Shown here piece after piece: positions 1 to 64,000 of a DNA stretch of 64,000 nt. Positions within the stretch are counted from its first letter, which is position 1. Each line of letters begins with the position of its first letter. The position numbers and the translations under genes were made by a program. Source of the stretch: Tateyamaria omphalii (GTDB lineage Bacteria > Pseudomonadota > Alphaproteobacteria > Rhodobacterales > Rhodobacteraceae); the NCBI RefSeq assembly GCF_019802125.1, contig NZ_JAHVHT010000006.1, positions 62,001 to 126,000 of the forward strand. Reading direction: 5' to 3'. The notes beneath the pieces are model-generated. The model was not told where the DNA came from. It did no database searches and saw only the letters and a list, made by a program, of their open reading frames with translations.

Positions 1-2260
1 CGCAGGTCATGCACCCTTCGATCATGCGCATCTCGAAGCTGCCGCAGCTTGAACAGGCTTTGCCGCGGGGAGTATCCAGACCGACGACCTCGGCCTGCGG
101 GTCGGACTTCAGGCCCATGCCTTCACCCTCGATAAATCCGATCTGGATCATGTGCTGTTCGATCACCCCGCCGATGGCTGCGAGGATCGAGGGAATATAC
201 TTGCCTTGCATCCATGCGCCGCCACGCGGGTCGAATACGGCCTTCAGCTCCTCGACCACGAATGACACGTCCCCGCCCCGCCGGAACACGGCAGAGATCA
301 TGCGCGTGAGCGCAACGGTCCAGGCGAAGTGTTCCATGTTCTTGGAGTTGATGAACACCTCGAACGGGCGCCGATGCCCGCCGATCACCAGATCGTTGAT
401 GGTGATGTAGAGCGCATGTTCGCTGTCGGGCCACTTGACCTTGTATGTGTTCCCCTCAAGCGAGGTTGGACGGTCGAGCGGTTCGGCCATGTAGATCACG
501 TCGCCATGGGGCTGCATGGGTTCTGCATCGTCGTTGGCCATGACCGGCGCTTCGGCAGGTTTTTCCTCGGCCACAGTCAGGACGGAGCCGGTGACTGCGT
601 TCGGGCGGTAGGTTGTGCAGCCTTTGCAGCCGGTGTCCCAAGCCTGCATGTAGACGTCTTTGAAATCGTCAAAGCTGATGTCTTCGGGGCAGTTGATCGT
701 TTTGGAAATCGACGAGTCGACCCATTTCTGGGCCGCAGCCTGCATCTTGACGTGGTCGCTTGGTGCGAGCGTCTGGGCGTTCACGAAATAGTCGGGCAGC
801 TCCGCGTCGCCGAACTTATCGCGCCACATTTGTACTGCGTAATCAACGACTTCTTCCTCGGTTCGGCTGCCGTCTTTTTGCAGGACCTTGCGGGTGTAAG
901 CATAGGCGAAGACGGGTTCGATGCCGGATGAGACATTGCCTGCATACAGCGAAATGGTGCCAGTCGGCGCGATAGATGTCAGGAGCGCGTTGCGGATGCC
1001 GTGTTCGGCAATGGCGTCCCGTACGTCGTCATCCATCGCCTGCATCGTGCCTGACTGCAGATAAGCATCTGCATCAAAGAGCGGAAAGGCGCCCTTTTCC
1101 TTCGCCAATTGCACCGACGCCAGATACGCGGCGCGGGCAATCGCTTTCAACCAGTGCTCGGTCTGACGCGCCGCCTCGTCCGAGCCGTAGCGCAGGCCCA
1201 GCATCAAGAGCGCGTCGGCGAGGCCGGTGACGCCCAGTCCGATACGGCGTTTGGCGGCTGCTTCGCGTGCCTGTGCTTCAAGCGGGAAGCGCGAGGCGTC
1301 GACCACGTTGTCCATCATCCGGACCGCTGTAGCGACGAGGTCGGACAGTGCAGACTCGTCAAGTTCCGCTTCTTCTTCAAAAGGTTGGGTGACCAGGCGG
1401 GCGAGGTTGATGGAGCCAAGGAGGCATGCGCCATAGGGCGGCAGGGGCTGTTCGCCGCAGGGGTTCGTGGCAGCGATGGTCTCGCAATAGTTCAGGTTGT
1501 TGGCGGCGTTGATGCGGTCGATGAAGATCACGCCGGGTTCGGCGTAATCGTAGGTCGAGCGCATGATGCCGTTCCACAGATCGCGAGCCTCAACCGTCTT
1601 GTAAACGGTACCGTCGAAGACCAGGTCCCAGGACCCGTCGGCCTTCACCGCTTCCATGAAGGCGTCCGTCACGAGGACCGACACGTTGAACATGCGCAGG
1701 CGGGCGGCGTCGGACTTGGCGGTGATGAAATCCTCGATGTCGGGATGGTCGCAGCGCATGGTGGCCATCATCGCACCGCGGCGCGATCCGGCGGACATGA
1801 TGGTGCGGCACATCGCGTCCCAAACGTCCATAAAACTAAGGGGTCCGGAGGCATCTGCGGCCACGCCTTTGACCCCTGCCCCCTTGGGCCGGATGGTCGA
1901 GAAATCATAGCCGATACCGCCGCCCTGCTGCATGGTCAGCGCCGCCTCTTTCAGCATCTCGAAGATGCCACCCATGCTGTCGGGGATCGTGCCCATGACA
2001 AAGCAGTTGAAGAGGGTGACGGAGCGTGCCGTTCCCGCTCCGGCGGTGATGCGGCCAGCGGGCAAAAACTTGAAATCTTCCAAGGCGTTATAGAAAGTCT
2101 GCTCCCACTGAGCGGGGTCCTTTTCGACCGACGCGAGATCGCGCGCGATGCGCCGCCAGCTGTCTTCGACCGTGACGTCGATGGGCGTGCCGTCGGCCTC
2201 CTTGAAGCGGTACTTCATGTCCCAGATCTGTTCGGCAATCGGCGCGGCAAAGCGTGTCAT
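1..2260 (-). CDS. nrdJ: Adenosylcobalamin-dependent (class II) ribonucleotide reductase, 3' end cut by window edge
   Basis: This enzyme reduces ribonucleotides to deoxyribonucleotides for DNA synthesis, using coenzyme B12 to make its thiyl radical. The reading frame opens at an ATG whose complement is 2258-2260 and stays open to the left edge (753 codons), so the stop lies outside. The N-terminus begins MTRFAAPIAEQIWDMKYRF. The glycyl-radical-like barrel shows AGRITAGAGTARSVTLFNC, then MQQGGGIGYDFSTIRPKG and SAGSRRGAMMATMRCDHPDI, all typical of NrdJ. The last visible residues (KACSSCG and EGCMTC) look like the Cys-rich tail that ends the family, so probably only a few residues are missing. 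An AAGGGG Shine-Dalgarno lies about 10 nt upstream. It is divergent from the DUF1489 gene. I see no cobalamin riboswitch in the short leader. Confidence 0.93.
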   Translation of the reverse strand, partial: MTRFAAPIAEQIWDMKYRFKEADGTPIDVTVEDSWRRIARDLASVEKDPAQWEQTFYNALEDFKFLPAGRITAGAGTARSVTLFNCFVMGTIPDSMGGIFEMLKEAALTMQQGGGIGYDFSTIRPKGAGVKGVAADASGPLSFMDVWDAMCRTIMSAGSRRGAMMATMRCDHPDIEDFITAKSDAARLRMFNVSVLVTDAFMEAVKADGSWDLVFDGTVYKTVEARDLWNGIMRSTYDYAEPGVIFIDRINAANNLNYCETIAATNPCGEQPLPPYGACLLGSINLARLVTQPFEEEAELDESALSDLVATAVRMMDNVVDASRFPLEAQAREAAAKRRIGLGVTGLADALLMLGLRYGSDEAARQTEHWLKAIARAAYLASVQLAKEKGAFPLFDADAYLQSGTMQAMDDDVRDAIAEHGIRNALLTSIAPTGTISLYAGNVSSGIEPVFAYAYTRKVLQKDGSRTEEEVVDYAVQMWRDKFGDAELPDYFVNAQTLAPSDHVKMQAAAQKWVDSSISKTINCPEDISFDDFKDVYMQAWDTGCKGCTTYRPNAVTGSVLTVAEEKPAEAPVMANDDAEPMQPHGDVIYMAEPLDRPTSLEGNTYKVKWPDSEHALYITINDLVIGGHRRPFEVFINSKNMEHFAWTVALTRMISAVFRRGGDVSFVVEELKAVFDPRGGAWMQGKYIPSILAAIGGVIEQHMIQIGFIEGEGMGLKSDPQAEVVGLDTPRGKACSSCGSFEMRMIEGCMTC

Positions 2261-2277
2261 CGGAGCATCCCCTTGGG

Positions 2278-2300
2278 GGCGTCCGATTCTGTCGGACGCC
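2278..2300 (-). promoter_or_regulatory. Leader hairpin of nrdJ
   Basis: A perfect 9-bp inverted repeat (GGCGTCCGA / TCGGACGCC) with a 5-nt loop lies 17 nt upstream of the nrdJ start codon. It would form a stable hairpin in the nrdJ leader RNA, just before a CCCCAAGGGG stretch that contains the ribosome-binding site. A role in translation or transcript stability is inference only. Confidence 0.45.
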
Positions 2301-2358
2301 GTGCAGGCAAACAGGCTACCATTTCTGACGCATTCCACAACAGATAGATGTACTTGAC

Positions 2359-2372
2359 TTGGTAGCCACCAA
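2359..2372. promoter_or_regulatory. Small palindrome in the nrdJ/DUF1489 divergent intergenic region
   Basis: TTGGT-AGCC-ACCAA is a 5-bp dyad between the two divergent starts. A second dyad CAACC-N6-GGTTG lies at 2387-2402. These could be operators for either gene, but no regulator can be named from sequence. Confidence 0.3.
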
Positions 2373-2453
2373 ATCTAGAGGTATCACAACCACAACAGGT
2401 TGCAGTTCGGCGTGACAGCGCTACATTATATGGTGTGGCGAGAGGTGGATTCT

Positions 2454-2885
2454 GTGGATAAGTACATCAATCTCATCAAGCTGTCCGTGGGCAGCGACAG
2501 CTATGACGATCTGGTCGCGTGGCAGTCCACGAAACGTGCGCAGACCGATGATGGCTATCCGCGCCATGTGACCCGTATGTGGCCCAAGCGCGAGGCCGAG
2601 ATACTAAATGGTGGGTCGATCTTCTGGGTTGTGAAAGGGGTGCTGACCTGTCGCCAGCGCATTCTGCGGCTGGATGAAGTGATCGGCAGCGACGGCATTC
2701 GCCGCTGCGCCATCGTGTCTGATCCGGAGTTGGTGCGGGTGCAATCGGCGCTCAAGCGACCGTTTCAGGGATGGCGCTATCTGAAGCCCGAAGACAGCCC
2801 GCCGGACCTGCCGAAAGGGCGCGAGCGGGAGGAGCCGCTGCCGGTTGAACTCAATCGGGCGCTGGCCGAGATCGGGGTTCTTTGA
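2454..2885 (+). CDS. DUF1489 family protein
   Basis: This 143-residue protein belongs to the alphaproteobacterial DUF1489 family, whose function is unknown. The family pattern is clear: an N-terminal INLIKLSVGSDSYDDLVAWQ, a central PRHVTRMWPKRE, the FWVVKGVLTCRQRILRLDEV segment, and a C-terminal PFQGWRYLKPEDSPPDL. I chose the GTG at 2454 because GAGAGG lies 7-8 nt upstream and the family usually starts a few residues before the INLIKL strand; an in-frame ATG at 2430 is an alternative. It is divergent from nrdJ and convergent with hisG. No signal peptide or membrane segment is visible, so it is probably cytoplasmic. Confidence 0.8.
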   Translation: MDKYINLIKLSVGSDSYDDLVAWQSTKRAQTDDGYPRHVTRMWPKREAEILNGGSIFWVVKGVLTCRQRILRLDEVIGSDGIRRCAIVSDPELVRVQSALKRPFQGWRYLKPEDSPPDLPKGREREEPLPVELNRALAEIGVL

Positions 2886-3133
2886 GGCGAGAGGTTAACG
2901 CGCCGTGCGGTGCGAAATTCGCGCCCGATTTTGCGAAACTGCACATTTTCGGTCTGAAACTGCGCGTTTTGCACCCCTCGAAAACGCCCGTTTTCAGCCG
3001 GTTTTGAGCAAACTGCACATTTTGACCCGCAAACTGCGTGTTTTGGACCCCAGGCAACCGTTCAGACATCGTTAACGCTCGCCCGGCGTTCATGTTTGCG
3101 CGGGCGCGTTCACTCTTTGGAAAGAGTTGGCCT
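2886..3133. repeat. Intergenic repeat array A (four 15-bp units, 21/53/21 bp spacing)
   Basis: This gene-free stretch lies between the convergent 3' ends of DUF1489 and hisG. Four copies of AAACTGCRYRTTTTS start at 2936, 2957, 3010 and 3031, giving start-to-start distances of 21, 53 and 21 bp. GTTAACG motifs flank the array at 2894 and 3071. A GAAAACG-CC-CGTTTTC dyad sits in the central spacer (2980-2996). The copies are weakly dyad-symmetric about TGC/RYR. The same architecture recurs at 55076-55185. The 21-bp period is two DNA helical turns, which suggests protein binding on one face of the helix; that is inference. No gene product or known element is recognised. Confidence 0.85.
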
Positions 3134-3826
3134 TCAGTCGGCCCCCAGTCGGTCCAGCAGCGTTGCCAGCACCGCGCGCTCCGCATCCGTCACCTCAGCC
3201 ACGCGGCTGCGCCAGAGCGTCGCCTGGCTGGCGAGGATCAACCCGTCGCTCAGGATCTTGAGGTGGTTGGCGCGCAGTGTCTCGCCGGACGAGGTGATAT
3301 CGGCGATGGCCTCTGCCGTCTCGTTCGCGACGGTGCCTTCGGTCGCGCCCTGGCTGTCGACGATCGCGTAGTCAGCCACCCCTGCATCGCGCAGGAAATC
3401 GCGGACGAGCCGGTGGTACTTGGTTGCGATCCGCAGGCGGAAGCCGTGGGCCGCGCGAAAGGCCGCGGCGGCAGCGTCGAGGTCATCGGTCAGGTCCACG
3501 TCGATCCAGGCCTGCGGAACAGCGAGGACAAGGTCGGCGTGACCGAAGCCCATTTCGGCCATCGGTTCGACCTGCTGCTCCCAGAGCGGCAATTTTTCGT
3601 GGATGAGATCTGTGCCGGTCACGCCCAGATGGATGCGCCCAGCGGCGAGTTCGCGCGGCACTTCCCCTGCCGACAGCAGAACAAGCGCCACGCCATCGAT
3701 CCCGTCCACGGCGCCCGCATATTCGCGGTCAGATCCTGTGCGGCTGAGCGTGACGCCGCGCTTTTCGAACCACTGGAACGTCTTGTCCATCAGCCGCCCC
3801 TTGGACGGCACGCCGAGCTTGATCAT
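3134..3826 (-). CDS. hisG: ATP phosphoribosyltransferase catalytic subunit, short form
   Basis: HisG catalyses the first step of histidine synthesis, joining ATP and PRPP. At 230 residues it is the short form, lacking the C-terminal regulatory domain, and so needs HisZ as partner. Visible signatures are the N-terminal KLGVPSKGRLMD, the GVTGTDLIHE loop, and the PRPP-binding region IVDSQGATEGTVANETAEAI. The start overlaps the 3' end of hisZ by 4 nt, with a GGAGGG ribosome-binding site inside hisZ, so the two subunits are probably translationally coupled. It is the last gene of the minus-strand hisS-hisZ-hisG operon. Confidence 0.96.
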   Translation of the reverse strand: MIKLGVPSKGRLMDKTFQWFEKRGVTLSRTGSDREYAGAVDGIDGVALVLLSAGEVPRELAAGRIHLGVTGTDLIHEKLPLWEQQVEPMAEMGFGHADLVLAVPQAWIDVDLTDDLDAAAAAFRAAHGFRLRIATKYHRLVRDFLRDAGVADYAIVDSQGATEGTVANETAEAIADITSSGETLRANHLKILSDGLILASQATLWRSRVAEVTDAERAVLATLLDRLGAD

Positions 3827-4893
3827 GCTGCGCCCTCCAACTCGTCCATCAGGCCGGGGCGGATGACCGCGCCGACGGCGGGGATTTCCTGCCCCTGCCC
3901 TAAGCGGCGGGTGAGCGCGTCGTAGCGCCCGCCGGAGGCGACGGGGGGCAGGTCAGGGCGCTGTTCGGCGTAAAAGCCGAAGACGAAGCCGTCGTAATAT
4001 TCCATCGAAGTGCGGCCGAAGCTCGCCTCGAATTCCAGGTTGTCGACGTCGATGCCGCGGGCGGAAAGTGCCTCCGCCCGCGCGTCGATCCGTTTTACCG
4101 CAGGGCGCAGCGCGGGCAGGTCAGCGCAGAGCGTGTGCATCTGGGCAAGCGCGAAGGGCAGCGTTTCGCGGACGTTCAAGAGCGCATCAAGGCATTCCAT
4201 CTGCGCGCCGGAGAGTGGCGGTTCGGCGGCGTCCGCTTGAAGAGCTGCGATGCGGGCGTCGATTTCGGACTGGCGGCGCAGGCCGGTGAGCGGCGCGTCG
4301 GTTGTGGCGTTGCCTGCAAGCAATGCTGCCCGCGTTTCCGGTACGGGGCTCCGGCCAGAAAAGCGGTCGAGCAGCGCGCGGAAGCGGCGGGGGCGCCAGA
4401 TGTGGCGGCGCAGGGCGGCCTTGCGCCGGTCGGAAATGTCGAGACCATCGACGGCGGCCATGAGGATGCCGATGTCGCCTGTCGCGGCCCGCAGGTTGAG
4501 CGGACTGACAGCATCGGCGATCAGGGCGAAGACCTCGGCATCCGCTGCCGCAGGGTTGGTGCCGTCGAAGAGCTCGTAGCCCACTTGCAGGTATTCGTTT
4601 GCGCGGTCGGGGTCATCTTCCTGCCGCCGAAACACTTTGCCCGCATAGGTGTAGCGGGCGGAGTCGGCGCCGTTTGCCATGTGCATCTGGACAACCGGCA
4701 CGGTGAAATCCGGGCGCAGCATTTGTTCGCCGCGCAGGGCGTCGGAGGTGACGTAAGCGCGCGCGCGGATATCCTCGCCATAGAGGTCGAGCAGCAGGTC
4801 CGCCGGTTGCAGGATCGGCGGTTTGACCAGCTGCGCGCCCGCCGCGATGAAGCGGTCGCGCAGGGCGTGGGCCCGCTCGCGTGCTTGGGTCAT
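3823..4893 (-). CDS. hisZ: ATP phosphoribosyltransferase regulatory subunit
   Basis: HisZ is a catalytically inactive paralogue of histidyl-tRNA synthetase that forms the active, histidine-feedback-regulated complex with short HisG. The 356-residue protein keeps class II synthetase-like pieces: [15 protein letters not shown], then the motif-2-like [14 protein letters not shown], and the C-terminal [14 protein letters not shown]. It lacks a full anticodon-binding domain, as expected. The start ATG overlaps the hisS stop (ATGA) and the end overlaps hisG by 4 nt. The gene therefore sits between its own ancestor-type paralogue (hisS) and its partner (hisG). Confidence 0.94.
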
Positions 4894-6434
4894 TGGTTCA
4901 GTTTGTCCATAACTTGCCGATGCTCTGCGTGCTTCTGCAGCAGTCGACGAACGGCTTCAACCATGTCACATTCTGCAACTTCTTCTTGTTGTGGACGTTC
5001 CTTCCACTCTTCTTGGGTTGCAGTCTGCGCCAGCTCGGCGCCCAAAACCAAATCTTTGATCTGAACGACACCTCGCTCCCATTCATCGTCCCCAGCGATA
5101 ATAGCAACGGGACTGTTTCGCTTATCAGCGTACTTTAATTGGTTACCAAAATTCCTAGGGTTCCCCAGAAATACCTCGGCCCGTATTTTTCCCAGCGACG
5201 GGTTGTCTGGATCGAGATCAGCCTCCCGCAAGAGTGCCACAAGCCGTTGGTAGTCGGCCATGCGGTCGCGGTCCATGACGGTGACGACGACGGGGCCTTG
5301 TTCGGTGGTGCCGATGCGGTTGGTGGCGCGCAGGGCTGCCAGCAGCCGGTCGACGCCGATGGAGACGCCGGTGGCGGGGACTTCCTGGCCGGTGAAGCGC
5401 TTGACCAGATCATCGTAGCGCCCCCCGCCCGCGACGGAGCCGAACTGGACCGTCTGGCCCTTTTCGTTCTGGACGTCGAAGGTGAGTTCGGCCTCGTAGA
5501 CGGGGCCGGTGTAGTAGCCGAGGCCGCGGACGACGGAAGGGTCGATGACGATGCGGTCGGGGCCGTAGCCTGCGGCGTCGAGGAGGGCTGCGATTTCTTC
5601 GAGTTCGGCGACGCCTTTGGCGCCGATGTCCGAGCCTTGGACGAGTTCGCTGAGCCGCGCGACGGTGTCCGGGCCGGTGTCGCGCTTGGCGTCCATGAAG
5701 CCCATGACGATGTCGGCTTCGGCTTCGCCGAGGCCAGCGCCCTTGGTGTAGTCTCCGCTTTCGTCCTTGCGCCCCTCACCCAGCAGCGCCCGCACACCGT
5801 CTGGCCCCAGCCGGTCAAGCTTGTCGATGGCGCGCAGGACGATGCCGCGTTCGGCTTCCTTGTCGTCACCAGCAAGGCCCGCGACCTCCATCACGCCGTT
5901 CAGCACCTTGCGGTTGTTGATGCGGATCACGTAATCTTCACTCTGGATGCCCACGGCTTCGAGCGTGTCCGACAGCATCGCGCAGATCTCGGCATCCGCG
6001 GCCATGGAGGCTGTACCGACCGTATCCGCATCGCATTGATAGAACTGGCGAAACCGCCCGGGTCCGGGCTTTTCATTGCGCCAGACCGGACCCATCGTGT
6101 AGCGCCGATAGGGGTTCGGCAGGTCGTTGCGGTGTTGCGCATAGACGCGCGCCAGCGGGGCCGTCATGTCGTAACGCAGGGCGAGCCAGTCGCCGTCTTC
6201 TTCTTGCCAGGCGAAGACCCCTTCGTTCGGGCGGTCGACGTCGGGCAGGAACTTGCCCAGCGCCTCGACCGTTTCCACGGCACTGGATTCGAGCGCGTCA
6301 AACCCGTAGCGATGATACACCCCGGCGATCTTTTGCAGCATTTCGGCCCGGTCGGTGACGTCCGTGCCGAAATAGTCGCGGAACCCCTTGGGCGTTTGCG
6401 CCGTGGGGCGGGGAGTTTTCTTGGGCTTGGCCAT
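4890..6434 (-). CDS. hisS: Histidyl-tRNA synthetase
   Basis: HisS charges tRNA-His. I chose the ATG at 6434 (protein [20 protein letters not shown], 514 residues) because GGAG lies about 8 nt upstream and the family starts with PKGFRD; the open frame runs further upstream without homology. Class II motif 2 is [20 protein letters not shown], and motif 3 is in [15 protein letters not shown]. Histidine-binding residues lie in the [14 protein letters not shown] region. The C-terminal anticodon-binding domain includes [20 protein letters not shown]. The last 350 bp (4890-5240) are visibly more AT-rich than the rest of the gene although the frame is intact, which suggests recombination. First gene of a hisS-hisZ-hisG operon. 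Confidence 0.95.
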
Positions 6435-6511
6435 TGTGGCGCTCCGGGTTTGCGTTCGGGCGCGGGATACCGCAGGCATGGGGGCTGGGCAAGCGGGGCT
6501 TGAGGTGGCAG

Positions 6512-6715
6512 ATGGGGGATATGGAAAAGCTGGAAGAAGAGATCGCGCATTTGCAGCGCACCGTGGACGAGCTGTCGGACGTGGTGGCGCGGCAGGAGAC
6601 CGAGATTGCCCTGCTGACCCGGCGCGTGCAGATGCTGATGGAGCGGGAAGCGCAACGGGAGGCAGATGGCGGCGGCGGTGTCGTGATCGGGGACGAGCGG
6701 CCTCCGCATTATTGA
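6512..6715 (+). CDS. slyX: SlyX family protein
   Basis: A short (67-residue) SlyX-type protein. Most of it is a predicted coiled coil: [20 protein letters not shown] and [21 protein letters not shown] have regular heptad spacing. The tail ends in GDERPPHY, matching the P-P-H-Y end common in SlyX proteins. The ATG at 6512 has GAGG six nt upstream; an ATG at 6521 is possible but poorly spaced. SlyX function is not well established; it probably oligomerises in the cytoplasm. The gene is divergent from hisS, with 77 nt between the two starts. Confidence 0.85.
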
Positions 6716-6744
6716 GAACCCGGCGACCCGGTTGCCAATCGGCT

Positions 6745-6972
6745 CTTCGGGGAGGATTTTTTTGAAACAGGGAAGACAGACCCTGTTCACCAATCATTAA
6801 GGTTGATCGCCTTTGCTGACAGAGCATCGGGAGCAGGGATGCGAACCGGTGTAAACGGGGAAGGCCCTTGATCCATTGCGATCAAGGGCTGGACCGCCCC
6901 GGCTTTCCCCACGTTGATAGGACGAGCGCCACCGTCTGCATCTTCCCTGTTTCAAAAAAATCCTCCCCGAAG
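6745..6972. repeat. Nested palindromic element bounded by 32-bp inverted repeats
   Basis: Positions 6745-6776 and 6941-6972 are perfect 32-bp inverted copies (starting CTTCGGGGAGGATTTTTTTG). Inside lies a second stem: GCCCTTGATC (6864-6873) and GATCAAGGGC (6880-6889) with a 6-nt loop, enclosed by a GGGGAAGG / GGCTTTCCCC stem (about 6857-6910). The arms belong to the interspersed repeat also seen at 13664, 15709, 19351, 27829, 30516 and 50377. The element fills the gap between slyX and the convergent lipoprotein gene. It could act as a bidirectional terminator, a structured RNA, or a MITE-like unit; the sequence alone does not decide. Confidence 0.85.
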
Positions 6973-6997
6973 GGTCGGGATGCCAGAGACGCAGACC

Positions 6998-8071
6998 TCA
7001 GGGTGTTTTGAGCGCGGCGGCAAGCACCGCGCCATCGTGCAACAACATGTCCGCCCAGCGCCCGTTGTCGGTGAAGTTTTCGTAAGCGCTGATGAATGTT
7101 GTGTTGCGCGCGAGCCTGTCGATCCGTCCGCCGCAGGGCTTGTTACGCCCCACATTGCATACCCGGCGCTTCAGCTTTTCGTAGGCTTCGTCCGTAGTGG
7201 AGTAGGGATACTCGTCTGCGGGCAGGCCATAGCGCAGTTGTTCGTGGAACGCAGGTTCGCCGAAGAGCGCAAGTGCGGCCGTGAATTGGCGCGGGCAATT
7301 GTCTGCAAAGCCCGTCACGTAGAAGGTGCGTGGTGCGGTGCTGTCGGGCGCGGTGTCGTAGAGGACGTAGCCGCGGCCCTTGCCTGCCGCCTTGTCGACC
7401 ACCTTGCCCAATCTTGCCGGTTGCGCATCGCAATTGCGCGCGATCTGGCCGAAGGGCACAATCATGCCGGGTGCCACATCCGTTCCGTCCGGTCCCGTAC
7501 GTGGGGTGTTTCGTGTGCCGCCGAAGAGGCGGCGGCGCTTTTCCGGTTCGACCAGCGCCTCGGGGGAGACAGCTGCCGTGACGACCGGTTCTGCATCAGT
7601 TTGGGTTTCCGTCGGAGCATCCAGCCCCGCTTCGACCGGATCCTGGCCTGTCAAAGTTTGTGGATCGGTATCCGATTGCGAGGCACGGCGCAGCCAGCCG
7701 AAGAGGCCGCCGGAGGCGGGCTCTGCTTGTGGTGCTGCGGCGGCGGCCCCGGCGCCTGCAATCGCGTCGGACGGGGCTGGTTCGACAGGCAGCGCATTGT
7801 CTGCATCTGACACAGTGGCGGTGTCCGCGTCGATCTGATCCGGGTTGGCCACAGGTGTTTGCGCATTTTCTTCCGCGCCAGCGGCCGGGTCGCGGAAAAG
7901 TCCCGACAGGACACTTTCCTGGCGCGCGAGCTCTTCTTCGGTTGGCAGGACGTTGGCGCCGGGTTCGGGGGGCAGAACAGCCCCTTCGGACACACGTTCG
8001 ATGCCGCTGAGCGGATCGCCGCAGGCTCCAAGGAGAGCTAACAAGGCGCAGGCCGACAGCGTTCGCATCAT
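6998..8071 (-). CDS. Putative lipoprotein, function unknown
   Basis: The protein (357 residues) starts MMRTLSACALLALLGACGDP, a clear signal peptide with lipobox LGAC, so it is probably lipid-anchored. I chose the ATG at 8071 because GGAGG lies 8 nt upstream. Residues 20-190 are low-complexity and rich in Ala, Pro, Glu and Asp, like a flexible linker, with a short basic EKRRRLFGG patch. The C-terminal domain is conserved-looking (GMIVPFGQIARNCDA, then FYVTGFADNCPRQFTAALALFG, YPYSTTDEAYEKLKRRVC) and contains paired cysteines that might form disulfides. I do not recognise a named family. It is convergent with slyX and lies downstream of dnaE. Confidence 0.78.
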   Translation of the reverse strand: MMRTLSACALLALLGACGDPLSGIERVSEGAVLPPEPGANVLPTEEELARQESVLSGLFRDPAAGAEENAQTPVANPDQIDADTATVSDADNALPVEPAPSDAIAGAGAAAAAPQAEPASGGLFGWLRRASQSDTDPQTLTGQDPVEAGLDAPTETQTDAEPVVTAAVSPEALVEPEKRRRLFGGTRNTPRTGPDGTDVAPGMIVPFGQIARNCDAQPARLGKVVDKAAGKGRGYVLYDTAPDSTAPRTFYVTGFADNCPRQFTAALALFGEPAFHEQLRYGLPADEYPYSTTDEAYEKLKRRVCNVGRNKPCGGRIDRLARNTTFISAYENFTDNGRWADMLLHDGAVLAAALKTP

Positions 8072-8156
8072 GCGCATATCCTCCCTGATCGTGTCCACAT
8101 CCCGCGGGCGGTTTTATCCTCAAGACGTCGGAAGGTCCAGTCAGGGGGCCGTGGCG

Positions 8157-11100
8157 TCAGAGGTCCTGCACCTCGACCACGCCGGAGAGAGATTTGATCG
8201 CCCCCTTGATCTGGGGTGTGACGGGGAATTCAGCGCCGAGGTCCATCTCGACCTCGCCCGGCAGGCTGTCGTCCATCAGGCAGACCGTGATCGGGCCGCG
8301 TCCTGCCCCCTTGGCCGTGTTTGCCGCCCCTTCGAGCACTGTGGCGACCGAGGCGAGCGCGGTGGGGGCTTCGACAAAGATGCGCAAACCCATGCCGCCG
8401 ACATCTGCGACCACGGTATCAACGGGGGCGACGGAGCGGCCGAGGAGCTTGAGTTGGTCGCTTTCCATCGTTGCCTCGACCGTGACGATGACCTTGGCGC
8501 CCGTTTCCAGATGGTCCTGGGATTTTTCGAGGCTTTCGGAGAAGAGCGTCACCTCGTAGGCGCCGGTCGTGTCGGACATCTGACAGAAGGCGAAGCGGTT
8601 GCCTTTGGCCGATTTGCGCACCTGCAGACCGGCGACAACGCCCGCGAGTTTGGCGACCAGCGGTTGGGTTTCGGCCTTGGCCGTCACCTCGTCCAGCGTG
8701 ATGACCCCCTTGCGTTTGAGCGGGCCCATGTAGTCGTCGAGCGGGTGGCCGGAGAGGTAGAAGCCGACCGCCTTGTGCTCCTCGCCCAAACGTTCCGCGG
8801 GCAGCCAGTCATCTAGGGGCAGGAGCCTGGGTTCGGGCAGGTCGTCGCCTGCCTCGCCGAAGAGCGAGACCTGGTTGGAGTTTTTCTGGTCATGGACTGC
8901 TGCGGAATAGGCGCTCAGCGCGTCGAGCGCGTCGAAGACGCGGCGGCGGTTGGGGTCGAGCTGGTCAAAGGCCCCGGCGCGAGCCAACATTTCGAGGGGG
9001 CGTTTGCCGACCTTCTTCAGGTCCACGCGGCGAGCGAAGTCGAAGAGGTTGACGAAGGGTTTGTCGGCACGGGCCTCCTGCACCAGCCGCATGGCTTCGA
9101 CGCCAACGTTTTTGAGCGCGCCCAGCGCGTAGACCAGCGCGCCGTCGACCACCTTGAACGTCGCATCCGAGCGGTTCACGCAGGGCGGCACCCATGGCAG
9201 GTCGAGCCCCTTGCGGACCTCTTCGAAGTAGACGGCCAGCTTGTCGGTGAGGTGAATATCGCAGTTCATCACACCGGCCATGAATTCGACCGGATGGTTC
9301 GCCTTCAGCCATGCCGTCTGGTAGCTGACCACCGCGTAAGCCGCCGCGTGGGATTTGTTGAAGCCGTAGTTCGCGAACTTGTCGAGGAGGTGCCAGACTT
9401 CCAGCGCCTTGTCCTCGTCCACGCCGTTTTCCTTGGAGCCTGCAAGGAATTTGGGGCGTTCGGCGTCCATCGCTTCCTGGATTTTCTTACCCATGGCGCG
9501 GCGCAAGAGGTCCGCGCCGCCAAGCGAGTAGCCCGCCATTTCCTGCGCGATCTGCATCACCTGTTCCTGGTAGACGATGATGCCTTGGGTTTCGTCCAGG
9601 ATGTGGTCGATGGACGGGTGCAGGGTGTCGCGTTCGCTCAGCCCGTTCTTGACCTCGCAGAACTTCGGAATGTTCTCCATCGGGCCCGGGCGGTAGAGGG
9701 CCACGAGGGCGATGATGTCCTCGATACAGTCCGGTTTCATCCGCTTGAGCGCGTCGATCATGCCCGAGCTTTCCACCTGGAACACGGCGACCGTCTTGCC
9801 CGCAGCGTAGAGTTTGTAACTTGCCTCGTCGTCGAGGGGGATGCCGCCGATGTCGTTCTCCATCCCGTCGGCGGGCGTATAGAGTTCGGTGCCATCGGCA
9901 GCGATGTGCAGCTTGCGGCCAGAGCCGAGGATTTGTTCGACCGCGTTCTGGATCACCGTCAGGGTTTTCAGGCCGAGGAAGTCGAATTTGACGAGACCCG
10001 CCTGTTCGACCCATTTCATGTTGAACTGGGTGGCGGGCATGTCCGAGCGCGGGTCTTGATAGAGCGGCACCAGCGCGTCGAGCGGGCGGTCCCCGATTAC
10101 CACACCGGCGGCGTGGGTGGAGGCGTTTCTGAGCAGCCCCTCGACCTGCTGGCCATAGGTCAGGAGGCGGTCCACGACCTCTTCATTCCGTGCCTCTTCG
10201 CGCAGGCGTGGTTCGTCCTTCAGCGCCTTTTCGATGCTGACGGGTTTGACGCCTTCGACCGGGATCAGCTTCGACAGCCGGTCCACCTGGCCGTAGGGCA
10301 TTTGCAGCACGCGCCCGATGTCGCGTACGGCAGCCTTGGACAGAAGCGCGCCGAATGTGATGATCTGGCCAACCTTGTCGCGGCCGTATTTCTCTTGCAC
10401 GTAGCGGATCACTTCCTCGCGCCGGTCCATGCAGAAGTCGATGTCGAAGTCGGGCATGGAGACCCGTTCGGGGTTGAGGAACCGTTCGAACAGAAGGGCG
10501 TAGCGCAGGGGGTCGAGGTCGGTGATGGTGAGCGCATAGGCCACGAGGCTGCCCGCCCCCGAGCCACGGCCCGGCCCCACCGGAATATCGTGGTCCTTGG
10601 CCCATTTGATGAAGTCAGCCACGATCAGGAAGTAGCCGGGGAAGCCCATGCCCTCGATGATGTCGAGTTCGAAGTCGAGGCGTTTCTGGTACTCCTCGAC
10701 GCTGGTGGCGTGCGGGATGACCTTGAGCCGTTCCTGTAGCCCCTCATTGGACTGGCGGCGCAGTTCCTCGACCTCGTCATCGGCAAATTTGGGCAGGATG
10801 GGGTCGCGGCGATAGGCCATGAAGGCGCAGCGTTGCGCGATCTCGACTGTGTTTTCGATGGCTTCTGGAAGGTCGGCGAACAGCGTCACCATCTCGGCCT
10901 GTGACTTGAAATAGTGCTGGGCCGTCAGGCGGCGGCGCGGTTCCTGCTGGTCGACATAGGCCCCTTCGGCAATGCAGATCAGCGCGTCGTGGCTTTCGTA
11001 CATGTCCGGTTTGGGGAAGTAGACGTCGTTGGTGGCGACCAGCGGCAGGTCCATGGCATAGGCCATTTCGATCAGCGGACGCTCGGTCAGACGCTCGGCT

Positions 11101-11657
11101 TCAGGCTGACCACCTTCGCCCGGGTGGCGCTGCAATTCGACATAGAGCCGGTCGGCGAAGATGTCCTTGAGCCGGTCCATGAGCGCCTGGGCAGCCGGCA
11201 CCTGCCCAGTTTGCAGAAGCATCCCGACGGGGCCGTTTGGGCCGCCGGTGAGGCAGATCACATCCGCCGAATGGCCCGCCAGTTCCTCGACCGTGACATG
11301 GGGCAGTTCGGAGCCGTCGCGCAGGTAGAGGCACGAGTTCAGCTTCATCAGGTGCTCGTACCCGGCCTCGGTCTGGGCCAGCAGTACGAGCGGCGCGGGA
11401 TCGCGGGGCCGTTCACCGGGGCGCGGTGTCACGTATTGCAGATCGACCTGGCAACCGATGATGGGCTGCACCCCTGCCCCGGCCATACCCACGGAAAACT
11501 CAAGTGCCGCGAACATGTTGTTTGTATCGGTCAGCGCGATGGCGGGCATCCCCGCATCCCGCACCAGGCCGGACAGCTTTTTCAGGCGCATGGCGCCCTC
11601 GAGCAGCGAGTATTCGGAGTGGGTGCGCAGGTGAATGAATCGGGGAGCGTCGGTCAT
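8157..11657 (-). CDS. dnaE: DNA polymerase III alpha subunit
   Basis: This is the replicative polymerase catalytic subunit, 1166 residues, the normal DnaE1 length. The start is the ATG at 11657 (MTDAPRFIHLRTHSEYSLLEG); an upstream in-frame ATG at 11714 lacks homology. The N-terminal PHP domain has the H-L-R-T-H pair and ALTDTNNM. The palm catalytic aspartates are in MPDFDIDFCMDRR near residue 405. Later come the finger-domain segments (PGPMENIPKFCEVK, GFNKSHAAAYAVVSYQTAW), an HhH region, and a C-terminal OB domain (LAGVVAGLQVRKSAKGNRFA). The ribosome-binding site is weak (AGGCG). It is divergent from the ArsR gene. Confidence 0.97.
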   Translation of the reverse strand: MTDAPRFIHLRTHSEYSLLEGAMRLKKLSGLVRDAGMPAIALTDTNNMFAALEFSVGMAGAGVQPIIGCQVDLQYVTPRPGERPRDPAPLVLLAQTEAGYEHLMKLNSCLYLRDGSELPHVTVEELAGHSADVICLTGGPNGPVGMLLQTGQVPAAQALMDRLKDIFADRLYVELQRHPGEGGQPEAERLTERPLIEMAYAMDLPLVATNDVYFPKPDMYESHDALICIAEGAYVDQQEPRRRLTAQHYFKSQAEMVTLFADLPEAIENTVEIAQRCAFMAYRRDPILPKFADDEVEELRRQSNEGLQERLKVIPHATSVEEYQKRLDFELDIIEGMGFPGYFLIVADFIKWAKDHDIPVGPGRGSGAGSLVAYALTITDLDPLRYALLFERFLNPERVSMPDFDIDFCMDRREEVIRYVQEKYGRDKVGQIITFGALLSKAAVRDIGRVLQMPYGQVDRLSKLIPVEGVKPVSIEKALKDEPRLREEARNEEVVDRLLTYGQQVEGLLRNASTHAAGVVIGDRPLDALVPLYQDPRSDMPATQFNMKWVEQAGLVKFDFLGLKTLTVIQNAVEQILGSGRKLHIAADGTELYTPADGMENDIGGIPLDDEASYKLYAAGKTVAVFQVESSGMIDALKRMKPDCIEDIIALVALYRPGPMENIPKFCEVKNGLSERDTLHPSIDHILDETQGIIVYQEQVMQIAQEMAGYSLGGADLLRRAMGKKIQEAMDAERPKFLAGSKENGVDEDKALEVWHLLDKFANYGFNKSHAAAYAVVSYQTAWLKANHPVEFMAGVMNCDIHLTDKLAVYFEEVRKGLDLPWVPPCVNRSDATFKVVDGALVYALGALKNVGVEAMRLVQEARADKPFVNLFDFARRVDLKKVGKRPLEMLARAGAFDQLDPNRRRVFDALDALSAYSAAVHDQKNSNQVSLFGEAGDDLPEPRLLPLDDWLPAERLGEEHKAVGFYLSGHPLDDYMGPLKRKGVITLDEVTAKAETQPLVAKLAGVVAGLQVRKSAKGNRFAFCQMSDTTGAYEVTLFSESLEKSQDHLETGAKVIVTVEATMESDQLKLLGRSVAPVDTVVADVGGMGLRIFVEAPTALASVATVLEGAANTAKGAGRGPITVCLMDDSLPGEVEMDLGAEFPVTPQIKGAIKSLSGVVEVQDL

Positions 11658-11724
11658 GGCGCCTACGATATGTCGTGGCAGGCCGCTCGGAAAGCCCCAC
11701 AAGATGTTATCCACAAGCTATAAG

Positions 11725-11740
11725 TTAGCTACCTGGCTAA
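11725..11740. promoter_or_regulatory. Putative ArsR operator O1
   Basis: TTAGCTACCTGGCTAA is a 16-bp near-palindrome (TTAGC...GCTAA) upstream of the ArsR gene. A sister site of the same form lies at 11773-11788, 48 bp away centre to centre. Flanking bases extend the match: both sites read GTTAG-N6-GGCTAAGTAT in opposite orientations. Paired dyads around a promoter are typical of autoregulation by winged-helix ArsR proteins. Confidence 0.6.
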
Positions 11741-11745
11741 GTATC

Positions 11746-11773
11746 TTGACTCGAATCGCCTGATGCCAATACT
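11746..11773 (+). promoter_or_regulatory. Candidate promoter of the arsR-SRPBCC operon
   Basis: TTGACT at 11746-11751 and AATACT at 11768-11773 are separated by 16 bp, matching a sigma-70 promoter. Transcription would start near 11780, so the ATG at 11781 would sit at or next to the 5' end of the message. No Shine-Dalgarno precedes that ATG, which fits a leaderless transcript. The promoter lies between the two operator dyads. Confidence 0.45.
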
Positions 11774-11788
11774 TAGCCACATGACTAA
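11773..11788. promoter_or_regulatory. Putative ArsR operator O2, overlapping the start codon
   Basis: TTAGCCACATGACTAA is a 16-bp dyad (TTAG-n-CA-nn-TG-n-CTAA) overlapping the candidate -10 and the ATG at 11781. Together with O1 it brackets the promoter. Confidence 0.6.
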
Positions 11789-12113
11789 CCAACTCGACAT
11801 TGTCTTCGGCGCCCTTGCCGACCCAACCCGCCGCGCGGTGGTTGAACAGCTGACCCGGGGGCCAGCGGCCGTCAGCGCGCTGCACGATGGGCACGACATG
11901 GCCCTGCCCACGTTCCTCAAGCATCTGAAAGTGCTGGAGGAGAGCGGGCTGGTCTCAAGCACCAAGAAGGGCCGCGTGCGCACTGTCCATATCGAAGCGG
12001 CGCCGCTGCGCGTGATGGACGATTGGCTGAAACGCCAGAAGGACATGTGGGAGGGTCGGCTCGACCGTTTGGCGCGGCTTGCCGAAACACTGAACGAAGA
12101 GGACAGCACATGA
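11781..12113 (+). CDS. ArsR-family winged-helix transcriptional regulator
   Basis: A 110-residue regulator of the ArsR type that often precedes SRPBCC genes. The winged helix-turn-helix reads LDIVFGALADPTRRAVVEQL, then ALPTFLKHLKVLEESGLVSS and a wing KKGRVRTVHIEAAPL. No cysteine-rich metal site is visible, so it is not an obvious arsenic or metal sensor. I favour the ATG at 11781 (MTNQLDIVF) over 11763, because the likely transcription start is at about 11780; neither has a good ribosome-binding site. Its stop overlaps the next start (12110), so it leads a three-gene operon. Two flanking palindromes suggest autoregulation. Confidence 0.88.
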   Translation: MTNQLDIVFGALADPTRRAVVEQLTRGPAAVSALHDGHDMALPTFLKHLKVLEESGLVSSTKKGRVRTVHIEAAPLRVMDDWLKRQKDMWEGRLDRLARLAETLNEEDST

Positions 12114-12592
12114 TGGATTTCAACCCGGACCTGGACCTGCGCATCGAACGCGAGATCGGGGCAAAACCCGAAACCATCTGGCGCTGCTGGACCGATCCCG
12201 ACCTGCTGGCCCAGTGGTTTGCGCCCAAACCGTTCACGGTCAAGGACATCGCATATGATTTTGTGCCCGGCGGACGGGCGAACCTGACCATGGTGCTGGA
12301 TGACGGGACCGAAATGCCGCTCAAAGGCTGTGTCCTCGAGGCGGATCCGGCACGGCGGCTGGTGACCACCGATGCACTTTTGGGCGGCTACCGCCCCAAC
12401 GCGGCCCCGTTCATGACCGCGATCTACGATTTGGAGCCGCACGGAGACTCCACACTGTACCGCGCCACCGTTCTGCATGGCGACGTGGAGGCCCGCAAAC
12501 GGCATGAAGAAATGGGATTTCACGAGGGCTGGGCGACGGTGATCCGTCAGCTTGGCGACCTCGCAATGACTTTGAAGGAGAAGACATCATGA
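12110..12592 (+). CDS. SRPBCC-domain (AHSA1-type) protein
   Basis: A 160-residue START/Bet v1-like protein with the AHSA1 pattern: DLRIEREIGAKPETIWRCWTDPDLLAQWFAPKPF, a mid-strand GGRANLTMVLDDG, and a C-terminal helix FHEGWATVIRQLGDLA. Such proteins have a hydrophobic ligand cavity, but the ligand here is unknown. GAGGA lies 8 nt before the ATG, and the start overlaps the ArsR stop. A similar protein follows with a 4-nt overlap, so all three are co-transcribed and probably under ArsR control. Confidence 0.88.
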   Translation: MMDFNPDLDLRIEREIGAKPETIWRCWTDPDLLAQWFAPKPFTVKDIAYDFVPGGRANLTMVLDDGTEMPLKGCVLEADPARRLVTTDALLGGYRPNAAPFMTAIYDLEPHGDSTLYRATVLHGDVEARKRHEEMGFHEGWATVIRQLGDLAMTLKEKTS

Positions 12593-13047
12593 CAACAGAT
12601 ACCGGACATTTCGACATCACACGGACCATGCCAGTCGCCCCCGACCGACTGTGGCACCTGCTGACCGATGGGAAAATGCGCGAAGCCTGGGGCGCACCCG
12701 AGGAAGGGATGGTTCTTGTCATGGACAAATCGGACTTTCGCGTGGGCGGGCATGAAACACATCGCTGTGGGCCTGCGGAGAACCCGGAATTCACGGTGGA
12801 CACACGCTGGTACCGGATCGACGGGCCGCATGATGCAGCCTTTACCGAGACGGTCATCATAGACGGCGCCGCAATCGCCACCACACTGGTCACCTACCGC
12901 GTGACGGCGGAGGGGACAGGATCGCGTCTCGACGTGTCGGTGGCGGTGTCGTCCTTCACCGGGCCGGATGCGGATGGCGAGTTCAAGGCCGGCTGGGAAG
13001 CCGGGCTGGCCAACCTTGAGGCACTCGCGACCAAGATGGCCGCGTAA
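12589..13047 (+). CDS. SRPBCC-domain (AHSA1-type) protein
   Basis: A second SRPBCC protein, 152 residues, with the same fold signature: FDITRTMPVAPDRLWHLLTDGKMREAWGAPEEG at the N-terminus, DTRWYRIDGPHDAAFTETVI in the sheet, and GWEAGLANLEALATKMAA as the C-terminal helix. Its start ATG overlaps the upstream gene by 4 nt, with AAGGAG close upstream. It probably arose by duplication within the operon or is a heteromeric partner; both are inference. Ligand and pathway unknown. Confidence 0.87.
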   Translation: MTTDTGHFDITRTMPVAPDRLWHLLTDGKMREAWGAPEEGMVLVMDKSDFRVGGHETHRCGPAENPEFTVDTRWYRIDGPHDAAFTETVIIDGAAIATTLVTYRVTAEGTGSRLDVSVAVSSFTGPDADGEFKAGWEAGLANLEALATKMAA

Positions 13048-13106
13048 ACGCCCGGCCCGCTTGCCTTTGCCTGCCCGCCTGCCCTACCTTACCTGCTGAC
13101 AGCCCG

Positions 13107-13137
13107 CCCTTCGGTCTACGCCGCATCGACCGAGGGG
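13107..13137 (+). promoter_or_regulatory. Leader hairpin upstream of xdhA
   Basis: CCCTTCGGTC pairs with GACCGAGGGG over 10 bp (one G-U) with an 11-nt loop. It ends 40 nt before the xdhA start and is not followed by a T-run, so it is not a classical terminator. It may be a cis-regulatory RNA of the purine operon or a leftover of a Rho-dependent end for the SRPBCC operon. I could not match it to a named riboswitch. Confidence 0.5.
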
Positions 13138-13177
13138 CCGCGCACTGGGCGTTGGTACCGCGGCAGGCACACATGAC

Positions 13178-14563
13178 ATGCGCACGACCTTTCTTCTGAA
13201 CGGAAGCGAGATCACGGCGGACACCTCCCCGACTACGACACTTCTGGACTGGCTGCGGGACCGCCCCGGCCTGACCGGCACCAAGGAGGGCTGCAACGAA
13301 GGCGATTGCGGCGCCTGTTCCGTCATGGTGACGGACGCGAGCGGCGCGCGGGCTCTGAACGCCTGCATCCTGTTCATGCCGCAGCTTGAGGGCAAGGCGA
13401 TCCGTACGGTCGAGGGGATCGCCGCCCCCGACGGGACCCTGCATCCGGTGCAAGAAGCCATGATCGAACATCATGGATCGCAATGCGGCTTCTGTACGCC
13501 GGGTTTCATCACGACGATGGCGACGGCGCATCTGAATGCCGAGACAGACCACGACACGACGCTTGCGGGCAACCTCTGCCGCTGCACAGGCTACGCGCCG
13601 ATCATCCGCGCCGCAAAGGCTGCCGAAACAGCGCCGGTGCCGGATCACATGCACGACACCCCCCTTCTTCTGACTGAAAATACCACGGGGGAGGCTCCAA
13701 CGGAGCCGGGGGCAGAGCCCCCCACCACGCCCGAAGCTCTCGCGACGTGGATGAATGAAAACCCCGGCGGCACGCTGATCGCGGGCGCCACGGATGTCGG
13801 TCTGTGGGTCACAAAGGATTTTCGCGATCTGGGACCAGTGGCCTTTCTGAACCGCATCCCTGCGCTGAACGGTATCGAGGTCGGTGAAAACGAGATCCGG
13901 ATTGGCGCGGCGACGACGCTGACTGAACTCCATGACGTCATGGCGGAACATCACCCGGCCTTTGCTGAGCTGATCCGCCGCTATGGGTCCGTGCAGGTGC
14001 GCAATGCGGCGACCATTGGAGGCAACGTTGCCAATGGCTCGCCCATCGGCGATGGCTCACCCGCGCTTATTGCGCTTGGGGCCAGGCTGCATCTGCGGTC
14101 CGTGGACGGGGTGCGGGAGATGCCGATCGAAGAGTTCTTCATCGACTATGGCAAGCAGGACCGCGCGGAGAACGAGTTTGTCGAGGCGATCACGATCGCT
14201 CGGCAGTCGGATAATCTGCGCTGCTACAAACTGTCGAAACGGTTTGATCAGGATATCTCGGCCGTGTGCGGCTGTTTCTGGATCGAGGTCGCTGACGGAG
14301 AGGTACGTGAGATACGCCTCGCCTTTGGTGGGATGGCTGGCACGCCCAAGCGAGCCAAGCGGGCCGAGGCGGCGCTGCGCGGAATGCCCTGGACGGACGC
14401 GACCGTGGCGAGCGCCATGCAGGCGATGACGCGGGACTTCACGCCCATGTCCGACATGCGCGCCTCGGCCACCTACCGGATGGAGGCGGCGCAGAACATG
14501 CTTCTGCGCGCGTGGCTCGAGGATCAGGGCCAAGCCACGAATGTGCTGGAGGTGCGGGCATGA
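13178..14563 (+). CDS. xdhA: Xanthine dehydrogenase small subunit (2Fe-2S / FAD)
   Basis: XdhA carries electrons from the molybdenum centre to NAD+ in oxidation of hypoxanthine and xanthine to urate. The N-terminal ferredoxin-like domain has CNEGDCGACSV; the second 2Fe-2S domain has QCGFCTPGFI and NLCRCTGYAP. The FAD-binding domain follows (PGGTLIAGATDVGLWVTKDF, VRNAATIGGNVANGSPIGD), then a CO-dehydrogenase-flavoprotein C-terminal domain. The linker between Fe-S and FAD domains (codons 163-182) is encoded by a copy of the interspersed repeat found elsewhere in this window, inserted in frame. The stop overlaps the xdhB start (ATGA). No clear ribosome-binding site precedes the ATG. Confidence 0.96.
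   Translation: MRTTFLLNGSEITADTSPTTTLLDWLRDRPGLTGTKEGCNEGDCGACSVMVTDASGARALNACILFMPQLEGKAIRTVEGIAAPDGTLHPVQEAMIEHHGSQCGFCTPGFITTMATAHLNAETDHDTTLAGNLCRCTGYAPIIRAAKAAETAPVPDHMHDTPLLLTENTTGEAPTEPGAEPPTTPEALATWMNENPGGTLIAGATDVGLWVTKDFRDLGPVAFLNRIPALNGIEVGENEIRIGAATTLTELHDVMAEHHPAFAELIRRYGSVQVRNAATIGGNVANGSPIGDGSPALIALGARLHLRSVDGVREMPIEEFFIDYGKQDRAENEFVEAITIARQSDNLRCYKLSKRFDQDISAVCGCFWIEVADGEVREIRLAFGGMAGTPKRAKRAEAALRGMPWTDATVASAMQAMTRDFTPMSDMRASATYRMEAAQNMLLRAWLEDQGQATNVLEVRA
13664..13723 (+). repeat. Interspersed repeat copy inside xdhA
   Basis: This 60-bp (20-codon) segment begins CTTCTTCTGACTGAAAATAC and ends GGGGGCAGAGCCCCC, the same layout as the intergenic copies at 27829 and 30516. It encodes LLLTENTTGEAP and TEPGAEPP in the linker between the iron-sulfur and FAD domains. 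The frame is preserved. Confidence 0.8.
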
Positions 14564-16917
14564 GTGTCGCGAAACCCCTGCCCCATGATGCCGCGCATCT
14601 GCATGTAACAGGTGCCGCGCGGTATGTGGATGACATGCCGAGCCCCGCCGGGACGCTACACCTCGCCTTTGGCATCAGTGATGTGGCCAGTGGGCAGATC
14701 ACCGCGATGGATTTGGAAGCCGTGCGGGCAGCGCCCGACGTGGTGGCCGTGCTGGTGGCCGACGATCTGCCCTTTGCCAATGATGTCTCGCCCTCGGCCC
14801 ATGATGAACCTCTGCTGTCCGATGGCTCGGTGCATTATCTGGGTCAGCCGCTGTTTCTGGTGGTGGCGCGGTCGCATCTGGCGGCGCGCCATGCGGCGCG
14901 GTTGGGCAAGGTCGAGATTGCGGAAGAGAACCCGATTCTGACCATTGATCAGGCTTTGGCCGCCGGCACAAGATTTGAGGACGGCCCGCGCATCTATGCC
15001 CGCGGCGATGCCGCCACGGCCATGGGCGGGGCAGAGCACCGCCTTACCGGCTCGTTCGAGATTGGCGGGCAGGAGCATTTTTATCTTGAAGGGCAGGCTG
15101 CGCTGGCCTTGCCCGGTGAGGATGGAGATATGCACGTCATCTCCTCCACCCAGCACCCGACGGAAATCCAGCACAAGGTGGCCGATGCCCTTGGCGTGCC
15201 CATGCACGCGGTGCGCTGCGAGACGCGGCGGATGGGTGGCGGCTTTGGCGGGAAGGAGAGCCAGGGCAATGCGCTGGCTGTCGCCTGCGCCGTGGCTGCG
15301 CGGCTGACCGTTGCGCCCTGCAAGATGCGGTATGACCGCGATGACGACATGGTCATCACCGGCAAACGACATGACTTCCGGATCGACTACGACGTGGGCT
15401 TTGACGATGCGGGCCGCATCACGGCGCTGGATGTGCGTCAGTATGCGCGCTGCGGCTGGGCGATGGACCTGTCCCTGCCTGTGGCCGACCGGGCGATGCT
15501 GCACGCGGACAATGCCTATTGGTTGCCCGATGTGCGGATCGAGAGCCACCGGTTGCGTACCAATACGCAGAGTGCCACGGCGTTTCGCGGCTTTGGCGGG
15601 CCGCAGGGGATGCTCGGTATGGAGCGGATCGTGGACCATGTGGCGGGCCATCTGGGGCTTGATCCGCTGGCGGTGCGGGTTGCGAACTTTTATGGTTCAT
15701 CGTGTCCCGGAAATCCTCTGGGGGAGGATTTCAACGATGAACGGGCGGAGCCCGGCGGGCATATTTCTGGAACAATGAAGCCTCAGACGACGCATTACGG
15801 GCAGGAGGTCGATGATTTCATCGGCGATGCGGTGGTCGCGCAATTGCGGGAAAGTGCGGAATACGACGCGCGGCGGGCGGCGGTGGCGGAGTGGAATGCG
15901 GCCAATCCGGTGCTGAAGAAGGGGATTGCGCTGACGCCGGTGAAGTTCGGGATTTCGTTTACCCTGACCCATCTGAACCAGGCGGGGGCGCTGGTTCATG
16001 TCTATGCCGACGGCTCGATCCATCTGAACCACGGTGGGACCGAGATGGGGCAAGGGCTCTTCCAGAAGGTGGCGCAGGTGGCGGCAAGCCGGTTTGGGGT
16101 GCCGTTGGAGATGGTCAAGATCACCGCGACAGACACGGCCAAGGTGCCCAATACGTCGGCCACAGCTGCCTCCTCGGGCAGTGATCTGAACGGGATGGCG
16201 GTGAAGGCCGCTTGCGACACCATTCGCAATCGGATGGCTGAACATCTGGCGCAGTTGCATCAGTGTCGCCCAGATGAGGTGGTGTTTGAAGCAGGGCGCG
16301 TGCGCGCCGGGGCGGAGGATTACAGCTTCGCCGAGGTGGCCGCGCTGACCTACATGGCACGCATCAGCCTGTCTGCGACCGGCTTTTACAAGACGCCGGA
16401 CATCAAGTGGGACCGGATCAAGGGGCAGGGCCGCCCGTTCTTCTACTTTGCCTATGGCGCAGCTGTGACGGAGGTGGTGATTGATACGCTGACCGGCGAG
16501 AACCGGATTTTGCGCGCCGACATTCTGCACGATGCTGGAGCGTCGCTGAACCCTGCGCTCGATATCGGGCAGATCGAGGGCGGCTATGTGCAGGGCGCGG
16601 GCTGGCTCACGACCGAGGAGTTGGTCTGGGACGACGCGGGCCGCCTGCGAACCCATGCGCCATCGACCTACAAGATCCCGGCCTGTGCGGACCGTCCCGA
16701 TGTGTTCAACGTGGCGCTTTGGGACGGCGAGAACAGGGCCGATACGATCTATAAATCCAAGGCCGTGGGCGAGCCGCCCCTGATGCTGGGCATTTCGGCG
16801 TTCCTCGCCCTCAGTGATGCAGCGGCGGCGTGTGGGCCGAACTACCCGGACCTACAGGCGCCAGCCACTGCCGAGGCGGTGCTCAAGGCGGTGCACACCG
16901 CACGTGGCGATGTTTGA
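14560..16917 (+). CDS. xdhB: Xanthine dehydrogenase molybdopterin-binding subunit
   Basis: XdhB (785 residues) holds the molybdenum cofactor and the purine-binding site. The domain starts AAHLHVTGAARYVDDMPSP. Cofactor-binding and active-site segments visible are RRMGGGFGGKESQGN, TAFRGFGGPQGMLG, and GGTEMGQGLFQKVAQVAA, with the late VGEPPLMLGISAF carrying the expected catalytic glutamate. Residues of about 384-407 (SSCPGNPLGEDFND then ERAEPGGHISG) are an unusual insertion before PQTTHYG and correspond to interspersed-repeat DNA. Start overlaps xdhA; the end overlaps xdhC. Active enzyme is normally an (AB)2 heterotetramer in the cytoplasm. Confidence 0.96.
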   Translation: MSVAKPLPHDAAHLHVTGAARYVDDMPSPAGTLHLAFGISDVASGQITAMDLEAVRAAPDVVAVLVADDLPFANDVSPSAHDEPLLSDGSVHYLGQPLFLVVARSHLAARHAARLGKVEIAEENPILTIDQALAAGTRFEDGPRIYARGDAATAMGGAEHRLTGSFEIGGQEHFYLEGQAALALPGEDGDMHVISSTQHPTEIQHKVADALGVPMHAVRCETRRMGGGFGGKESQGNALAVACAVAARLTVAPCKMRYDRDDDMVITGKRHDFRIDYDVGFDDAGRITALDVRQYARCGWAMDLSLPVADRAMLHADNAYWLPDVRIESHRLRTNTQSATAFRGFGGPQGMLGMERIVDHVAGHLGLDPLAVRVANFYGSSCPGNPLGEDFNDERAEPGGHISGTMKPQTTHYGQEVDDFIGDAVVAQLRESAEYDARRAAVAEWNAANPVLKKGIALTPVKFGISFTLTHLNQAGALVHVYADGSIHLNHGGTEMGQGLFQKVAQVAASRFGVPLEMVKITATDTAKVPNTSATAASSGSDLNGMAVKAACDTIRNRMAEHLAQLHQCRPDEVVFEAGRVRAGAEDYSFAEVAALTYMARISLSATGFYKTPDIKWDRIKGQGRPFFYFAYGAAVTEVVIDTLTGENRILRADILHDAGASLNPALDIGQIEGGYVQGAGWLTTEELVWDDAGRLRTHAPSTYKIPACADRPDVFNVALWDGENRADTIYKSKAVGEPPLMLGISAFLALSDAAAACGPNYPDLQAPATAEAVLKAVHTARGDV
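15709..15780 (+). repeat. Interspersed repeat copy (or two) inside xdhB
   Basis: A 9-bp hairpin GAAATCCTC/GAGGATTTC lies at 15710-15732, followed by CCCGGCGGGCATATTTCTGG and AACAATGAAG. This resembles the CCCCGG...ATTTTTTTGAACCAGAGAAG form seen elsewhere in the window. It is translated in frame within XdhB as about 24 extra residues. Confidence 0.65.
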
Positions 16918-17833
16918 TCGCGCGGGTCTGATTGCGGCCTGCGAGGCCCATGGCCGTGTCGTGCGCGTGGTTGTGGCTCAAGTCCAGGGGTCGGCCCCGC
17001 GTGAGGCGGGCGCGGCGATGCTGGTCTGGGACGGCGGGCAGTCTGGTACCATTGGCGGCGGTGCGCTGGAGTTTGAACTGGCAGCGGCGGCGCGCGCGTT
17101 GACGCGGGACACGCGCAGCCGACATGCGCTTGGGCCGGACCTTGGGCAATGTTGTGGTGGAGCGGTTGAGATCCTGTCGGAAGTCTTCGACGTGAACCGG
17201 GCGCGCGCCCTGCCCCATGATCTGGTGGCGCGGGGGCCGGACCCGATGCCCCTGTCCATCAAGCGGATGATGAAGGCGGCGCGCAACCAGGGCACCCTGC
17301 CCGCTTCGCAGTTGAAGGACGGCTGGATGATCGAACCGGTGCGCCCGGAGGATCAGGACATCTGGATCTGGGGCGCAGGTCATGTGGGCCGTGCGCTGGT
17401 CGACATTCTGCGCCACGTGCCGGGGCATCGGTTGACCTGGGCCGATACAGGGCGGGAGCGGTTTCCGGAGGATGTGCCCGACGACGTGACCACAGTGCCT
17501 GCCGTGGACCTGCCAGCGCTGGCTACCCATGCGCCCAAGGCCGCGCATCACCTGATCCTGACCTATGCTCATGACATTGACCTCGGCCTTTGCCATGCGC
17601 TGCTCACTCGTGGCTTTGCGTCTTGCGGACTGATCGGATCGGCTACGAAATGGGCCCGCTTCCGCAAACGGTTGGTCGAACTAGGACACGCACAGGATGA
17701 AATTGACCGCATCACCTGCCCCATTGGAGATCCATCTTTGGGCAAGGACCCGCATTTGATTGCGATTGGGGTCGCCTATCGGCTAGCACAGTCCACGCAG
17801 ACCATACCGCTACGACTGGAGACGCGTGCTTGA
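16910..17833 (+). CDS. xdhC: Xanthine dehydrogenase accessory factor
   Basis: XdhC binds molybdenum cofactor, supports its sulfuration and inserts it into XdhB. The 307-residue protein has the XdhC/CoxI N-terminal pattern (GRVVRVVVAQVQGSAPREAGAAMLV, GTIGGGALEFE, LGPDLGQCCGG with the paired cysteines) and the C-terminal Rossmann-like half (WIWGAGHVGRALVDIL, CGLIGSATKWARF, CPIGDPSLGKDPHLIAIGVA). The ATG at 16910 overlaps the xdhB end; the longer open frame upstream has no homology. The stop overlaps the TTG start of the ABC ATPase, so the transporter genes belong to the same transcript. Confidence 0.93.
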   Translation: MFDRAGLIAACEAHGRVVRVVVAQVQGSAPREAGAAMLVWDGGQSGTIGGGALEFELAAAARALTRDTRSRHALGPDLGQCCGGAVEILSEVFDVNRARALPHDLVARGPDPMPLSIKRMMKAARNQGTLPASQLKDGWMIEPVRPEDQDIWIWGAGHVGRALVDILRHVPGHRLTWADTGRERFPEDVPDDVTTVPAVDLPALATHAPKAAHHLILTYAHDIDLGLCHALLTRGFASCGLIGSATKWARFRKRLVELGHAQDEIDRITCPIGDPSLGKDPHLIAIGVAYRLAQSTQTIPLRLETRA

Positions 17834-19344
17834 ACCCCCTTTTGTCCCTGAACGGGTTGACCAAGGCCTATCCCGGCGTTGTCGCCAACGACGACGTGTC
17901 GTTGGAGATCGCACCCGGTGAGATCCACGCCCTGCTGGGCGAGAACGGCGCAGGCAAGTCGACGCTGGTCAAGATGATTTATGGGCTGGTGAAGCCCGAT
18001 GCGGGCGTGATGCAGATGAACGGGGCGGGATTTGCCCCTGTCGATCCGCGTGCGGCCCGTGCGGCGGGTGTGGGGATGGTGTTTCAGCACTTTTCCTTGT
18101 TCGACGCGCTGAGTGTGGCGGAGAACATCGCGCTGGGGATGGAGACGCCGCCGCCTATGCGGACGCTTGCGGCGCGCATTCGCGAGGTGTCGGAAACCTA
18201 TGGCTTGCCCCTGTCGCCGGACCGTGTGGTGGGCGATCTGTCGGCGGGCGAACGGCAACGGGTCGAGATCATTCGGTGCCTGTTACAGGACCCGAAGCTC
18301 TTGATCATGGATGAGCCGACGTCCGTGCTGACGCCGCAAGAGGTTGAAATCCTGTTCGAGACCCTGCGCAAGTTGAGCGCGGAGGGCACGGCCATCCTGT
18401 ATATCTCGCACAAGCTGGAGGAAATTCGCGCGCTCTGCGATGCCGCGACGATCCTGCGGGGCGGGAAGGTGGTGGGCACCTGCGTGCCGCGTGACACCTC
18501 CGCCCGGGCGATGGCAGAGATGATGGTGGGCAGTTCGCTGGCCACGCCAAAGGCAGCCGCCCATGCGGCAGGCAATGTGCTGTTGTCCGTGACCGGGTTG
18601 TTGGTTGCGTCGCCGTCAGCCTTTGGCATGTCGTTGAAGGATGTGTCCTTTGACGTACGTGCAGGCGAGGTTCTGGGCATCGGCGGCGTTGCGGGCAACG
18701 GGCAGGATGAATTGTTGGCTGTCTTGTCGGGTGAGTTGCCGTGCGGGCCGGGCATGGTCCGGTTCAAGGGCGATGATCTGGCAAAGGCTGGCCCTGAAGC
18801 GCGGCGCGGGCTTGGCGTTCTGGCTGCGCCGGAGGAACGGCTGGGCCATGCGGCGGCGCCGAATATGTCGCTGACGGAAAACGCCATGTTGACGGGTGCT
18901 GCGCGCGAGGGGCTGGCGCGGCGGGGGATGCTGGACTGGCGCAAGACGCGCGACTTTGCGGAGCGGATCATTTCGGGGTTCGACGTGCGCACGCCGGGAC
19001 CGGAGAACGCGGCGCGGTCGCTGTCGGGGGGCAATCTGCAGAAATTCGTGATCGGGCGCGAGGTGTTGCAGAAACCCGAAGTGCTGGTGGTGAACCAGCC
19101 GACCTGGGGTGTGGACGCAGCGGCGGCGGCAGCCATTCGGCAGGCTTTGCTGGATCTGGCGGCAGACGGATCGGCCGTGGTGGCGATTTCGCAGGATCTT
19201 GACGAGCTGATGGAAATCTCGGACCGGTTTGCCGCGCTGAACGAGGGGCGCTTGAGTGCGCCGCGTGCCACGGCGGGGCTGGATGTGGAGCAGATTGGCT
19301 TGATGCTGGGGGGTGCCCACGGGATGGAGGTTGCGCATGTGTGA
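17830..19344 (+). CDS. ABC transporter ATP-binding protein, purine-nucleoside type (two NBDs)
   Basis: A 504-residue fused double ATPase of the RbsA/NupA group that works with BMP-family binding proteins. NBD1 has Walker A LLGENGAGKSTLVKM, signature LSAGERQRVEI and Walker B LLIMDEPTSVL. NBD2 has the degenerate Walker A GIGGVAGNGQDELLAV usual in this group, signature LSGGNLQKFVIGRE. The start is a TTG overlapping the xdhC stop. Its place directly after xdhABC suggests uptake of purine nucleosides or bases that feed xanthine dehydrogenase; other BMP-type substrates cannot be excluded. Confidence 0.92.
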   Translation: MNPLLSLNGLTKAYPGVVANDDVSLEIAPGEIHALLGENGAGKSTLVKMIYGLVKPDAGVMQMNGAGFAPVDPRAARAAGVGMVFQHFSLFDALSVAENIALGMETPPPMRTLAARIREVSETYGLPLSPDRVVGDLSAGERQRVEIIRCLLQDPKLLIMDEPTSVLTPQEVEILFETLRKLSAEGTAILYISHKLEEIRALCDAATILRGGKVVGTCVPRDTSARAMAEMMVGSSLATPKAAAHAAGNVLLSVTGLLVASPSAFGMSLKDVSFDVRAGEVLGIGGVAGNGQDELLAVLSGELPCGPGMVRFKGDDLAKAGPEARRGLGVLAAPEERLGHAAAPNMSLTENAMLTGAAREGLARRGMLDWRKTRDFAERIISGFDVRTPGPENAARSLSGGNLQKFVIGREVLQKPEVLVVNQPTWGVDAAAAAAIRQALLDLAADGSAVVAISQDLDELMEISDRFAALNEGRLSAPRATAGLDVEQIGLMLGGAHGMEVAHV

Positions 19345-19350
19345 AATCGA

Positions 19351-19383
19351 CCCTCCGGGGGGAGTTTATTGGGCAAGATGAAG
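19351..19383 (+). repeat. Interspersed repeat copy before the permease start
   Basis: CCCTCCGGGGGGAGTTTATT followed by GGGCAAGATGAAG fills the 53-nt gap between the ABC ATPase and the first permease. It matches the family in the G-rich/T-rich/GAAG order. It supplies an out-of-frame ATG (19378) ending in TGA that overlaps the permease start region. Confidence 0.6.
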
Positions 19384-19397
19384 CTGGGGATTTTTGG

Positions 19398-20480
19398 ATG
19401 ATCCGGATCGAGGCGCGGCCGCAGCCCTCTGCCGTGATGGCCTATGCGACGCCGGTTCTGGCCGTCGTGCTGACCATGATCTTTGGCGGGGTGCTGTTTG
19501 CGGCCCTGGGCAAGGACCCGTTTCAGGCCATTGCGACGATTTTCTGGGAGCCGCTCTTTGGCGAGTTTGCGTTCTTCTACCGGCCTCAGTTGTTGATCAA
19601 GGGGGCACCGCTGGTGCTGATCGCCATCGGGTTGGCGCTGGGGTTCCGGGCGGGCATCTGGAACATCGGGGCCGAGGGGCAGTACATCGTGGGCGCCATT
19701 TGCGGTGCGGGCGCGGGGCTGGCGTTTTTCCCCGCTGAAAGCGTGCTGATCTTTCCCCTGATGGTGCTGGCGGGGGCTTTGGGTGGTTGGGCCTGGGCGA
19801 TGATCCCGGCGGTGTTGAAGGTGAAGTTTGGCACCAACGAAATTCTCGTGTCGCTCATGCTGGTCTATGTGGCAGAGCAGCTTTTGGCCTCTATGTCGTT
19901 GGGATTACTGAAGAATCCTGAAGGGTTCGGATTTCCCGGCTCGCGCAATCTGCAGCAGTATCCCAGCGCGCATAATGCCGAGATCATTGCGGGGACCGGC
20001 ATGCACTGGGGCGTCGCCGCCGCGCTGATTGCGGTGATCTTTGCGTACGTTCTGTTGACACGGCACCGGCTCGGGTTTGCCATTCGGGTGACGGGTGAGG
20101 CGCCGCGGGCGGCGAAGTTCGGGGGCGTCAATCCGGGGCGGCTGGTGCTGTTCTGTCTGGGTATGTCGGGCCTGCTGGCGGGGCTCGCGGGGCTGTTCGA
20201 GGTGGCGGGGCCTGCGGGTCAGATCAGCATTGATTTCAACGTGGGCTATGGATTTACGGCGATCATCGTGGCGTTTCTTGGGCGTTTGAACCCGTTGGGG
20301 ATCGTGGCGGCGGGGCTGCTCATGGCGCTGACTTACATCGGCGGGGACATCGCGCAGTCACAGCTGGGCCTGCCTGCGGCGGCGATACAGGTGTTTCAGG
20401 GGATGCTGCTGTTTTTCTTGTTGGCGCTGGATTTGCTGACGAATTACCGCGTGCGGTTCGGCACGGCGGAGGTGGCATGA
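19398..20480 (+). CDS. ABC transporter permease (BPD_transp_2 type)
   Basis: A 360-residue inner-membrane permease with about eight to ten hydrophobic segments, e.g. PVLAVVLTMIFGGVLFAAL near the start and AGLLMALTYIGGDIAQSQLG near the end. The family pattern RAGIWNIGAEGQYIVGA and KFGTNEILVSLMLVYVA is present, as in NupP-like subunits of BMP transporters. I chose the ATG at 19398 (MIRIEARPQPSAV); the frame is open upstream into repeat DNA. Its stop overlaps a small membrane ORF, and the second permease follows. Confidence 0.9.
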   Translation: MIRIEARPQPSAVMAYATPVLAVVLTMIFGGVLFAALGKDPFQAIATIFWEPLFGEFAFFYRPQLLIKGAPLVLIAIGLALGFRAGIWNIGAEGQYIVGAICGAGAGLAFFPAESVLIFPLMVLAGALGGWAWAMIPAVLKVKFGTNEILVSLMLVYVAEQLLASMSLGLLKNPEGFGFPGSRNLQQYPSAHNAEIIAGTGMHWGVAAALIAVIFAYVLLTRHRLGFAIRVTGEAPRAAKFGGVNPGRLVLFCLGMSGLLAGLAGLFEVAGPAGQISIDFNVGYGFTAIIVAFLGRLNPLGIVAAGLLMALTYIGGDIAQSQLGLPAAAIQVFQGMLLFFLLALDLLTNYRVRFGTAEVA

Positions 20481-20740
20481 TGGCGAAAGGGTTGGAAAAC
20501 TCCGTCGCAATGATCCTTGGTGCGTTGCTTGTGCCGGCTTTGCTCTGGTTCCTAGTTGATCCGGCGGCTCTGCTTTGGCCTGCAATGCATTGGAATTTGT
20601 TACTCCCCATCATGGCGGTGCTGGTGATCACCGGCATTTCGGCATCAAATGACGCGGCCCGGAAGATATGCCGCATTTTGGTATTTGCGGTACTCGGTTT
20701 GCTCGTGGCCAGCTTCGCAGTTCTCTTTTCGATGGTGTAG
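20477..20740 (+). CDS. Small hypothetical membrane protein within the purine ABC operon
   Basis: An 87-residue protein, mostly hydrophobic, with three likely membrane segments: MILGALLVPALLWFLV, LLLPIMAVLVITGIS, and ILVFAVLGLLVASFAVLFS. A polar loop ASNDAARKICR joins the second and third. The ATG overlaps the permease stop (a second ATG is at 20480), and the second permease begins 5 nt after its stop, so translation is coupled on both sides. It looks more AT-rich than its neighbours. I recognise no family. BMP-type operons normally have the two permeases adjacent, so this is an insertion; an accessory transporter subunit is possible. Confidence 0.72.
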   Translation: MMAKGLENSVAMILGALLVPALLWFLVDPAALLWPAMHWNLLLPIMAVLVITGISASNDAARKICRILVFAVLGLLVASFAVLFSMV

Positions 20741-20745
20741 CAGAC

Positions 20746-21666
20746 ATGGACCTCTCTTCCATCAATCCCATCCTTTTGATCGCGGCCATGATCGCGGCGG
20801 CCACGCCGATCCTGCTGGCAGCCATCGGCGAGCTTGTCGTCGAACGCGCAGGCGTGCTGAACCTTGGCGTCGAGGGGATGATGATCACCGGGGCCGTCTG
20901 TGGTTTCATCATTGCGGTGAACACCGGCTCGCCCGCGATGGGTTTTGTCGCGGCAGCCGTGGGGGGCGCGGTGCTGTCACTGCTCTTTGCCTTTCTCACG
21001 CAGGTGGCGCTGGCCAATCAGGTGGCGTCGGGCCTTGCGCTGACGCTCTTCGGCCTCGGGCTGTCTTCGTTGATGGGGCAGAGCTATGTGGGGATCAAGC
21101 CGCCGCGGGCAGAGGCGACGCCCCTTGGACCGCTCGCCGACATTCCGATCATCGGGCCAATCATCTTTGGGCATGACCTCATGGTCTATATTGGTCTGGC
21201 GCTGGTCGCGGGCACATGGGCGGTGCTGAAGTTCACGCGCATGGGCCTCGTCCTGCGGGCCGTTGGTGAAAACCACGATGCGGCGCATGCGTTGGGCTAC
21301 AAGGTCAAGCGTATCCGTACGCTTGCCATCCTCTTTGGCGGGGCCTGTGCGGGGCTGGGTGGCGCCTACATCAGCCTGATCCGCGTGCCGCAATGGACCG
21401 AAGGCATGACAGCCGGTGTGGGCTGGATCGCCCTCGCCCTCGTCGTCTTTGCCTCTTGGAAGCCGTGGCGCGTGCTGCTCGGTGCCTATCTTTTTGGCGG
21501 GATCACCCAGCTCCAGTTGAACCTGCAAGGCGCGGGCGTTGCCATTCCGGTCGAGTATTTGGCAATGTCCCCCTACATCGTGACGATCATCGTGCTGGTG
21601 ATTCTGAGCGCAGACAAATCACGCGCCCCCGGCTCACTGGGGCGCACATTCCACGCCTCGGGATAA
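20746..21666 (+). CDS. ABC transporter permease, second subunit (BPD_transp_2 type)
   Basis: A 306-residue permease, partner of the one at 19398, with the NupQ-type pattern AAATPILLAAIGELVVERAGVLNLGVEGMM, then SGLALTLFGLGLSSLMGQSYVG and ALGYKVKRIRTLAILFGGACAGLGGAYI. About eight to nine hydrophobic segments. I chose the ATG at 20746, five nt after the small ORF stop; upstream in-frame sequence lies inside that ORF. The two permeases and the fused ATPase make the membrane part of the transporter. Confidence 0.92.
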   Translation: MDLSSINPILLIAAMIAAATPILLAAIGELVVERAGVLNLGVEGMMITGAVCGFIIAVNTGSPAMGFVAAAVGGAVLSLLFAFLTQVALANQVASGLALTLFGLGLSSLMGQSYVGIKPPRAEATPLGPLADIPIIGPIIFGHDLMVYIGLALVAGTWAVLKFTRMGLVLRAVGENHDAAHALGYKVKRIRTLAILFGGACAGLGGAYISLIRVPQWTEGMTAGVGWIALALVVFASWKPWRVLLGAYLFGGITQLQLNLQGAGVAIPVEYLAMSPYIVTIIVLVILSADKSRAPGSLGRTFHASG

Positions 21667-21697
21667 GGGGCGCACCTAAATGGGGAGAAAACCGAAA

Positions 21698-22771
21698 ATG
21701 AAATTCACGACACTTGTGGCAAGTGCCGCGCTGGCGCTTGGGCTGGCGGGCGGCGCTTTGGCCGACGATCCGACCAAGGTTGGCTTTGTCTATGTCGGCC
21801 CGGTGGGCGACGGCGGCTGGACCTACGAGCACGACCAGGGCCGTATCGCCGTTGAGGAAGAGTTCGGCGATGCTGTCGAGACCGTGTTCGTTGAAAACGT
21901 GGCCGAAGGCCCCGATGCAGAGCGCGTGATGACGCAGATGGCACTCGACGGCGCTGACCTGATCTTCACCACGTCCTTCGGCTTCATGGACCCGACGATC
22001 AACGTCGCCCAGAAATTCCCGGATGTGAAATTCGAGCATGCCACCGGCTACAAGCGTGCCGACAACGTGTCGACCTACTCCGCACGCTTCTACGAAGGCC
22101 GCGCGGTGCAGGGCCACATCGCGGGCAAGATGACCGAGAGCAACATTGTGGGCTACATCGCGTCCTTCCCCATTCCCGAAGTGATCCGCGGCATCAACTC
22201 GGCCTATTTGCACGCCTCGAAGGTGAACCCGGATGTCGAGTTCAAGATCATCTGGGTCTACACGTGGTTTGACCCCGCGAAAGAGGCCGACGCCGCCAAG
22301 GCGCTGATCGACCAGGGTGCGGATGTCGTGCTCCAGCACACCGACTCCACGGCTCCGCAGGCGGCCGCACAGGAAGCGGGCAACGTGATGACCTTCGGCC
22401 AGGCCTCGGACATGGCGCAATACGGCCCCTACCCCCGCGTATCGTCGATCATCGACAACTGGGCGCCCTACTACATCGAACGCACGCGCGCCGTGATGGA
22501 CGGCACCTGGGAAAGCGTCGACACATGGGACGGCATCCCGACCGGCATGGTCGAGATCGGTGAGATCACCGATGCGGTTCCTGCCGAGGTGAAGGCCGAA
22601 GCCGAAGCGATGATCGAAGCCATGCGGACGGGCGAATACCACCCCTTCACCGGCCCCATCAACAAGCAGGACGGCAGCGCCTGGCTGGCCGAGGGCGAAG
22701 TGGCCGATGACGGCACGCTCGCGGGCATGAACTTCTACATCGAAGGTGTGGACGGCGACATCCCGCAATAA
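21698..22771 (+). CDS. BMP-family substrate-binding protein (purine nucleoside ABC transporter)
   Basis: A 357-residue periplasmic binding protein. The signal peptide is MKFTTLVASAALALGLAGG with cleavage after ALA. The BMP pattern follows: KVGFVYVGPVGDGGWTYEHDQGR, DLIFTTSFGFMDPTINVAQKFPDVKFEHATG, and VGYIASFPIPEVIRGINSA. GGGGAGAAA precedes the ATG at 21698; an in-frame ATG at 21680 would disrupt the signal peptide. BMP proteins bind nucleosides and purines, and the operon context with xdhABC supports a purine ligand. Last gene before a clear terminator. Confidence 0.92.
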   Translation: MKFTTLVASAALALGLAGGALADDPTKVGFVYVGPVGDGGWTYEHDQGRIAVEEEFGDAVETVFVENVAEGPDAERVMTQMALDGADLIFTTSFGFMDPTINVAQKFPDVKFEHATGYKRADNVSTYSARFYEGRAVQGHIAGKMTESNIVGYIASFPIPEVIRGINSAYLHASKVNPDVEFKIIWVYTWFDPAKEADAAKALIDQGADVVLQHTDSTAPQAAAQEAGNVMTFGQASDMAQYGPYPRVSSIIDNWAPYYIERTRAVMDGTWESVDTWDGIPTGMVEIGEITDAVPAEVKAEAEAMIEAMRTGEYHPFTGPINKQDGSAWLAEGEVADDGTLAGMNFYIEGVDGDIPQ

Positions 22772-22794
22772 GCCGAACCAACGTCGAAGACATG

Positions 22795-22827
22795 AAAGGC
22801 CTCCGGTTTCGGGGGCCTTTGCTTTTT
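22795..22827 (+). terminator. Rho-independent terminator of the xdh-purine transporter operon
   Basis: AAAGGCCTCC (22795-22804) pairs with GGGGGCCTTT (22811-22820) over a GGTTTC loop, followed by GCTTTTT. It lies 24 nt after the binding-protein stop. Confidence 0.9.
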
Positions 22828-22854
22828 CACTGTTGCTTTGAAAGGGTCACAGAC

Positions 22855-23244
22855 ATGCCATTCAACAAACTCCACGTGCCGCGCACGCTGGCGCCCGAGA
22901 CGTGCCAGCAGATCAACCGCAACCTGCACGCCGCACTGGTCGAGACCTGCGGCGTCAATCCCGACGATGATTTCTGCCTCGTGTGCCGGTACGAGCCGGA
23001 AGACATGGCGTTCCATCCGACCTTCCTCGGGCCGCGCGATCCAGCGGCGACGATTGTGATCGAAATCGCGCTGCTCGGCGGGCGGACGGATGCGCAGAAA
23101 GAAGCGCTTTACACCGACATTCGGAAGCGGCTGGACAGTATCGGGTTTCCGCCTGAAAACTCTATCGTCTTCCTGATCGAGAATGCCGCGATCGATTGGT
23201 CATTCGGACCGCAAGGGTCGGTCAAAACTGTGCTGGGTCTTTGA
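22855..23244 (+). CDS. Tautomerase family protein
   Basis: A 129-residue protein starting MPFNKLHVPRTLAPETCQQI. After Met removal, Pro would be the N-terminal residue, the general base of 4-oxalocrotonate tautomerase-superfamily enzymes. The chain has two tautomerase-like beta-alpha-beta halves, the second being AATIVIEIALLGGRTDAQKEALYTDIRKRL, and ends near NSIVFLIENAAIDWSFG. I chose the ATG at 22855, after AAAGGG, because it places the catalytic Pro first; upstream in-frame codons overlap the terminator. Substrate unknown. It is convergent with the next gene, 6 nt apart. Confidence 0.82.
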   Translation: MPFNKLHVPRTLAPETCQQINRNLHAALVETCGVNPDDDFCLVCRYEPEDMAFHPTFLGPRDPAATIVIEIALLGGRTDAQKEALYTDIRKRLDSIGFPPENSIVFLIENAAIDWSFGPQGSVKTVLGL

Positions 23245-23250
23245 CACCTG

Positions 23251-23976
23251 TCATTTGGCAAAGATCCGAACCATCTGGGCGTCGAAATGAGCCCAGGTCA
23301 TCGTCGCCTTGTTCCCGGCATAGCCGTGGTAATGCGACTTGCCGGTGTCATTCGGCAGGCCCGCCCAGATCTTGGCCAGGTTGTTCATGAAGGCGACGCG
23401 GTCCATCTCGCCCGCGAGGAACGGCTTCAACCCGGCATCGGCCAGCAGGATGTCGGCCAACTGGTCCTGCACCTTGCGGCTGAACCGTTGCCGCGGGTCG
23501 ATGCCCGCTTGCCGCACGAGACGCCGCAAGGTCGGCGGGATGAATTGATAGCGCCCAATGGCGTGGGGCTGGCCCGGCGTGGCGTCGATCCAGTCATAGA
23601 TCTGCTGGATGGTCAGCCTTGTGGGATCGGCGGGCGGCTTGATCGTGGCACCGTATTGCACGGCGTCATAGCCTTTGGATCCAGCCTCGGCCTGAGCAAT
23701 CAACGTACGCAGGCGCGCAATGCGGTCACCCGCCGGATAGGTCCGCAGCTTTTCCAGCTCTTCCGGGTCAGGCGGAGCAAACAGGCCCGTCTCCGACCGC
23801 CCCACGAACAGGCTGGGGCCAGTATGCCTGATCATGGGCGGGTCAGAGGGCGCAATCAGCGGTGCCGCCTGGGGCAACAGGCTGGCGCGACTGACCATTG
23901 GCAACGCTTCACCCCAGGCAAGGGCTGCCTGCCCGATCAACGCCACACATGCCAAGACACACCAGATCCACCGCAT
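23251..23976 (-). CDS. Secreted lysozyme-like protein
   Basis: A 241-residue protein with a signal peptide (MRWIWCVLACVALIGQAALAW). After a Pro-rich spacer, residues of about 90-235 resemble lambda-endolysin-type muramidases: LIAQAEAGSKGYDAVQYGA, then TIQQIYDWIDAT and AIGRYQFIPPTLRRLVRQAGI, the GRYQF motif being characteristic. FMNNLAKIWAGLP and YHGYAGNKATM follow. It probably acts on peptidoglycan outside the cytoplasm. The putative catalytic Glu would be in AQAEAG. The exact glycosidase family is uncertain. Confidence 0.75.
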   Translation of the reverse strand: MRWIWCVLACVALIGQAALAWGEALPMVSRASLLPQAAPLIAPSDPPMIRHTGPSLFVGRSETGLFAPPDPEELEKLRTYPAGDRIARLRTLIAQAEAGSKGYDAVQYGATIKPPADPTRLTIQQIYDWIDATPGQPHAIGRYQFIPPTLRRLVRQAGIDPRQRFSRKVQDQLADILLADAGLKPFLAGEMDRVAFMNNLAKIWAGLPNDTGKSHYHGYAGNKATMTWAHFDAQMVRIFAK

Positions 23977-24100
23977 CGCAATCCCATTCTGAAATCATCG
24001 CGTGGGATGCTTTTGGCGCAGACCCCTAAACAGTGTCTTGCCGCACCGGCGCTTTGTCTGCGCGATTTAGTTCAAATGCGATTGAAACAGGTTCAGGTGG

Positions 24101-24778
24101 TCAGAGATGCGTGTCGAACATTTTCCAGACAGGCATCAGCGCTTCGATCCGGTTGACCGTCGCCTTCACCACGCCCGTCTCGCGCCAGTCATCGGGCATC
24201 GGGCCGGACACGGCCAGCGCCTTGCGCTTGAGCAGATCGCCATGCGGGTGGTCCTGATCGTAGGGTTTGGGCACACGTTTCAGCGGTTCAGGCCCCCAAT
24301 CGCTGATCGCCGCGCCTTTCTCCGCCGCCTCGTCCAGCGCATCCTGCAAACCATCGCCCCATTTGTCGACAAAAGCACGATACCGGGTCAGATGCTCGCC
24401 CTGCAGACCCATCACGCCCATGCCCAGAATGAAGTAGTCCGGGGCCAATCCCCAGAACCATGACGGCGCCAGCGGATCCTTGTCGACCGGGGACCACATG
24501 ATGTGCAGATGCGTATTGAGCGGCGTCTTGTCCTTGGAAAAGCGCACGTCGCGATAGATGCGAAACACCTTGGGCTTATGCGGCTTGCCCGTGATGCGGG
24601 CGACGTCCTCGGCCATCAGGTCGGCAAAGAACCCGGCAGGGCCGGCGATTGCATCCTTGTAGTGCGCCTTGTGCGGCTCGAACCACGCCTTGGTGTTGTT
24701 CTTGTCCAGCTTGGCGAAGAACGTCAGTGCTTCGTCCACCATCGCTTCGAAACCGTCGGCCATGATCTCGCCCTCCAT
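24101..24778 (-). CDS. DUF2461 family protein
   Basis: A 225-residue protein of the DUF2461/TIGR02453 family. Recognisable pieces are FEAMVDEALTFFAKLDKNNTKAWFEPHKAHYKDAIAGP, KVFRIYRDVRFSKDKTPLNTH, and the C-terminal LKRKALAVSGPMPDDW. The family is widespread but of unknown function; its members look like cytoplasmic alpha/beta proteins. The ATG at 24778 has AGGAGG 7 nt upstream; the ATG at 24763 (MADGFEAM) also has a GGAGG and is a real alternative. It is divergent from the aldo/keto reductase. Confidence 0.85.
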   Translation of the reverse strand: MEGEIMADGFEAMVDEALTFFAKLDKNNTKAWFEPHKAHYKDAIAGPAGFFADLMAEDVARITGKPHKPKVFRIYRDVRFSKDKTPLNTHLHIMWSPVDKDPLAPSWFWGLAPDYFILGMGVMGLQGEHLTRYRAFVDKWGDGLQDALDEAAEKGAAISDWGPEPLKRVPKPYDQDHPHGDLLKRKALAVSGPMPDDWRETGVVKATVNRIEALMPVWKMFDTHL

Positions 24779-25055
24779 CTCGTGCCCTCCTGAACCTATC
24801 GCGTGACGCGGGTCAGTCCACCGCAGTCTGGTGCCAGTTTCCGGCAGTGGCGGGCATTTACGCTTTGGTAACACACCGGACCGCACGGTGCGTTAACCAC
24901 GCCAAAGGCGCATCCGGGGGTGTACGGGGGGTGCATGAGGGTTGTACGCCCGGTGCCCCCTGCAAATGCAGGCCATTAAGAGGTTTCAGCACGATTCGCG
25001 CCTTGGGCCCCGTTAACCGTTGCGCGTACGGTGCCCCCGTGCCACGACTTGACCC
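24779..25055. other. Divergent intergenic region with GTTAAC and GTACGG motifs
   Basis: This 277-bp region separates DUF2461 from the aldo/keto reductase. It holds GTTAACC at 24892 and 25012, an ACCGCACGGTGCGTTAACC block, a GCGCGTACGGTGCCCCCG block near 25020, and several GTAC/GTGC tracts. The CGTRCGGTG-plus-GTTAAC pairing is shared with the repeat-array regions at 2886 and 54995. TTAACC half-sites resemble CtrA motifs, but no full TTAA-N7-TTAA is present. No gene is visible. Confidence 0.5.
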
Positions 25056-25982
25056 ATGATTACGTCCCTCAACGGCACCCCGCTTTCACCCCTGACTTTC
25101 GGCACGATGCAGTTCGGCGGACGCGCTGATGCAGCGGAAAGCCGGGCCATGTTCGACGCCGCCCGCGCGGCGGGGATCACCCATTTCGACACGGCTTATG
25201 TCTATACCGGCGGCGCGTCTGAAACGCTCTTGGGCGAGATGGCGCAAGAGGATCGCGATGACCTGATCATCGCCACGAAGGCCGCTTATGAAGGCGGTTC
25301 AGGTCGTGAAAACATCCTGACGGGGTTTGCCACATCGCAGCAGCGCATGCAGATGGATATGGTTGATATCCTCTACCTGCACCGCTTTGACGACGACACG
25401 CCGCTGCAAGAGACATTCGACGCGCTTGCAACCCTTAAACACGAGGGACGCATCCGCCATATCGGCGTGTCCAACTTCGCCGCCTGGCAAGTGATGAAGG
25501 CGCAGGCGGTCGCCGCACAGTTCGAGGTTCGGATCGACATCATCCAGCCCATGCACAGCCTGGTCAAACGGCAGTCAGAGGTCGAGATCTTCCCCATGGC
25601 CGTCGATCAGGGCATTGAAATCGCACCCTATTCTCCGCTGGGTGGTGGGCTGCTTACCGGCAAGTACGCAAGCGGCGGCACCGGGCGTCTCACCGAAGAC
25701 GACCGTTATGCCGCGCGTTATAATGTGGATTGGATGCGCGAGGCGGCAGTGAAACTGACAGCGCTGGCCTCTGATCTGGGCACCAGCCCTGCAACGCTCG
25801 CCGTTGCTTGGGCAATGTCCCACCCCGCACGTCCCCGCCCCATCATCTCGGCCCGCTCGGCAGAGCAACTGGAACCCTCTCTCGCTGCACTCGACTTCGA
25901 GATGACGGCTGATCTCTACGACCAGATCACCGGGTTCAGCGTCACGCCACCGCCCGCGACCGACCGGATCGAAGAAGCGTGA
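25056..25982 (+). CDS. Aldo/keto reductase
   Basis: A 308-residue NAD(P)H-dependent aldo/keto reductase. The catalytic tetrad residues are visible: Asp and Tyr in HFDTAYVYTGG, Lys in IIATKAAYEG, and His in DILYLHRFDDDTPL. RIRHIGVSNFAAWQV and the cofactor-binding ARPRPIISARSAEQLEPSL are typical. It begins with ATG at 25056 directly after GACTTGACCC, with no strong ribosome-binding site. Its stop overlaps the GTG start of the flavoprotein that follows, so both are co-translated. Substrate unknown. Confidence 0.93.
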   Translation: MITSLNGTPLSPLTFGTMQFGGRADAAESRAMFDAARAAGITHFDTAYVYTGGASETLLGEMAQEDRDDLIIATKAAYEGGSGRENILTGFATSQQRMQMDMVDILYLHRFDDDTPLQETFDALATLKHEGRIRHIGVSNFAAWQVMKAQAVAAQFEVRIDIIQPMHSLVKRQSEVEIFPMAVDQGIEIAPYSPLGGGLLTGKYASGGTGRLTEDDRYAARYNVDWMREAAVKLTALASDLGTSPATLAVAWAMSHPARPRPIISARSAEQLEPSLAALDFEMTADLYDQITGFSVTPPPATDRIEEA

Positions 25983-27034
25983 CCGACATCATCGTTATTG
26001 GCGGCGGCATCGCGGGCATCTCCGCCGCTGCACGCCTGTCCGAAGGGGCAAACGTCACCGTTCTCGAAGCCGAAGGCGCGCTTGGCTACCACGCCTCTGG
26101 CCGCTCTGCCGCGCTCTTCGAAGAAAACTACGGCCTGCCGCCTGTCGTCGCTCTGAACAAGGCCAGCGCCGAGTACCACCAACCCTATCTCAGCCCCCGC
26201 GGTTTCCTGCTGGTGGCCCGCGCGGGCGAGGACACCCAGTTCGAAGCGGACACCAAATCCCTGAAATGCCCCGAGATTTCAGTGGACGAGGCCCGTGCGT
26301 ATGTTCCCATTCTGAACAGCTCGGTCACCCGTGCCGCCTACCACGCCGATGCGTGGGACATCGACACGGACCGCATGATTCAGGATTTCGCAAGGACCGT
26401 ACGCTCCAATGGCGGGCAGGTTCTGACCGACCGCAAAGTGACCGAGATAAAATGCGAAAAACACTGGACCGTCCGTTGCGGTCACGAAGTGTTAACCGCC
26501 GATCTGCTGGTCAACGCTGCAGGCGCCTGGGCCGACCAGATCGCGACCATGGCCGGTGTCAAACCCATCGGCATCACGCCCCACCGCCGCTCAATGGCGC
26601 GCCTGCCCGCACCCGGCGGCCAAACCGTTGAAAACTGGCCCATATTCTTTGGCGTAGGCGAGACATGGTACGCCAAACCCGACGCCGGCAAACTGCTCGT
26701 CTCTCCCGCCGACGAAGACGCGATGGAGCCTCACGACGCATGGGCCGACGACATGGTGCTGGCCGAGGGTCTCGACCGCTACGCGCAGCACGTGACCGAA
26801 CCCGTCACGCGGGTCGAAACCAGCTGGGCGGGCCTGCGCAGCTTCGCCCCCGACCGCTGCCTTGTCCTTGGCCGCGACCCCCAAGTCCCTGATTTCATTT
26901 GGTGCGCGGGTCAGGGCGGCTACGGTTTCCAGACGGCCCCGGCGGCCAGCCAACTCCTCGCCGACCTCGTCCTCGGCCGCTCGCTACAAATCGACGCCAC
27001 GACCGTCAATTCCCTGTCGCCAGCCCGCTTCTGA
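25979..27034 (+). CDS. FAD-dependent oxidoreductase (DAO family)
   Basis: A 351-residue flavoprotein of the D-amino-acid oxidase/glycine oxidase family. The N-terminal Rossmann motif is IIVIGGGIAGISAAARLS, with the acidic ribose binder in VTVLEAEGALGYHASGRSAALF. A late FAD-contact segment is WCAGQGGYGFQTAPAASQLLADLV. It starts at GTG 25979 in a GTGA overlap with the aldo/keto reductase. The pair may act together on one substrate, but which one is unknown. Confidence 0.9.
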   Translation: MTDIIVIGGGIAGISAAARLSEGANVTVLEAEGALGYHASGRSAALFEENYGLPPVVALNKASAEYHQPYLSPRGFLLVARAGEDTQFEADTKSLKCPEISVDEARAYVPILNSSVTRAAYHADAWDIDTDRMIQDFARTVRSNGGQVLTDRKVTEIKCEKHWTVRCGHEVLTADLLVNAAGAWADQIATMAGVKPIGITPHRRSMARLPAPGGQTVENWPIFFGVGETWYAKPDAGKLLVSPADEDAMEPHDAWADDMVLAEGLDRYAQHVTEPVTRVETSWAGLRSFAPDRCLVLGRDPQVPDFIWCAGQGGYGFQTAPAASQLLADLVLGRSLQIDATTVNSLSPARF

Positions 27035-27051
27035 GCCGCTAGGCTCACCTC

Positions 27052-27822
27052 ATGTTGATACGCTATTTGATGATGACCGCCCTGGTCGTTTTGACCGCCT
27101 GCGGCGCCCACGCCCCTGCCCCTTTCACTGGCCCGATGGTCATCGGCGATACCGATCCCGTCCGCTTCTCAGGCCGCCAACCCAGCAGCTACCCCGTGCG
27201 CGGCATGGACGCCGCGCGCTTCCAGACCAGCGTCGACTGGGTCCGAGCCAAAGCCGTCGGCATCGAGTTCGTCTTCCTCAAAGCCACCGAAGGCGGCGAC
27301 CTGCTCGACCCCGCCTTCCAGGACCACTGGCGCGGCGCGGGCCGCGCAGGCATCAAGCGCGGCGCCTACCATTTCTACTATTTCTGCACGGCCCCGGAGG
27401 TGCAGGCCCAGTTCTTCATCCGCACGGCCCCCAAGACCCGCGGCAGCCTGCCGCCCGTGCTCGATATGGAATGGAACCCCTTCTCCCCCACCTGCCAACG
27501 CCGCCCCGACGCGGCCACAGTACAGGACGAAATGCGCCGCTGGTTGCGGATGGTCGAGGCGCATTACGGCCAGCGCCCGATCATCTACACGACGCCCGGC
27601 TTCTACGAAGATGCTCAGCTAAGCACCTTCAAAGGCTACGAATTCTGGCTCCGCACCACGGCCAAGACACCCGCACAGGCCTATCCCGGCCAGCCCTGGA
27701 AGTTCTGGCAATACACCGCCACCGGCACCCTACCCAACACAGCGGGATCTGTGGACATCAACGCCTTCAACGGCTCGACCGCCGAGTGGGAGGCGTGGCT
27801 GGACCGCCGCACCATCCCTTAA
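27052..27822 (+). CDS. GH25-family lysozyme-like lipoprotein
   Basis: A 256-residue protein with a lipoprotein signal peptide (MLIRYLMMTALVVLTACGAH; lipobox LTAC). The GH25 fold is evident: RGMDAARFQTSVDWVRAKAV, FVFLKATEGGDLLDPAFQDHW, AYHFYYFCTAPEVQAQFF, and the catalytic strand LPPVLDMEWNPF with Asp and Glu. WKFWQYTATGTLPNTAGSVDINAFNG is the usual C-terminal GH25 segment. It probably cleaves peptidoglycan from the envelope. It lies 17 nt after the flavoprotein gene and is followed by a repeat hairpin that may terminate transcription. Confidence 0.9.
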   Translation: MLIRYLMMTALVVLTACGAHAPAPFTGPMVIGDTDPVRFSGRQPSSYPVRGMDAARFQTSVDWVRAKAVGIEFVFLKATEGGDLLDPAFQDHWRGAGRAGIKRGAYHFYYFCTAPEVQAQFFIRTAPKTRGSLPPVLDMEWNPFSPTCQRRPDAATVQDEMRRWLRMVEAHYGQRPIIYTTPGFYEDAQLSTFKGYEFWLRTTAKTPAQAYPGQPWKFWQYTATGTLPNTAGSVDINAFNGSTAEWEAWLDRRTIP

Positions 27823-27828
27823 AACCAT

Positions 27829-27880
27829 TTCTTCTGGCTAAAAATACTTCGGGGTCTGGGGCAGAGCCCCAGTCGGTCGC
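27829..27880 (+). repeat. Interspersed repeat copy with GC hairpin
   Basis: TTCTTCTGGCTAAAAATACT is followed by CTGGGGC-AGA-GCCCCAG (27856-27872), a 7-bp hairpin with a 3-nt loop. It sits between the convergent GH25 and DMGDH-like genes and may stop transcription. Layout matches the copies at 13664 and 30516. Confidence 0.75.
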
Positions 27881-27907
27881 CGCGGCGCAAGCGCGGCGAA
27901 ACCGCTC

Positions 27908-30406
27908 CTATCCGTCCTTCCGGATCACCTCATTCTTGGGATCATAAGGGCTGTCCTCGACAATCTCCGCGTCCCAAAGCTGATTGAACATCTTGACCTT
28001 CAGCTTGGTCCCCGGCACCGCCAGACCAGGCGTCACATAGCCCATCCCAATCGACTTTCCGAAAGCCACGGAGTACCCACCCGAGGTCAAGCGCCCCACA
28101 CGCGTTTCCCCATGGTACAGCGCCTCGCGCCCCCACGGATCCGCGTCATCCGGCCCATCAACCAGCAGGGTCACGCATTTCGACCGCACCCCGATCTTCT
28201 CCATGGCCGCCTTGCCGTGGAAGTCCTTCGACAGATCCACAAACCGCGGAAGATCAGCTTCCATCGGCGTCGCATCCCGGCCGAGCTCGGTTCCAAACGC
28301 GCGATAGGATTTTTCCTGCCGCAACCAGTTCTGCGCCCGTGCGCCGACCAGCTTCATCCCGTGCTTTTCACCTGCAGCAACCAGTTGATCCCACAGGTAA
28401 TTCTGCATCTCGATCGGGTGGTGCAATTCCCACCCAAGCTCGCCGGTATAGGCCACACGGATCGCCCGCACGGGGCACATGCCCAGCTCGATGTCGCGAT
28501 AGCTCAGCCACGGGAAGCGCTTGTTCGACAACACGGTCGCAGGATCGGCATCCTTCACCAACTCATTCAGCACATCCCGCGATTTCGGCCCGGCAATGGC
28601 GAACACGCCCCACTGCGTCGTCACATCCTCTTCATTGATGCGGCCGAATTCCGGCTCTTTCTCCATGATCGCTTTATAGAGATAATCCTGATCATAAGCG
28701 TGCCACGCCCCTGCCGACACGAGGTAGTAGTCATCCTCGGCCAGCCGCACGATGGTGTATTCAGTCCGCGTGGTGCCAGCCGCCGTCAGCGCATAGGTCA
28801 GATTGATGCGCCCGACCTTGGGCAGCTTGTTGGTGGTGAACCAGTCGAGGAACGCAGTCGTCCCCGGCCCGGAAATCCGATGCTTGGTAAAGGCCGTGGC
28901 GTCGATCAGGCCAACACCCTCGCGGATCGCCTTGGCCTCTTCCACAGCATATTGCCACCAGCCCCCACGACGGAACGAACGCGCATCATGGTCAAAACTG
29001 TCCGGCGCATCCAAAGGCCCATAGTAGTTCGGCCGCTCGAACCCGTTCACGCACCCAAACTGCGCGCCCGCCGCCTTTTGCCGGTCATAAGCTGGTCCTG
29101 TGCGCAGCGGACGGCACGCCTCCCGCTCCTCATCCGGGTGGTGCAGGATATAGACGTGCTCGTAGCATTCCTCGTTCTTGCGCGCCGCGTACTCGGTCGT
29201 CATCCACGACCCGTAGCGCTTGGGATCAAGCGAGGCCATGTCAATCTCCGCCTCGCCCTCAACCATCATCTGGGCAAGGTAGTAGCCGGTGCCACCCGCC
29301 GCCGTGATGCCGAAAGAGAACCCTTCGGCCAGCCACATGTTCTGCAAACCGGGTGCAGGCCCCACCAGCGGGTTGCCATCGGGCGTGTAGCAGATAGGCC
29401 CGTTGTAATCGTCCTTGAGGCCCACGGTTTCCGACGACGGAATCCGGTGGATCATGGACATGTATTCTTCCTCGATCCGCTCCAGATCGAGGGGGAACAG
29501 ATCCGCCCGGAAGCTGTCAGGCACAGCATATTCAAAGCGCGCAGGCGCATTGCGTTCATAGGGCCCAAGGATCCAGCCACCGCGTTCCTCGCGCACATAC
29601 CACTTGGCGTCGGCATCCCGCAGCACCGGGTGTTCGGGGTTGTTCTTGCGCCATTCCACCAGCGCCGGGTCGGGTTCTGTGACGATATACTGGTGCTCGA
29701 CCGGAATAGCCGGGATTTTGATGCCCAATAGCTGCGCGGTGCGCTGCGCGTGGTTGCCGGTGGCCGTCACAACATGCTCGGCATGAATGACAATCTGCTC
29801 ATCCGAGGGAACAAGGTTGCCGCCCTTCTCGACCATCTTGGTACAGGTCACATCCCAATGATCGCCGGTCCAGTGATAAGCATCGACCTGCCACTTCCGC
29901 TCGATCAATACACCGCGCTGCCGCGCCCCCTTGGCCATCGCCATGGTGACGTCAGCGGGGTTAATGTAGCCATCGGTCGGGTGATAGATCGCACCCTTCA
30001 GATCCTCGGTCCGCACCAAAGGAAACCGGTCCTTGATCTGCGCCGGGCTCATCCACTCATAAGGCACGCCACAGGTCTCGGCGGTCGAGGCATAGAGCAT
30101 GTATTCGTCCATGCGCGCATCCGTCTGCGCCATGCGCAGATTACCGACCACGTAGAACCCAGCGTTCAAACCGGTCTCTTCCTCGAGAGTCTTGTAGTAC
30201 TTGATCGAGTAGTCGTGGATGTGGGTCGTCGCATAGGACATGTTGAAATACGGCAAGAGACCGGCGGCATGCCATGTACTGCCGCTGGTCAACTCGTCGC
30301 GTTCCAGCAACATGACGTCGTCCCAACCCGCACGGGCCAGATGATAGGCAATCGACGTGCCAACCGCACCGCCGCCGACCACAAGCGCTTTCACATGGGT
30401 TTTCAT
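27908..30406 (-). CDS. Dimethylglycine/sarcosine dehydrogenase-like FAD oxidoreductase with GcvT domain
   Basis: An 832-residue two-domain enzyme. The N-terminal DAO half has VVGGGAVGTSIAYHLARAGW and SGSTWHAAGLLPY, the His being where DMGDH-type enzymes attach FAD covalently. The C-terminal half is a folate-binding GcvT-like domain (RISGPGTTAFLDWFTTN, TRTEYTIVRLAEDDYYLVSAGA, YTGELGWELHHPIE). Such enzymes demethylate dimethylglycine or sarcosine and pass the one-carbon unit to tetrahydrofolate. The ATG at 30406 follows GGGAGTCGGGAC. The nearby carnitine-type cluster (49,181-53,216) would fit a cell that degrades quaternary amines, but a shared pathway is inference. Confidence 0.88.
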   Translation of the reverse strand: MKTHVKALVVGGGAVGTSIAYHLARAGWDDVMLLERDELTSGSTWHAAGLLPYFNMSYATTHIHDYSIKYYKTLEEETGLNAGFYVVGNLRMAQTDARMDEYMLYASTAETCGVPYEWMSPAQIKDRFPLVRTEDLKGAIYHPTDGYINPADVTMAMAKGARQRGVLIERKWQVDAYHWTGDHWDVTCTKMVEKGGNLVPSDEQIVIHAEHVVTATGNHAQRTAQLLGIKIPAIPVEHQYIVTEPDPALVEWRKNNPEHPVLRDADAKWYVREERGGWILGPYERNAPARFEYAVPDSFRADLFPLDLERIEEEYMSMIHRIPSSETVGLKDDYNGPICYTPDGNPLVGPAPGLQNMWLAEGFSFGITAAGGTGYYLAQMMVEGEAEIDMASLDPKRYGSWMTTEYAARKNEECYEHVYILHHPDEEREACRPLRTGPAYDRQKAAGAQFGCVNGFERPNYYGPLDAPDSFDHDARSFRRGGWWQYAVEEAKAIREGVGLIDATAFTKHRISGPGTTAFLDWFTTNKLPKVGRINLTYALTAAGTTRTEYTIVRLAEDDYYLVSAGAWHAYDQDYLYKAIMEKEPEFGRINEEDVTTQWGVFAIAGPKSRDVLNELVKDADPATVLSNKRFPWLSYRDIELGMCPVRAIRVAYTGELGWELHHPIEMQNYLWDQLVAAGEKHGMKLVGARAQNWLRQEKSYRAFGTELGRDATPMEADLPRFVDLSKDFHGKAAMEKIGVRSKCVTLLVDGPDDADPWGREALYHGETRVGRLTSGGYSVAFGKSIGMGYVTPGLAVPGTKLKVKMFNQLWDAEIVEDSPYDPKNEVIRKDG

Positions 30407-30515
30407 GTCCCGACTCCCTCGCAAACCGTCCCTGCCGTTCTAGGCAAAGCACGTCCCGTCCGCGCCAGCAAGCCGACCGAACGCTGCAGAAAAACGACGC
30501 CCGCAACAGGTCCAC

Positions 30516-30573
30516 TCTTCTCTGTTTCCAAAAAATCCCGGGGGAGTCCGAAGGACGGGGGCAGAGCCCCCTG
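30516..30573 (-). repeat. Interspersed repeat copy with GC hairpin
   Basis: TCTTCTCTGTTTCCAAAAAA is followed by a GGGGGAGTCCGAAGGAC stretch and GGGGGCAGAGCCCCC. It lies in the 198-bp gap between the spondin-domain gene and the DMGDH-like gene, and on the minus strand reads hairpin then T-rich tract, so it could attenuate or terminate read-through. Confidence 0.75.
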
Positions 30574-30604
30574 AATCATGGCGTCGCCGCAGGCGTCCGT
30601 GGGA

Positions 30605-31240
30605 CTACGGTAAGCGCTTGAACGTGGCGCGGCCGATGGGCTGCAAACCCTGCGCCGTCAGAAAGTCCGGATGCACCAACAAGCGCACGGACTGCCTTGG
30701 CTGGGTGTCGATGTTCGGCCCGGAATAGTCAGGACCACTGTCGACACCCGCATCCCAAGGCCAGAGCTCAACCGAGAACTCGTCCCGCCAAACATCGTCG
30801 ATGCGAAGCTCCACGCTGCTGACGCCGGAAAACCAATCCGGGCTCGGGGCGAGCATGGTTGCGAACGACATGCGGCTGTGCGTGACGTCGACATCCAAGG
30901 CAAAAGCAAATTCACCCGGGCTTGCAATGCCCGGCAACACAACGTGCTGGCCCACGCGGCCCCGCCTGCGACCTTCGGCCAGTTCGGCCTCCAACACTGA
31001 AACACGCCCGTTCGTCGCGACAAGAGCAAGGCCGCTTGACGCTGTTGCCCCATCTTCAAACAGGGCGTAGCGCGACGAATGGGCAAAGGCGATCAGGCGG
31101 CTCCAATGCGCATCGATCTCCGGCGCGGCCACCCAGTTGAATGTGACATCGACCTGGTAGCGCGCCGTATCCTGCGCCGCGACGAGGCTGGCCGAAACCA
31201 GCCAGAAGAGCACCGCAAACGGCCTAGCGAAGTGGGCCAA
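30605..31240 (-). CDS. Secreted spondin-domain protein
   Basis: A 211-residue protein with signal peptide MAHFARPFAVLFWLVSASLV and cleavage near AAQ. The rest matches the spondin_N layout: YQVDVTFNWVAAPEIDAHWSRLIAFAHSSRYALFEDGATASSGLALVA, PGEFAFALDV, and the diagnostic MSFATMLAPSPDWFSGVSSVEL, followed by ELWPWDAGVDSGPDYSGPN. The DAGxDSG segment may bind calcium, as in F-spondin. In bacteria these are exported or envelope proteins without a settled function. Its start overlaps the 3' end of the upstream oxidase gene by 17 nt. Confidence 0.8.
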   Translation of the reverse strand: MAHFARPFAVLFWLVSASLVAAQDTARYQVDVTFNWVAAPEIDAHWSRLIAFAHSSRYALFEDGATASSGLALVATNGRVSVLEAELAEGRRRGRVGQHVVLPGIASPGEFAFALDVDVTHSRMSFATMLAPSPDWFSGVSSVELRIDDVWRDEFSVELWPWDAGVDSGPDYSGPNIDTQPRQSVRLLVHPDFLTAQGLQPIGRATFKRLP

Positions 31241-32633
31241 AAATCTTGCCCGGGTTCATGATGCCCTGCGGATCCAGCGCCGTCTTGATGGCGGCCATGT
31301 ATTCCACCGTGGGCCCAAGCTCCTTGATCAGATAGGGCATCTTGCCCTGCCCGATCCCATGCTCACCGGTGCATGTGCCGTCCATGCGGATGGCCTCATC
31401 GGCCAGATAGGCGGTGAACTCTTCGGCCCTACGGACCTCATCGTCGTCGGCCATATCGATCAGAACAAGCGAGTGGAAATTGCCGTCTCCCACGTGTCCG
31501 ACGATGGGCGCGAGCAGATCGAGCTCGGCCGCCTTGGCCTGCGCGCCCGTCACCGCTTCGGCCAGACGCGAAATGGGCACGCAGACATCTGTGGAAATCC
31601 CCTGCGCGCCCGGACGCAATTGCAGCGTAGCCCAGTAGAGATCGTGCCGCGCTTTCCACAGCTTGTTGCGCTCCTCTGCGGTGGCCGTCGTCGCGAAGTC
31701 CGTGCCGCCCACGTCTTCGGCGATCGACCCGAACATCTCTGCCTGTTCGATCACGCCGCTGTCCGAACCGTGGAATTCCAGCAACAAAAGTGGTGTCTCC
31801 GGCAGATCAAGCCCTGCATAGGCGTTGGCCGCTTTCACATTCAGTTCGTCCATCAGCTCGATCCGCGCGACCGGGATCCCGTACTGGATCGTCGTCATCA
31901 CCGCTTGGCAAGCCGCGTCGATGGACGGAAAGGACATCCGCGCAGCCGAGATCGCCTCGGGGATGCCTTGCAGCTTCAGCGTGATCTCCGTGATCAGACC
32001 AAGCGTGCCCTCCGACCCGATCAGAAGCCGGGTCATGTCGTAGCCGGCGGACGTCTTCTTGGCTCGCTGCGCCGTGCGGATGATGCGCCCGTCGGCCATA
32101 ACGGCCTCAAGGCTGAGGATGTTGTCCTTCATCGTGCCGTAGCGCACAGCGTTGGTGCCGGATGCGCGGGTCGAGGCCATACCACCAAGCGACGCATTCG
32201 CGCCGGGATCGATGGGAAAGAACAGGCCGCGGTCCCGCAGGTAGGTGTTGAGCTGTTCGCGCGTAACACCTGGTTGGACGACGCAATCGAGATCCTCGGC
32301 ATTCACGGCCAGGATCCTGTCCATCTGCGTCAAGTCGACCGACACCCCGCCCGCAGGCGCGTTCACGTGCCCTTCGAGCGACGTGCCGGTGCCGTAGGGG
32401 ATCACCGGCACCTGATGGGTCGCGCAGACCTTGACGATATCAGACACCTCCTTGGTGGACGCTGGAAAGACCACCGCGTCGGGGGCCTGCGCCCTGATCC
32501 ATGTGGTCGTGTGGGCGTGTTGGTCGCGGATGGCCTGCCCGGTGTGGAACCGGTCGCCGAACTGCTGCTTTAGGATCCCGAGCGCAGTCGCGATCCCCTC
32601 TTCATTGCGTGGCAGATCCATCGCCTGCGGCAT
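31224..32633 (-). CDS. GlcD/D-lactate-dehydrogenase-like FAD-linked oxidase
   Basis: A 469-residue FAD-binding oxidase. The PP-loop region is VPVIPYGTGTSLEGHV, followed by PGANASLGGMASTRASGTNAVRYGTMKDNIL and KTSAGYDMTRLLIGSEGTLGLITE. The C-terminal half has IVGHVGDGNFHSLVLID with the metal-binding histidines and TCTGEHGIGQGK. These residues mark D-2-hydroxyacid dehydrogenases (D-lactate, glycolate, or D-2-hydroxyglutarate). AGGGAGG precedes the ATG. The minus-strand 2-hydroxyacid dehydrogenase upstream suggests 2-oxo/2-hydroxyacid turnover, though the substrate is not certain. Confidence 0.9.
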   Translation of the reverse strand: MPQAMDLPRNEEGIATALGILKQQFGDRFHTGQAIRDQHAHTTTWIRAQAPDAVVFPASTKEVSDIVKVCATHQVPVIPYGTGTSLEGHVNAPAGGVSVDLTQMDRILAVNAEDLDCVVQPGVTREQLNTYLRDRGLFFPIDPGANASLGGMASTRASGTNAVRYGTMKDNILSLEAVMADGRIIRTAQRAKKTSAGYDMTRLLIGSEGTLGLITEITLKLQGIPEAISAARMSFPSIDAACQAVMTTIQYGIPVARIELMDELNVKAANAYAGLDLPETPLLLLEFHGSDSGVIEQAEMFGSIAEDVGGTDFATTATAEERNKLWKARHDLYWATLQLRPGAQGISTDVCVPISRLAEAVTGAQAKAAELDLLAPIVGHVGDGNFHSLVLIDMADDDEVRRAEEFTAYLADEAIRMDGTCTGEHGIGQGKMPYLIKELGPTVEYMAAIKTALDPQGIMNPGKIFGPLR

Positions 32634-32660
32634 GCTCTTTCCTCCCTTGTTGCGCGAAGC

Positions 32661-34442
32661 TCAGTCGCCCAGCGCAATCCCTTCGCGGCGTGGGTCTGCC
32701 CCACCTTGCAGCGTTTCACCGATTTCAATCGCATGGAGCCCGGAATTCAAGTCCCGGACGTTGACTTCAAAGCCAAGTGCCTCAAGCTCAGGTGCCAGAT
32801 CCTCGGCAGATGTGCCTGCTTCGAAGTCATAGGTGCCGAAGCGGTTGACCGCATGGGGCAGGTTGACGGCTTGCTGTACATCCATGTCCCAATCCATCCA
32901 CGCGATGATCGACTTGGCGGTGTAGCCAATGATCCGGCTGCCGCCGGGAGAGCCGATGGCGAGCACCGGCGCGTCATCCTTCATCACGATGGTCGGCGAC
33001 ATGGAGGATCGGGGGCGCTTGCCCGGTGCCAGAGCGTTGGCGATGGGCACGCCGTCCACATGACTGCGGAAGCTGAAATCAGTCAATTCGTTGTTGAGCA
33101 GGAACCCATGCACCATCAGCCGAGAGCCGAATGCGTTTTCGATGGTGGTCGTCATGGATGCAACGTTGCCGGACGCATCGACAATGGAAATGTGCGAGGT
33201 CGAGGGCAATTCGAGGCTTTCGTCATCCGCCCAATTGCTGCTGTGGTCAAAGGCGGGGTTGCCGGGTTCGACCTCGGACAGCGCGGCATCACCGCCCAAT
33301 TGCGTAGCCCGCTCTGCGAGATAGGCCGGATCGACCAGCCCAGCAGTCGGCATCGGAACGTGATCGCTGTCGGCCATGTACCGCCCCCGGTCCGCAAAGG
33401 CCAAGCGCGACGCATCCCCGATCAGCCGCCAGCTTTCGGGGTTTTCGGCCCCCAATTCTCCCAGATCATAGCTGTCGAGCATCCCGAGGATCTGCCCCAC
33501 GGTCAGTGCACCTGACGAGGGCGGTCCCATGCCGCAGACGTCATGATCTCGATACGTCACGCAGACCGGCGGACGTTCTTTGACCTGATAGACGGCAAGA
33601 TCGAGATGCGAGAGCACGCCGGGATTACTGGGTGCAAACTGGACCGTCGCCATGATGTCCTGCGCGATCTTCCCGATGTAGAACGCATCCGCCCCTTCCT
33701 CGGCCAACCGGCGCAACGTATCGGCATAGGCTTGGTTCTTCAAAGTTGTGCCCGCGGCAAGGGGCGTGCCGCCCGGCAAAAAGTACTCTGCCGTGACAGG
33801 AAAGGTGCTCAGACGTTCTGCATCCCGTTCGATCATGGCCGCGAGGCGGGGCGAGACTTCAAACCCGTTTTCGGCCAGCCCGATGGCCGTATCGAACAGG
33901 CTCGGCCAGCCAACACTGCCCCAGCGCAGATAGGCTTCCTCCAACAGTGCAGGCGTGCCCGGCGTGCCCACAGAACGACCGCCGACAACCGCGTCGAAAA
34001 ACCCCATCGGTTCGCCGTCTTCCGTCTGAAACAGATCGGGTGTCGCGGCGAACGGGGCCGTTTCGCGACCATCCAGAGTGGTGAGTTCCTCTGTTGCGGC
34101 ATCATAGTAGACGAGGAATGCACCGCCGCCGAGGCCGGACGATTGCGGCTCGACCAGTCCGAGCACAAGCTGGACCGCGATCAACGCATCTGCAGCCGAT
34201 CCGCCGCGCGCAAGTACCTCGACACCGGCCTGCACCGCGAGCGGGTTGGCGGCTGCAACCATGTAGTTTTCGGCTGTGACGGGTTCACCCGCGTCCTTCG
34301 CTGCCTGCGCTGCCGCCACGGCTTCGGTCGTCGCCACGGCAGCGCCTGTTGTGGACCCTTCGGGCTGCACGGCATCTGCGGTCTGTTGGGCCAACGCGGC
34401 CCCTGCAATCAGGGAAAAGGCAACGGTAAGGGAAAAGCGCAT
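32661..34442 (-). CDS. ggt: Gamma-glutamyltransferase precursor
   Basis: A 593-residue periplasmic enzyme that moves or hydrolyses gamma-glutamyl groups, as in glutathione. The signal peptide is MRFSLTVAFSLIAGAALAQQ. The large-subunit segment NPLAVQAGVEVLARGGSAADALIAVQLVLGLVEP is typical. The self-processing site is ELPSTSHISIVDASGNVAS: the Thr before SHISIVD becomes the N-terminal nucleophile of the small subunit. SMSPTIVMKDDAPVLAIGSPGGSRI follows. AGGAGG lies close before the ATG at 34442; the longer frame from 34466 adds non-signal residues. It runs in the same direction as the GlcD-like gene, 28 nt downstream. Confidence 0.94.
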   Translation of the reverse strand: MRFSLTVAFSLIAGAALAQQTADAVQPEGSTTGAAVATTEAVAAAQAAKDAGEPVTAENYMVAAANPLAVQAGVEVLARGGSAADALIAVQLVLGLVEPQSSGLGGGAFLVYYDAATEELTTLDGRETAPFAATPDLFQTEDGEPMGFFDAVVGGRSVGTPGTPALLEEAYLRWGSVGWPSLFDTAIGLAENGFEVSPRLAAMIERDAERLSTFPVTAEYFLPGGTPLAAGTTLKNQAYADTLRRLAEEGADAFYIGKIAQDIMATVQFAPSNPGVLSHLDLAVYQVKERPPVCVTYRDHDVCGMGPPSSGALTVGQILGMLDSYDLGELGAENPESWRLIGDASRLAFADRGRYMADSDHVPMPTAGLVDPAYLAERATQLGGDAALSEVEPGNPAFDHSSNWADDESLELPSTSHISIVDASGNVASMTTTIENAFGSRLMVHGFLLNNELTDFSFRSHVDGVPIANALAPGKRPRSSMSPTIVMKDDAPVLAIGSPGGSRIIGYTAKSIIAWMDWDMDVQQAVNLPHAVNRFGTYDFEAGTSAEDLAPELEALGFEVNVRDLNSGLHAIEIGETLQGGADPRREGIALGD

Positions 34443-34515
34443 GGGGTCCTCCTTTGGCGCAGGCATGGCAGTCTATTCGGCAGTCTTGAACCGGGCGGAC
34501 ATGCCGCCCGGGGCA

Positions 34516-35502
34516 TCACAACATGGACGGCACAACCTGGTCCGGGGGCCTGTGGCCGTCATCGAAGGTCTTGATATTGATAATGACTTTCTCGCCCATC
34601 TCGACCCGGCTTTCGCGGGTGGCGGACCCCATATGGGGCAGCAGGACGACATTGTTCAACTCGCGCAGGCGCGGGTTCACCTCGGTTCCGTTTTCATAGA
34701 CGTCGAGGCCGGCGCCCGCGATTTCGCCTGCGCGCAGCATCCGGGTCAGGGCGTTTTCGTCAATCACCTCACCGCGCGAGGTGTTCACGATCACCGCATC
34801 CGGTTTCATCAGTTTCAGACGGCGCGCATTCATTAGGTGAAAGGTCGATGGCGTGTGCGGGCAGTTGACGCTGATCACGTCCATCCGCGCAACCATCTGA
34901 TCCAGACTGTCCCACCAGGTCGCGTGCAGGTCTTCTTCGATCTCGGAGCGTAGGCGACGACGGTTGTGGTAGTGGACCTGCATCCCGAAAGCCGCTGCCC
35001 GGCGGGCAACCGCCTGCCCGATCCGACCCATGCCAAGGATGCCAAGTCGGCGTCCGGCCACACGTCCGCCCAGAAAGGCAGTCGGCGCCCAACCGTCCCA
35101 ATTCCCGGACTGCATCGCGGCCAGCCCCTCAGGCAAACGGCGCGTGACGGCCAGGATCAGACCCATGGTCATGTCGGCGGTATCATCCGTCAGCACGCCG
35201 GGTGTGTTTGACACCAGAATGCCGCGCTGCCGGGCGGTGGCGACATCGATATTGTCGACACCTGCACCATAATTGGCGATCAGTTTCAGCCGCTCCCCGG
35301 CCTGCCCGATCATGGCGCCGTCGATGGTGTCGGTGATCGTGGGCACCAACACATCGGCGGTTTTCATCGCCTCGACAATTTGGGACCGTGACATCGGGGC
35401 GTCGTCCTCGCGCAGCGTCACGTCAAAAAGCTCACTCAGCCGCGTTTCGACCTCGGCCGGCAACCGTCGCGTAACAACAACACTCAGACGTTCCTTTGGC
35501 AT
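34516..35502 (-). CDS. D-2-hydroxyacid dehydrogenase (glyoxylate/hydroxypyruvate reductase-like)
   Basis: A 328-residue NAD(P)-dependent D-isomer-specific dehydrogenase. The cofactor domain has RRLGILGMGRIGQAVARRAAAFGM. Catalytic Arg is in IVNTSRGEVIDE, the Glu in GLDVYENGTEVNP and the His in VVLLPHMGSATRESR. The YHNRRRL segment after the Rossmann motif is basic, which favours NADPH. It is closest in pattern to glyoxylate/hydroxypyruvate reductases. GGGAGG precedes the ATG. It is divergent from the SH3 protein. Confidence 0.92.
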   Translation of the reverse strand: MPKERLSVVVTRRLPAEVETRLSELFDVTLREDDAPMSRSQIVEAMKTADVLVPTITDTIDGAMIGQAGERLKLIANYGAGVDNIDVATARQRGILVSNTPGVLTDDTADMTMGLILAVTRRLPEGLAAMQSGNWDGWAPTAFLGGRVAGRRLGILGMGRIGQAVARRAAAFGMQVHYHNRRRLRSEIEEDLHATWWDSLDQMVARMDVISVNCPHTPSTFHLMNARRLKLMKPDAVIVNTSRGEVIDENALTRMLRAGEIAGAGLDVYENGTEVNPRLRELNNVVLLPHMGSATRESRVEMGEKVIINIKTFDDGHRPPDQVVPSML

Positions 35503-35600
35503 CGCGCCCTCCCCGGTGCTTGGCCTTGGCCTGCGTTTTTGGCATGGTGGCGGATGTGAGCACGAGGCACAAGAACCTCGGCCATATCAAGAGGCGCGTG

Positions 35601-36119
35601 ATGAGCGGAAAGTTCCCGATGGTTGCGGTGTGGAGATTTGTGCTGTCGATGCTGGTGGTGCTGGGTCTGACCCTGCCGCTGCTGGCGCGCGACACGGGTC
35701 CCGTCACCAACCTGCCTCTGCCCCGATATGTTTCGATGAAGGCCGCCGAGGGCAACGTGCGTCGGGGGCCATCCCTGACCCACCGCATCGATTGGGTGTT
35801 CAAGCGCCGCGACATGCCCCTGCGCATCACGGCCGAACACGGCCACTGGCGCCGGGTCGAAGATCGAGACGGGCTGGGTGGTTGGGTCCACTATTCGCTT
35901 CTTTCCGGCACGCGCACCGTGATCGTGGAACAAGACATGCTGACACTGCGGACGAAGCCGGATGCAGCCGCGCCCGTCACCGCAGCACTTGAAGCGGGCG
36001 TCGTAGCCCGGCTTGGCAAATGCGGGCCGGAGTGGTGCCGCATCAGTTCCGGCGGCTACCGGGGCTGGGCGCCCAAGGCGCGCCTTTGGGGCGTCGCCAT
36101 TGACGAGTTGCGCGACTAG
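35601..36119 (+). CDS. SH3-domain secreted protein
   Basis: A 172-residue protein with an N-terminal signal or anchor (MSGKFPMVAVWRFVLSMLVVLGLTLPLLA). Two bacterial SH3 repeats follow: YVSMKAAEGNVRRGPSLTHRIDWVFKRRDMPLRIT... with WVHYSLLSG, then DMLTLRTKPDAAAPVTAALEAGVVARL with GWAPKARLWG. Such domains bind peptidoglycan or ligands in the periplasm. AGAGG precedes the ATG at 35601. It overlaps the convergent RidA gene by 4 nt. Confidence 0.85.
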   Translation: MSGKFPMVAVWRFVLSMLVVLGLTLPLLARDTGPVTNLPLPRYVSMKAAEGNVRRGPSLTHRIDWVFKRRDMPLRITAEHGHWRRVEDRDGLGGWVHYSLLSGTRTVIVEQDMLTLRTKPDAAAPVTAALEAGVVARLGKCGPEWCRISSGGYRGWAPKARLWGVAIDELRD

Positions 36120-36505
36120 CGCAGCGCCGCGATTGCGCGGATTTCAACAACTGCGCCCACGCGGCGCAAACCGGCAACCTCGACCGCCGTCCATGCCGGA
36201 TATGGGGCGCTTAGATGCGCCTTGCGCACAGTGTCGAACAGATCGAAATGCCCGCGCAGACCGACATGGTAACTGGTCATTTCAACAAGCGAACCAAGGT
36301 CCAGATCCGCTTCGGCCAGCACCGCTGCGATCTTTTCAAAGCAGGCGTTGAACTGTGTTTCTTCGCGTTCCGGCATGAACCCGTCGGATGCAGCACCCGT
36401 CACACCCGTGAGGAACACGTGATCGTGCGACACGATCCCGGGCGACATGCCTGCCTCCGCGCAGGCATTGCGCAAGGCGGGCGGGGTCAGAACCTGTCTC
36501 GTCAT
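36116..36505 (-). CDS. RidA family protein
   Basis: A 129-residue RidA/YjgF-like protein, typically a trimeric deaminase for reactive enamine/imine intermediates from PLP enzymes. The fold is recognisable from SPGIVSHDHVFLTGVTGAASDG, ETQFNACFEKIAAVLAEADLDLGSLVEMTSY and YPAWTAVEVAGLRRVGAVVEIRAIAAL. The canonical catalytic arginine of the classic RidA (in the R-x-x-x-P-x-D-V segment) is not clearly in register, so activity is uncertain. AAGGAG precedes the ATG at 36505. It is divergent from the quinone reductase, 81 nt apart. Confidence 0.85.
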   Translation of the reverse strand: MTRQVLTPPALRNACAEAGMSPGIVSHDHVFLTGVTGAASDGFMPEREETQFNACFEKIAAVLAEADLDLGSLVEMTSYHVGLRGHFDLFDTVRKAHLSAPYPAWTAVEVAGLRRVGAVVEIRAIAALR

Positions 36506-36586
36506 CGGAACTCTCCTTGCTCTTGCCGGTAACTTGGGTAGCATCCGTGGGGCGCGCCACGCGGCGATTTGGAAAAGATCATTGAA

Positions 36587-37579
36587 ATGAACTGCATACA
36601 ATACTCACGCTTCGGGCCAGCCGCCGACGTTCTGACACTCGCCCACATGCCCACGCCAGACCCGAACCCGGGCGAGGTGCTGGTCGAGTTGAGCTATTCC
36701 GGCGTGAACCCGTCCGACGTCAAGGCGCGGGGCGGCACACGCCCCGGCGTGACCAAACCACCCTTTGACGCGATCATCCCGCACAGCGATGGCGCAGGGC
36801 GCATCGTGGCCGTGGGGGATGGTATCTCGGCGGAGCGCATCGGCCAGCGTGTGTGGATCTGGAATGGGCAGTGGCAGCGCCCTTTCGGCACATGCGCGAC
36901 GCATATCTGCCTGCCAGCGGATCAGGCGGTTCCTTTGCCAAATGCGGTGTCCGACCAAACCGGCGCGGTACTTGGCATTCCCGGGCTGACGGCGGCGCAG
37001 GCCGTCTTTGGCAGCGGGGACGTGAAGGGGAAGACCCTTTTGATACAAGGCGGCGCAGGCACCGTCGGTTTTTTGGCCGTGCAACTGGCCAAATGGGGTG
37101 GTGCGCGTGTCATCGCCACGGCCCGCGAGGCTGGGCTGGACCGCGCAAGGGAGGCCGGGGCGGATGCGGTTCTGAACTACGCTGATCCTGATCTTGCCGA
37201 CCATATCCTTGCCGCGAACGATGGCACGCCGGTGGATCGCATCATCGAGGTCGAACTGGGCCGAAACATCGACACCGACGCGCATGTGATCGCGCCGAAC
37301 GGCACGATTGCGGTCTACGGCTCTGCGCTCGACATGACCCCGAAGCTGCCCTTTGGCCCTTTACTGTTCAAAGCGGCGACGCTGGACATCCTGCTGATCT
37401 ACCTGCTGCCCAAGGCCGAACGGGATGCGTGCATATTGCACCTGCACGACGCGCTCGCGGACGGCGCGTTGTCCTGCCCCGTCGCTCACGTCTTCCCCCT
37501 TACCGAAACGGCTGCAGCGCATGAGGCTGTCGAACGAGGCGGTCGGGATGGAGCCATTCTGGTCGAGGTGCAGGCATGA
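36587..37579 (+). CDS. Zinc-free quinone oxidoreductase (MDR family)
   Basis: A 330-residue NADPH:quinone-reductase-like member of the medium-chain dehydrogenase family. It has VLVELSYSGVNPSDVKARGG, the nucleotide-binding LLIQGGAGTVGFLAVQLAKW and GAILVEVQA at the end, and lacks structural and catalytic zinc cysteines. I chose the ATG at 36587 (MNCIQYSRFG), the usual family start; an in-frame ATG is at 36569. The stop overlaps the mscS start (ATGA). Substrate unknown. Confidence 0.9.
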   Translation: MNCIQYSRFGPAADVLTLAHMPTPDPNPGEVLVELSYSGVNPSDVKARGGTRPGVTKPPFDAIIPHSDGAGRIVAVGDGISAERIGQRVWIWNGQWQRPFGTCATHICLPADQAVPLPNAVSDQTGAVLGIPGLTAAQAVFGSGDVKGKTLLIQGGAGTVGFLAVQLAKWGGARVIATAREAGLDRAREAGADAVLNYADPDLADHILAANDGTPVDRIIEVELGRNIDTDAHVIAPNGTIAVYGSALDMTPKLPFGPLLFKAATLDILLIYLLPKAERDACILHLHDALADGALSCPVAHVFPLTETAAAHEAVERGGRDGAILVEVQA

Positions 37580-38907
37580 TCCGCATCCTCGCCCTACTGA
37601 TCTGTCTTTGCGCGGTCCCGGTCTGGGCGCAAGACACCGGCCAGCCGCAGGGCACCATCACGGTCGAGGACAGCGCGACGCAGGACGCGGCCATCGCCGT
37701 GCGGATCCGGGACATTCTGGGTGAGTTGGATGGGTTTGACGGGGTCACCGTTGCGGTCTCCTCCGGCATCGTGACCCTGCGCGGCACGACGGTCGACGCC
37801 AACACGGCCACGCGGCTGAACGAGCTGGTCGGCCGGGTTGAAGGCGTCGTCGCCATCAACAACGAGGTGACGGAGACCACGGATGTGGTCGCCCGCCTGA
37901 ACCCGGCGGTCGAGCGGTTCCAGGCCAGGATCATGCAGGCCATCGCACTCTTGCCCCTGCTTGCCGTTGCAGCACTCGCCTTTTTCGGGGTGCTGGCGCT
38001 GGGGATGCTTCTGGCGCGGGCCCGCAACCCGTGGAACCGGATCGCGCCCAATGCCTTTATCGCTGACATCTACCGGCAGGTGGTGCGTATCCTGTTCTTC
38101 ATAGCGGGTGTGGTTATCGCGCTCGATATCCTTGGGGCGACCGCGCTATTGGGCACGATCCTGGGTGCTGCGGGTATCGTCGGTCTGGCCATCGGTTTTG
38201 CCGTCCGCGACACGGTCGAGAATTTCATCGCCTCGATTATGCTGTCGATCCGCCAACCCTTCCGCCCCAATGACGTGGTCGAAATCCAGGGTGACATCGG
38301 GAAGGTGATCCGCCTGACCAGCCGTGCCACCATCCTGCTCAGCTTTGACGGCAACCACATCCGCATCCCGAACGCGACCGTGTTCAAGGCGCGCATCGTG
38401 AACTACTCGACCAACACCGAACGCCGTTTCAGCTTCGAGATCGGGGTCAGTTCGGACGCCGATCTGGCGGAGGTGCGCGAGATGACGGAAGAGACGGTGG
38501 CCGCTCTGCCCTTTGTCCTGGCCGAGCCTGCGCCGATGTCCTGGATCGAACGGATCGGCGACGGAGCGATTTTCCTGACGGTCACGGGCTGGATCGATCA
38601 GGAGGCAACGTCGCTTGTCCGCGCCAAGGGCGAGGCGCTGCGTCTGGTCAAGGCGCGGATTGAGGGCGCAGGGATCGAAGTGCCCGACACGACATACCGG
38701 GTCCAACTGCTTGGCGGCGCCGCACCAGTAACCGAAGCCGCCCGTCCGTCACCGCCGCCGACACAACCGAAACCGACCGAGGTGCCGGACGTGGATACCG
38801 CCGACGTTACCGACATGTCGGAGCCCGGACTGGACAAGCTTGTCGACGCCGAACGCAGCGACCCGGATGCGCCCGATTTGCTGACCGATGCCGCGCCAAA
38901 GGAATAG
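37576..38907 (+). CDS. Mechanosensitive channel, MscS family, with BON domain
   Basis: A 443-residue small-conductance channel. A signal peptide (MIRILALLICLCAVPVWAQ) leads to a periplasmic BON domain (residues about 35-95: IRDILGELDGFDGVTVAVSSGIVTLRG). Membrane segments include LLPLLAVAALAFFGVLALGML and IRVLFF-like VVRILFFIAGVVIALDILGA, then the pore helix TILGAAGIVGLAIGFAVRDTVENFIASIML, which has the Gly/Ala pattern of MscS TM3. The beta domain NDVVEIQGDIGKVIRLTSRATIL follows. The C-terminus is Pro/Asp-rich. It likely vents solutes during hypo-osmotic shock. Co-translated with the quinone reductase. Confidence 0.93.
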   Translation: MIRILALLICLCAVPVWAQDTGQPQGTITVEDSATQDAAIAVRIRDILGELDGFDGVTVAVSSGIVTLRGTTVDANTATRLNELVGRVEGVVAINNEVTETTDVVARLNPAVERFQARIMQAIALLPLLAVAALAFFGVLALGMLLARARNPWNRIAPNAFIADIYRQVVRILFFIAGVVIALDILGATALLGTILGAAGIVGLAIGFAVRDTVENFIASIMLSIRQPFRPNDVVEIQGDIGKVIRLTSRATILLSFDGNHIRIPNATVFKARIVNYSTNTERRFSFEIGVSSDADLAEVREMTEETVAALPFVLAEPAPMSWIERIGDGAIFLTVTGWIDQEATSLVRAKGEALRLVKARIEGAGIEVPDTTYRVQLLGGAAPVTEAARPSPPPTQPKPTEVPDVDTADVTDMSEPGLDKLVDAERSDPDAPDLLTDAAPKE

Positions 38908-38930
38908 TAAGGAATTTGGTGCAAAGGGGC

Positions 38931-38959
38931 TTGCGCGCGCCGCAGCGCCGATCTAATTA
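38931..38959 (+). promoter_or_regulatory. Candidate tRNA-Gln promoter
   Basis: TTGCGC (38931-38936) and TAATTA (38954-38959) are separated by 17 bp, placing the transcription start a few bases before the tRNA at 38971. Confidence 0.5.
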
Positions 38960-38970
38960 GCGCGGCACGT

Positions 38971-39046
38971 TGGGATGTAGCTCAATTGGTAGAGCACCGG
39001 TTTTTGGTACCGTAGGTTGTAGGTTCGAGTCCTACCATCCCAGCCA
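38971..39046 (+). tRNA. tRNA-Gln (anticodon TTG)
   Basis: A complete 76-nt cloverleaf with encoded CCA. The acceptor stem TGGGATG pairs with CATCCCA, with the U1-A72 pair usual for tRNA-Gln. D-arm GCTC...GAGC, T-arm GTAGG-TTCGAGT-CCTAC. The anticodon loop TTTTGGT reads TTG. The first anticodon-stem pair is a C-T mismatch (27-43); the other four pairs are good. Confidence 0.97.
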
Positions 39047-39138
39047 TTTCAAAGCTTTGCAGGATTTTCGACGCCATAGGGCGGGAATGTGTCGCGATTC
39101 CATTGGGGCGATGCCGCACGACCTGCTAGCCCTTGGGC

Positions 39139-40182
39139 ATGAAGCACCTTTCCCGCACCGACATGCACAGCCAGGCCGTCATCGACGATTTGGCGGACAT
39201 TCCCTGGCCCAGCACCAATGCAGACGCTCCGATGGCGCTGTTGACCCGCTGCCCCGCAGCCGCCGCAACCCCTTTGGTGCAATCGCCGGACCTTGCCAAG
39301 ATGGTCGGTGTCGCCGAGGTGACGATCAAGGACGAACGGGCGCGCATGGGCCTGGGCAGTTTCAAGGCGCTCGGGGCGGCCTATGTCATTGCTTGCGACG
39401 CTGCAGCCGGAGAAACCGAGGGCCGAACCTATGTGACAGCGAGCGCGGGCAACCATGGTCTGTCGGTCGCAGCGGGGGCACAGGCCTTTGGCGCACAGGC
39501 GGTGATCTATCTTGCGGAAACGGTTCCGGAGACCTTCGCCGACCGGCTACGCAGCTTCGGAGCCGATGTGCGCCGTCATGGTGCGGTCTACGAGGACAGC
39601 ATGGCAGAGGCGGCGCGTGCAGCAGATGTGAATGGCTGGGCGCTGCTTTCGGACAGTTCCTGGCCCGGCTACACCGCCGCGCCGCATCGGCTGATGGAGG
39701 GCTACACTGTACTGATGCAGGAAGTGGTCGAAGCTATGGACGCCCCGACGCACATCTTTTTGCAGGCTGGCGTGGGTGGTCTGGCCGCAGCTTGCGCCGC
39801 AGTGGCACGTGACGCTTGGGAAGATGAGCCGCGGATCATTGTGGTGGAGCCCGAGGTGGCGCCGGCCATCTATGCCTCAGTTCAGGCAGGCGCGCCGCAA
39901 GTGACCGAAGGGCCCAGTTCCGACATGGGCCGTCTGGATTGCAAGGAGCCCTCGCTGATCGCGCTCAAGGGGCTCGCCCGCGATGCCACCGATTTTGTCC
40001 TGATCTCGGAAGCCGAGGGTGCTGAAGGCAGCACCGTGGCCGCGCAAGTCGGCTTGCCTTCCACCCCGTCAGGCGTGGCAGGATTGGCCGCTTTGTTGCA
40101 TAGCGACGCCTGCCGTGAAGCGTTGGCTTTGGATGCGACCTCCCGCGTGCTGCTGATCCTGAGCGAAGAGGCGCAGCTATGA
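39139..40182 (+). CDS. PLP-dependent lyase (diaminopropionate ammonia-lyase / threonine dehydratase-like)
   Basis: A 347-residue fold-type II PLP enzyme. The Schiff-base lysine is in DERARMGLGSFKALGAAYVI, a segment most like diaminopropionate ammonia-lyase. The substrate loop TASAGNHGLSVAAGAQAFGA and the glycine loop FLQAGVGGLAAACAAVA are clear. The ATG at 39139 (MKHLSRTD) is my choice; a TTG two codons earlier or the ATG at 39163 are alternatives. It overlaps the next gene (ATGA), and with the M24 peptidase and racemase forms a three-gene operon reminiscent of, but not the same as, ectoine-utilisation (eut) sets. The true substrate is unknown. Confidence 0.85.
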   Translation: MKHLSRTDMHSQAVIDDLADIPWPSTNADAPMALLTRCPAAAATPLVQSPDLAKMVGVAEVTIKDERARMGLGSFKALGAAYVIACDAAAGETEGRTYVTASAGNHGLSVAAGAQAFGAQAVIYLAETVPETFADRLRSFGADVRRHGAVYEDSMAEAARAADVNGWALLSDSSWPGYTAAPHRLMEGYTVLMQEVVEAMDAPTHIFLQAGVGGLAAACAAVARDAWEDEPRIIVVEPEVAPAIYASVQAGAPQVTEGPSSDMGRLDCKEPSLIALKGLARDATDFVLISEAEGAEGSTVAAQVGLPSTPSGVAGLAALLHSDACREALALDATSRVLLILSEEAQL

Positions 40183-41342
40183 CTGCGCCTGCACGGGGGT
40201 TCCCTGAGGCGGAGTTCGAAAGGCGAACCCGAAATGCACAGGCCTTGATGGCCGAGGCGGGCCTGTCTGCCCTGCTGCTGACGACTGAGCCGGAGATCCG
40301 CTACTACACGGGATTTCTCACGCGCTTTTGGGAAAGCCCGACGCGGCCATGGTACGTGGTTTTGCCTGCGACCGGACAACCGATTGCCGTCATCCCCTCC
40401 ATCGGGGCGCATCTGATGAGGCAGACGTGGATCACAGATTTACGGACTTGGCAGGCGCCGGACTACTCCGACGATGGCGTGGGGCTTTTGTCAGACACCC
40501 TGCGCGAGGTGACACTGATGGGCGGCGTGATCGGGCTGGCCGATGGGATGGAAAGCCACGTCCGGATGCCCCGCGCTGATCTGTTGGCGCTGGAAAGCGC
40601 GCTTGCGCCGCGCAAGCTGGCGTCAGACGCGCAGATCACAAGGCGGCTGCGTTTGATCAAATCGGACGCCGAGATTGCGAAGATCCGCATAGCCGCGGGC
40701 ATCGCCGACCGCGCATTTGACAGGGTAACAGAGATTGCGCAGACCGGCACGCCGCTGAGCACGGTGTTCCGCCGGTTTCAGGCATCGTGCCTGGACGAAG
40801 GCGCGGATTGGGTCCCGTACCTGGCCGGGGCTGCGGACCATCGCGGTTATGGGGACGTCATTTCACCGGCGACAGATGCGCCATTGGAAACCGGACATGT
40901 TTTGATGCTCGACACCGGGTTGATGCATGACGGATACTTCTGCGATTTCGACCGGAATTTCAGCATCGGCGCGCCCGCCGCTGAGGTCCAAAGCGCCCAT
41001 GCCCGGCTGATCGACGCAACCGAGGCTGGTTTCGCCGCCGCGCGGCCCGGCGCTGTGATCGCGGATCTGTTCCACGCCATGAACGCTGTCGCCAATCCTG
41101 ACGGGAATACAATGGATGCCGGGCGCCTTGGGCACGGTCTGGGCATGCAACTGACTGAATGGCCATCGATCATTCCGGCTGACCAGACCGAGTTGGTGCC
41201 CGGTATGGTCCTGACGCTTGAACCGTCCGTCACTCTGGCGGATGGCAAGATCATGGTCCACGAAGAGAACATAGTGATACGTGAGACGGGCGCGGAATGG
41301 CTCTCCACACCGCAAGGCAGCGAGATCCGGGTACTGACATGA
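40179..41342 (+). CDS. M24-family (Xaa-Pro/creatinase-like) peptidase
   Basis: A 387-residue pita-bread hydrolase. The N-terminal creatinase domain has LSALLLTTEPEIRYYTGFLTRFWESPTRPWYV; the C-terminal catalytic domain has metal ligands in HVLMLDTGLMHDGYFCDFDRNFSIG (two Asp), LGHGLGMQLTEWP (His) and the two Glu in LTLEPSV and VHEENIVI. All five expected ligands appear, so it should be a metal-dependent hydrolase. Start overlaps the lyase stop; stop overlaps the racemase start. Possible roles are dipeptide or cyclic-amidine hydrolysis (compare ectoine hydrolase), but sequence similarity to DoeA is not obvious. Confidence 0.88.
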   Translation: MTAPARGFPEAEFERRTRNAQALMAEAGLSALLLTTEPEIRYYTGFLTRFWESPTRPWYVVLPATGQPIAVIPSIGAHLMRQTWITDLRTWQAPDYSDDGVGLLSDTLREVTLMGGVIGLADGMESHVRMPRADLLALESALAPRKLASDAQITRRLRLIKSDAEIAKIRIAAGIADRAFDRVTEIAQTGTPLSTVFRRFQASCLDEGADWVPYLAGAADHRGYGDVISPATDAPLETGHVLMLDTGLMHDGYFCDFDRNFSIGAPAAEVQSAHARLIDATEAGFAAARPGAVIADLFHAMNAVANPDGNTMDAGRLGHGLGMQLTEWPSIIPADQTELVPGMVLTLEPSVTLADGKIMVHEENIVIRETGAEWLSTPQGSEIRVLT

Positions 41343-42100
41343 GCGTGCCCTACGACCTTGATCCGCATCGCACGACACAACTCGGGCTGATCGTGTTGCA
41401 GGCGGATGAGACAATCGAACAGGACATGCGGCGGCTGTTGCCGGACAATGTCGAATGCATGGTCAGCCGTGTGCCGTCCGGCACATCTGTGACGCCCGCT
41501 ACATTGCAGGACATGGCTGCGCACCTGACCGATGCCGCACACCTTTTGCCGCGTGGTGCTGACATGGCCTGCGTCGCGTATGCCTGCACCTCCGGCACGG
41601 CAGAGATCGGCGCGGATCGGATCAGAGAACTGGTGCGGGACGGCGTCTCAACGCCCCATGTCACTGATCCGGTGACAGCGCTGATCGCAGCGTGCAGGCA
41701 TCTTGGCATCTCCCGACTTGGGCTGCTGAGCCCCTATATCGCCAGTGTGTCGGATCGGCTGCGGTCCGTGTTGGCGGCATCAGGAATCGACGTCGTGGCC
41801 TTCGCCGGCTTTGACGAACCTGTTGAAGAGCGCGTGGTGAGGATTTCCTCGCGTTCCGTCATCGCTGCGGCCGAGAGCCTGGGGCGCGACGCTCAGGTGG
41901 ATGCATTGTTTCTGTCCTGCACAAACCTGCGCACGCTTGACGCCATCCCGGCGATCGAAGCCGCGCGAGGCATTCCCGTTCTGTCCAGCAACCTCGTTCT
42001 CGCGTGGCATATGGCGCAGCTGGCCGGTGAACCCCTCGACCCCGGCCTGCCCTTCCGCCTTGCTATTCAGGCCGCCACTCGGGCCGCGTCATCCCGATAA
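41339..42100 (+). CDS. Asp/Glu racemase superfamily protein (maleate isomerase/arylmalonate decarboxylase-like)
   Basis: A 253-residue protein with the two-cysteine layout of the superfamily: first Cys in MACVAYACTSGTAEIGADRI, second in DALFLSCTNLRTLDAIPAIE. HVTDPVTALIAACRHLGISRLGLLSPYIASV and GIPVLSSNLVLAWHM are typical of maleate isomerase and EutA-like proteins. ATGA overlap with the M24 gene marks co-translation. The 3' end overlaps the convergent peroxidase gene by 38 bp. It may racemise or isomerise the product handled by the upstream lyase; that is inference. Confidence 0.87.
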   Translation: MSVPYDLDPHRTTQLGLIVLQADETIEQDMRRLLPDNVECMVSRVPSGTSVTPATLQDMAAHLTDAAHLLPRGADMACVAYACTSGTAEIGADRIRELVRDGVSTPHVTDPVTALIAACRHLGISRLGLLSPYIASVSDRLRSVLAASGIDVVAFAGFDEPVEERVVRISSRSVIAAAESLGRDAQVDALFLSCTNLRTLDAIPAIEAARGIPVLSSNLVLAWHMAQLAGEPLDPGLPFRLAIQAATRAASSR

Positions 42101-43625
42101 AGGTGTCGCCTGCCCCACCCTCGACATTCCGATCAACGACATCCCGCAGCGTCTGCGTGCGGTTGATGGCGCGCCAGCCGGGACCGGAAAACGTCGAACG
42201 CTTGAACACATGCCGCGACAAAAGCGGATTGGTCAGCGCCTGACTGAAGGCATCAAGCGCGACGAATTTCAGCACCAGGTTCGGCAACGGGCTGTTCGGC
42301 ACGCGGTCTTCGCAGAAAAGGCCCACGTGGAAATCCACGTCTCGCGGGCCGTCATACAAATCGCGCAACATCCCAGCCACATCCGGATCAGACGAAATCG
42401 CCTCGAAATTCGCGGGGCGGCGCTGGCTCATGTAGTCGCAATAGTCGGAAAAGCTGGCCAGAGCACAGTCGCGGTCCTGTTGGATCGAGGCCACCTCGAT
42501 ATGCAAAAGCGGCTCTGCCGTATTGCACGGACCAAGTTCAGCCGCCTGGGTGGCGCTGATCCCTTCAAACGCCGACAGCAGCCCGCCGTCCATCAGAAGT
42601 GCGTTGTTCATGAAGGTCGATGCAACCGGACGCGCCTCACCACCCCATTTGAGCGCGTCGGGAATCAGCGCGTGCCAACGGTAGAGCAGACTGAATTCCG
42701 TGGTGATCCAGTTGGGCTTGTTCCACGGCGCATTCCACGCTACGGACGGGTCGGCACGTAGCGTGAACGGCAAAGGCGAGATGTGGTTGATGTAATCCTC
42801 GACCACGATCTTGATGAACATCACGATCATGCTGTTGCGGGCGGTCTCGAACACGCGGGCATCGTCCCAATCGGGATGCTCCACCTCGATCTCGGCCGCC
42901 AAGCGATTGTGTTCGCGCAAAAACAGCGTGTTCAGCATCGCCACCTGCGGAACTGAGTTCGCCCGGTCTCCGCCAAAGGCAAAGATGGTGGCCCGGCGCG
43001 TGTCGTCCAGCGTGCTTTGGCCCAGGGGCGGGTCCAGAACCTGGAACCGCGGATCCACCTTGCCATCGGTGTAGAGAAACGGCGCATATTCTTCGCCATT
43101 GATCATCTGCGAGGCAAGCCGTCCCTTTTCACCGGCCTTTTCCGACCGGTGGCGCAGCGCAAGCGTTTGTTCCCGCGTCCGTCCATAAAGCGGGCAAAGG
43201 TCAATCTCGTGGTTTGACGTGTTGCGCTTCAGGCGGTGCGCGGGGTCTTCTCCATCCGGCACCAGATCTTCGGACTCGGTGCGGATGAAACCATCGGTGA
43301 GGTACTGGGCAAAGGCTGGAAACAGACAGGTCGACTTGGGACACATGCGCTGCTTGCCATCCTTGCGGCGGAACAGGTCGGCCAGCGCGTCAGGGGCCGG
43401 CGCGGTGTCGCGCGGGCGGGGCGGCAGGTGCCTGCTGCTCCAACGCCGGTCCGTCAGACCACCCCACCACACATAGGGCCGCTCCGTACTCAAAGGATGC
43501 GGGCGGGGCCGTGCGCGGTTCACGACACGGTTGATCGCCCATCTGTTGGCAAGGGCTGCGGCAGGCGGGATCGCTTCAATCACGGAAAACAGGGCCCGCT
43601 GAACGGGATATGGGAGAATGGTCAT
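42063..43625 (-). CDS. Cyclooxygenase-like heme peroxidase
   Basis: A 520-residue animal-type heme peroxidase that resembles prostaglandin synthases along most of its length. Matching pieces, in order, are FAQYLTDGFI, the distal-His region NHEIDLCPLYGRT (His139), QMINGEEYAPFL, TLFLREHNRLAAEIEVEHPDWDD, FIKIVVEDYINHIS, FSLLYRWHALIPDAL (Tyr315 and proximal His318, equal to COX Tyr385 and His388), LRDLYDGPRDVDFHVGLFCE, and ALDAFSQALTNPLLS, whose Ser461 falls at the COX Ser530 position. There is no EGF domain or signal peptide; the N-terminus is hydrophobic and could associate with membrane. It may be a fatty-acid oxygenase. It is divergent from an RND efflux pair. Expression signals are weak: no clear Shine-Dalgarno. 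Confidence 0.9.
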   Translation of the reverse strand: MTILPYPVQRALFSVIEAIPPAAALANRWAINRVVNRARPRPHPLSTERPYVWWGGLTDRRWSSRHLPPRPRDTAPAPDALADLFRRKDGKQRMCPKSTCLFPAFAQYLTDGFIRTESEDLVPDGEDPAHRLKRNTSNHEIDLCPLYGRTREQTLALRHRSEKAGEKGRLASQMINGEEYAPFLYTDGKVDPRFQVLDPPLGQSTLDDTRRATIFAFGGDRANSVPQVAMLNTLFLREHNRLAAEIEVEHPDWDDARVFETARNSMIVMFIKIVVEDYINHISPLPFTLRADPSVAWNAPWNKPNWITTEFSLLYRWHALIPDALKWGGEARPVASTFMNNALLMDGGLLSAFEGISATQAAELGPCNTAEPLLHIEVASIQQDRDCALASFSDYCDYMSQRRPANFEAISSDPDVAGMLRDLYDGPRDVDFHVGLFCEDRVPNSPLPNLVLKFVALDAFSQALTNPLLSRHVFKRSTFSGPGWRAINRTQTLRDVVDRNVEGGAGDTFIGMTRPEWRPE

Positions 43626-43752
43626 AAAATGCTCAAAAATTAACGGTACGAATGAGGCAATAATCCTCCAAAATGGGCGTTGATGCTAGGAAAAGTTGAA
43701 TTTCTGAAAGGTTTAGCGCCAAATGTCCCGATCGACATAGCCACTCTCGGTT

Positions 43753-43789
43753 TGTCAGGGTATCGGCGCAGCGGCCCCTCACCCTGACA
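43753..43789. promoter_or_regulatory. Inverted repeat in the peroxidase/RND divergent region
   Basis: TGTCAGGGT (43753-43761) and ACCCTGACA (43781-43789) are perfect 9-bp inverted copies with a 19-nt spacer. The pair lies between the divergent starts of the COX-like peroxidase (43625) and the RND adaptor (43874). It could be an operator for a dimeric repressor or a transcript hairpin. No local regulator gene is adjacent. Confidence 0.5.
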
Positions 43790-43873
43790 GGCTTAAAGAC
43801 GTCTGGACCCGTGCCCGATACATCCTAGGTGCGTTATTGTTCAAATGCCCGCCTTCAAAACAGGACTGTTTCC

Positions 43874-44998
43874 ATGAAGTATTTTGCGTTTCTGGCTTTT
43901 CTTTTGTTGGCACATCTTGGCCCTTCCGCCTCTGCCCAGCAGGGACCACCGACCGTGAAAGTCGCCAGCCCAGTCGTGAAAACCATCGTTGAAGACGACG
44001 AATTCGTCGGAAGGTTCGAGGCACAATCCGAAGTGATGGTCCGGTCGCGCGTGTCCGGGTATCTGGAGGAAGTGCATTTTCAGGACGGCGCGCTGGTCGA
44101 ACAGGGGCAACTTCTGTTCACCATTGACCAACGCCAATTCAACACCGCGCTGCGCCAGGCCCGCGCACAGATCGACGTGGCGACGGCGACATATGACTTC
44201 GCCGAAGAACAACTGGAGCGCGCCCAGGCCCTGATCGGTAATGGCACCATCCCCCAAAGTGTTCTGGACGAGCGTCGCGAGGCGTATCTGGCGGCGCAAG
44301 GCGCGTTGGAACAAGCGCGTGCAGCCGTCGAACTGGCGGAGTTGGACGTGGAATTTTCGGAAATTCGCGCGCCCATGTCCGGGCGCATCGACCAGTCGCT
44401 GATTGACCCCGGCAACCTTGTCTCGGCCAACCAGACAGAGTTGACGAGCATCGTATCCAACGACCCCATCTATTTCTTCTTCGACATCGATGAGCGTTAC
44501 TTCCTGGCCTATGCCCGCGACGCGCGCGCCCGCGGCAGCGCATTGCAAGAGGGCGGCGGCGCGCTCGAGGTCAAGGTGACGCTGTCCGATACGCGCATCC
44601 CACCGCAGACAGGCTATCTCGACTTTTCCGAGAACCGCATCGATGCGGCCACCGGTACGATGCGCGTGCGCGCGGTGCTGCCCAACCCCGATGAGCTGTT
44701 GACGCCGGGACTGTTTGGCCGCGTGAACGTGCCGGGTTCGCTGCCCTATGAGGGCATTCTGGTTCCGGATCGCGCCATCGTCGCTGATCAGAACCGAAGG
44801 CTCGTGATGACCGTGGGCGAGGACGGCGTTGTAACGCCCCTGCCCGTGCGCCCGGGTCCGCGCATTGACGGTTACCGCGTGATCCGGGACGGCATGGATG
44901 GCAGCGAAATCATCGTGATCGACGGATTGGTCACTGCCCGGCCCGGCTCGACCGTGAAGCCCGATAGGGTTGACCTGCCGCTGATCGCGGAAAACTAG
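43874..44998 (+). CDS. RND efflux periplasmic adaptor (membrane fusion protein)
   Basis: A 374-residue AcrA/MexA-type adaptor. Signal peptide MKYFAFLAFLLLAHLGPSASAQ. The lipoyl/hairpin region reads VMVRSRVSGYLEEVHFQDGALVEQGQLLFTID, then a coiled-coil hairpin LRQARAQIDVATATYDFAEEQLERAQALIG... and the returning half EIRAPMSGRIDQSLIDPGNLVSANQTELTSIV. The beta-barrel LTPGLFGRVNVPG follows. No lipobox Cys is visible, so it is probably soluble periplasmic. The start at 43874 follows AGGAC; the permease begins one nt after the stop. No outer-membrane channel gene is in the window. Confidence 0.94.
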   Translation: MKYFAFLAFLLLAHLGPSASAQQGPPTVKVASPVVKTIVEDDEFVGRFEAQSEVMVRSRVSGYLEEVHFQDGALVEQGQLLFTIDQRQFNTALRQARAQIDVATATYDFAEEQLERAQALIGNGTIPQSVLDERREAYLAAQGALEQARAAVELAELDVEFSEIRAPMSGRIDQSLIDPGNLVSANQTELTSIVSNDPIYFFFDIDERYFLAYARDARARGSALQEGGGALEVKVTLSDTRIPPQTGYLDFSENRIDAATGTMRVRAVLPNPDELLTPGLFGRVNVPGSLPYEGILVPDRAIVADQNRRLVMTVGEDGVVTPLPVRPGPRIDGYRVIRDGMDGSEIIVIDGLVTARPGSTVKPDRVDLPLIAEN

Positions 44999-44999
44999 G

Positions 45000-47900
45000 A
45001 TGGGTCGCTTTTTCGTCACCCGCCCGATCTTTGCCATCGTGGTCTCGGTCCTGATGACCATCGTCGGGATGATCTCGTATTTCCAGCTGCCCATCGAACA
45101 GTATCCCGAGATCGCGCCCCCTTCGATTGTCGTGCAGGCCAGCTATCCCGGCGCCGATGCGGAAACGATTGCCAACACCGTTGCGACGCCGCTGGAACAG
45201 GAAATCAACGGGATCGAGGGCATGTTGTACCTGTCCTCGTATTCGACCGCCGACGGGTCGATGAGCCTGACCATCACCTTCGAGTTGGGCACCGATCTGG
45301 ATACCGCACAGGTGTTGGTGCAGAACCGTGTCGCCATTGCCGAACCGCGTTTGCCGCAAGAGGTGCGCGCGCTGGGTGTCACGACCACCAAATCCTCGCC
45401 CGACCTGATGATGGTCGTGCACATGCTGTCGCCGGACGAAAGCTTCGACCAGCTTTACGTGTCCAACTACGCCCGTGCGCGGGTCCGTGACCGGCTTGTC
45501 CGGATCGACGGCGTGGGCAATCTGCTGATCTTTGGTGAACGCGAATTTTCAGCACGGGTTTGGCTGGACCCGGACAAGCTGACCTCGCTCGGCCTGACTG
45601 CAGGCGACGTGGTAAATGCCCTGCGTGAGCAAAACGTGCAGGTCTCTGGCGGTTCGCTTGGCGCGCCACCCAACGCGGCCGACAACGCATTCCAAGTGTC
45701 CATCACCACCCAGGGGCGGCTGGAAGACCCGCGTGAATTCGGCCGCGTGATCGTCAAGGCATCCGATGATGGACGCGTGGTGCGCGTGCGCGACGTGGCG
45801 CGCATCGAAATCGGCGCCCGATCTTACGTGACCAATTCCTATCTCGACAACAAACCTGCCGTCGCACTGGGCGTGTTCCAGCGGCCGGGTTCGAATGCGC
45901 TCGCCACCGCAGCCGAGATCCGCGCGACCATGGACGACCTGGCCGAAGACTTTCCAACCGGCCTCGAATACCGCGTTGTTTACAACCCGACCGAATTCAT
46001 CAGCGCGTCCATCGACGCCGTCTACACCACGCTGTTCGAAGCGGTGCTGCTGGTGGTCATCGTGATCCTTGTGTTCCTGCAAAGCTGGCGCACGGCCATC
46101 ATCCCTTTGTTGGCCGTCCCAGTGTCTCTCATCGGGACTTTCGCTGTCATGCTGGCCCTGGGCTACACGCTGAACCTGTTGACGCTCTTTGGCCTGATCC
46201 TCGCCATCGGGATCGTGGTCGATGACGCGATTGTCGTGGTCGAAAATGTGGAACGGAACATCCAGGACGGCCTGTCCCCGCGTGAGGCATCGGCGCGCAC
46301 CATGGACGAGGTACAAAGTGCCATCATCGGCACGTCGCTGGTGTTGATCGCGGTCTTCGTCCCCGCAGCCCTCGTGCCGGGGATCACCGGACAGTTCTAC
46401 AAACAATTCGCCGTTACAATTGCCGTGGCCACGGTGATTTCAAGTATCAACTCCCTGAGCCTGTCACCTGCCCTCGCCGCTGTTCTATTGAAACCGCATG
46501 ACGCCAAACCATCGCGCAATCCGCTGGCGCCTGTTGCCGATTTCTTTGCACGCGGCTTCAACCGCGGTTTTGATGCGATGACGTGGGGCTACACCGCTCT
46601 CGTGCGTATTCTGGTGGGAACCTGGGGCATGATCGCGGTCGTTTTCCTGGCTTTCATCGCCCTCATGGGTACCGCTTGGTGGGTCAATGAACAGGTGCCG
46701 ACGGGTTTCATTCCGGATGCCGACCAGGGTTACGCCATCGTGGTGGTGCAACTGCCCGAAGGGGCGTCCCTGGATCGAACCGATGCGGTCATGAAGCAAG
46801 CAACGGAGATCGCGCTTGATACTCCCGGTGTCACGAATGCCGTGGCTTTTGCAGGATTTTCCGGTGCGACATTCACCAATGCAAGCAACCAGGGCGTCAT
46901 CTTTACCACCTTCGCACCGTTCGAAGAGCGTCTTGAAAGCGGGTTGGGTGCCGATGCCATCGTCGGGCAGATTTTTGGACGGATGCAGGCCATCCGCGAG
47001 GCGTTCATCATCGCCATCGCCCCACCGGCCGTGAGCGGTGTCGGCACTGGCGGCGGCTTCAAGTTGCAATTGCAGGATACCGAAAGCGCCGACATGACGC
47101 GGGTGTTGAACACCGCCTATGCCATCATGGGCGCGTCGCAGCAGTCGGACAAGGTTATCGGCGTGTTCACCACCTTCTCGGCCAGTTCGCCGCAAATCTT
47201 CCTTGAGATCGACCGGGTCCGCGCACAGATGCTGAACGTGCCGATTGGCGAGATTTTCGAGACCTTGTCGATCAACCTGGGCTCGGCCTACGTCAACGAT
47301 TTCAACGCCTTTGGCCGTCTGTTCCAGGTACGGGCGCAAGCCGACCAGCAGTTCCGGCTTGAAGAAGAAGACATCCGGACCCTGCGCGTGCGCACCGCAA
47401 CGGGTGAGTTGGTTCCGCTGGGCACGTTGGTGTCTGTTGTCGACACCGCCGGTCCGGCCCTCGTCCAGCGCTATAACCAGCTTGTGTCGGTGCCTATTCA
47501 GGGCAACGCCGCACCGGGCGTGTCCACCGGCGACGCCCTCATCGCGATGGAGGAGCTGGCCGAACAGCTGATGCCCCCGGGCGTGAACTACGAATGGACC
47601 GAACTGGCTCTTCAGGAGCGCAACCAGGGCAACACTGCAACCTACATCTTTGCCTTCTCGGTGCTCTTTGCGTTCCTGTTCCTCGCTGCACTCTACGAAA
47701 GCTGGGTCCTGCCGCTGGCCATCATCCTCGTGGTGCCGCTGGCCGTTTTGTCGGCGCTGTCCGGCGTGATGCTGCGCGGAATGGACAACAACATTCTGAC
47801 CCAGGTCGGTCTGATCGTACTGGTCGGACTATCCGCAAAGAACGCGATCCTGATCGTGGAGTTTGCCAAACAGGCGCAGGAAGAAAGGGGTTTGACCCCA

Positions 47901-48164
47901 GCCGCGGCTGCCGTGGACGCCTGCAGGCTGCGCCTGCGCCCGATCCTGATGACGGCCTTTGCCTTTATCCTGGGCGTCGTGCCACTGATGATCGCAACCG
48001 GCCCGGGCGCGGAAATGCGGCAAGCGCTTGGCACCGCGGTCTTTTTTGGCATGTCAGGGGTGACGTTCCTGGGGCTGTTCTTTACGCCCGTGTTCTACGT
48101 CGCCTTGCGTCGCATATTCCCGATGCGATCAGCCGAGGGCGAGACGGCACCGAAACCAACCTGA
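45000..48164 (+). CDS. RND (HAE1/AcrB-type) multidrug efflux permease
   Basis: A 1054-residue inner-membrane proton-driven pump. It starts MGRFFVTRPIFAIVVSVLMT, the usual first helix. Porter-domain motifs and SYPGADAETIANTVATPLEQEINGIEGM are as in AcrB. The proton-relay helix TM4 has GIVVDDAIVVVENVERNI with the paired Asp, and TM10 has LSAKNAILIVEFA with its Lys. MTAFAFILGVVPLMIATGPGAEMRQ is the C-terminal signature. Natural substrates are not predictable; proximity to the oxygenase raises the chance of lipid products, which is speculation. The 3' end overlaps the antisense GlxA-type gene by 70 nt. Confidence 0.95.
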   Translation: MGRFFVTRPIFAIVVSVLMTIVGMISYFQLPIEQYPEIAPPSIVVQASYPGADAETIANTVATPLEQEINGIEGMLYLSSYSTADGSMSLTITFELGTDLDTAQVLVQNRVAIAEPRLPQEVRALGVTTTKSSPDLMMVVHMLSPDESFDQLYVSNYARARVRDRLVRIDGVGNLLIFGEREFSARVWLDPDKLTSLGLTAGDVVNALREQNVQVSGGSLGAPPNAADNAFQVSITTQGRLEDPREFGRVIVKASDDGRVVRVRDVARIEIGARSYVTNSYLDNKPAVALGVFQRPGSNALATAAEIRATMDDLAEDFPTGLEYRVVYNPTEFISASIDAVYTTLFEAVLLVVIVILVFLQSWRTAIIPLLAVPVSLIGTFAVMLALGYTLNLLTLFGLILAIGIVVDDAIVVVENVERNIQDGLSPREASARTMDEVQSAIIGTSLVLIAVFVPAALVPGITGQFYKQFAVTIAVATVISSINSLSLSPALAAVLLKPHDAKPSRNPLAPVADFFARGFNRGFDAMTWGYTALVRILVGTWGMIAVVFLAFIALMGTAWWVNEQVPTGFIPDADQGYAIVVVQLPEGASLDRTDAVMKQATEIALDTPGVTNAVAFAGFSGATFTNASNQGVIFTTFAPFEERLESGLGADAIVGQIFGRMQAIREAFIIAIAPPAVSGVGTGGGFKLQLQDTESADMTRVLNTAYAIMGASQQSDKVIGVFTTFSASSPQIFLEIDRVRAQMLNVPIGEIFETLSINLGSAYVNDFNAFGRLFQVRAQADQQFRLEEEDIRTLRVRTATGELVPLGTLVSVVDTAGPALVQRYNQLVSVPIQGNAAPGVSTGDALIAMEELAEQLMPPGVNYEWTELALQERNQGNTATYIFAFSVLFAFLFLAALYESWVLPLAIILVVPLAVLSALSGVMLRGMDNNILTQVGLIVLVGLSAKNAILIVEFAKQAQEERGLTPAAAAVDACRLRLRPILMTAFAFILGVVPLMIATGPGAEMRQALGTAVFFGMSGVTFLGLFFTPVFYVALRRIFPMRSAEGETAPKPT

Positions 48165-49111
48165 TCCTCGCCCCGGCGCAACGCGCTGGGGCTTTGGCCA
48201 AAGGCTTGCCGGAACGCGCGTGTCAGCGCGCTGGCATTGTCGTACCCACAGCGACCGGCGATTTCCGAGACAGGCAAGTCGCTATCCAACACCAGCCGCC
48301 GCGCCGCGTTCAAGCGCTGCCTGCGGTAAATGGCGGATGGGCTTGCGCGCAGGGCGGTCTTCATCCGCTGTTCCAGCGTCTTCTGGGTGCACCCCACCCG
48401 TCTGGCCAGTTCGGGGATCGGAAGCGGGGTTTCGACGTGATCCTGCATCAGCGCCACCGCACGGGTCACGGTGCGCCCCGCCTTCGGCGTTCGCAGTGCT
48501 GGCACTGCATCGCGCGACATGAACATCTGAGTCACGTCTAGCGCGACACCAGCCCCATGGGCAGAGGCGATAAGCTCTGTCACCAGATCGAATGCGGCCA
48601 TCGCACCCGAACAGGTGACCCGATCTCGGTCGATCACATGGCGCGCGCGCAGCGTGTCGGTCTCCGGAAATGCCTCGGCAAAAGCGTCAAGCACATCCCA
48701 GTGAATTGTCGCTTGATACCCGTCCAGCAACCCCGCCCGTGCCAGCAGCCACGCACCCGTGTCGAACCCGCCGACCAGACGCCTGCCCTGCGACGCCCGT
48801 TTGATTGCGCGCACGACATCTGTCCGATCCAGCCCGCGAATACCGTAGGACGGCATAACCATCAGCGCACTGCCATCCGCCTCGGCGAGCGCCACATCAG
48901 GCGCAATCTGCAAGCCACTTGAGCTTTGAACCGGCGCGCCATCGAGCGTCACAAAGCGCCAGTTGTAATGCTGTTGTTGCAAAAAACCGTTCGCGGCACG
49001 CAAGGGCTCAACAAAATTGGCGAGGCAATGATTGGAAAACTGATCAAACAGCATGATGTCCACATGCTGCATTGCGTCGTGGATTTTTGGCCAACTCTGC
49101 ATGATCAACAT
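48095..49111 (-). CDS. GlxA-type AraC-family transcriptional regulator (DJ-1/PfpI N-terminal domain)
   Basis: A 338-residue regulator. Residues about 15-190 are a DJ-1/PfpI-like domain (VDIMLFDQFSNHCLANFVEP, ALMVMPSYGIRGL, LVGGFDTGAWLLARAGLLDG) in which the nucleophile Cys is replaced (GGFDTGAW), as in regulators. The C-terminal two helix-turn-helix AraC domain follows (LARRVGCTQKTLEQRMKTAL, ISEIAGRCGY-like VSEIAGRCGYDNASALTRAFRQAFGQSP). It is divergent from the carnitine-type operon, so it is probably its activator, like CdhR/GbdR family members. The ATG at 49072 (MQHVDIML) is a possible alternative start. Confidence 0.87.
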   Translation of the reverse strand: MLIMQSWPKIHDAMQHVDIMLFDQFSNHCLANFVEPLRAANGFLQQQHYNWRFVTLDGAPVQSSSGLQIAPDVALAEADGSALMVMPSYGIRGLDRTDVVRAIKRASQGRRLVGGFDTGAWLLARAGLLDGYQATIHWDVLDAFAEAFPETDTLRARHVIDRDRVTCSGAMAAFDLVTELIASAHGAGVALDVTQMFMSRDAVPALRTPKAGRTVTRAVALMQDHVETPLPIPELARRVGCTQKTLEQRMKTALRASPSAIYRRQRLNAARRLVLDSDLPVSEIAGRCGYDNASALTRAFRQAFGQSPSALRRGEDQVGFGAVSPSADRIGNMRRKAT

Positions 49112-49180
49112 CTAGTTCTGCACAGCATCCCCGATCAAGCCACCTTCACATCGGAAAACGACACGAGGAGGTGTACGGAC

Positions 49181-50341
49181 ATGCAATTTGGCCTGAGCGA
49201 AGAACAGGAGATGATCGTTTCGACCGTGCGCAGCTTTGTCGAGAACGAGATCTACCCCCATGAAGCCGAGGTCGAGCGCACGGGCCAGGTGCCCCATGAG
49301 CTGGGCGAAGAGATCAAGCGCAAGGTCATCGACATGGGCTTTTACGCCTGCAACTTCCCCGAAGAGGTCGGGGGCGCGGGCCTGAGCCATCTTGATTTCA
49401 CCTTGGTCGAGCGTGAGTTGGGACGCGGGTCGATGGCGCTGACCCATTTCTTCGGCCGTCCACAGAATATCCTCATGGCTTGCAACGATGAACAGCGCGA
49501 ACGATACCTGCTGCCCGCCGTGCGGGGCGAGAAGATGGATGCGCTCGCCATGACCGAACCCGATGCCGGGTCGGACGTACGCGGCATGAAATGCACGGCT
49601 GTGCGGGACGGCGGCGACTGGGTCATCAACGGGTCGAAGCATTTTATCTCGGGCGCAGAGCACGCCGACTTCTTCATCGTCTTCATCGCCACAGGCGTCG
49701 ATGACACGCCAAAGGGTCCGAAGAAACGGATCACGACCTTTCTAGTCGATCGGGGCACGCCAGGCTTCGACGTGCGGGACGGCTACAATTCGGTCAGCCA
49801 CAAAGGGTACAAGAACTGCATCCTCTACTTCGACGATTGCCGCCTGCCAGACGCGCAAGTGCTGGGCGATGTCGATGGCGGCTTTGCCGTGATGAACGAG
49901 TGGCTGTATGCAACCCGCCTGACCGTCGCCGCCTTCTCCGTTGGGCGCGCGCGGCGGTGCTTTGACTACGCGCTCAACTACGCCGCCGAACGCAAGCAGT
50001 TCGGCCAGCCCATTGGCAAGTTCCAGGGCGTCGGCTTTCAGATCGCCGACATGATCACTGAGATTGACGCCGCCGACTGGCTGACACTGGCCGCCGCGTG
50101 GCGTTTGGATCAGGGCCTGCCGTCGAACCGGGAGATTGCGTCGGCGAAACTCTATGCTTCCGAAGCCTTGGCACGGGTCACGGACACGACCCTGCAGATC
50201 TATGGCGGCATGGGGTTGATGGACGACTTTCCGATCGAACGGTTCTGGCGGGATGCACGGGTTGAACGCATCTGGGACGGCACCAGCGAAATTCAGCGCC
50301 ACATCATCAGCCGCGACCTGTTGCGGCCCTTGGGTGCCTGA
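49181..50341 (+). CDS. Acyl-CoA dehydrogenase (CaiA-like)
   Basis: A 386-residue FAD acyl-CoA dehydrogenase. ALAMTEPDAGSDVRGMKCTAVRDG and GSKHFISGAEHAD carry the FAD-binding loops; the C-terminal catalytic-base region is IYGGMGLMDDFPIERFWRDARVERIWDGTSEIQRH. The ligase, dehydrogenase and carnitinyl-CoA dehydratase order points to carnitine/crotonobetaine-type CoA-thioester metabolism, with this enzyme acting like CaiA on gamma-butyrobetainyl-CoA; another quaternary-amine acid is possible. GAGGAGGTG lies about 8 nt before the ATG at 49181; the upstream open frame is not coding. First gene of the operon. Confidence 0.92.
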   Translation: MQFGLSEEQEMIVSTVRSFVENEIYPHEAEVERTGQVPHELGEEIKRKVIDMGFYACNFPEEVGGAGLSHLDFTLVERELGRGSMALTHFFGRPQNILMACNDEQRERYLLPAVRGEKMDALAMTEPDAGSDVRGMKCTAVRDGGDWVINGSKHFISGAEHADFFIVFIATGVDDTPKGPKKRITTFLVDRGTPGFDVRDGYNSVSHKGYKNCILYFDDCRLPDAQVLGDVDGGFAVMNEWLYATRLTVAAFSVGRARRCFDYALNYAAERKQFGQPIGKFQGVGFQIADMITEIDAADWLTLAAAWRLDQGLPSNREIASAKLYASEALARVTDTTLQIYGGMGLMDDFPIERFWRDARVERIWDGTSEIQRHIISRDLLRPLGA

Positions 50342-50342
50342 A

Positions 50343-52433
50343 ATGGTTTCGTATGGGCGAGGCCCATCCGACCGAAGCGAGGGGCCAGCCCCTCGCGCTC
50401 CCCGGAATTTTTTTGAACCAGAGAAGAAAGGACTGCAGCGGCTGTTGCGCCCCAAATCCATCGCGGTCATCGGCGGCGGCGCATGGTGTACCTCGGTGAT
50501 CGAGCAGGCGGAACGCTTTGGGTTTGACGGTGCCATCTGGCCCGTGCATCCGACCAAGGCGATGGTCGCGGGCCACGGTGCGTTTCCATCAGTGGATGAC
50601 ATGCCGCACGCCCCGGATGCCGCATTCATCGGCGTGAACCGGTCCGCAACGGTCGAGATCGCCAGCGCGCTGTCCCGGATGGGCGCAGGCGGTGCGGTCT
50701 GTTTTGCCTCGGGTTTTTCCGAAGCGGAGGCCGAAGACGCAGACGCAGCGCGCTTGCAGGAGAAGCTGGTCAGCGTTGCGGGTGACATGCCCATTTTGGG
50801 GCCCAACTGCTACGGCTTCATAAACGCCCTGGATCAGTCCCTGCTCTGGCCGGATCAGCATGGATGCACGCCGGTGGATCGTGGCGTGGCGATCCTGACC
50901 CAAAGTTCGAACATTGCGATCAACCTGACCATGCAGCAGCGCGCCCTGCCGATTGCATACACCGTTACCTGCGGAAACATGGCGCAGACCAGCCAGGCGG
51001 ACATTGCAATGGCACTGCTTGATGACCCGCGCGTGACCGCCATTGGCTTGCATGTCGAGGGGTTCGGTAACCTGCGGGATTGGGAAGGGCTCGCGGCAGC
51101 AGCCCATGCACGCGGCGTGCCAATCGTGGTTCTGAAGGTCGGTGCATCGGATCAGGCGCAGCAGGCAGCCATATCACACACCGCATCTCTTGCCGGGTCG
51201 GACGCCGGGGCGCAGGCCTTTCTGGACCGGCTCGGGATCGCGCGGGTGACCGCCTTGCCGGATCTTCTGGAAACGTTGAAACTGCTCCATCTGAACGGCC
51301 CCCTGCACAGCAATGGAATCGCCTCCATCAGCTGTTCGGGGGGTGAGGCGAGCCTGATGGCGGATATGGCTCATGGCAGCGGCCTGACCTTTCCCGCTTT
51401 GACGGAACGGCAGACCGACGCCCTGCGCGATGCGCTTGGCCCCATGGTCGCACTTGCCAACCCGTTGGATTATCATACTTATATCTGGCGCGATGCGGAT
51501 CGTATGGCGCAGACCTGGGCCGCGATGACGGGCGACGGTATCGGCATGACCCTCTCCATCGTCGACTACCCCACCACAGACGCAACCGACTGGGCTTGCA
51601 CCGTGGACGCAGCGATTGCGGCGCGTGCGATGTCACAAGCGCCCTTCGGCGTTGTCGCAACCCTGCCGGAGTTGATGCCGGCGGACAAAGCCAAGCAATT
51701 GGCAAAGCACGGGGTCGTGCCCTTCTACGGCTTGCGCGAGGCGTTGGAAGCCATAGGCGCGGCCCAGCGGATCGGTGCACCCGACCCATCCCCCATCTGC
51801 TTGCCCGGCATCGCCAAACCGAACATCGTGATGACGGAGGCAGACGCAAAGACCGAGTTGTCGACCTATGGCATTGATGTGCCGCGCAATTTCACTGTGA
51901 GAACGGACGAGGCCACACCCGACACAAACACGCTCACCGGCCCGTTTGCGGTCAAGGGCATCGGCCTGGCGCACAAGACCGAAGCGAATGCCGTGCGGCT
52001 GAACATCGCCGCCCACGACATAACCGCGATTGCAAAGGACATCGGGACGCCCGAAGTTTTAGTCGAGGAGATGGTGACAGATGGCGTCACCGAGTTATTG
52101 GTTGGCATCTTGCGCGATCCTGCGCATGGCTTTGTCCTGACCATCGGGGCGGGCGGCGTGCTGACCGAACTGATGCAGGATACGATACATCTGTTGCTGC
52201 CGGTGCGCGCGGCGGATGTGGACGAGGCCCTGAACCGTCTGCGCTGCGCACCACTTCTGGACGGCTACCGTGGTAAGCCCTCTGCCAATCGTCAAGCCGT
52301 GGTCAAGGCTGTCCTTGCCATGCAGGACTACGTCCTTGCCCATGCAGACACTGTCAGCGAGGTTGAAGTGAACCCGCTGATCTGCACCCCCACCCGCGCC
52401 GTTGCTGTCGACGCGCTGATACGAAAGGCCTGA
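50343..52433 (+). CDS. ADP-forming acyl-CoA ligase (acetyl-CoA-synthetase-like)
   Basis: A 696-residue protein with the fused NDP-forming acyl-CoA synthetase layout: CoA-binding LLRPKSIAVIGGGAWCTSVIEQ, succinyl-CoA-ligase-like middle (VAILTQSSNIAINLTMQQRA, VLKVGASDQAQQAAISHTASLAG; the His in SHTAS is the phospho-His candidate) and ATP-grasp C-terminal part (DAKTELSTYGIDVPRN, GPFAVKGIGLAHKTEANAVRLN, GVTELLVGILRDP). The first 35 residues (MVSYGRGPSDRSEGPAPRAP then RNFFEPEKKG) come from an interspersed repeat, so the true or ancestral start may be at LQRLLRPKS. It probably activates the same acid that the neighbours use, in place of the AMP-forming CaiC. Confidence 0.9.
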   Translation: MVSYGRGPSDRSEGPAPRAPRNFFEPEKKGLQRLLRPKSIAVIGGGAWCTSVIEQAERFGFDGAIWPVHPTKAMVAGHGAFPSVDDMPHAPDAAFIGVNRSATVEIASALSRMGAGGAVCFASGFSEAEAEDADAARLQEKLVSVAGDMPILGPNCYGFINALDQSLLWPDQHGCTPVDRGVAILTQSSNIAINLTMQQRALPIAYTVTCGNMAQTSQADIAMALLDDPRVTAIGLHVEGFGNLRDWEGLAAAAHARGVPIVVLKVGASDQAQQAAISHTASLAGSDAGAQAFLDRLGIARVTALPDLLETLKLLHLNGPLHSNGIASISCSGGEASLMADMAHGSGLTFPALTERQTDALRDALGPMVALANPLDYHTYIWRDADRMAQTWAAMTGDGIGMTLSIVDYPTTDATDWACTVDAAIAARAMSQAPFGVVATLPELMPADKAKQLAKHGVVPFYGLREALEAIGAAQRIGAPDPSPICLPGIAKPNIVMTEADAKTELSTYGIDVPRNFTVRTDEATPDTNTLTGPFAVKGIGLAHKTEANAVRLNIAAHDITAIAKDIGTPEVLVEEMVTDGVTELLVGILRDPAHGFVLTIGAGGVLTELMQDTIHLLLPVRAADVDEALNRLRCAPLLDGYRGKPSANRQAVVKAVLAMQDYVLAHADTVSEVEVNPLICTPTRAVAVDALIRKA
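50377..50429 (+). repeat. Interspersed repeat copy at the CoA ligase start
   Basis: GCGAGGGGC-CA-GCCCCTCGC (50377-50396) is a 9-bp hairpin, followed by GCTCCCCGGAATTTTTTTGA and ACCAGAGAAGAA. This is the most complete copy of the hairpin-plus-tail form in the window. It lies inside the open frame of the CoA ligase. Confidence 0.8.
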
Positions 52434-52436
52434 GCC

Positions 52437-53216
52437 ATGAGTCCCATAAAAACAAGGCGCGAGGGCGCAATTTTGGAAGTCACGTTGGACCGGCCCAAGG
52501 CCAATGCCATCGACCTCGCCACCAGCCGGATCATGGGTGAGACGTTCATGGCGTTTCGTGACGATCCTGAGCTGCGCGTCGCGATCGTGACCGGGGCAGG
52601 AGAGAAGTTTTTCTCGCCCGGTTGGGACCTGAAGGCGGCGGCCGATGGTGATGCTGTAGACGGGGATTATGGCGTCGGCGGCTTTGGTGGGTTGCAGGAA
52701 TTGCGTGGGTTGAACAAGCCGGTGATTGCGGCGGTGAATGGCATTGCTTGCGGCGGTGGACTGGAGTTGGCGCTGAGCGCGGACATGATCCTTGCCGCCG
52801 ATCACGCGACCTTTGCCCTGCCGGAGATACGGTCAGGTACGGTGGCGGATGCGGCCAGCATCAAGCTGCCGAAGCGCATCCCCTATCACATCGCGATGGA
52901 GCTGTTGTTGACCGGGCGATGGTTCGATGCAGAGGAAGCGCACCGCTGGGGGTTGGTCAATGAAATCGTTTCAGCGCAAGGCCTTATGGATCGCGCGTGG
53001 GAATTGGCGCGGTTGATCGCGTCGGGGCCGCCGCTGGTTTACGCGGCGATCAAGGAAGTGGTGCGGGACGCAGAGGATTCCAAGTTTCAGGACGCGATGA
53101 ATCGGATCACCAACAGCCAGTTGCCGACGGTCGAGACGCTCTATCGGTCCGAGGACCAATTGGAAGGGGCGCGCGCGTTTGCGGAAAAGCGCGACCCAGT
53201 CTGGAAAGGGCGCTAG
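52437..53216 (+). CDS. Carnitinyl-CoA dehydratase-like enoyl-CoA hydratase
   Basis: A 259-residue crotonase-family enzyme. The oxyanion-hole segments are GEKFFSPGWDLKAAADG and AAVNGIACGGGLELALSADMILAADHATFALPEIRSG; the two glutamates in LELAL and LPEIR sit where crotonases use them. The SPGWDLKAA segment and C-terminal EDSKFQDAMNRI resemble CaiD, which hydrates crotonobetainyl-CoA. It starts 3 nt after the ligase stop and overlaps the convergent MauG-like gene by 4 nt. Last gene of the carnitine-type operon. Confidence 0.9.
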   Translation: MSPIKTRREGAILEVTLDRPKANAIDLATSRIMGETFMAFRDDPELRVAIVTGAGEKFFSPGWDLKAAADGDAVDGDYGVGGFGGLQELRGLNKPVIAAVNGIACGGGLELALSADMILAADHATFALPEIRSGTVADAASIKLPKRIPYHIAMELLLTGRWFDAEEAHRWGLVNEIVSAQGLMDRAWELARLIASGPPLVYAAIKEVVRDAEDSKFQDAMNRITNSQLPTVETLYRSEDQLEGARAFAEKRDPVWKGR

Positions 53217-54523
53217 TTCGAAATCCGTGGATCGACGGGCAGACCGCTGGGCACGGACGTGGGCACGCCTAGCCTATCGGTGTTCGCTGTCTCGCCCGTG
53301 AGCGCGTGCAAAAACGCAATGATGTCATCGACTTCCGTGTCGCTGAGCGCTATCGGCTGAAGCTGCACCGCCGCACGCTGGCGCGCCATCTCACGGCTGT
53401 CCTGCCACACCATGAAGTCGATAGCGGCAAGCCATGGGACATCGGGTAGCGCTGCTGTTTCGCGCGTCCAATTGTCCAGTGATTGCAAGGGGTTGAGGTG
53501 GTGGCGCACAATCCCTTCAAGCGTGGGATAGGCGCCATTGTGACCGTAGGGTGCGGTCAGGGCCACATTCCGCAGCATGGGTGTCTTGAAGGCATAGGCA
53601 TCCTCGAGCGCGTCGCTTTCACCCATGCGCCCCACATCGCGAACCATCGGGTCGAAACGTCGGGTGCGACCGGGGCCGAAGGGCGGCAGGCCGAGGGCGT
53701 GGAATTGCTGGTCCGTCATCAGTGGGCCGCTGTGGCAGGTGCTGCAATTGGCCCTACCGTAGAACAGGTCAAGCCCTTGTTTTTGCCGCGTATTGAGGGC
53801 GTTTTGGTCGCCCGCGAGAAAGGCGTCGAACGGGCTGTCCGTGCTGGTCCATTCCCAGATCATGAAGGCGCTCAGCGCGTTGGCGATGTCGGCGATCGTG
53901 ATGTCTTTGGCGCGTGAGATGTGGGGGTAGGCTGCGGCAAATCCTTCGGCATAGGCGGGGATGTGGCGGATGCGGTCAGCGAGGATGGGCCAGGCGTGGT
54001 CCATACGCTGATGGATGGCGCCGGCGATCTCGTTTTCCTTGGGATTTCCGGCCATTTCGAATTGGGCAACCAGTGGGAAAATTGCCTGTGCGGCCAATAG
54101 GTTATCCAAGCCCTCGGGCAGCCATTCCTCGGCCGGGGAGTTGAAACCGTTCTCGTACGTGTTAGCGACGCTGAGGCGGCCGTCGTGGAAGATGGTGTGC
54201 AGGTCCTTGGCGCCCAGATTCCACAGGCCGGGTGCATTGCGGGGGATGCGTTTGCGGATGCGGTTGTCGCCCGTGCCAGCGGTGCGCTGCGGGCCCAATC
54301 CTTCGCCGCCTTCGCCGATGCCGAGGCTCAGTCCGTCGGCGGTTCCAAGGTCGGGGTGATGGCACGTGGAGCAGGCGATATTGCGGTTGCCGGAGAGGAT
54401 GCGATCGTAGAACAGAAGCTGCCCGAGTTTGGCTTGCGCCGGGTCGACGGCGATGAAATCATCCGGGGTGAGAGGACGCGGCAGATCGTCTGCAAAGGCA
54501 GGTGTCGTGGCGAGGAGGATGAT
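53213..54523 (-). CDS. MauG/cytochrome c peroxidase-like di-heme protein, start uncertain
   Basis: A periplasmic di-heme peroxidase. Heme motifs are CSTCHHP and CSTCHSG. Further family signs are LGQLLFYDRILSGNRNIAC, RIPRNAPGLWNLGA, TIFHDGRLSVANTYENG, KTPMLRNVALTAPYGHNG and the C-terminal LSDTEVDDIIAFLHAL. A signal-peptide-like IILLATTPAFADDLP precedes the mature part, but no ATG, GTG or TTG lies in frame at its head; the frame stays open to an ATG at 54949 deep inside the divergent Sel1-like gene. I give 54523 only as an approximate start. Either a rare start codon, a truncated 5' end, or a sequence error is likely. Confidence 0.78.
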   Translation of the reverse strand: MILLATTPAFADDLPRPLTPDDFIAVDPAQAKLGQLLFYDRILSGNRNIACSTCHHPDLGTADGLSLGIGEGGEGLGPQRTAGTGDNRIRKRIPRNAPGLWNLGAKDLHTIFHDGRLSVANTYENGFNSPAEEWLPEGLDNLLAAQAIFPLVAQFEMAGNPKENEIAGAIHQRMDHAWPILADRIRHIPAYAEGFAAAYPHISRAKDITIADIANALSAFMIWEWTSTDSPFDAFLAGDQNALNTRQKQGLDLFYGRANCSTCHSGPLMTDQQFHALGLPPFGPGRTRRFDPMVRDVGRMGESDALEDAYAFKTPMLRNVALTAPYGHNGAYPTLEGIVRHHLNPLQSLDNWTRETAALPDVPWLAAIDFMVWQDSREMARQRAAVQLQPIALSDTEVDDIIAFLHALTGETANTDRLGVPTSVPSGLPVDPRISN

Positions 54524-54994
54524 ATGCGCAAACTTGCGATAGCCCTTGTTTTTATGGCGTTTCCGGCGCTTGCCGAGATCGAGGAAGCCCGCGATCTGAT
54601 GGAGGCCGGGGCGTACAAGGCGGCCTATGATGCGCTGTGGCCCGCGGCCCGGTCGGGCAATGCGGATGCCGAGGAATTGATTGGGGTCATGTACGCTTTG
54701 GGCCTGGGCGTCGAGCGGGATGATGAGAGGGCGTTCGAATGGTATTTGCGGTCGTCCATGAAGGGGCATCCGGGCGCGCAATCCGGTGTCGGATGGTACT
54801 ATGAAGTGGGGCGCGGAATGCCCGCGCCGGACCTTGTCCGCGCCTATATGTGGTACACTCTGAGCGCGATTGGAGGCGACCCGGACGCCGCGATTTCGCT
54901 GGAAGAGGTGGTCAAGAAAATGACCAAGGACGAGATTGATCGGGCGCATATTCTGGTCGCTGATTACAAGGTCTGGATGTATCCGTTCCGCTGA
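54524..54994 (+). CDS. Sel1-repeat (TPR-like) secreted protein
   Basis: A 156-residue protein with signal peptide MRKLAIALVFMAFPALA. The rest is Sel1-like repeats: AAYDALWPAARSGNADAEELIGVMYALGLGVERDDERAFEWYLRSSMKGHPGAQSGVGWYYEVGRGMPAPDLVRAYMWYTLSAI, each with the A-x-x-x-Y/G-x-G pattern. It ends in a charged helix EEVVKKMTKDEIDRA. GAGGAGGATGAT precedes the ATG. Sel1 proteins usually act as protein-binding scaffolds; this one would be periplasmic. It is divergent from, and head-to-head abutting, the MauG-like gene. Confidence 0.87.
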   Translation: MRKLAIALVFMAFPALAEIEEARDLMEAGAYKAAYDALWPAARSGNADAEELIGVMYALGLGVERDDERAFEWYLRSSMKGHPGAQSGVGWYYEVGRGMPAPDLVRAYMWYTLSAIGGDPDAAISLEEVVKKMTKDEIDRAHILVADYKVWMYPFR

Positions 54995-55348
54995 GTTTGG
55001 CAGCAGATTTTCAGCTTGGGAAGCCTGATCACCGTACGGTGGCGTTAACGCTGCGTACGGCGGTTAATTTCAGGTAAAACGCATATTTTGCGGGGAAAAC
55101 TGCATATTTTCAGTGGTCCCGACGAGGGCATTTTGGAGCTGTTTTTGGGAAACTGCGAAGTTTGACCCCGAAACTGCGCATTTTGCTCTGCGTATGGCCG
55201 TTAACGGAGCGTTCATTTCTGGCCCGCGTTAAGGTTTGATGGCGGGCGGTAACTTTTGGTTAGGGGATGGCGGGGTGAAACCCCGCCCTACCGACAGTGC
55301 GCACCCGCCGCTTGCGTTGCGGCGTGGTGATAGGAGCCGGGATCGCCG
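54995..55348. repeat. Intergenic repeat array B (four 15-bp units, 21/53/21 bp spacing)
   Basis: This 354-bp gene-free region lies between convergent genes (Sel1 and PEP-mutase-like). Units of AAACTGCRYATTTTG type start at 55076, 55097, 55150 and 55171, so distances are 21, 53 and 21 bp, exactly as in array A. GTTAACG-type motifs flank it (55044 and 55200), with a CCGTACGGTGGCGTTAACG block at the left. The best copy (55171) is AAACTGCGCATTTTG, nearly palindromic about TGC|GCA. A separate GGCGGGGT-GAA-ACCCCGCC hairpin lies at 55269-55287 near the 3' end of the minus-strand gene. No gene is seen. Confidence 0.87.
55269..55287. terminator. GC hairpin at the 3' end of the PEP-mutase-like gene
   Basis: GGCGGGGT and ACCCCGCC form an 8-bp stem with a GAA loop, about 60 nt past the minus-strand stop. 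It lacks a T-run, so intrinsic termination is uncertain; it may be another dispersed hairpin repeat. Confidence 0.45.
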
Positions 55349-56113
55349 TCAGCTTGCGGCGGCTGCTTTGTAACCCTCGGCCGCTTGTGTCATCGCGTTG
55401 GCGAAGGGGCCGGGGCCGTAGCTGGCGCGGGCGACGCCGAGGGATGCCACTTCGGATATGGAGCCCAGCGCGCCGCGCATCATCACGTTGACGGGCAAGG
55501 CGGTGCTGGCGCAGACCTTTTCGATCATTGCGTGATCCGTGAGGCCCGGAATGAAGAAGCCGCTTGCGCCTGCATCGGCATAGGCGGCGGCACGGTCGAG
55601 CGTTTCGCCCATCTGGTCGGCGTGAGCGTCGGGCTTGGCCTTGAGGAACAGGTCTGTGCGGGCATTGATGAAAAGCGGAACGCCCGCGGCGTCCGCGGCT
55701 GCGCGCACCGCCCTGATCCGGGCCGCTTGCGTGTCGATGTCGTGCAGGCCCTCGCCGCCCACGATCTGATCCTCGAAATTCAGGCCGATGGCGCCGGTGC
55801 CGATCAGTGCCGTGATGTTTGCAGCCAAGGGTTCTGGATCGGTGGCATAGCCCCCTTCGAAGTCGATGGAGACCGGCAGGTCCGTGCTGTCCACGATGCG
55901 CTTGGCAATAGGCAAGAGGACGTCGAGCGGCAGCTTCTGACCGTCGGGAAAGCCCTGCGCTTCGGCCACGGACCAGCTGCCGGTCGCGATGGCCTTGGCC
56001 CCTGCCCCGGCGACCGCCTTGGCCGAGCCTGCGTCCCAGATGTTGTAGATCACCACCGGCGTTCCAGGAACGTGAAGAGCGGCGAAGGCTGTGGCTTTGT
56101 CTGTTTGGGACAT
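55349..56113 (-). CDS. Isocitrate lyase/phosphoenolpyruvate mutase family protein
   Basis: A 254-residue ICL/PEPM-superfamily TIM-barrel enzyme. TPVVIYNIWDAGSAKAVAGAGAKAIATGSWSVAEAQGFPDG starts the barrel; LPVSIDFEGGYA and AIGLNFEDQI hold the metal-binding Asp/Glu. The K-K-C-G-H catalytic loop of true isocitrate lyases is absent, as in the 2-methylisocitrate-lyase-like and oxaloacetate-decarboxylase-like subgroups. The ATG at 56113 (MSQTDKATAFA) fits the family; the longer frame is not conserved. It is downstream of and co-directional with the AraC regulator. Substrate unknown. Confidence 0.87.
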   Translation of the reverse strand: MSQTDKATAFAALHVPGTPVVIYNIWDAGSAKAVAGAGAKAIATGSWSVAEAQGFPDGQKLPLDVLLPIAKRIVDSTDLPVSIDFEGGYATDPEPLAANITALIGTGAIGLNFEDQIVGGEGLHDIDTQAARIRAVRAAADAAGVPLFINARTDLFLKAKPDAHADQMGETLDRAAAYADAGASGFFIPGLTDHAMIEKVCASTALPVNVMMRGALGSISEVASLGVARASYGPGPFANAMTQAAEGYKAAAAS

Positions 56114-56181
56114 GGGGCACCCGTTTTGTTGTGCGATGACTGCCGGCACCATTGCCTGTGTGCAGGTCGGGGGCAAGTGGG

Positions 56182-56973
56182 TCAGGCCGCAGGGGCCGGC
56201 AGTGTCAGCATCCGTGTCAATCCCGACAGGCCGCGTGTTGGAGTGATGCCGAACACCGTGCCAGCCGTTCGGGCAAGGTGCGCGGCGTCCGCAAACCCGG
56301 CTTCGACACCCGCCAGCCCGATCTGTTCGCCCTTGTGTGCCATGCGGGCGGCAGAGACGATGGCGGCCCAGATCTTGAACTTGCGGAAGGTCTGGCCTGT
56401 CGTGGCCTTGAAATGCCGCAGCGCCTGCGTGCGTTCGAGCCCCAGATCCTGCGCAAGGTCCAGTTGCGACAGGCGCGCGAAGGGTTCATCGTAGAGACGG
56501 CTGACGATCTGCATCACCGCCGGGTCCGGGGGCGTGGTGGTCGTGTCCAGCAGGCGGCGGAACCGATCGATGCTGGCGGAGTCGTCGCTGTGGAACGCCT
56601 GCGGCAGCGCGTGCCACTCGGGCGGCAGGGCTGCAAAATCCGGGCTGTGGTCATGCAGGCGCACGCCGTCGAGGTAGATCACGTCGGCGCCGCCCTCCCG
56701 GACATGGACGCGGTGGGGCACGCCGGGTGTGATGCAGAGGGCAGCCGTGTCGATTGCGTCCTGATCGTTCGAGACGCGCACGGGGCTTTGTCGCCCTACG
56801 ATCACGCAGGTCATCAGGTTTTCATGCAGGGCCAGTTCGCCTGCATCGAAGGAGAACAGGTGGTTGCGGAAGCAGTGTTTGGGGGGTGTCACGGTTGGTT
56901 TCGTCGGACCTGTATGGAAATGGCTGGGGCCAGAATGGCGGATCACTGGCCGGGTTTGGGGAAATAGTTGCAC
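56182..56973 (-). CDS. AraC-family transcriptional regulator
   Basis: A 263-residue regulator. The N-terminal part is a cupin-like sensor (HLFSFDAGELALHENLMTCVIVG, CITPGVPHRVHVREGGADVIYLDGVRLHDHSP). The AraC DNA-binding half runs DLAQDLGLERTQALRHFKATTGQTFRKFKIWAAIV then EAGFADAAHLARTAGTVFGITPTRGL, with two helix-turn-helix motifs. It lies 68 bp upstream of the PEP-mutase-like gene, so it may control that gene, or the divergent dienelactone-hydrolase-like gene. The ATG at 56973 has no strong ribosome-binding site. Confidence 0.88.
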   Translation of the reverse strand: MQLFPQTRPVIRHSGPSHFHTGPTKPTVTPPKHCFRNHLFSFDAGELALHENLMTCVIVGRQSPVRVSNDQDAIDTAALCITPGVPHRVHVREGGADVIYLDGVRLHDHSPDFAALPPEWHALPQAFHSDDSASIDRFRRLLDTTTTPPDPAVMQIVSRLYDEPFARLSQLDLAQDLGLERTQALRHFKATTGQTFRKFKIWAAIVSAARMAHKGEQIGLAGVEAGFADAAHLARTAGTVFGITPTRGLSGLTRMLTLPAPAA

Positions 56974-57064
56974 GTTTCTTCAAGCTGCGGGTGCGAAACA
57001 TGTGAAACCTTTGCGTAAATCTGCAAGGGTGGCCGGGTTGTCCCTGTTCCATGACGTGTTCCGC

Positions 57065-57808
57065 ATGAGCCAAGCCGTTGATCTGTCCGCCTTTCATTCG
57101 CCTGTCAGCGTCGGCACCGCCTTGAGCCTGCCCGTCTATGTCAGCAAGACGGGAGATCGGCCGCTGGTCGTGCTGCACGAGTTGCCGGGCATGTCGCCGT
57201 CTTTCGTCGACTATTGCACGCGCATGACCGGCGAGGGGTTCAAGGTCTACATGCCCCTGCTGTTCAAGGCGCCGGGGACGGAGATGGGGATGCTCGGCTG
57301 TGCCGCATTCTGCCTGAGCCGGGAGTTTCGCGCGCTTTTTGCCGCCAGCGGGCCATCCCGTGCGCGGCCGATTGCGGCGTGGATCCTGGAGCTTGTGCAG
57401 AAGGTGGCCGAGGACAACCCGGGCGCCGCGATCGGCACCATCGGCATGTGCATGACGGGTGGTTTTGCCATTGTCGGGATTGCCGATCCGCGGGTGCAGG
57501 CCGTCGTTGCCTGTCAGCCATCGGCGCCGTTCTTTCGTGAGATCGAGACGCTGGGGCTGTCCGAGGCCGAGCGTGACAGCGTGCGGGCGGGCAAGACCGG
57601 CAAAACAATCCCCTGTGCCAAGGCATACCGGTACGAAAAGGATCGGATCAGCCGCGAGGCGCATATGCGGGCCGCGCAGGATCTGCTGGGCCCGTCGCTT
57701 CATCGCTATCCCGACCTGCCGGGCAAGGGCCATGCCACGTTGACCACCCAGACGGCCAGCCCGGAGGTCTATGCCGACGTGCTGACCTTTCTGAACGCGC
57801 GGCTTTGA
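57065..57808 (+). CDS. Dienelactone hydrolase-family protein
   Basis: A 247-residue alpha/beta hydrolase. The nucleophile is Cys in AIGTIGMCMTGGFAIV, and the acidic and His members are near the end (LPGKGHATLTTQ). RPLVVLHELPGMSPSFVDYC is the oxyanion-loop region. Dienelactone hydrolases open lactone rings in aromatic catabolism, but many homologues have other roles. I chose the ATG at 57065 (MSQAVDLSAF); a GTG at 57056 is possible. It is divergent from the AraC gene. Confidence 0.88.
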   Translation: MSQAVDLSAFHSPVSVGTALSLPVYVSKTGDRPLVVLHELPGMSPSFVDYCTRMTGEGFKVYMPLLFKAPGTEMGMLGCAAFCLSREFRALFAASGPSRARPIAAWILELVQKVAEDNPGAAIGTIGMCMTGGFAIVGIADPRVQAVVACQPSAPFFREIETLGLSEAERDSVRAGKTGKTIPCAKAYRYEKDRISREAHMRAAQDLLGPSLHRYPDLPGKGHATLTTQTASPEVYADVLTFLNARL

Positions 57809-57944
57809 CAAGGCCGGGCGGGCCGTCTTGCACGTTCCTTCAAGTCCGGACGCATCGGCCCGTGCATGATGGCCGGAAAGCGCACACCACTCACGGCGAC
57901 ATTCTGTCGGGCCAGTGCGGCATCTCTGGCGGGAAGGACCGATC

Positions 57945-58901
57945 ATGAAACGGCTGTTTGCGGGGCTTGCTCTGGCCCTGATACTGTGTGCGGTGATCGT
58001 GGCAGCCGCTTGGGTTCTGGTGCCGACACGCGTGGCGGCGGTGCTGTTGCATCTGAATTCCGCCTCCGCGGGGTTGAGTGCAGGTACGGTATCGACCGAT
58101 GTCGGAGACATTCACTATCTTGAGGGGGGTGCGGGCGAGACCGTTGTCCTGATCCATGGCATCTATGCCCGCAAGGAGCATTGGGTCGAGCTGGCCCGGT
58201 CGCTTGTGGATGCCTACCACGTGGTTGCCATCGACTTGCCGGGGTTCGGCGACAACGCGCGGTTGTCGGATGACGCCTATTTGCTGGACCGTCAGGCCGA
58301 GAATTTGCGGGCCGTCCTGCAGGCTCTTGAGGTGGAGAAGGCCCATATCGGGGCCAATTCCATGGGCGCGTATGTGTCGGCATTGCTGGCAGAGGCGCAT
58401 CCGGACCTCGTGTCGAGCATCGCCTTTGTCGGCAGCCCGCTGGGCGTTCCGACCCCTGTGCAAAGCGATATGGATGTGGCGCGCGCCGGGGGAGACACGC
58501 CGCTGGTGGTGCAAAGCGAAGCTGATTTCGTGGCGCGCAATGATTGGCTATCGCCGCAGATCCCCTATGTGCCCGGGCCGATCCTGACCATGTGGATGCA
58601 GGACGAGGTGGCGACAGGCGATCACAATGCGCGCATCTGGGACGTGGTGCATCACCAATCCGATGTGCCGACGGTGCTGGAGCTCGCGCCGTCCCTGACC
58701 ATGCCGTCGCTTGTCATCTGGTGTGCCCCTGATCGCATCTTTCACGTGAGCGGCGCGGCGATGCTGCATCGGGCCCTGCCCGCCTCGACCCTCGTGACGC
58801 TTGATGGATGCGGACATGTGCCGATGCTGGATCGACCCCGTACGGTGGCCGAGGTCTATCAGGCGTTTCTGCGCGATGTGGGCGGGGATGCCGCTGAATA
58901 G
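57945..58901 (+). CDS. Alpha/beta-fold hydrolase, membrane-anchored
   Basis: A 318-residue serine hydrolase. An N-terminal hydrophobic segment (LFAGLALALILCAVIVAAAWVLV) suggests export or anchoring. The core has VVLIHGIYARKEHWVELARSL (oxyanion loop), DLPGFGDNARL, the nucleophile elbow IGANSMGAYVSALLA (Ser in N-S-M-G), and late TLDGCGHVPMLDRPRT with the catalytic His. GGAAGGACCGATC precedes the ATG at 57945. Ester or lactone substrate unknown. Confidence 0.9.
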   Translation: MKRLFAGLALALILCAVIVAAAWVLVPTRVAAVLLHLNSASAGLSAGTVSTDVGDIHYLEGGAGETVVLIHGIYARKEHWVELARSLVDAYHVVAIDLPGFGDNARLSDDAYLLDRQAENLRAVLQALEVEKAHIGANSMGAYVSALLAEAHPDLVSSIAFVGSPLGVPTPVQSDMDVARAGGDTPLVVQSEADFVARNDWLSPQIPYVPGPILTMWMQDEVATGDHNARIWDVVHHQSDVPTVLELAPSLTMPSLVIWCAPDRIFHVSGAAMLHRALPASTLVTLDGCGHVPMLDRPRTVAEVYQAFLRDVGGDAAE

Positions 58902-58988
58902 CCGCGCGCATGCTCCGAAAACACCGCATTCCGGCAGCAGGATTGGCCGGGACCAACCGCGCCTTTGACGCCGACACCAGAGACACAC

Positions 58989-59852
58989 ATGCGGATTGAC
59001 GGACATATCGCTGTGAGCGCCGGGACGCTGTGCCTGGTCGCGATCATGGTTGCCGGGCTGATCCATCAGGGGGTGGATTGGTGGACGATCCCGTTCCTCG
59101 CCATCTTCGTTCCGCTGTTTGGCGGCATCCTGACCGTGTGTTTTTCGATCTATCGCAGCGAGCGGTTTCGCATCAGGGCACGTCGCACGCATCCGGATCA
59201 ACCGTGGATGTGGGACCGCCGGTGGCAGTCGGAGGTCCTGCCCTCGCGCGGCGCGTCCGAGTTCTGGGGCCTGTTGGCGATGACCGTCGTGCTGATGTCC
59301 TTTGCCGTCTCCGGATTGGCCGCGATGCGCGAGGGGTGGGTCGATGGAAACCTCTGGACCCTTCTGGGCCTGATCCCGCTTGGCGCGGCGCTGTATTACG
59401 GGCGCGTCACGTGGCGCGCCTGGCTGGCATGGCGCCTGTCGCGCCATGTGACACTGGTGCTTGAGACGCGACCGGCGCGCGTCAGCTCCGATTTTCGCGC
59501 ACGGCTTGAGTTGGAGCGGCACGTGTCGGACAGGATCACCGCGCGACTTGAGCATAGCACGGTGCGTCAGGTGATGGATGGCGGGGAATACGTGTATTCG
59601 ACTGTCACCACCCGGACTGTGCCGGCGCATGTCGCACTACAGGTTGATGCCGGCGGTCAGCCCGTTGCCTGTATCTCGGCCCATATGCCGGTGGGCAGCC
59701 CGGAAACCTCCTGGACCGAAACGGAGGCGCGGGGATGGTGGGATATGGTTGTGCAGTTCGGCGGAGCGCGGTCTGACCTCGAGCTGCGATATGAAGTCCC
59801 GGTGGCAGGTTCGGCCAAGCAGGTTCCGGATGAACCGGGGTTGTCAGAATGA
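58989..59852 (+). CDS. Membrane protein of unknown function (DUF3592-like)
   Basis: A 287-residue protein with four likely membrane segments: GTLCLVAIMVAGLIHQG, TIPFLAIFVPLFGGILTVCF, FWGLLAMTVVLMSFAVSGLA, and LWTLLGLIPLGAALYY. The C-terminal half is soluble, beta-rich (EYVYSTVTTRTVPAHVALQV... DLELRYEVPV) and could be periplasmic or cytoplasmic. It resembles DUF3592-type proteins in layout, but I would not assign a function. The ATG at 58989 follows an AGACACAC stretch with no clear ribosome-binding site. It is 88 bp after the hydrolase gene. Confidence 0.75.
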   Translation: MRIDGHIAVSAGTLCLVAIMVAGLIHQGVDWWTIPFLAIFVPLFGGILTVCFSIYRSERFRIRARRTHPDQPWMWDRRWQSEVLPSRGASEFWGLLAMTVVLMSFAVSGLAAMREGWVDGNLWTLLGLIPLGAALYYGRVTWRAWLAWRLSRHVTLVLETRPARVSSDFRARLELERHVSDRITARLEHSTVRQVMDGGEYVYSTVTTRTVPAHVALQVDAGGQPVACISAHMPVGSPETSWTETEARGWWDMVVQFGGARSDLELRYEVPVAGSAKQVPDEPGLSE

Positions 59853-60113
59853 CCCGGCGTCCTCGGGGCGACGATGGCTGCGGCAGCGCCGATGCTTTGT
59901 TCAGGCCCGGGCGCAGATTGGCGGATTTCAGCCGACGGGTTTTAGGGCGCACCGCGGTGGGTTGTGAGAATCTGAGCCAGCTTCTACGCCTAGGGCAGCC
60001 TTGCAACATGAGCGTGCCGCCAATTTCAGGCGTCCAGCACTTGCGAGGCAAGTATTTGTAAAATCAGTAAAATACCGTTCCAATCAAAACTCCTGTTTCA
60101 AGGAATCCAAAAA

Positions 60114-60950
60114 ATGAGCAGTACTCTCTCCAAGCAGATGTTTGGAGGCCTGAAGGCATGTCTTTTTGCCATGTCCGGCCTTGTTCTTTCAGTATCCGGC
60201 GCCGTTGCCGGCCCCATCGACGTGTCGCAAGCCGTTGAGGCGGCAGGCGTCGATCCCGAAACCTCGACCATTGTTGTGCAGCGATTGTCGGACGATCAGG
60301 TCTGGGTCAGCAATGCAGACCGGTCGGCGCAACGCTTTGCGCCCGCATCCACGTCCAAGGTTCCGCACACCCTGATTGCCCTCGAAACCGGCGTTGCCGC
60401 ACCGGAGACGATGTTTGACTGGGATGGCCAGCACCGCGTCTTTGACGGGTGGAACCGGGATCATACCCTCACCTCGGCTTTCCGAAGCTCGGTTGTGTGG
60501 GTGTATCAGGAAATCGCGCAGCGCGTCGGGTTGGCGGGCATGACCGAATGGCTGGGCCGCTTTGATTACGGCAATGCCGAGACCGGAACAGAGGCGACGC
60601 TGACCACCTATTGGCTGGACGATACGTTGCAGATCACCGCCCTTGAGCAAATCGCGTTTCTGGAACGGCTGGCGGAGCGTGACCTGCCCCTGTCCGACGC
60701 GACCTATGCCGCCGCCGACACGATCATGCAGTCGGATGCGGGCGATGGTTGGACCATGTACAGCAAGACCGGCTGGCGCTTCAGCAGGACCGACATGGAT
60801 GTCGGCTGGTATGTGGGCTGGGTGCGGTGCAGCGCTGATACCTATGTGTTCGCGCTGAACCTGGACATGCCGGATCGCTCCTATCTCGAGCTGCGGAAAC
60901 CGACCTCGCGGGCGGTACTGGACGCCGTGGGCGCGTTCGAGTGCCAGTGA
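60114..60950 (+). CDS. Class D beta-lactamase-like serine hydrolase
   Basis: A 278-residue OXA-type protein with signal peptide (FGGLKACLFAMSGLVLSVSGAVAG). The expected active-site elements all appear: S-x-x-K in RFAPASTSKVPHTLIALE (STSK where OXA enzymes usually have STFK), S-x-V in FRSSVVWVYQE, the FDYGN motif, YWLDD for the class D YWLEG/FWLDG box, and KTGW. It should therefore form a serine acyl-enzyme. It overlaps the next gene's start region and heads an operon with a deacetylase and a glycosidase-like gene, so cell-wall or polysaccharide sensing is as plausible as drug hydrolysis. Confidence 0.9.
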   Translation: MSSTLSKQMFGGLKACLFAMSGLVLSVSGAVAGPIDVSQAVEAAGVDPETSTIVVQRLSDDQVWVSNADRSAQRFAPASTSKVPHTLIALETGVAAPETMFDWDGQHRVFDGWNRDHTLTSAFRSSVVWVYQEIAQRVGLAGMTEWLGRFDYGNAETGTEATLTTYWLDDTLQITALEQIAFLERLAERDLPLSDATYAAADTIMQSDAGDGWTMYSKTGWRFSRTDMDVGWYVGWVRCSADTYVFALNLDMPDRSYLELRKPTSRAVLDAVGAFECQ

Positions 60951-60961
60951 GCGGCTTTGAC

Positions 60962-61918
60962 ATGGCCCGGCGCGTTCTGCGCGCCGGTGCTTTCATGGCG
61001 GTGATGTTTGCGTCCTTCGCAGGCGCGGTATCGGCCGCGGAAACGCGCCGCATCTCCTTTTCCTTTGATGATGCGCCACGGGGCGACGGTCCGCTGTTGA
61101 GCGGAGCGGAACGCACCGAGAAACTGGTTGCGGGACTTGCCAACGCAGGCATCGAAGGGGCCGCGTTTTTCGTGCTGACGCAGTCGCTGGCGCACCACCG
61201 GGACGGTGCCGACAGGCTGCGCACCTATACGGATGCGGGCCATGTTCTGGCAAACCACACCCACACGCATCCGCGCCTGCGCGAAACAGACCCCGACAGC
61301 TATCTTGCCGACATCGACAGGGCGGCGGCGATACTGGAGGGTTTCGACAACGTGGCCCCCTATTTTCGCTTTCCCTATCTGGATGAGGGCGACACGCGCG
61401 ACAAACGGTTGGCTGTTGTTGCCGGGTTGGCGGCGCGCGGCCTGCAGAACGCCTATGTCACCGTCGACACCTATGACTGGTACATGCAGGCCCTCGTGAA
61501 TGAGGCGGTCGAAGCGGGTCATCCGCTGGATATGGACCGGCTTGGACAGGTCTATGTCGAGGTGCTGATCGACACGATCGAATTCTACGATGCGTTGGCC
61601 GTGCAGACGCTGGGGCGGCATCCGGACCATGTGCTGTTGCTGCACGAGAACGACCTGGCAGCGCTTTTTGTCGAAGATTTGGCGGGGGCGCTGCGCGAGG
61701 ACGGCTGGGTCATTGTTCCGGCCATCGAAGCCTATACCGATGAGATTGCCCGCGTCCGACCCGACACGCAGTTCAACGGACAGGGCCGCATTGCTGCCAT
61801 TGCCCATGCCGCGGGCGTGGCCCCAAGGCAATTGGTGTCACCGGGCGAAGACGAGGACCGCTTGAGGGCAGCCTTTGTCGCGCGTGGTCTGCTGCCGGTG
61901 GAGGGGTCATCAAAATGA
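60962..61918 (+). CDS. Polysaccharide deacetylase (NodB-homology domain) protein
   Basis: A 318-residue secreted deacetylase. Signal peptide ARRVLRAGAFMAVMFASFAGAVSA. The NodB motifs are RRISFSFDDAPRGDG (the catalytic Asp pair), HVLANHTHTHPRL (metal-binding His pair), and APYFRFPYLDEGD. The late LLLHENDLAALF supplies the usual His. It would remove N-acetyl groups from a glycan such as peptidoglycan or an exopolysaccharide. A GTG at 60947 in a GTGA overlap with the beta-lactamase gene is an alternative start. The glycosidase-like gene follows with a 4-nt overlap. Confidence 0.9.
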   Translation: MARRVLRAGAFMAVMFASFAGAVSAAETRRISFSFDDAPRGDGPLLSGAERTEKLVAGLANAGIEGAAFFVLTQSLAHHRDGADRLRTYTDAGHVLANHTHTHPRLRETDPDSYLADIDRAAAILEGFDNVAPYFRFPYLDEGDTRDKRLAVVAGLAARGLQNAYVTVDTYDWYMQALVNEAVEAGHPLDMDRLGQVYVEVLIDTIEFYDALAVQTLGRHPDHVLLLHENDLAALFVEDLAGALREDGWVIVPAIEAYTDEIARVRPDTQFNGQGRIAAIAHAAGVAPRQLVSPGEDEDRLRAAFVARGLLPVEGSSK

Positions 61919-64000
61919 CCAGACATTTTTGCGCATGCGCCTTTGTCGCCGGTCTCTTGAGTGTCGTGGGTCACACGGCCTTGGCAGAACAGGTGGTTCT
62001 GACCACCGATCGCGCCACCTTCGAGATTGACACCGACACTTTGGAGATGTCCGGCGCGATGCGCGGGACAACCGTGACTGCACTCGCACGGCCGGCCCTG
62101 ATCGGGGAAACGCGAGCGCTGTCCAGCGACGCGGTCAGCGCGGAATGGCAGGTTGAAACCGACAGCGGGCGGTTGTCGGTCACTGCCCGCGCGGCCGGGA
62201 GCAGCATGACGGTTGAGATTGCATCGGATCGGCCCGCGCATCTGCCATGGCCGCATATGCCGGCGCAGGCCAGCGATGAATGGGCGCTGCCCGTGCTCGG
62301 AGAGGGGCGACTTTTCGAAGCACAGAACGCGGACTGGCGCCGCTTTCTGATCGACGTGCTGAATGGCGGAGATGCGTTGGTGCAGTTTGCGCAGCCGTTC
62401 TGGACCCGTTTGCACGATGAGGGTTCCGTGACCTGGCGGATGGACACACCCTGGGACGCGCGCCTGTCATTTGAAGACAGTGACACCGTGCTGAGCGTTG
62501 GCGTCGTTCATGCATTTACGCCACTCAACCTTGATCGCCCCTACCGCATGACCGTGGATCTGGGGCCGAGGGATCCGGTGATCGGCGCGCAGCTCTATCG
62601 TGCGCATCTGGAAGAAACCGGTGCCTTCCGTGCGCTGAGCGAGAAAGCGGCGACAAGGGCGGACATCGATCTGCTGGCCGGGGCGCCACATATCTACCTG
62701 TGGTCTGACGGGCTGTTGACCCCATCCGATGTCACGGCGTGGCGCCGCTTTGTCCGGCAGTTCGCGCGGCGCCGTGAAGCGCCCGGTTCCCTTTCCGCGG
62801 ACCTGTGGGGCGCAGTGCCCGGTGACGTTCGGGCAGAAATTGAAACGGCAATCGACGAAGCGCAGGGAGCGGATGGTTTCGTGTCCCGGTACAGCCGGAC
62901 CCAATTCATCCGCGCGCTCAACGCAGCACTTCCGCTTGTGCGCCCCTTCGAGGGTGAAGCGCTGTTGCCCGGACGGCATGACCCGGCCAAGGAACAAGCC
63001 CATCTGCTGGACCTGCGCGCCGCACTCGCTGCCGAGTTCGAAGGCAGCCTGGCGCCGCCAGATACATGGGGCGGCGGGATGAGCCTGCGGATTCTGGATG
63101 CATTGGCAGAGGCCGGTATTGCGCGTGCCTGGCTTGGCATCGAAAACTGGCACCACGCGCTCGGCCATCCCGAGGCCATGGCAGAGGCCCGGTCGCGTGG
63201 GTATCTCTTTGGGCCCTACGACAGCTACGCAAGCGCACATCCTGAAGGTGAAGAGCAGACCTGGCCGACCGCGCAGATGGGGCAGGCCATTTTCGACGAC
63301 GCGCGGATCCTCAGTGCCGATGGGTCGGTGCGGTCCGGATTTCGCGGTATCGGGGTCTATGTGAACCCGCGCGTCGTTGCTGACTACGCCATGGCGCGGA
63401 TACACGCCGTGGCAGACACGCTGGGGGCCAACAGCTATTTCCTAGACGTGGATGCGACCGGGCTCTTGATCGAGGACTATGCAGAGGGTCGGCAGACCAG
63501 CAAGCGTGCCGCGTTCGAGGCGTTGAAGCAGCGGCTGTCCCTTGTGGCCGAGGACAAACAGCTGGTTCTGGGCTCGGAAGTGGGCGTTGCCGCCTTCGCT
63601 CCTTACATCGACTTTGCCCACGGCATCACGACACCCGCCTATGACTGGATGGACCCGCGTACGCGGAAAGATCCCGAGCCGATTTATCATATCGGGAACT
63701 ACTGGCCGCCCGAGGCGCCGGACAGGTTTTTCAAACCTACCCTGCCCCCGCCCAACATGACCGAGATCGTGTTCAACCCGGCGTACCGCATCCCGCTGTA
63801 TCAGATCGCGCTTGGCGACAGCGTGGTCACGACGCATCACTGGCACTTCGGGACACTCAAGCCGGAAGGGCAGCGCGCGCATAACGAGTTGATCGGACTG
63901 CTCTATGCGGTGCCGCCGCTCTATCACCTCAACGCAAGTGTACTGGACCGCGATCTGCCCACAATTGCAGACTACGTGGCCGATTTCGCCCCGCTGCACC
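61915..64000 (+). CDS. Secreted glycosidase-like protein, 3' end cut by window edge
   Basis: The frame is open for about 695 codons to the right edge. Signal peptide MTRHFCACAFVAGLLSVVGH with cleavage after ALA. After an N-terminal beta-rich part (to about residue 220), a TIM-barrel-like part has IYLWSDGLLTPSDVTAW, LGANSYFLDVDATGLLIEDYA with a candidate catalytic Asp, VLGSEVGVAAFAPYIDFAHG and DSVVTTHHWHFGT. It looks like a large extracellular glycoside hydrolase, possibly of the GH101/GH129-like group, but family assignment is weak. ATGA overlap with the deacetylase suggests joint glycan processing: deacetylate, then cleave. Confidence 0.72.
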   Translation, partial: MTRHFCACAFVAGLLSVVGHTALAEQVVLTTDRATFEIDTDTLEMSGAMRGTTVTALARPALIGETRALSSDAVSAEWQVETDSGRLSVTARAAGSSMTVEIASDRPAHLPWPHMPAQASDEWALPVLGEGRLFEAQNADWRRFLIDVLNGGDALVQFAQPFWTRLHDEGSVTWRMDTPWDARLSFEDSDTVLSVGVVHAFTPLNLDRPYRMTVDLGPRDPVIGAQLYRAHLEETGAFRALSEKAATRADIDLLAGAPHIYLWSDGLLTPSDVTAWRRFVRQFARRREAPGSLSADLWGAVPGDVRAEIETAIDEAQGADGFVSRYSRTQFIRALNAALPLVRPFEGEALLPGRHDPAKEQAHLLDLRAALAAEFEGSLAPPDTWGGGMSLRILDALAEAGIARAWLGIENWHHALGHPEAMAEARSRGYLFGPYDSYASAHPEGEEQTWPTAQMGQAIFDDARILSADGSVRSGFRGIGVYVNPRVVADYAMARIHAVADTLGANSYFLDVDATGLLIEDYAEGRQTSKRAAFEALKQRLSLVAEDKQLVLGSEVGVAAFAPYIDFAHGITTPAYDWMDPRTRKDPEPIYHIGNYWPPEAPDRFFKPTLPPPNMTEIVFNPAYRIPLYQIALGDSVVTTHHWHFGTLKPEGQRAHNELIGLLYAVPPLYHLNASVLDRDLPTIADYVADFAPLH

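Follow-up and report, generated by a model that had tools for sequence, protein, structure and literature searches.

In a 64,000-nucleotide stretch of the Tateyamaria omphalii genome, hereafter the window (C6:62001-126000 of the 4.49-Mb, 12-contig assembly that we denote G000), four copies of a short sequence lie between the convergent DUF1489 gene (+) and hisG (-), and four more occupy a similar position between a Sel1-repeat gene (+) and a convergent PEP-mutase-family gene (-), all neighbours being assigned by Pfam. What kind of element is built in this manner, how far does it extend beyond these two sites, and what could it do to the chromosome that carries it?

Architecture and genomic setting of the array

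The four units of the first group, array A (core at 2936-3044, + strand; units at 2936-2949, 2957-2970, 3010-3023 and 3031-3044), are all exact matches to AAACTGCRYRTTTTS, with the starts 2936, 2957, 3010 and 3031 given in the initial annotation and a spacing of 21/53/21 bp. The recurrence of this spacing that had been claimed for array B (core at 55076-55184, + strand; units starting at 55076, 55097, 55150 and 55171) is real, the units at 55097 and 55171 matching exactly and those at 55076 and 55150 with two mismatches each. At up to two mismatches, AAACTGCRYRTTTTS has 12 matches in the window against 0.88 expected, a number reached in 0 of 100 shuffles; these are the four units of array A, the four units of array B, two lone matches (43077 and 45630) and two units of array B read again on the opposite strand because the unit is nearly palindromic. 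In the whole genome, the pattern AAACTGCRNRNTTTN has 76 matches, compared with a single one for the same pattern written backward, and these group into 26 loci on contigs C1, C2, C3, C4 and C6. Four units could be fitted at every locus, with 36 to 40 of the 40 defining bases; the spacing is 21/53/21 in 25 arrays and 21/52/21 in one alone (L043), and the 21-bp step within each unit pair is present in 26 of 26. The genome search, a check named beforehand, reveals a dispersed element, not units at random spacing. A matrix scan of 1.62 Mb found the 26 arrays, 25 of them at more than 100 bits and the one with the 1-bp shorter middle at 34 bits, and, beyond these, zero loci above 10 bits, that is, no relics.

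The unit is a 14-bp near-palindrome with the consensus AAA-CTGC-RYR-TTTT over the 26 copies, the odd units leaning to AAACTGCACATTTT or AAACTGCGAAGTTT and the even units to AAACTGCGYRTTTT. When the 26 copies are aligned by anchoring on the first unit, agreement is seen at the units and at A/T tracts in the middle (AAA at offsets 45-47, TTTT at 55-58 and TTTT at 66-69; 2981-3005, + strand, in array A), and A/T tracts recur every ~10.5 bp across the ~110 bp of the array, which can be described as two 35-bp phased arms round a 39-bp centre (35/39/35), with phased A/T continuing outside. The array is a DNA-level, oriented, multi-site element whose near-palindromes face the same side of the helix at intervals of two, five and two turns, and the periodicity of the A/T tracts suggests that this DNA is bent or wrapped. 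The proposal of a helically phased array of the protein-binding type, rather than an ordinary operator, is supported.

The flanks of the 26 arrays do not align base by base; TTAA sites sit there at helical steps, both upstream (n=27, R 0.79 at 10.5 bp) and downstream (n=43, R 0.74 at 9.7 bp and 0.55 at 10.5 bp), with P<0.001 versus uniform positions on either side. Among these phased sites in the window is the GTTAAC downstream of array A (3071-3076, +), and array B is followed by GTTAAC at 55200 and GTTAAGG at 55228 (55200-55234, +). A further flanking site, the C-box TTAACGCACCGTACGGTG, occurs with at least 13 of 18 matches no more than 150 bp upstream of 20 of the 26 arrays, forward in 15 and reversed only in 5, against a background of 14 in 3000 random 150-bp stretches that reach 13 matches on one strand; the C-box is also phased (22 CGTRCG sites, R 0.80). 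Its representatives in the window are TTAACGCGCCGTGCGGTG upstream of array A (2895-2912, +) and TTAACGCTGCGTACGGCG upstream of array B (55045-55062, +). In other genera, C-box matches at two mismatches or fewer occur in 34 of 61 genomes, in most of which the backward control is about equally frequent; C-box-like sites exceed this control in G058 (9 vs 0) and G052 (10 vs 3), where they perhaps accompany other cores.

With respect to genes, the arrays are mostly intergenic, and many directly follow gene 3' ends. Their contexts are convergent in 11, tandem sense in 8, tandem antisense in 5 and divergent in 2 cases, as counted with a home-made gene caller that misassigned the gene 5' of array B, so that 11 is at least one too low. 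The location between convergent gene ends described in the initial annotation is therefore accurate for arrays A and B and breaks down as a rule, applying to about half of the 26. The gene on the 5' side is sense in 19 of 26, and 16 of these sense genes stop 35-74 bp ahead of the array. An ORF of 134 aa without a Pfam family (L054:2577-2981, +) starts 27 bp after the end of one array and may be where a regulator is encoded. The suggestion of a dispersed-RNA element is not supported: at the gathering threshold, Rfam yields one tRNA only in the window and no array match, and RNAalifold of 25 arrays returns a single 4-pair helix at -0.41 kcal/mol, below column shuffles (-0.02, sd 0.09) but negligible, and on these two grounds a structured or dispersed RNA was rejected.

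Strand-asymmetric domains on the 3' side of the arrays

At all 26 loci, the strand of the array is the sign of the GC skew of the surrounding 5 kb. We profiled the skew over 20 kb on each side of the 26 arrays, and farther 3' for some, in 2-kb bins oriented on the array strand. The mean is +0.01 to +0.03 from -20 to -6 kb and +0.036 at -4 kb (21/26 positive), then stands at +0.106 at -2 kb (25/26), +0.109 at 0 (26/26) and +0.119 at +2 kb (25/26), and thereafter falls to +0.085 at +10 kb (25/26) and +0.055 at +18 kb (22/26), remaining at +0.055 or above and positive in at least 22 of 26 arrays through that bin. Beyond +20 kb, with data for 9 to 19 arrays that are partly within the domains of other elements, the mean is +0.01 to +0.07. 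At 250-bp resolution, the climb in skew begins at about -3 kb and ends at the array, with a roughly level stretch after it as far as +4 kb. On average, then, the array stands where a one-sided, strand-asymmetric domain begins, which extends ~20 kb in the 3' direction and includes up to ~3 kb of 5' DNA. Individual arrays vary, with weak or short domains at no fewer than eight (L031, L032, L033, L046, L048, L050, L054 and L055), including L054 and L055, which point toward each other across 20 kb. The named assemblies contribute 45 array rows, for the most part orthologs of G000 arrays and not an independent sample. The -1 kb bin is positive in 44 of these rows, the averages from 0 to +4 kb are +0.09 to +0.11, and that at -4 kb is +0.005; no row was excluded, neither L136, which is cut (score -9), nor the low-scoring L094, L097, L139 and L142 (24 to 53).

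The G+C content hardly shifts in the domains, where G and T replace C and A. In the first 5 kb downstream, the GC3 skew on the array strand is +0.19 in sense genes and +0.33 in antisense genes, compared with -0.01 and +0.11, respectively, from -20 to -5 kb, and the excess of T over A at third positions rises likewise 3' of the arrays. Third codon positions, with their bias in sense and antisense genes alike, rule out gene orientation as the cause of the skew. The step itself also distinguishes arrays from other skewed DNA: the 3'-minus-5' difference in skew is +0.064 at the arrays (23/26 positive) versus -0.025 at control positions, and the array value was reached in 0 of 20000 resamples of these controls (4000 positions at least 5 kb from arrays with a local skew of at least 0.08 over 2 kb, oriented by that skew).

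For replication, the direction was inferred from the polarity of the KOPS-like motif GGGNAGGG, which is strongly polar on C1, C3, C4 and C6 and weak as a guide on C2. The polarity of this motif flips near 1.25 Mb on C1, which points to a terminus, and, less clearly, near 0.3 Mb on C2, which points to an origin. Array orientation follows the inferred replichore in 18 of 26 cases and opposes it in 8, and the domain is present in both sets; the 8 discordant arrays are all positive at 0-4 kb (mean +0.075), with a mean of -0.016 from -12 to -4 kb. The replichore is accordingly rejected as the cause of the array strand. A fork barrier was rejected by reasoning, because the domain keeps the same side whatever the inferred direction of the fork. 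No single polar motif dominates in a way that could lie behind the skew, the KOPS motif being mildly array-oriented (67 vs 44 downstream, 45 vs 39 upstream). The idea of a segregation element or terminus marker is likewise not sustained, as the arrays sit near the inferred origin as well as near the inferred terminus and agree with the inferred replichore to the limited extent just described.

Array-bearing and array-free relatives

The element is confined to a narrow lineage. A two-unit pattern with up to one mismatch occurs in 1 of 394 family genomes, namely, G000; within the genus, one or more matches at two mismatches or fewer occur in 11 of 20 genomes (a single poor one in G418), and all controls are zero. 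A contig scan returned 67 stretches, of which 45 come from five Tateyamaria assemblies (ANG-S1, syn59, T. omphalii, and isolates 4-94 and 4-55) and the remaining 22 are scattered in unrelated organisms. These five assemblies supply homologues at the same spacing. T. omphalii KCTC 12333 carries arrays, and there are sister species with and without them. In another member of the genus, G419, the units are palindromic, of the AAACTGCGCAGTTT, AAACTGTACAGTTT and AAACTGYRCAGTTT type, and the 21-bp step is kept: the motif drifts and the geometry stays. The unit is therefore probably the site of a dimeric protein, drifting between species.

Around the arrays, the nucleotide identity of G000 and the named Tateyamaria assemblies is 74-94%. 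With L136 left out, 44 named loci were examined; 43 map to G000 DNA, and 41 of these 43 to a locus with a G000 array, a proportion biased upward in that the G000 DNA compared was centred on G000 arrays (L135 lacks an ortholog in this DNA, and L132 and L142 map where there is no recognised G000 array). From these 41, 36 array pairs were retained (L097, L112, L139 and L143 left out, L094 dropped by score), which represent 20 loci of G000, several species being available for some of them. Identity between species is 96.5% at the nine invariant unit positions, 88.5% over all unit positions, 77.8% in the middle A/T tracts, 56.0% at other spacer positions, and 68.0% (5') and 60.1% (3') in the 60-bp flanks. 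The spacers thus are near saturation in sequence (56%) and nearly always keep their length: selection holds the units together with their phase.

In G407, a relative from the same genus, the array pattern has no match, and much of C6 can be aligned colinearly with it at ~80% identity, which amounts to a natural experiment, of one relative and three loci of the AAACTGC class plus one of a second class described below. At the sites of arrays A and B, G407 has 5 and 40 bp where G000 has 257 and 330; extra G000 stretches also occur without arrays, with three of the ten gaps listed against G407 lying at recognised elements. In aligned bases, the skew of G000 minus that of G407 is +0.06 to +0.14 in 10 of 11 2-kb bins, and +0.02 in the other, from 61 to 83 kb of C6 around array A (65 kb). 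Between 83 and 112 kb, the mean difference is +0.004, with individual bins ranging from -0.08 to +0.06. Around array B (117 kb), all 9 bins with data between 113 and 137 kb lie at +0.045 to +0.15, and past the array at 207 kb, all 6 bins between 209 and 221 kb lie at +0.02 to +0.10. The array-linked skew is, in other words, absent from G407 at all three. Within the window, the domain of array A occupies 1-21000, with G and T in excess on the + strand, its 3' end lying near 83 kb of C6 (~21 kb of the window) in the G407 alignment, which starts at ~62 kb of C6; the domain of array B occupies 51000-64000 (+) and, compared with G407, runs to at least ~137 kb of C6.

The changes from G407 to G000 in the 3' domain of array A are one-sided (A>G/T>C 1.9, C>G/G>C 1.8, C>T/G>A 1.6), and the same classes are balanced (1.0) between domains. 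Divergence from G407 is not clearly raised in the domains (identity 0.77-0.85 inside vs 0.80-0.83 outside), and a strongly mutagenic process is therefore not evident. Relative to the 5' baseline, the array effect is +0.07 to +0.10 through the first 10 kb, more than the mean skew of G407, -0.026 over 400 kb; an ordinary fork therefore would not suffice. The order in which array and skew were gained is inferred.

The same comparison uncovered a second class of elements. A negative skew difference between G000 and G407 at 153-159 kb of C6, where there is no AAACTGC array, led to a stretch of 437 bp in G000 versus 49 bp in G407 that contains four 11-bp units, GTGTCACCCCC, CGTGCACCATG, CGTACACCCCC and TGTGCACCCCC, together with a C-box. 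This element (C6:157366-157435, - strand), with 11-bp units of the GTRCACCCCC type, has counterparts at 17 further G000 loci, for a total of 20 pattern matches at 18 loci, and four more (L274, L276, L278 and L280) in another genus, G038; in all, 2 of 149 family genomes match the pattern. The second-class elements often carry a C-box, and those whose surroundings were profiled lie at GC-skew peaks of their own strand: the own-strand skew is positive in 11 of 11 at -2 and at -1 kb, 10 of 11 at 0, 10 of 12 at +1 kb and 12 of 12 at +2 kb, and the peak is short, from about -3 to +4 kb. A related second-class element is present in G407, and the window itself holds a degenerate member at 24879-24960 (- strand), with four 11-bp units at about 24917-24960 and the C-box TTAACGCACCGTGCGGTC at 24879-24896, near a change of skew sign at 22-25 kb. 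The C-box may thus be common to a wider set of elements, of which the AAACTGC array supplies one core.

Known systems, candidate mechanisms and implications

Plasmid iteron origins consist of several repeats at about two-turn spacing on one helix face, and the arrays are like them in their repeat step; they differ by their 26 chromosomal copies, near-palindromic units, fixed 53-bp central step and the lack of any rep gene noticed. No initiator or rep gene was noticed among the translated neighbours of the 26 arrays, read by eye over the first 400 residues each, and there is none next to arrays A and B, where Pfam identifies the four neighbours as DUF1489, HisG, Sel1 and PEP_mutase. The sites known as matS, SlmA and Noc sites and KOPS are palindromic or oriented motifs in tens of chromosomal copies, a copy number similar to that of the arrays, which differ by their four-unit fixed geometry. 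Terminus sites of the matS type are set aside, given that arrays on five contigs, near both inferred origin and inferred terminus, do not mark one macrodomain, and so are polar sites of the KOPS type, given that just 18 of 26 arrays follow the inferred replichore, versus the strong polarity of GGGNAGGG. As the initial annotation had held, there is no family that we can name: none of those considered showed all of its tested defining features in the arrays. In the open-licence literature, the titles and abstract openings among the matches listed describe no such element and no array-started skew domains.

The reading that we tentatively favour, plausible and still well short of assured, is that a DNA-protein assembly at the array launches a polar, strand-unequal DNA transaction, perhaps limited, one-way DNA synthesis. 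A dimeric protein would bind the array units, and the resulting assembly would start a process that treats the two strands unequally and fades after ~20 kb, most likely strand displacement or DNA synthesis of limited extent in one direction, begun in the manner of an iteron origin or by recombination priming. The array strand would assume a leading-strand-like role, with a 3' end prepared upstream, which would correspond to the ~3-kb ramp, and then extended downstream, along the long plateau. We infer both that the array causes the domain and that the process is polar DNA synthesis or strand displacement. Several observations weigh against such launched synthesis, namely, the eight or more arrays with weak or short domains, the fading of the domain after ~20 kb where a normal fork would run on, the size of the array effect, too large for an ordinary fork, the absence of an initiator gene noticed by eye beside the arrays, and, for a form that involves error-prone repair, the lack of clearly raised divergence in the domains. 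A broader version, which we consider unlikely, would have dozens of dispersed, oriented mini-origins with different cores (the AAACTGC four-unit array and the 11-bp GTRCACCCCC type), each launching short one-way synthesis or strand displacement, independently of oriC, so frequently that the composition of the kilobases beyond it (~20 kb in the AAACTGC class) is set by this process.

Two rivals to launched DNA synthesis would let a different polar process start at the array. The array could be a pac- or oriT-like site for one-way export of chromosomal DNA, for example, by a gene transfer agent or a relaxase, that fades over ~20 kb, with same-strand uptake leaving the bias. A one-sided ~20-kb domain independent of gene direction and inferred replication direction is what such a start, directional and fading with distance, would produce, some phages (SPP1-like) are described in PMC6854486 as picking bent DNA for the start of packaging, and an RcGTA-type cluster is reported in a Tateyamaria genome (PMC10582014); yet export would not predict the ~3-kb ramp 5' of the array, rare transfer is, by reasoning, seemingly too weak to set base composition, and the arrays differ from known starts in their many chromosomal copies, the known GTA small terminase being reported without a DNA-binding domain. 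We regard this export as improbable. Slightly lower we place transcription, by which the array would make RNA polymerase resistant to termination or start ~20-kb transcripts in the 3' direction that expose the non-template strand. The sign of the skew fits the non-template strand, and the predominance of sense genes that stop shortly before the array is in line with this; however, the genes 3' of the arrays are not co-oriented (sense 47 and antisense 74 within 0-5 kb; sense 178 and antisense 177 within 5-20 kb), a scan of window positions 2500-3500, around array A alone, found no promoter or terminator pattern, the 5'-side ramp is also seen where the 5' gene is antisense (L034 and L051), and the same upstream region in G407 is without such skew.

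The other two rivals take the strand bias to be secondary or fortuitous, and we hold both for still less probable. Under the first, the array is a strong DNA gyrase site, its two A/T-phased arms round a ~39-bp centre wrapping on gyrase and setting a supercoil domain. By dimensions, 35/39/35 bp can be likened to the 130-bp gyrase motif of 47 + 36 + 47 obtained by Topo-Seq (PMC12393610). Strong gyrase sites and BIME-REP elements also resemble the arrays in their phased A/T and G/C over ~110-130 bp, in having two arms and a centre, and in often following genes, as many arrays directly do; the arrays differ by their base-specific, near-palindromic units and oriented ~20-kb strand-bias domain. The base-level conservation of the units and the palindromic G419 version point instead to a protein that reads sequence, and a gyrase site offers no reason for a one-sided 20-kb strand bias. 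The least probable of all appears to be a selfish repeat of the MITE or REP kind, dispersed by insertions that coincide with local strand bias by chance. It would fit the lineage-restricted, multi-copy, mostly intergenic distribution and the extra DNA of G000 at the sites of arrays A and B, yet other extra stretches lack arrays; moreover, the copies are alike only in units and A/T tracts and have left no relics in 1.62 Mb, on which grounds membership in MITE or REP repeats was rejected, 41 of 43 mapped named loci fall at a G000 array locus in the upward-biased comparison, the units are conserved between species, and G407 has no prior skew at the sites of arrays A and B.

Replication from oriC and transcription are the usual explanations for compositional asymmetry between the strands of bacterial chromosomes. 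In the present case, a selected element of ~110 bp predicts both the sign and the start of ~20-kb asymmetry domains regardless of oriC replication and transcription. The sister species with and without arrays, and T. omphalii KCTC 12333 among those with them, make direct testing possible. If the array is the cause of these domains, an unrecognised polar process would be acting on the chromosome of these bacteria.
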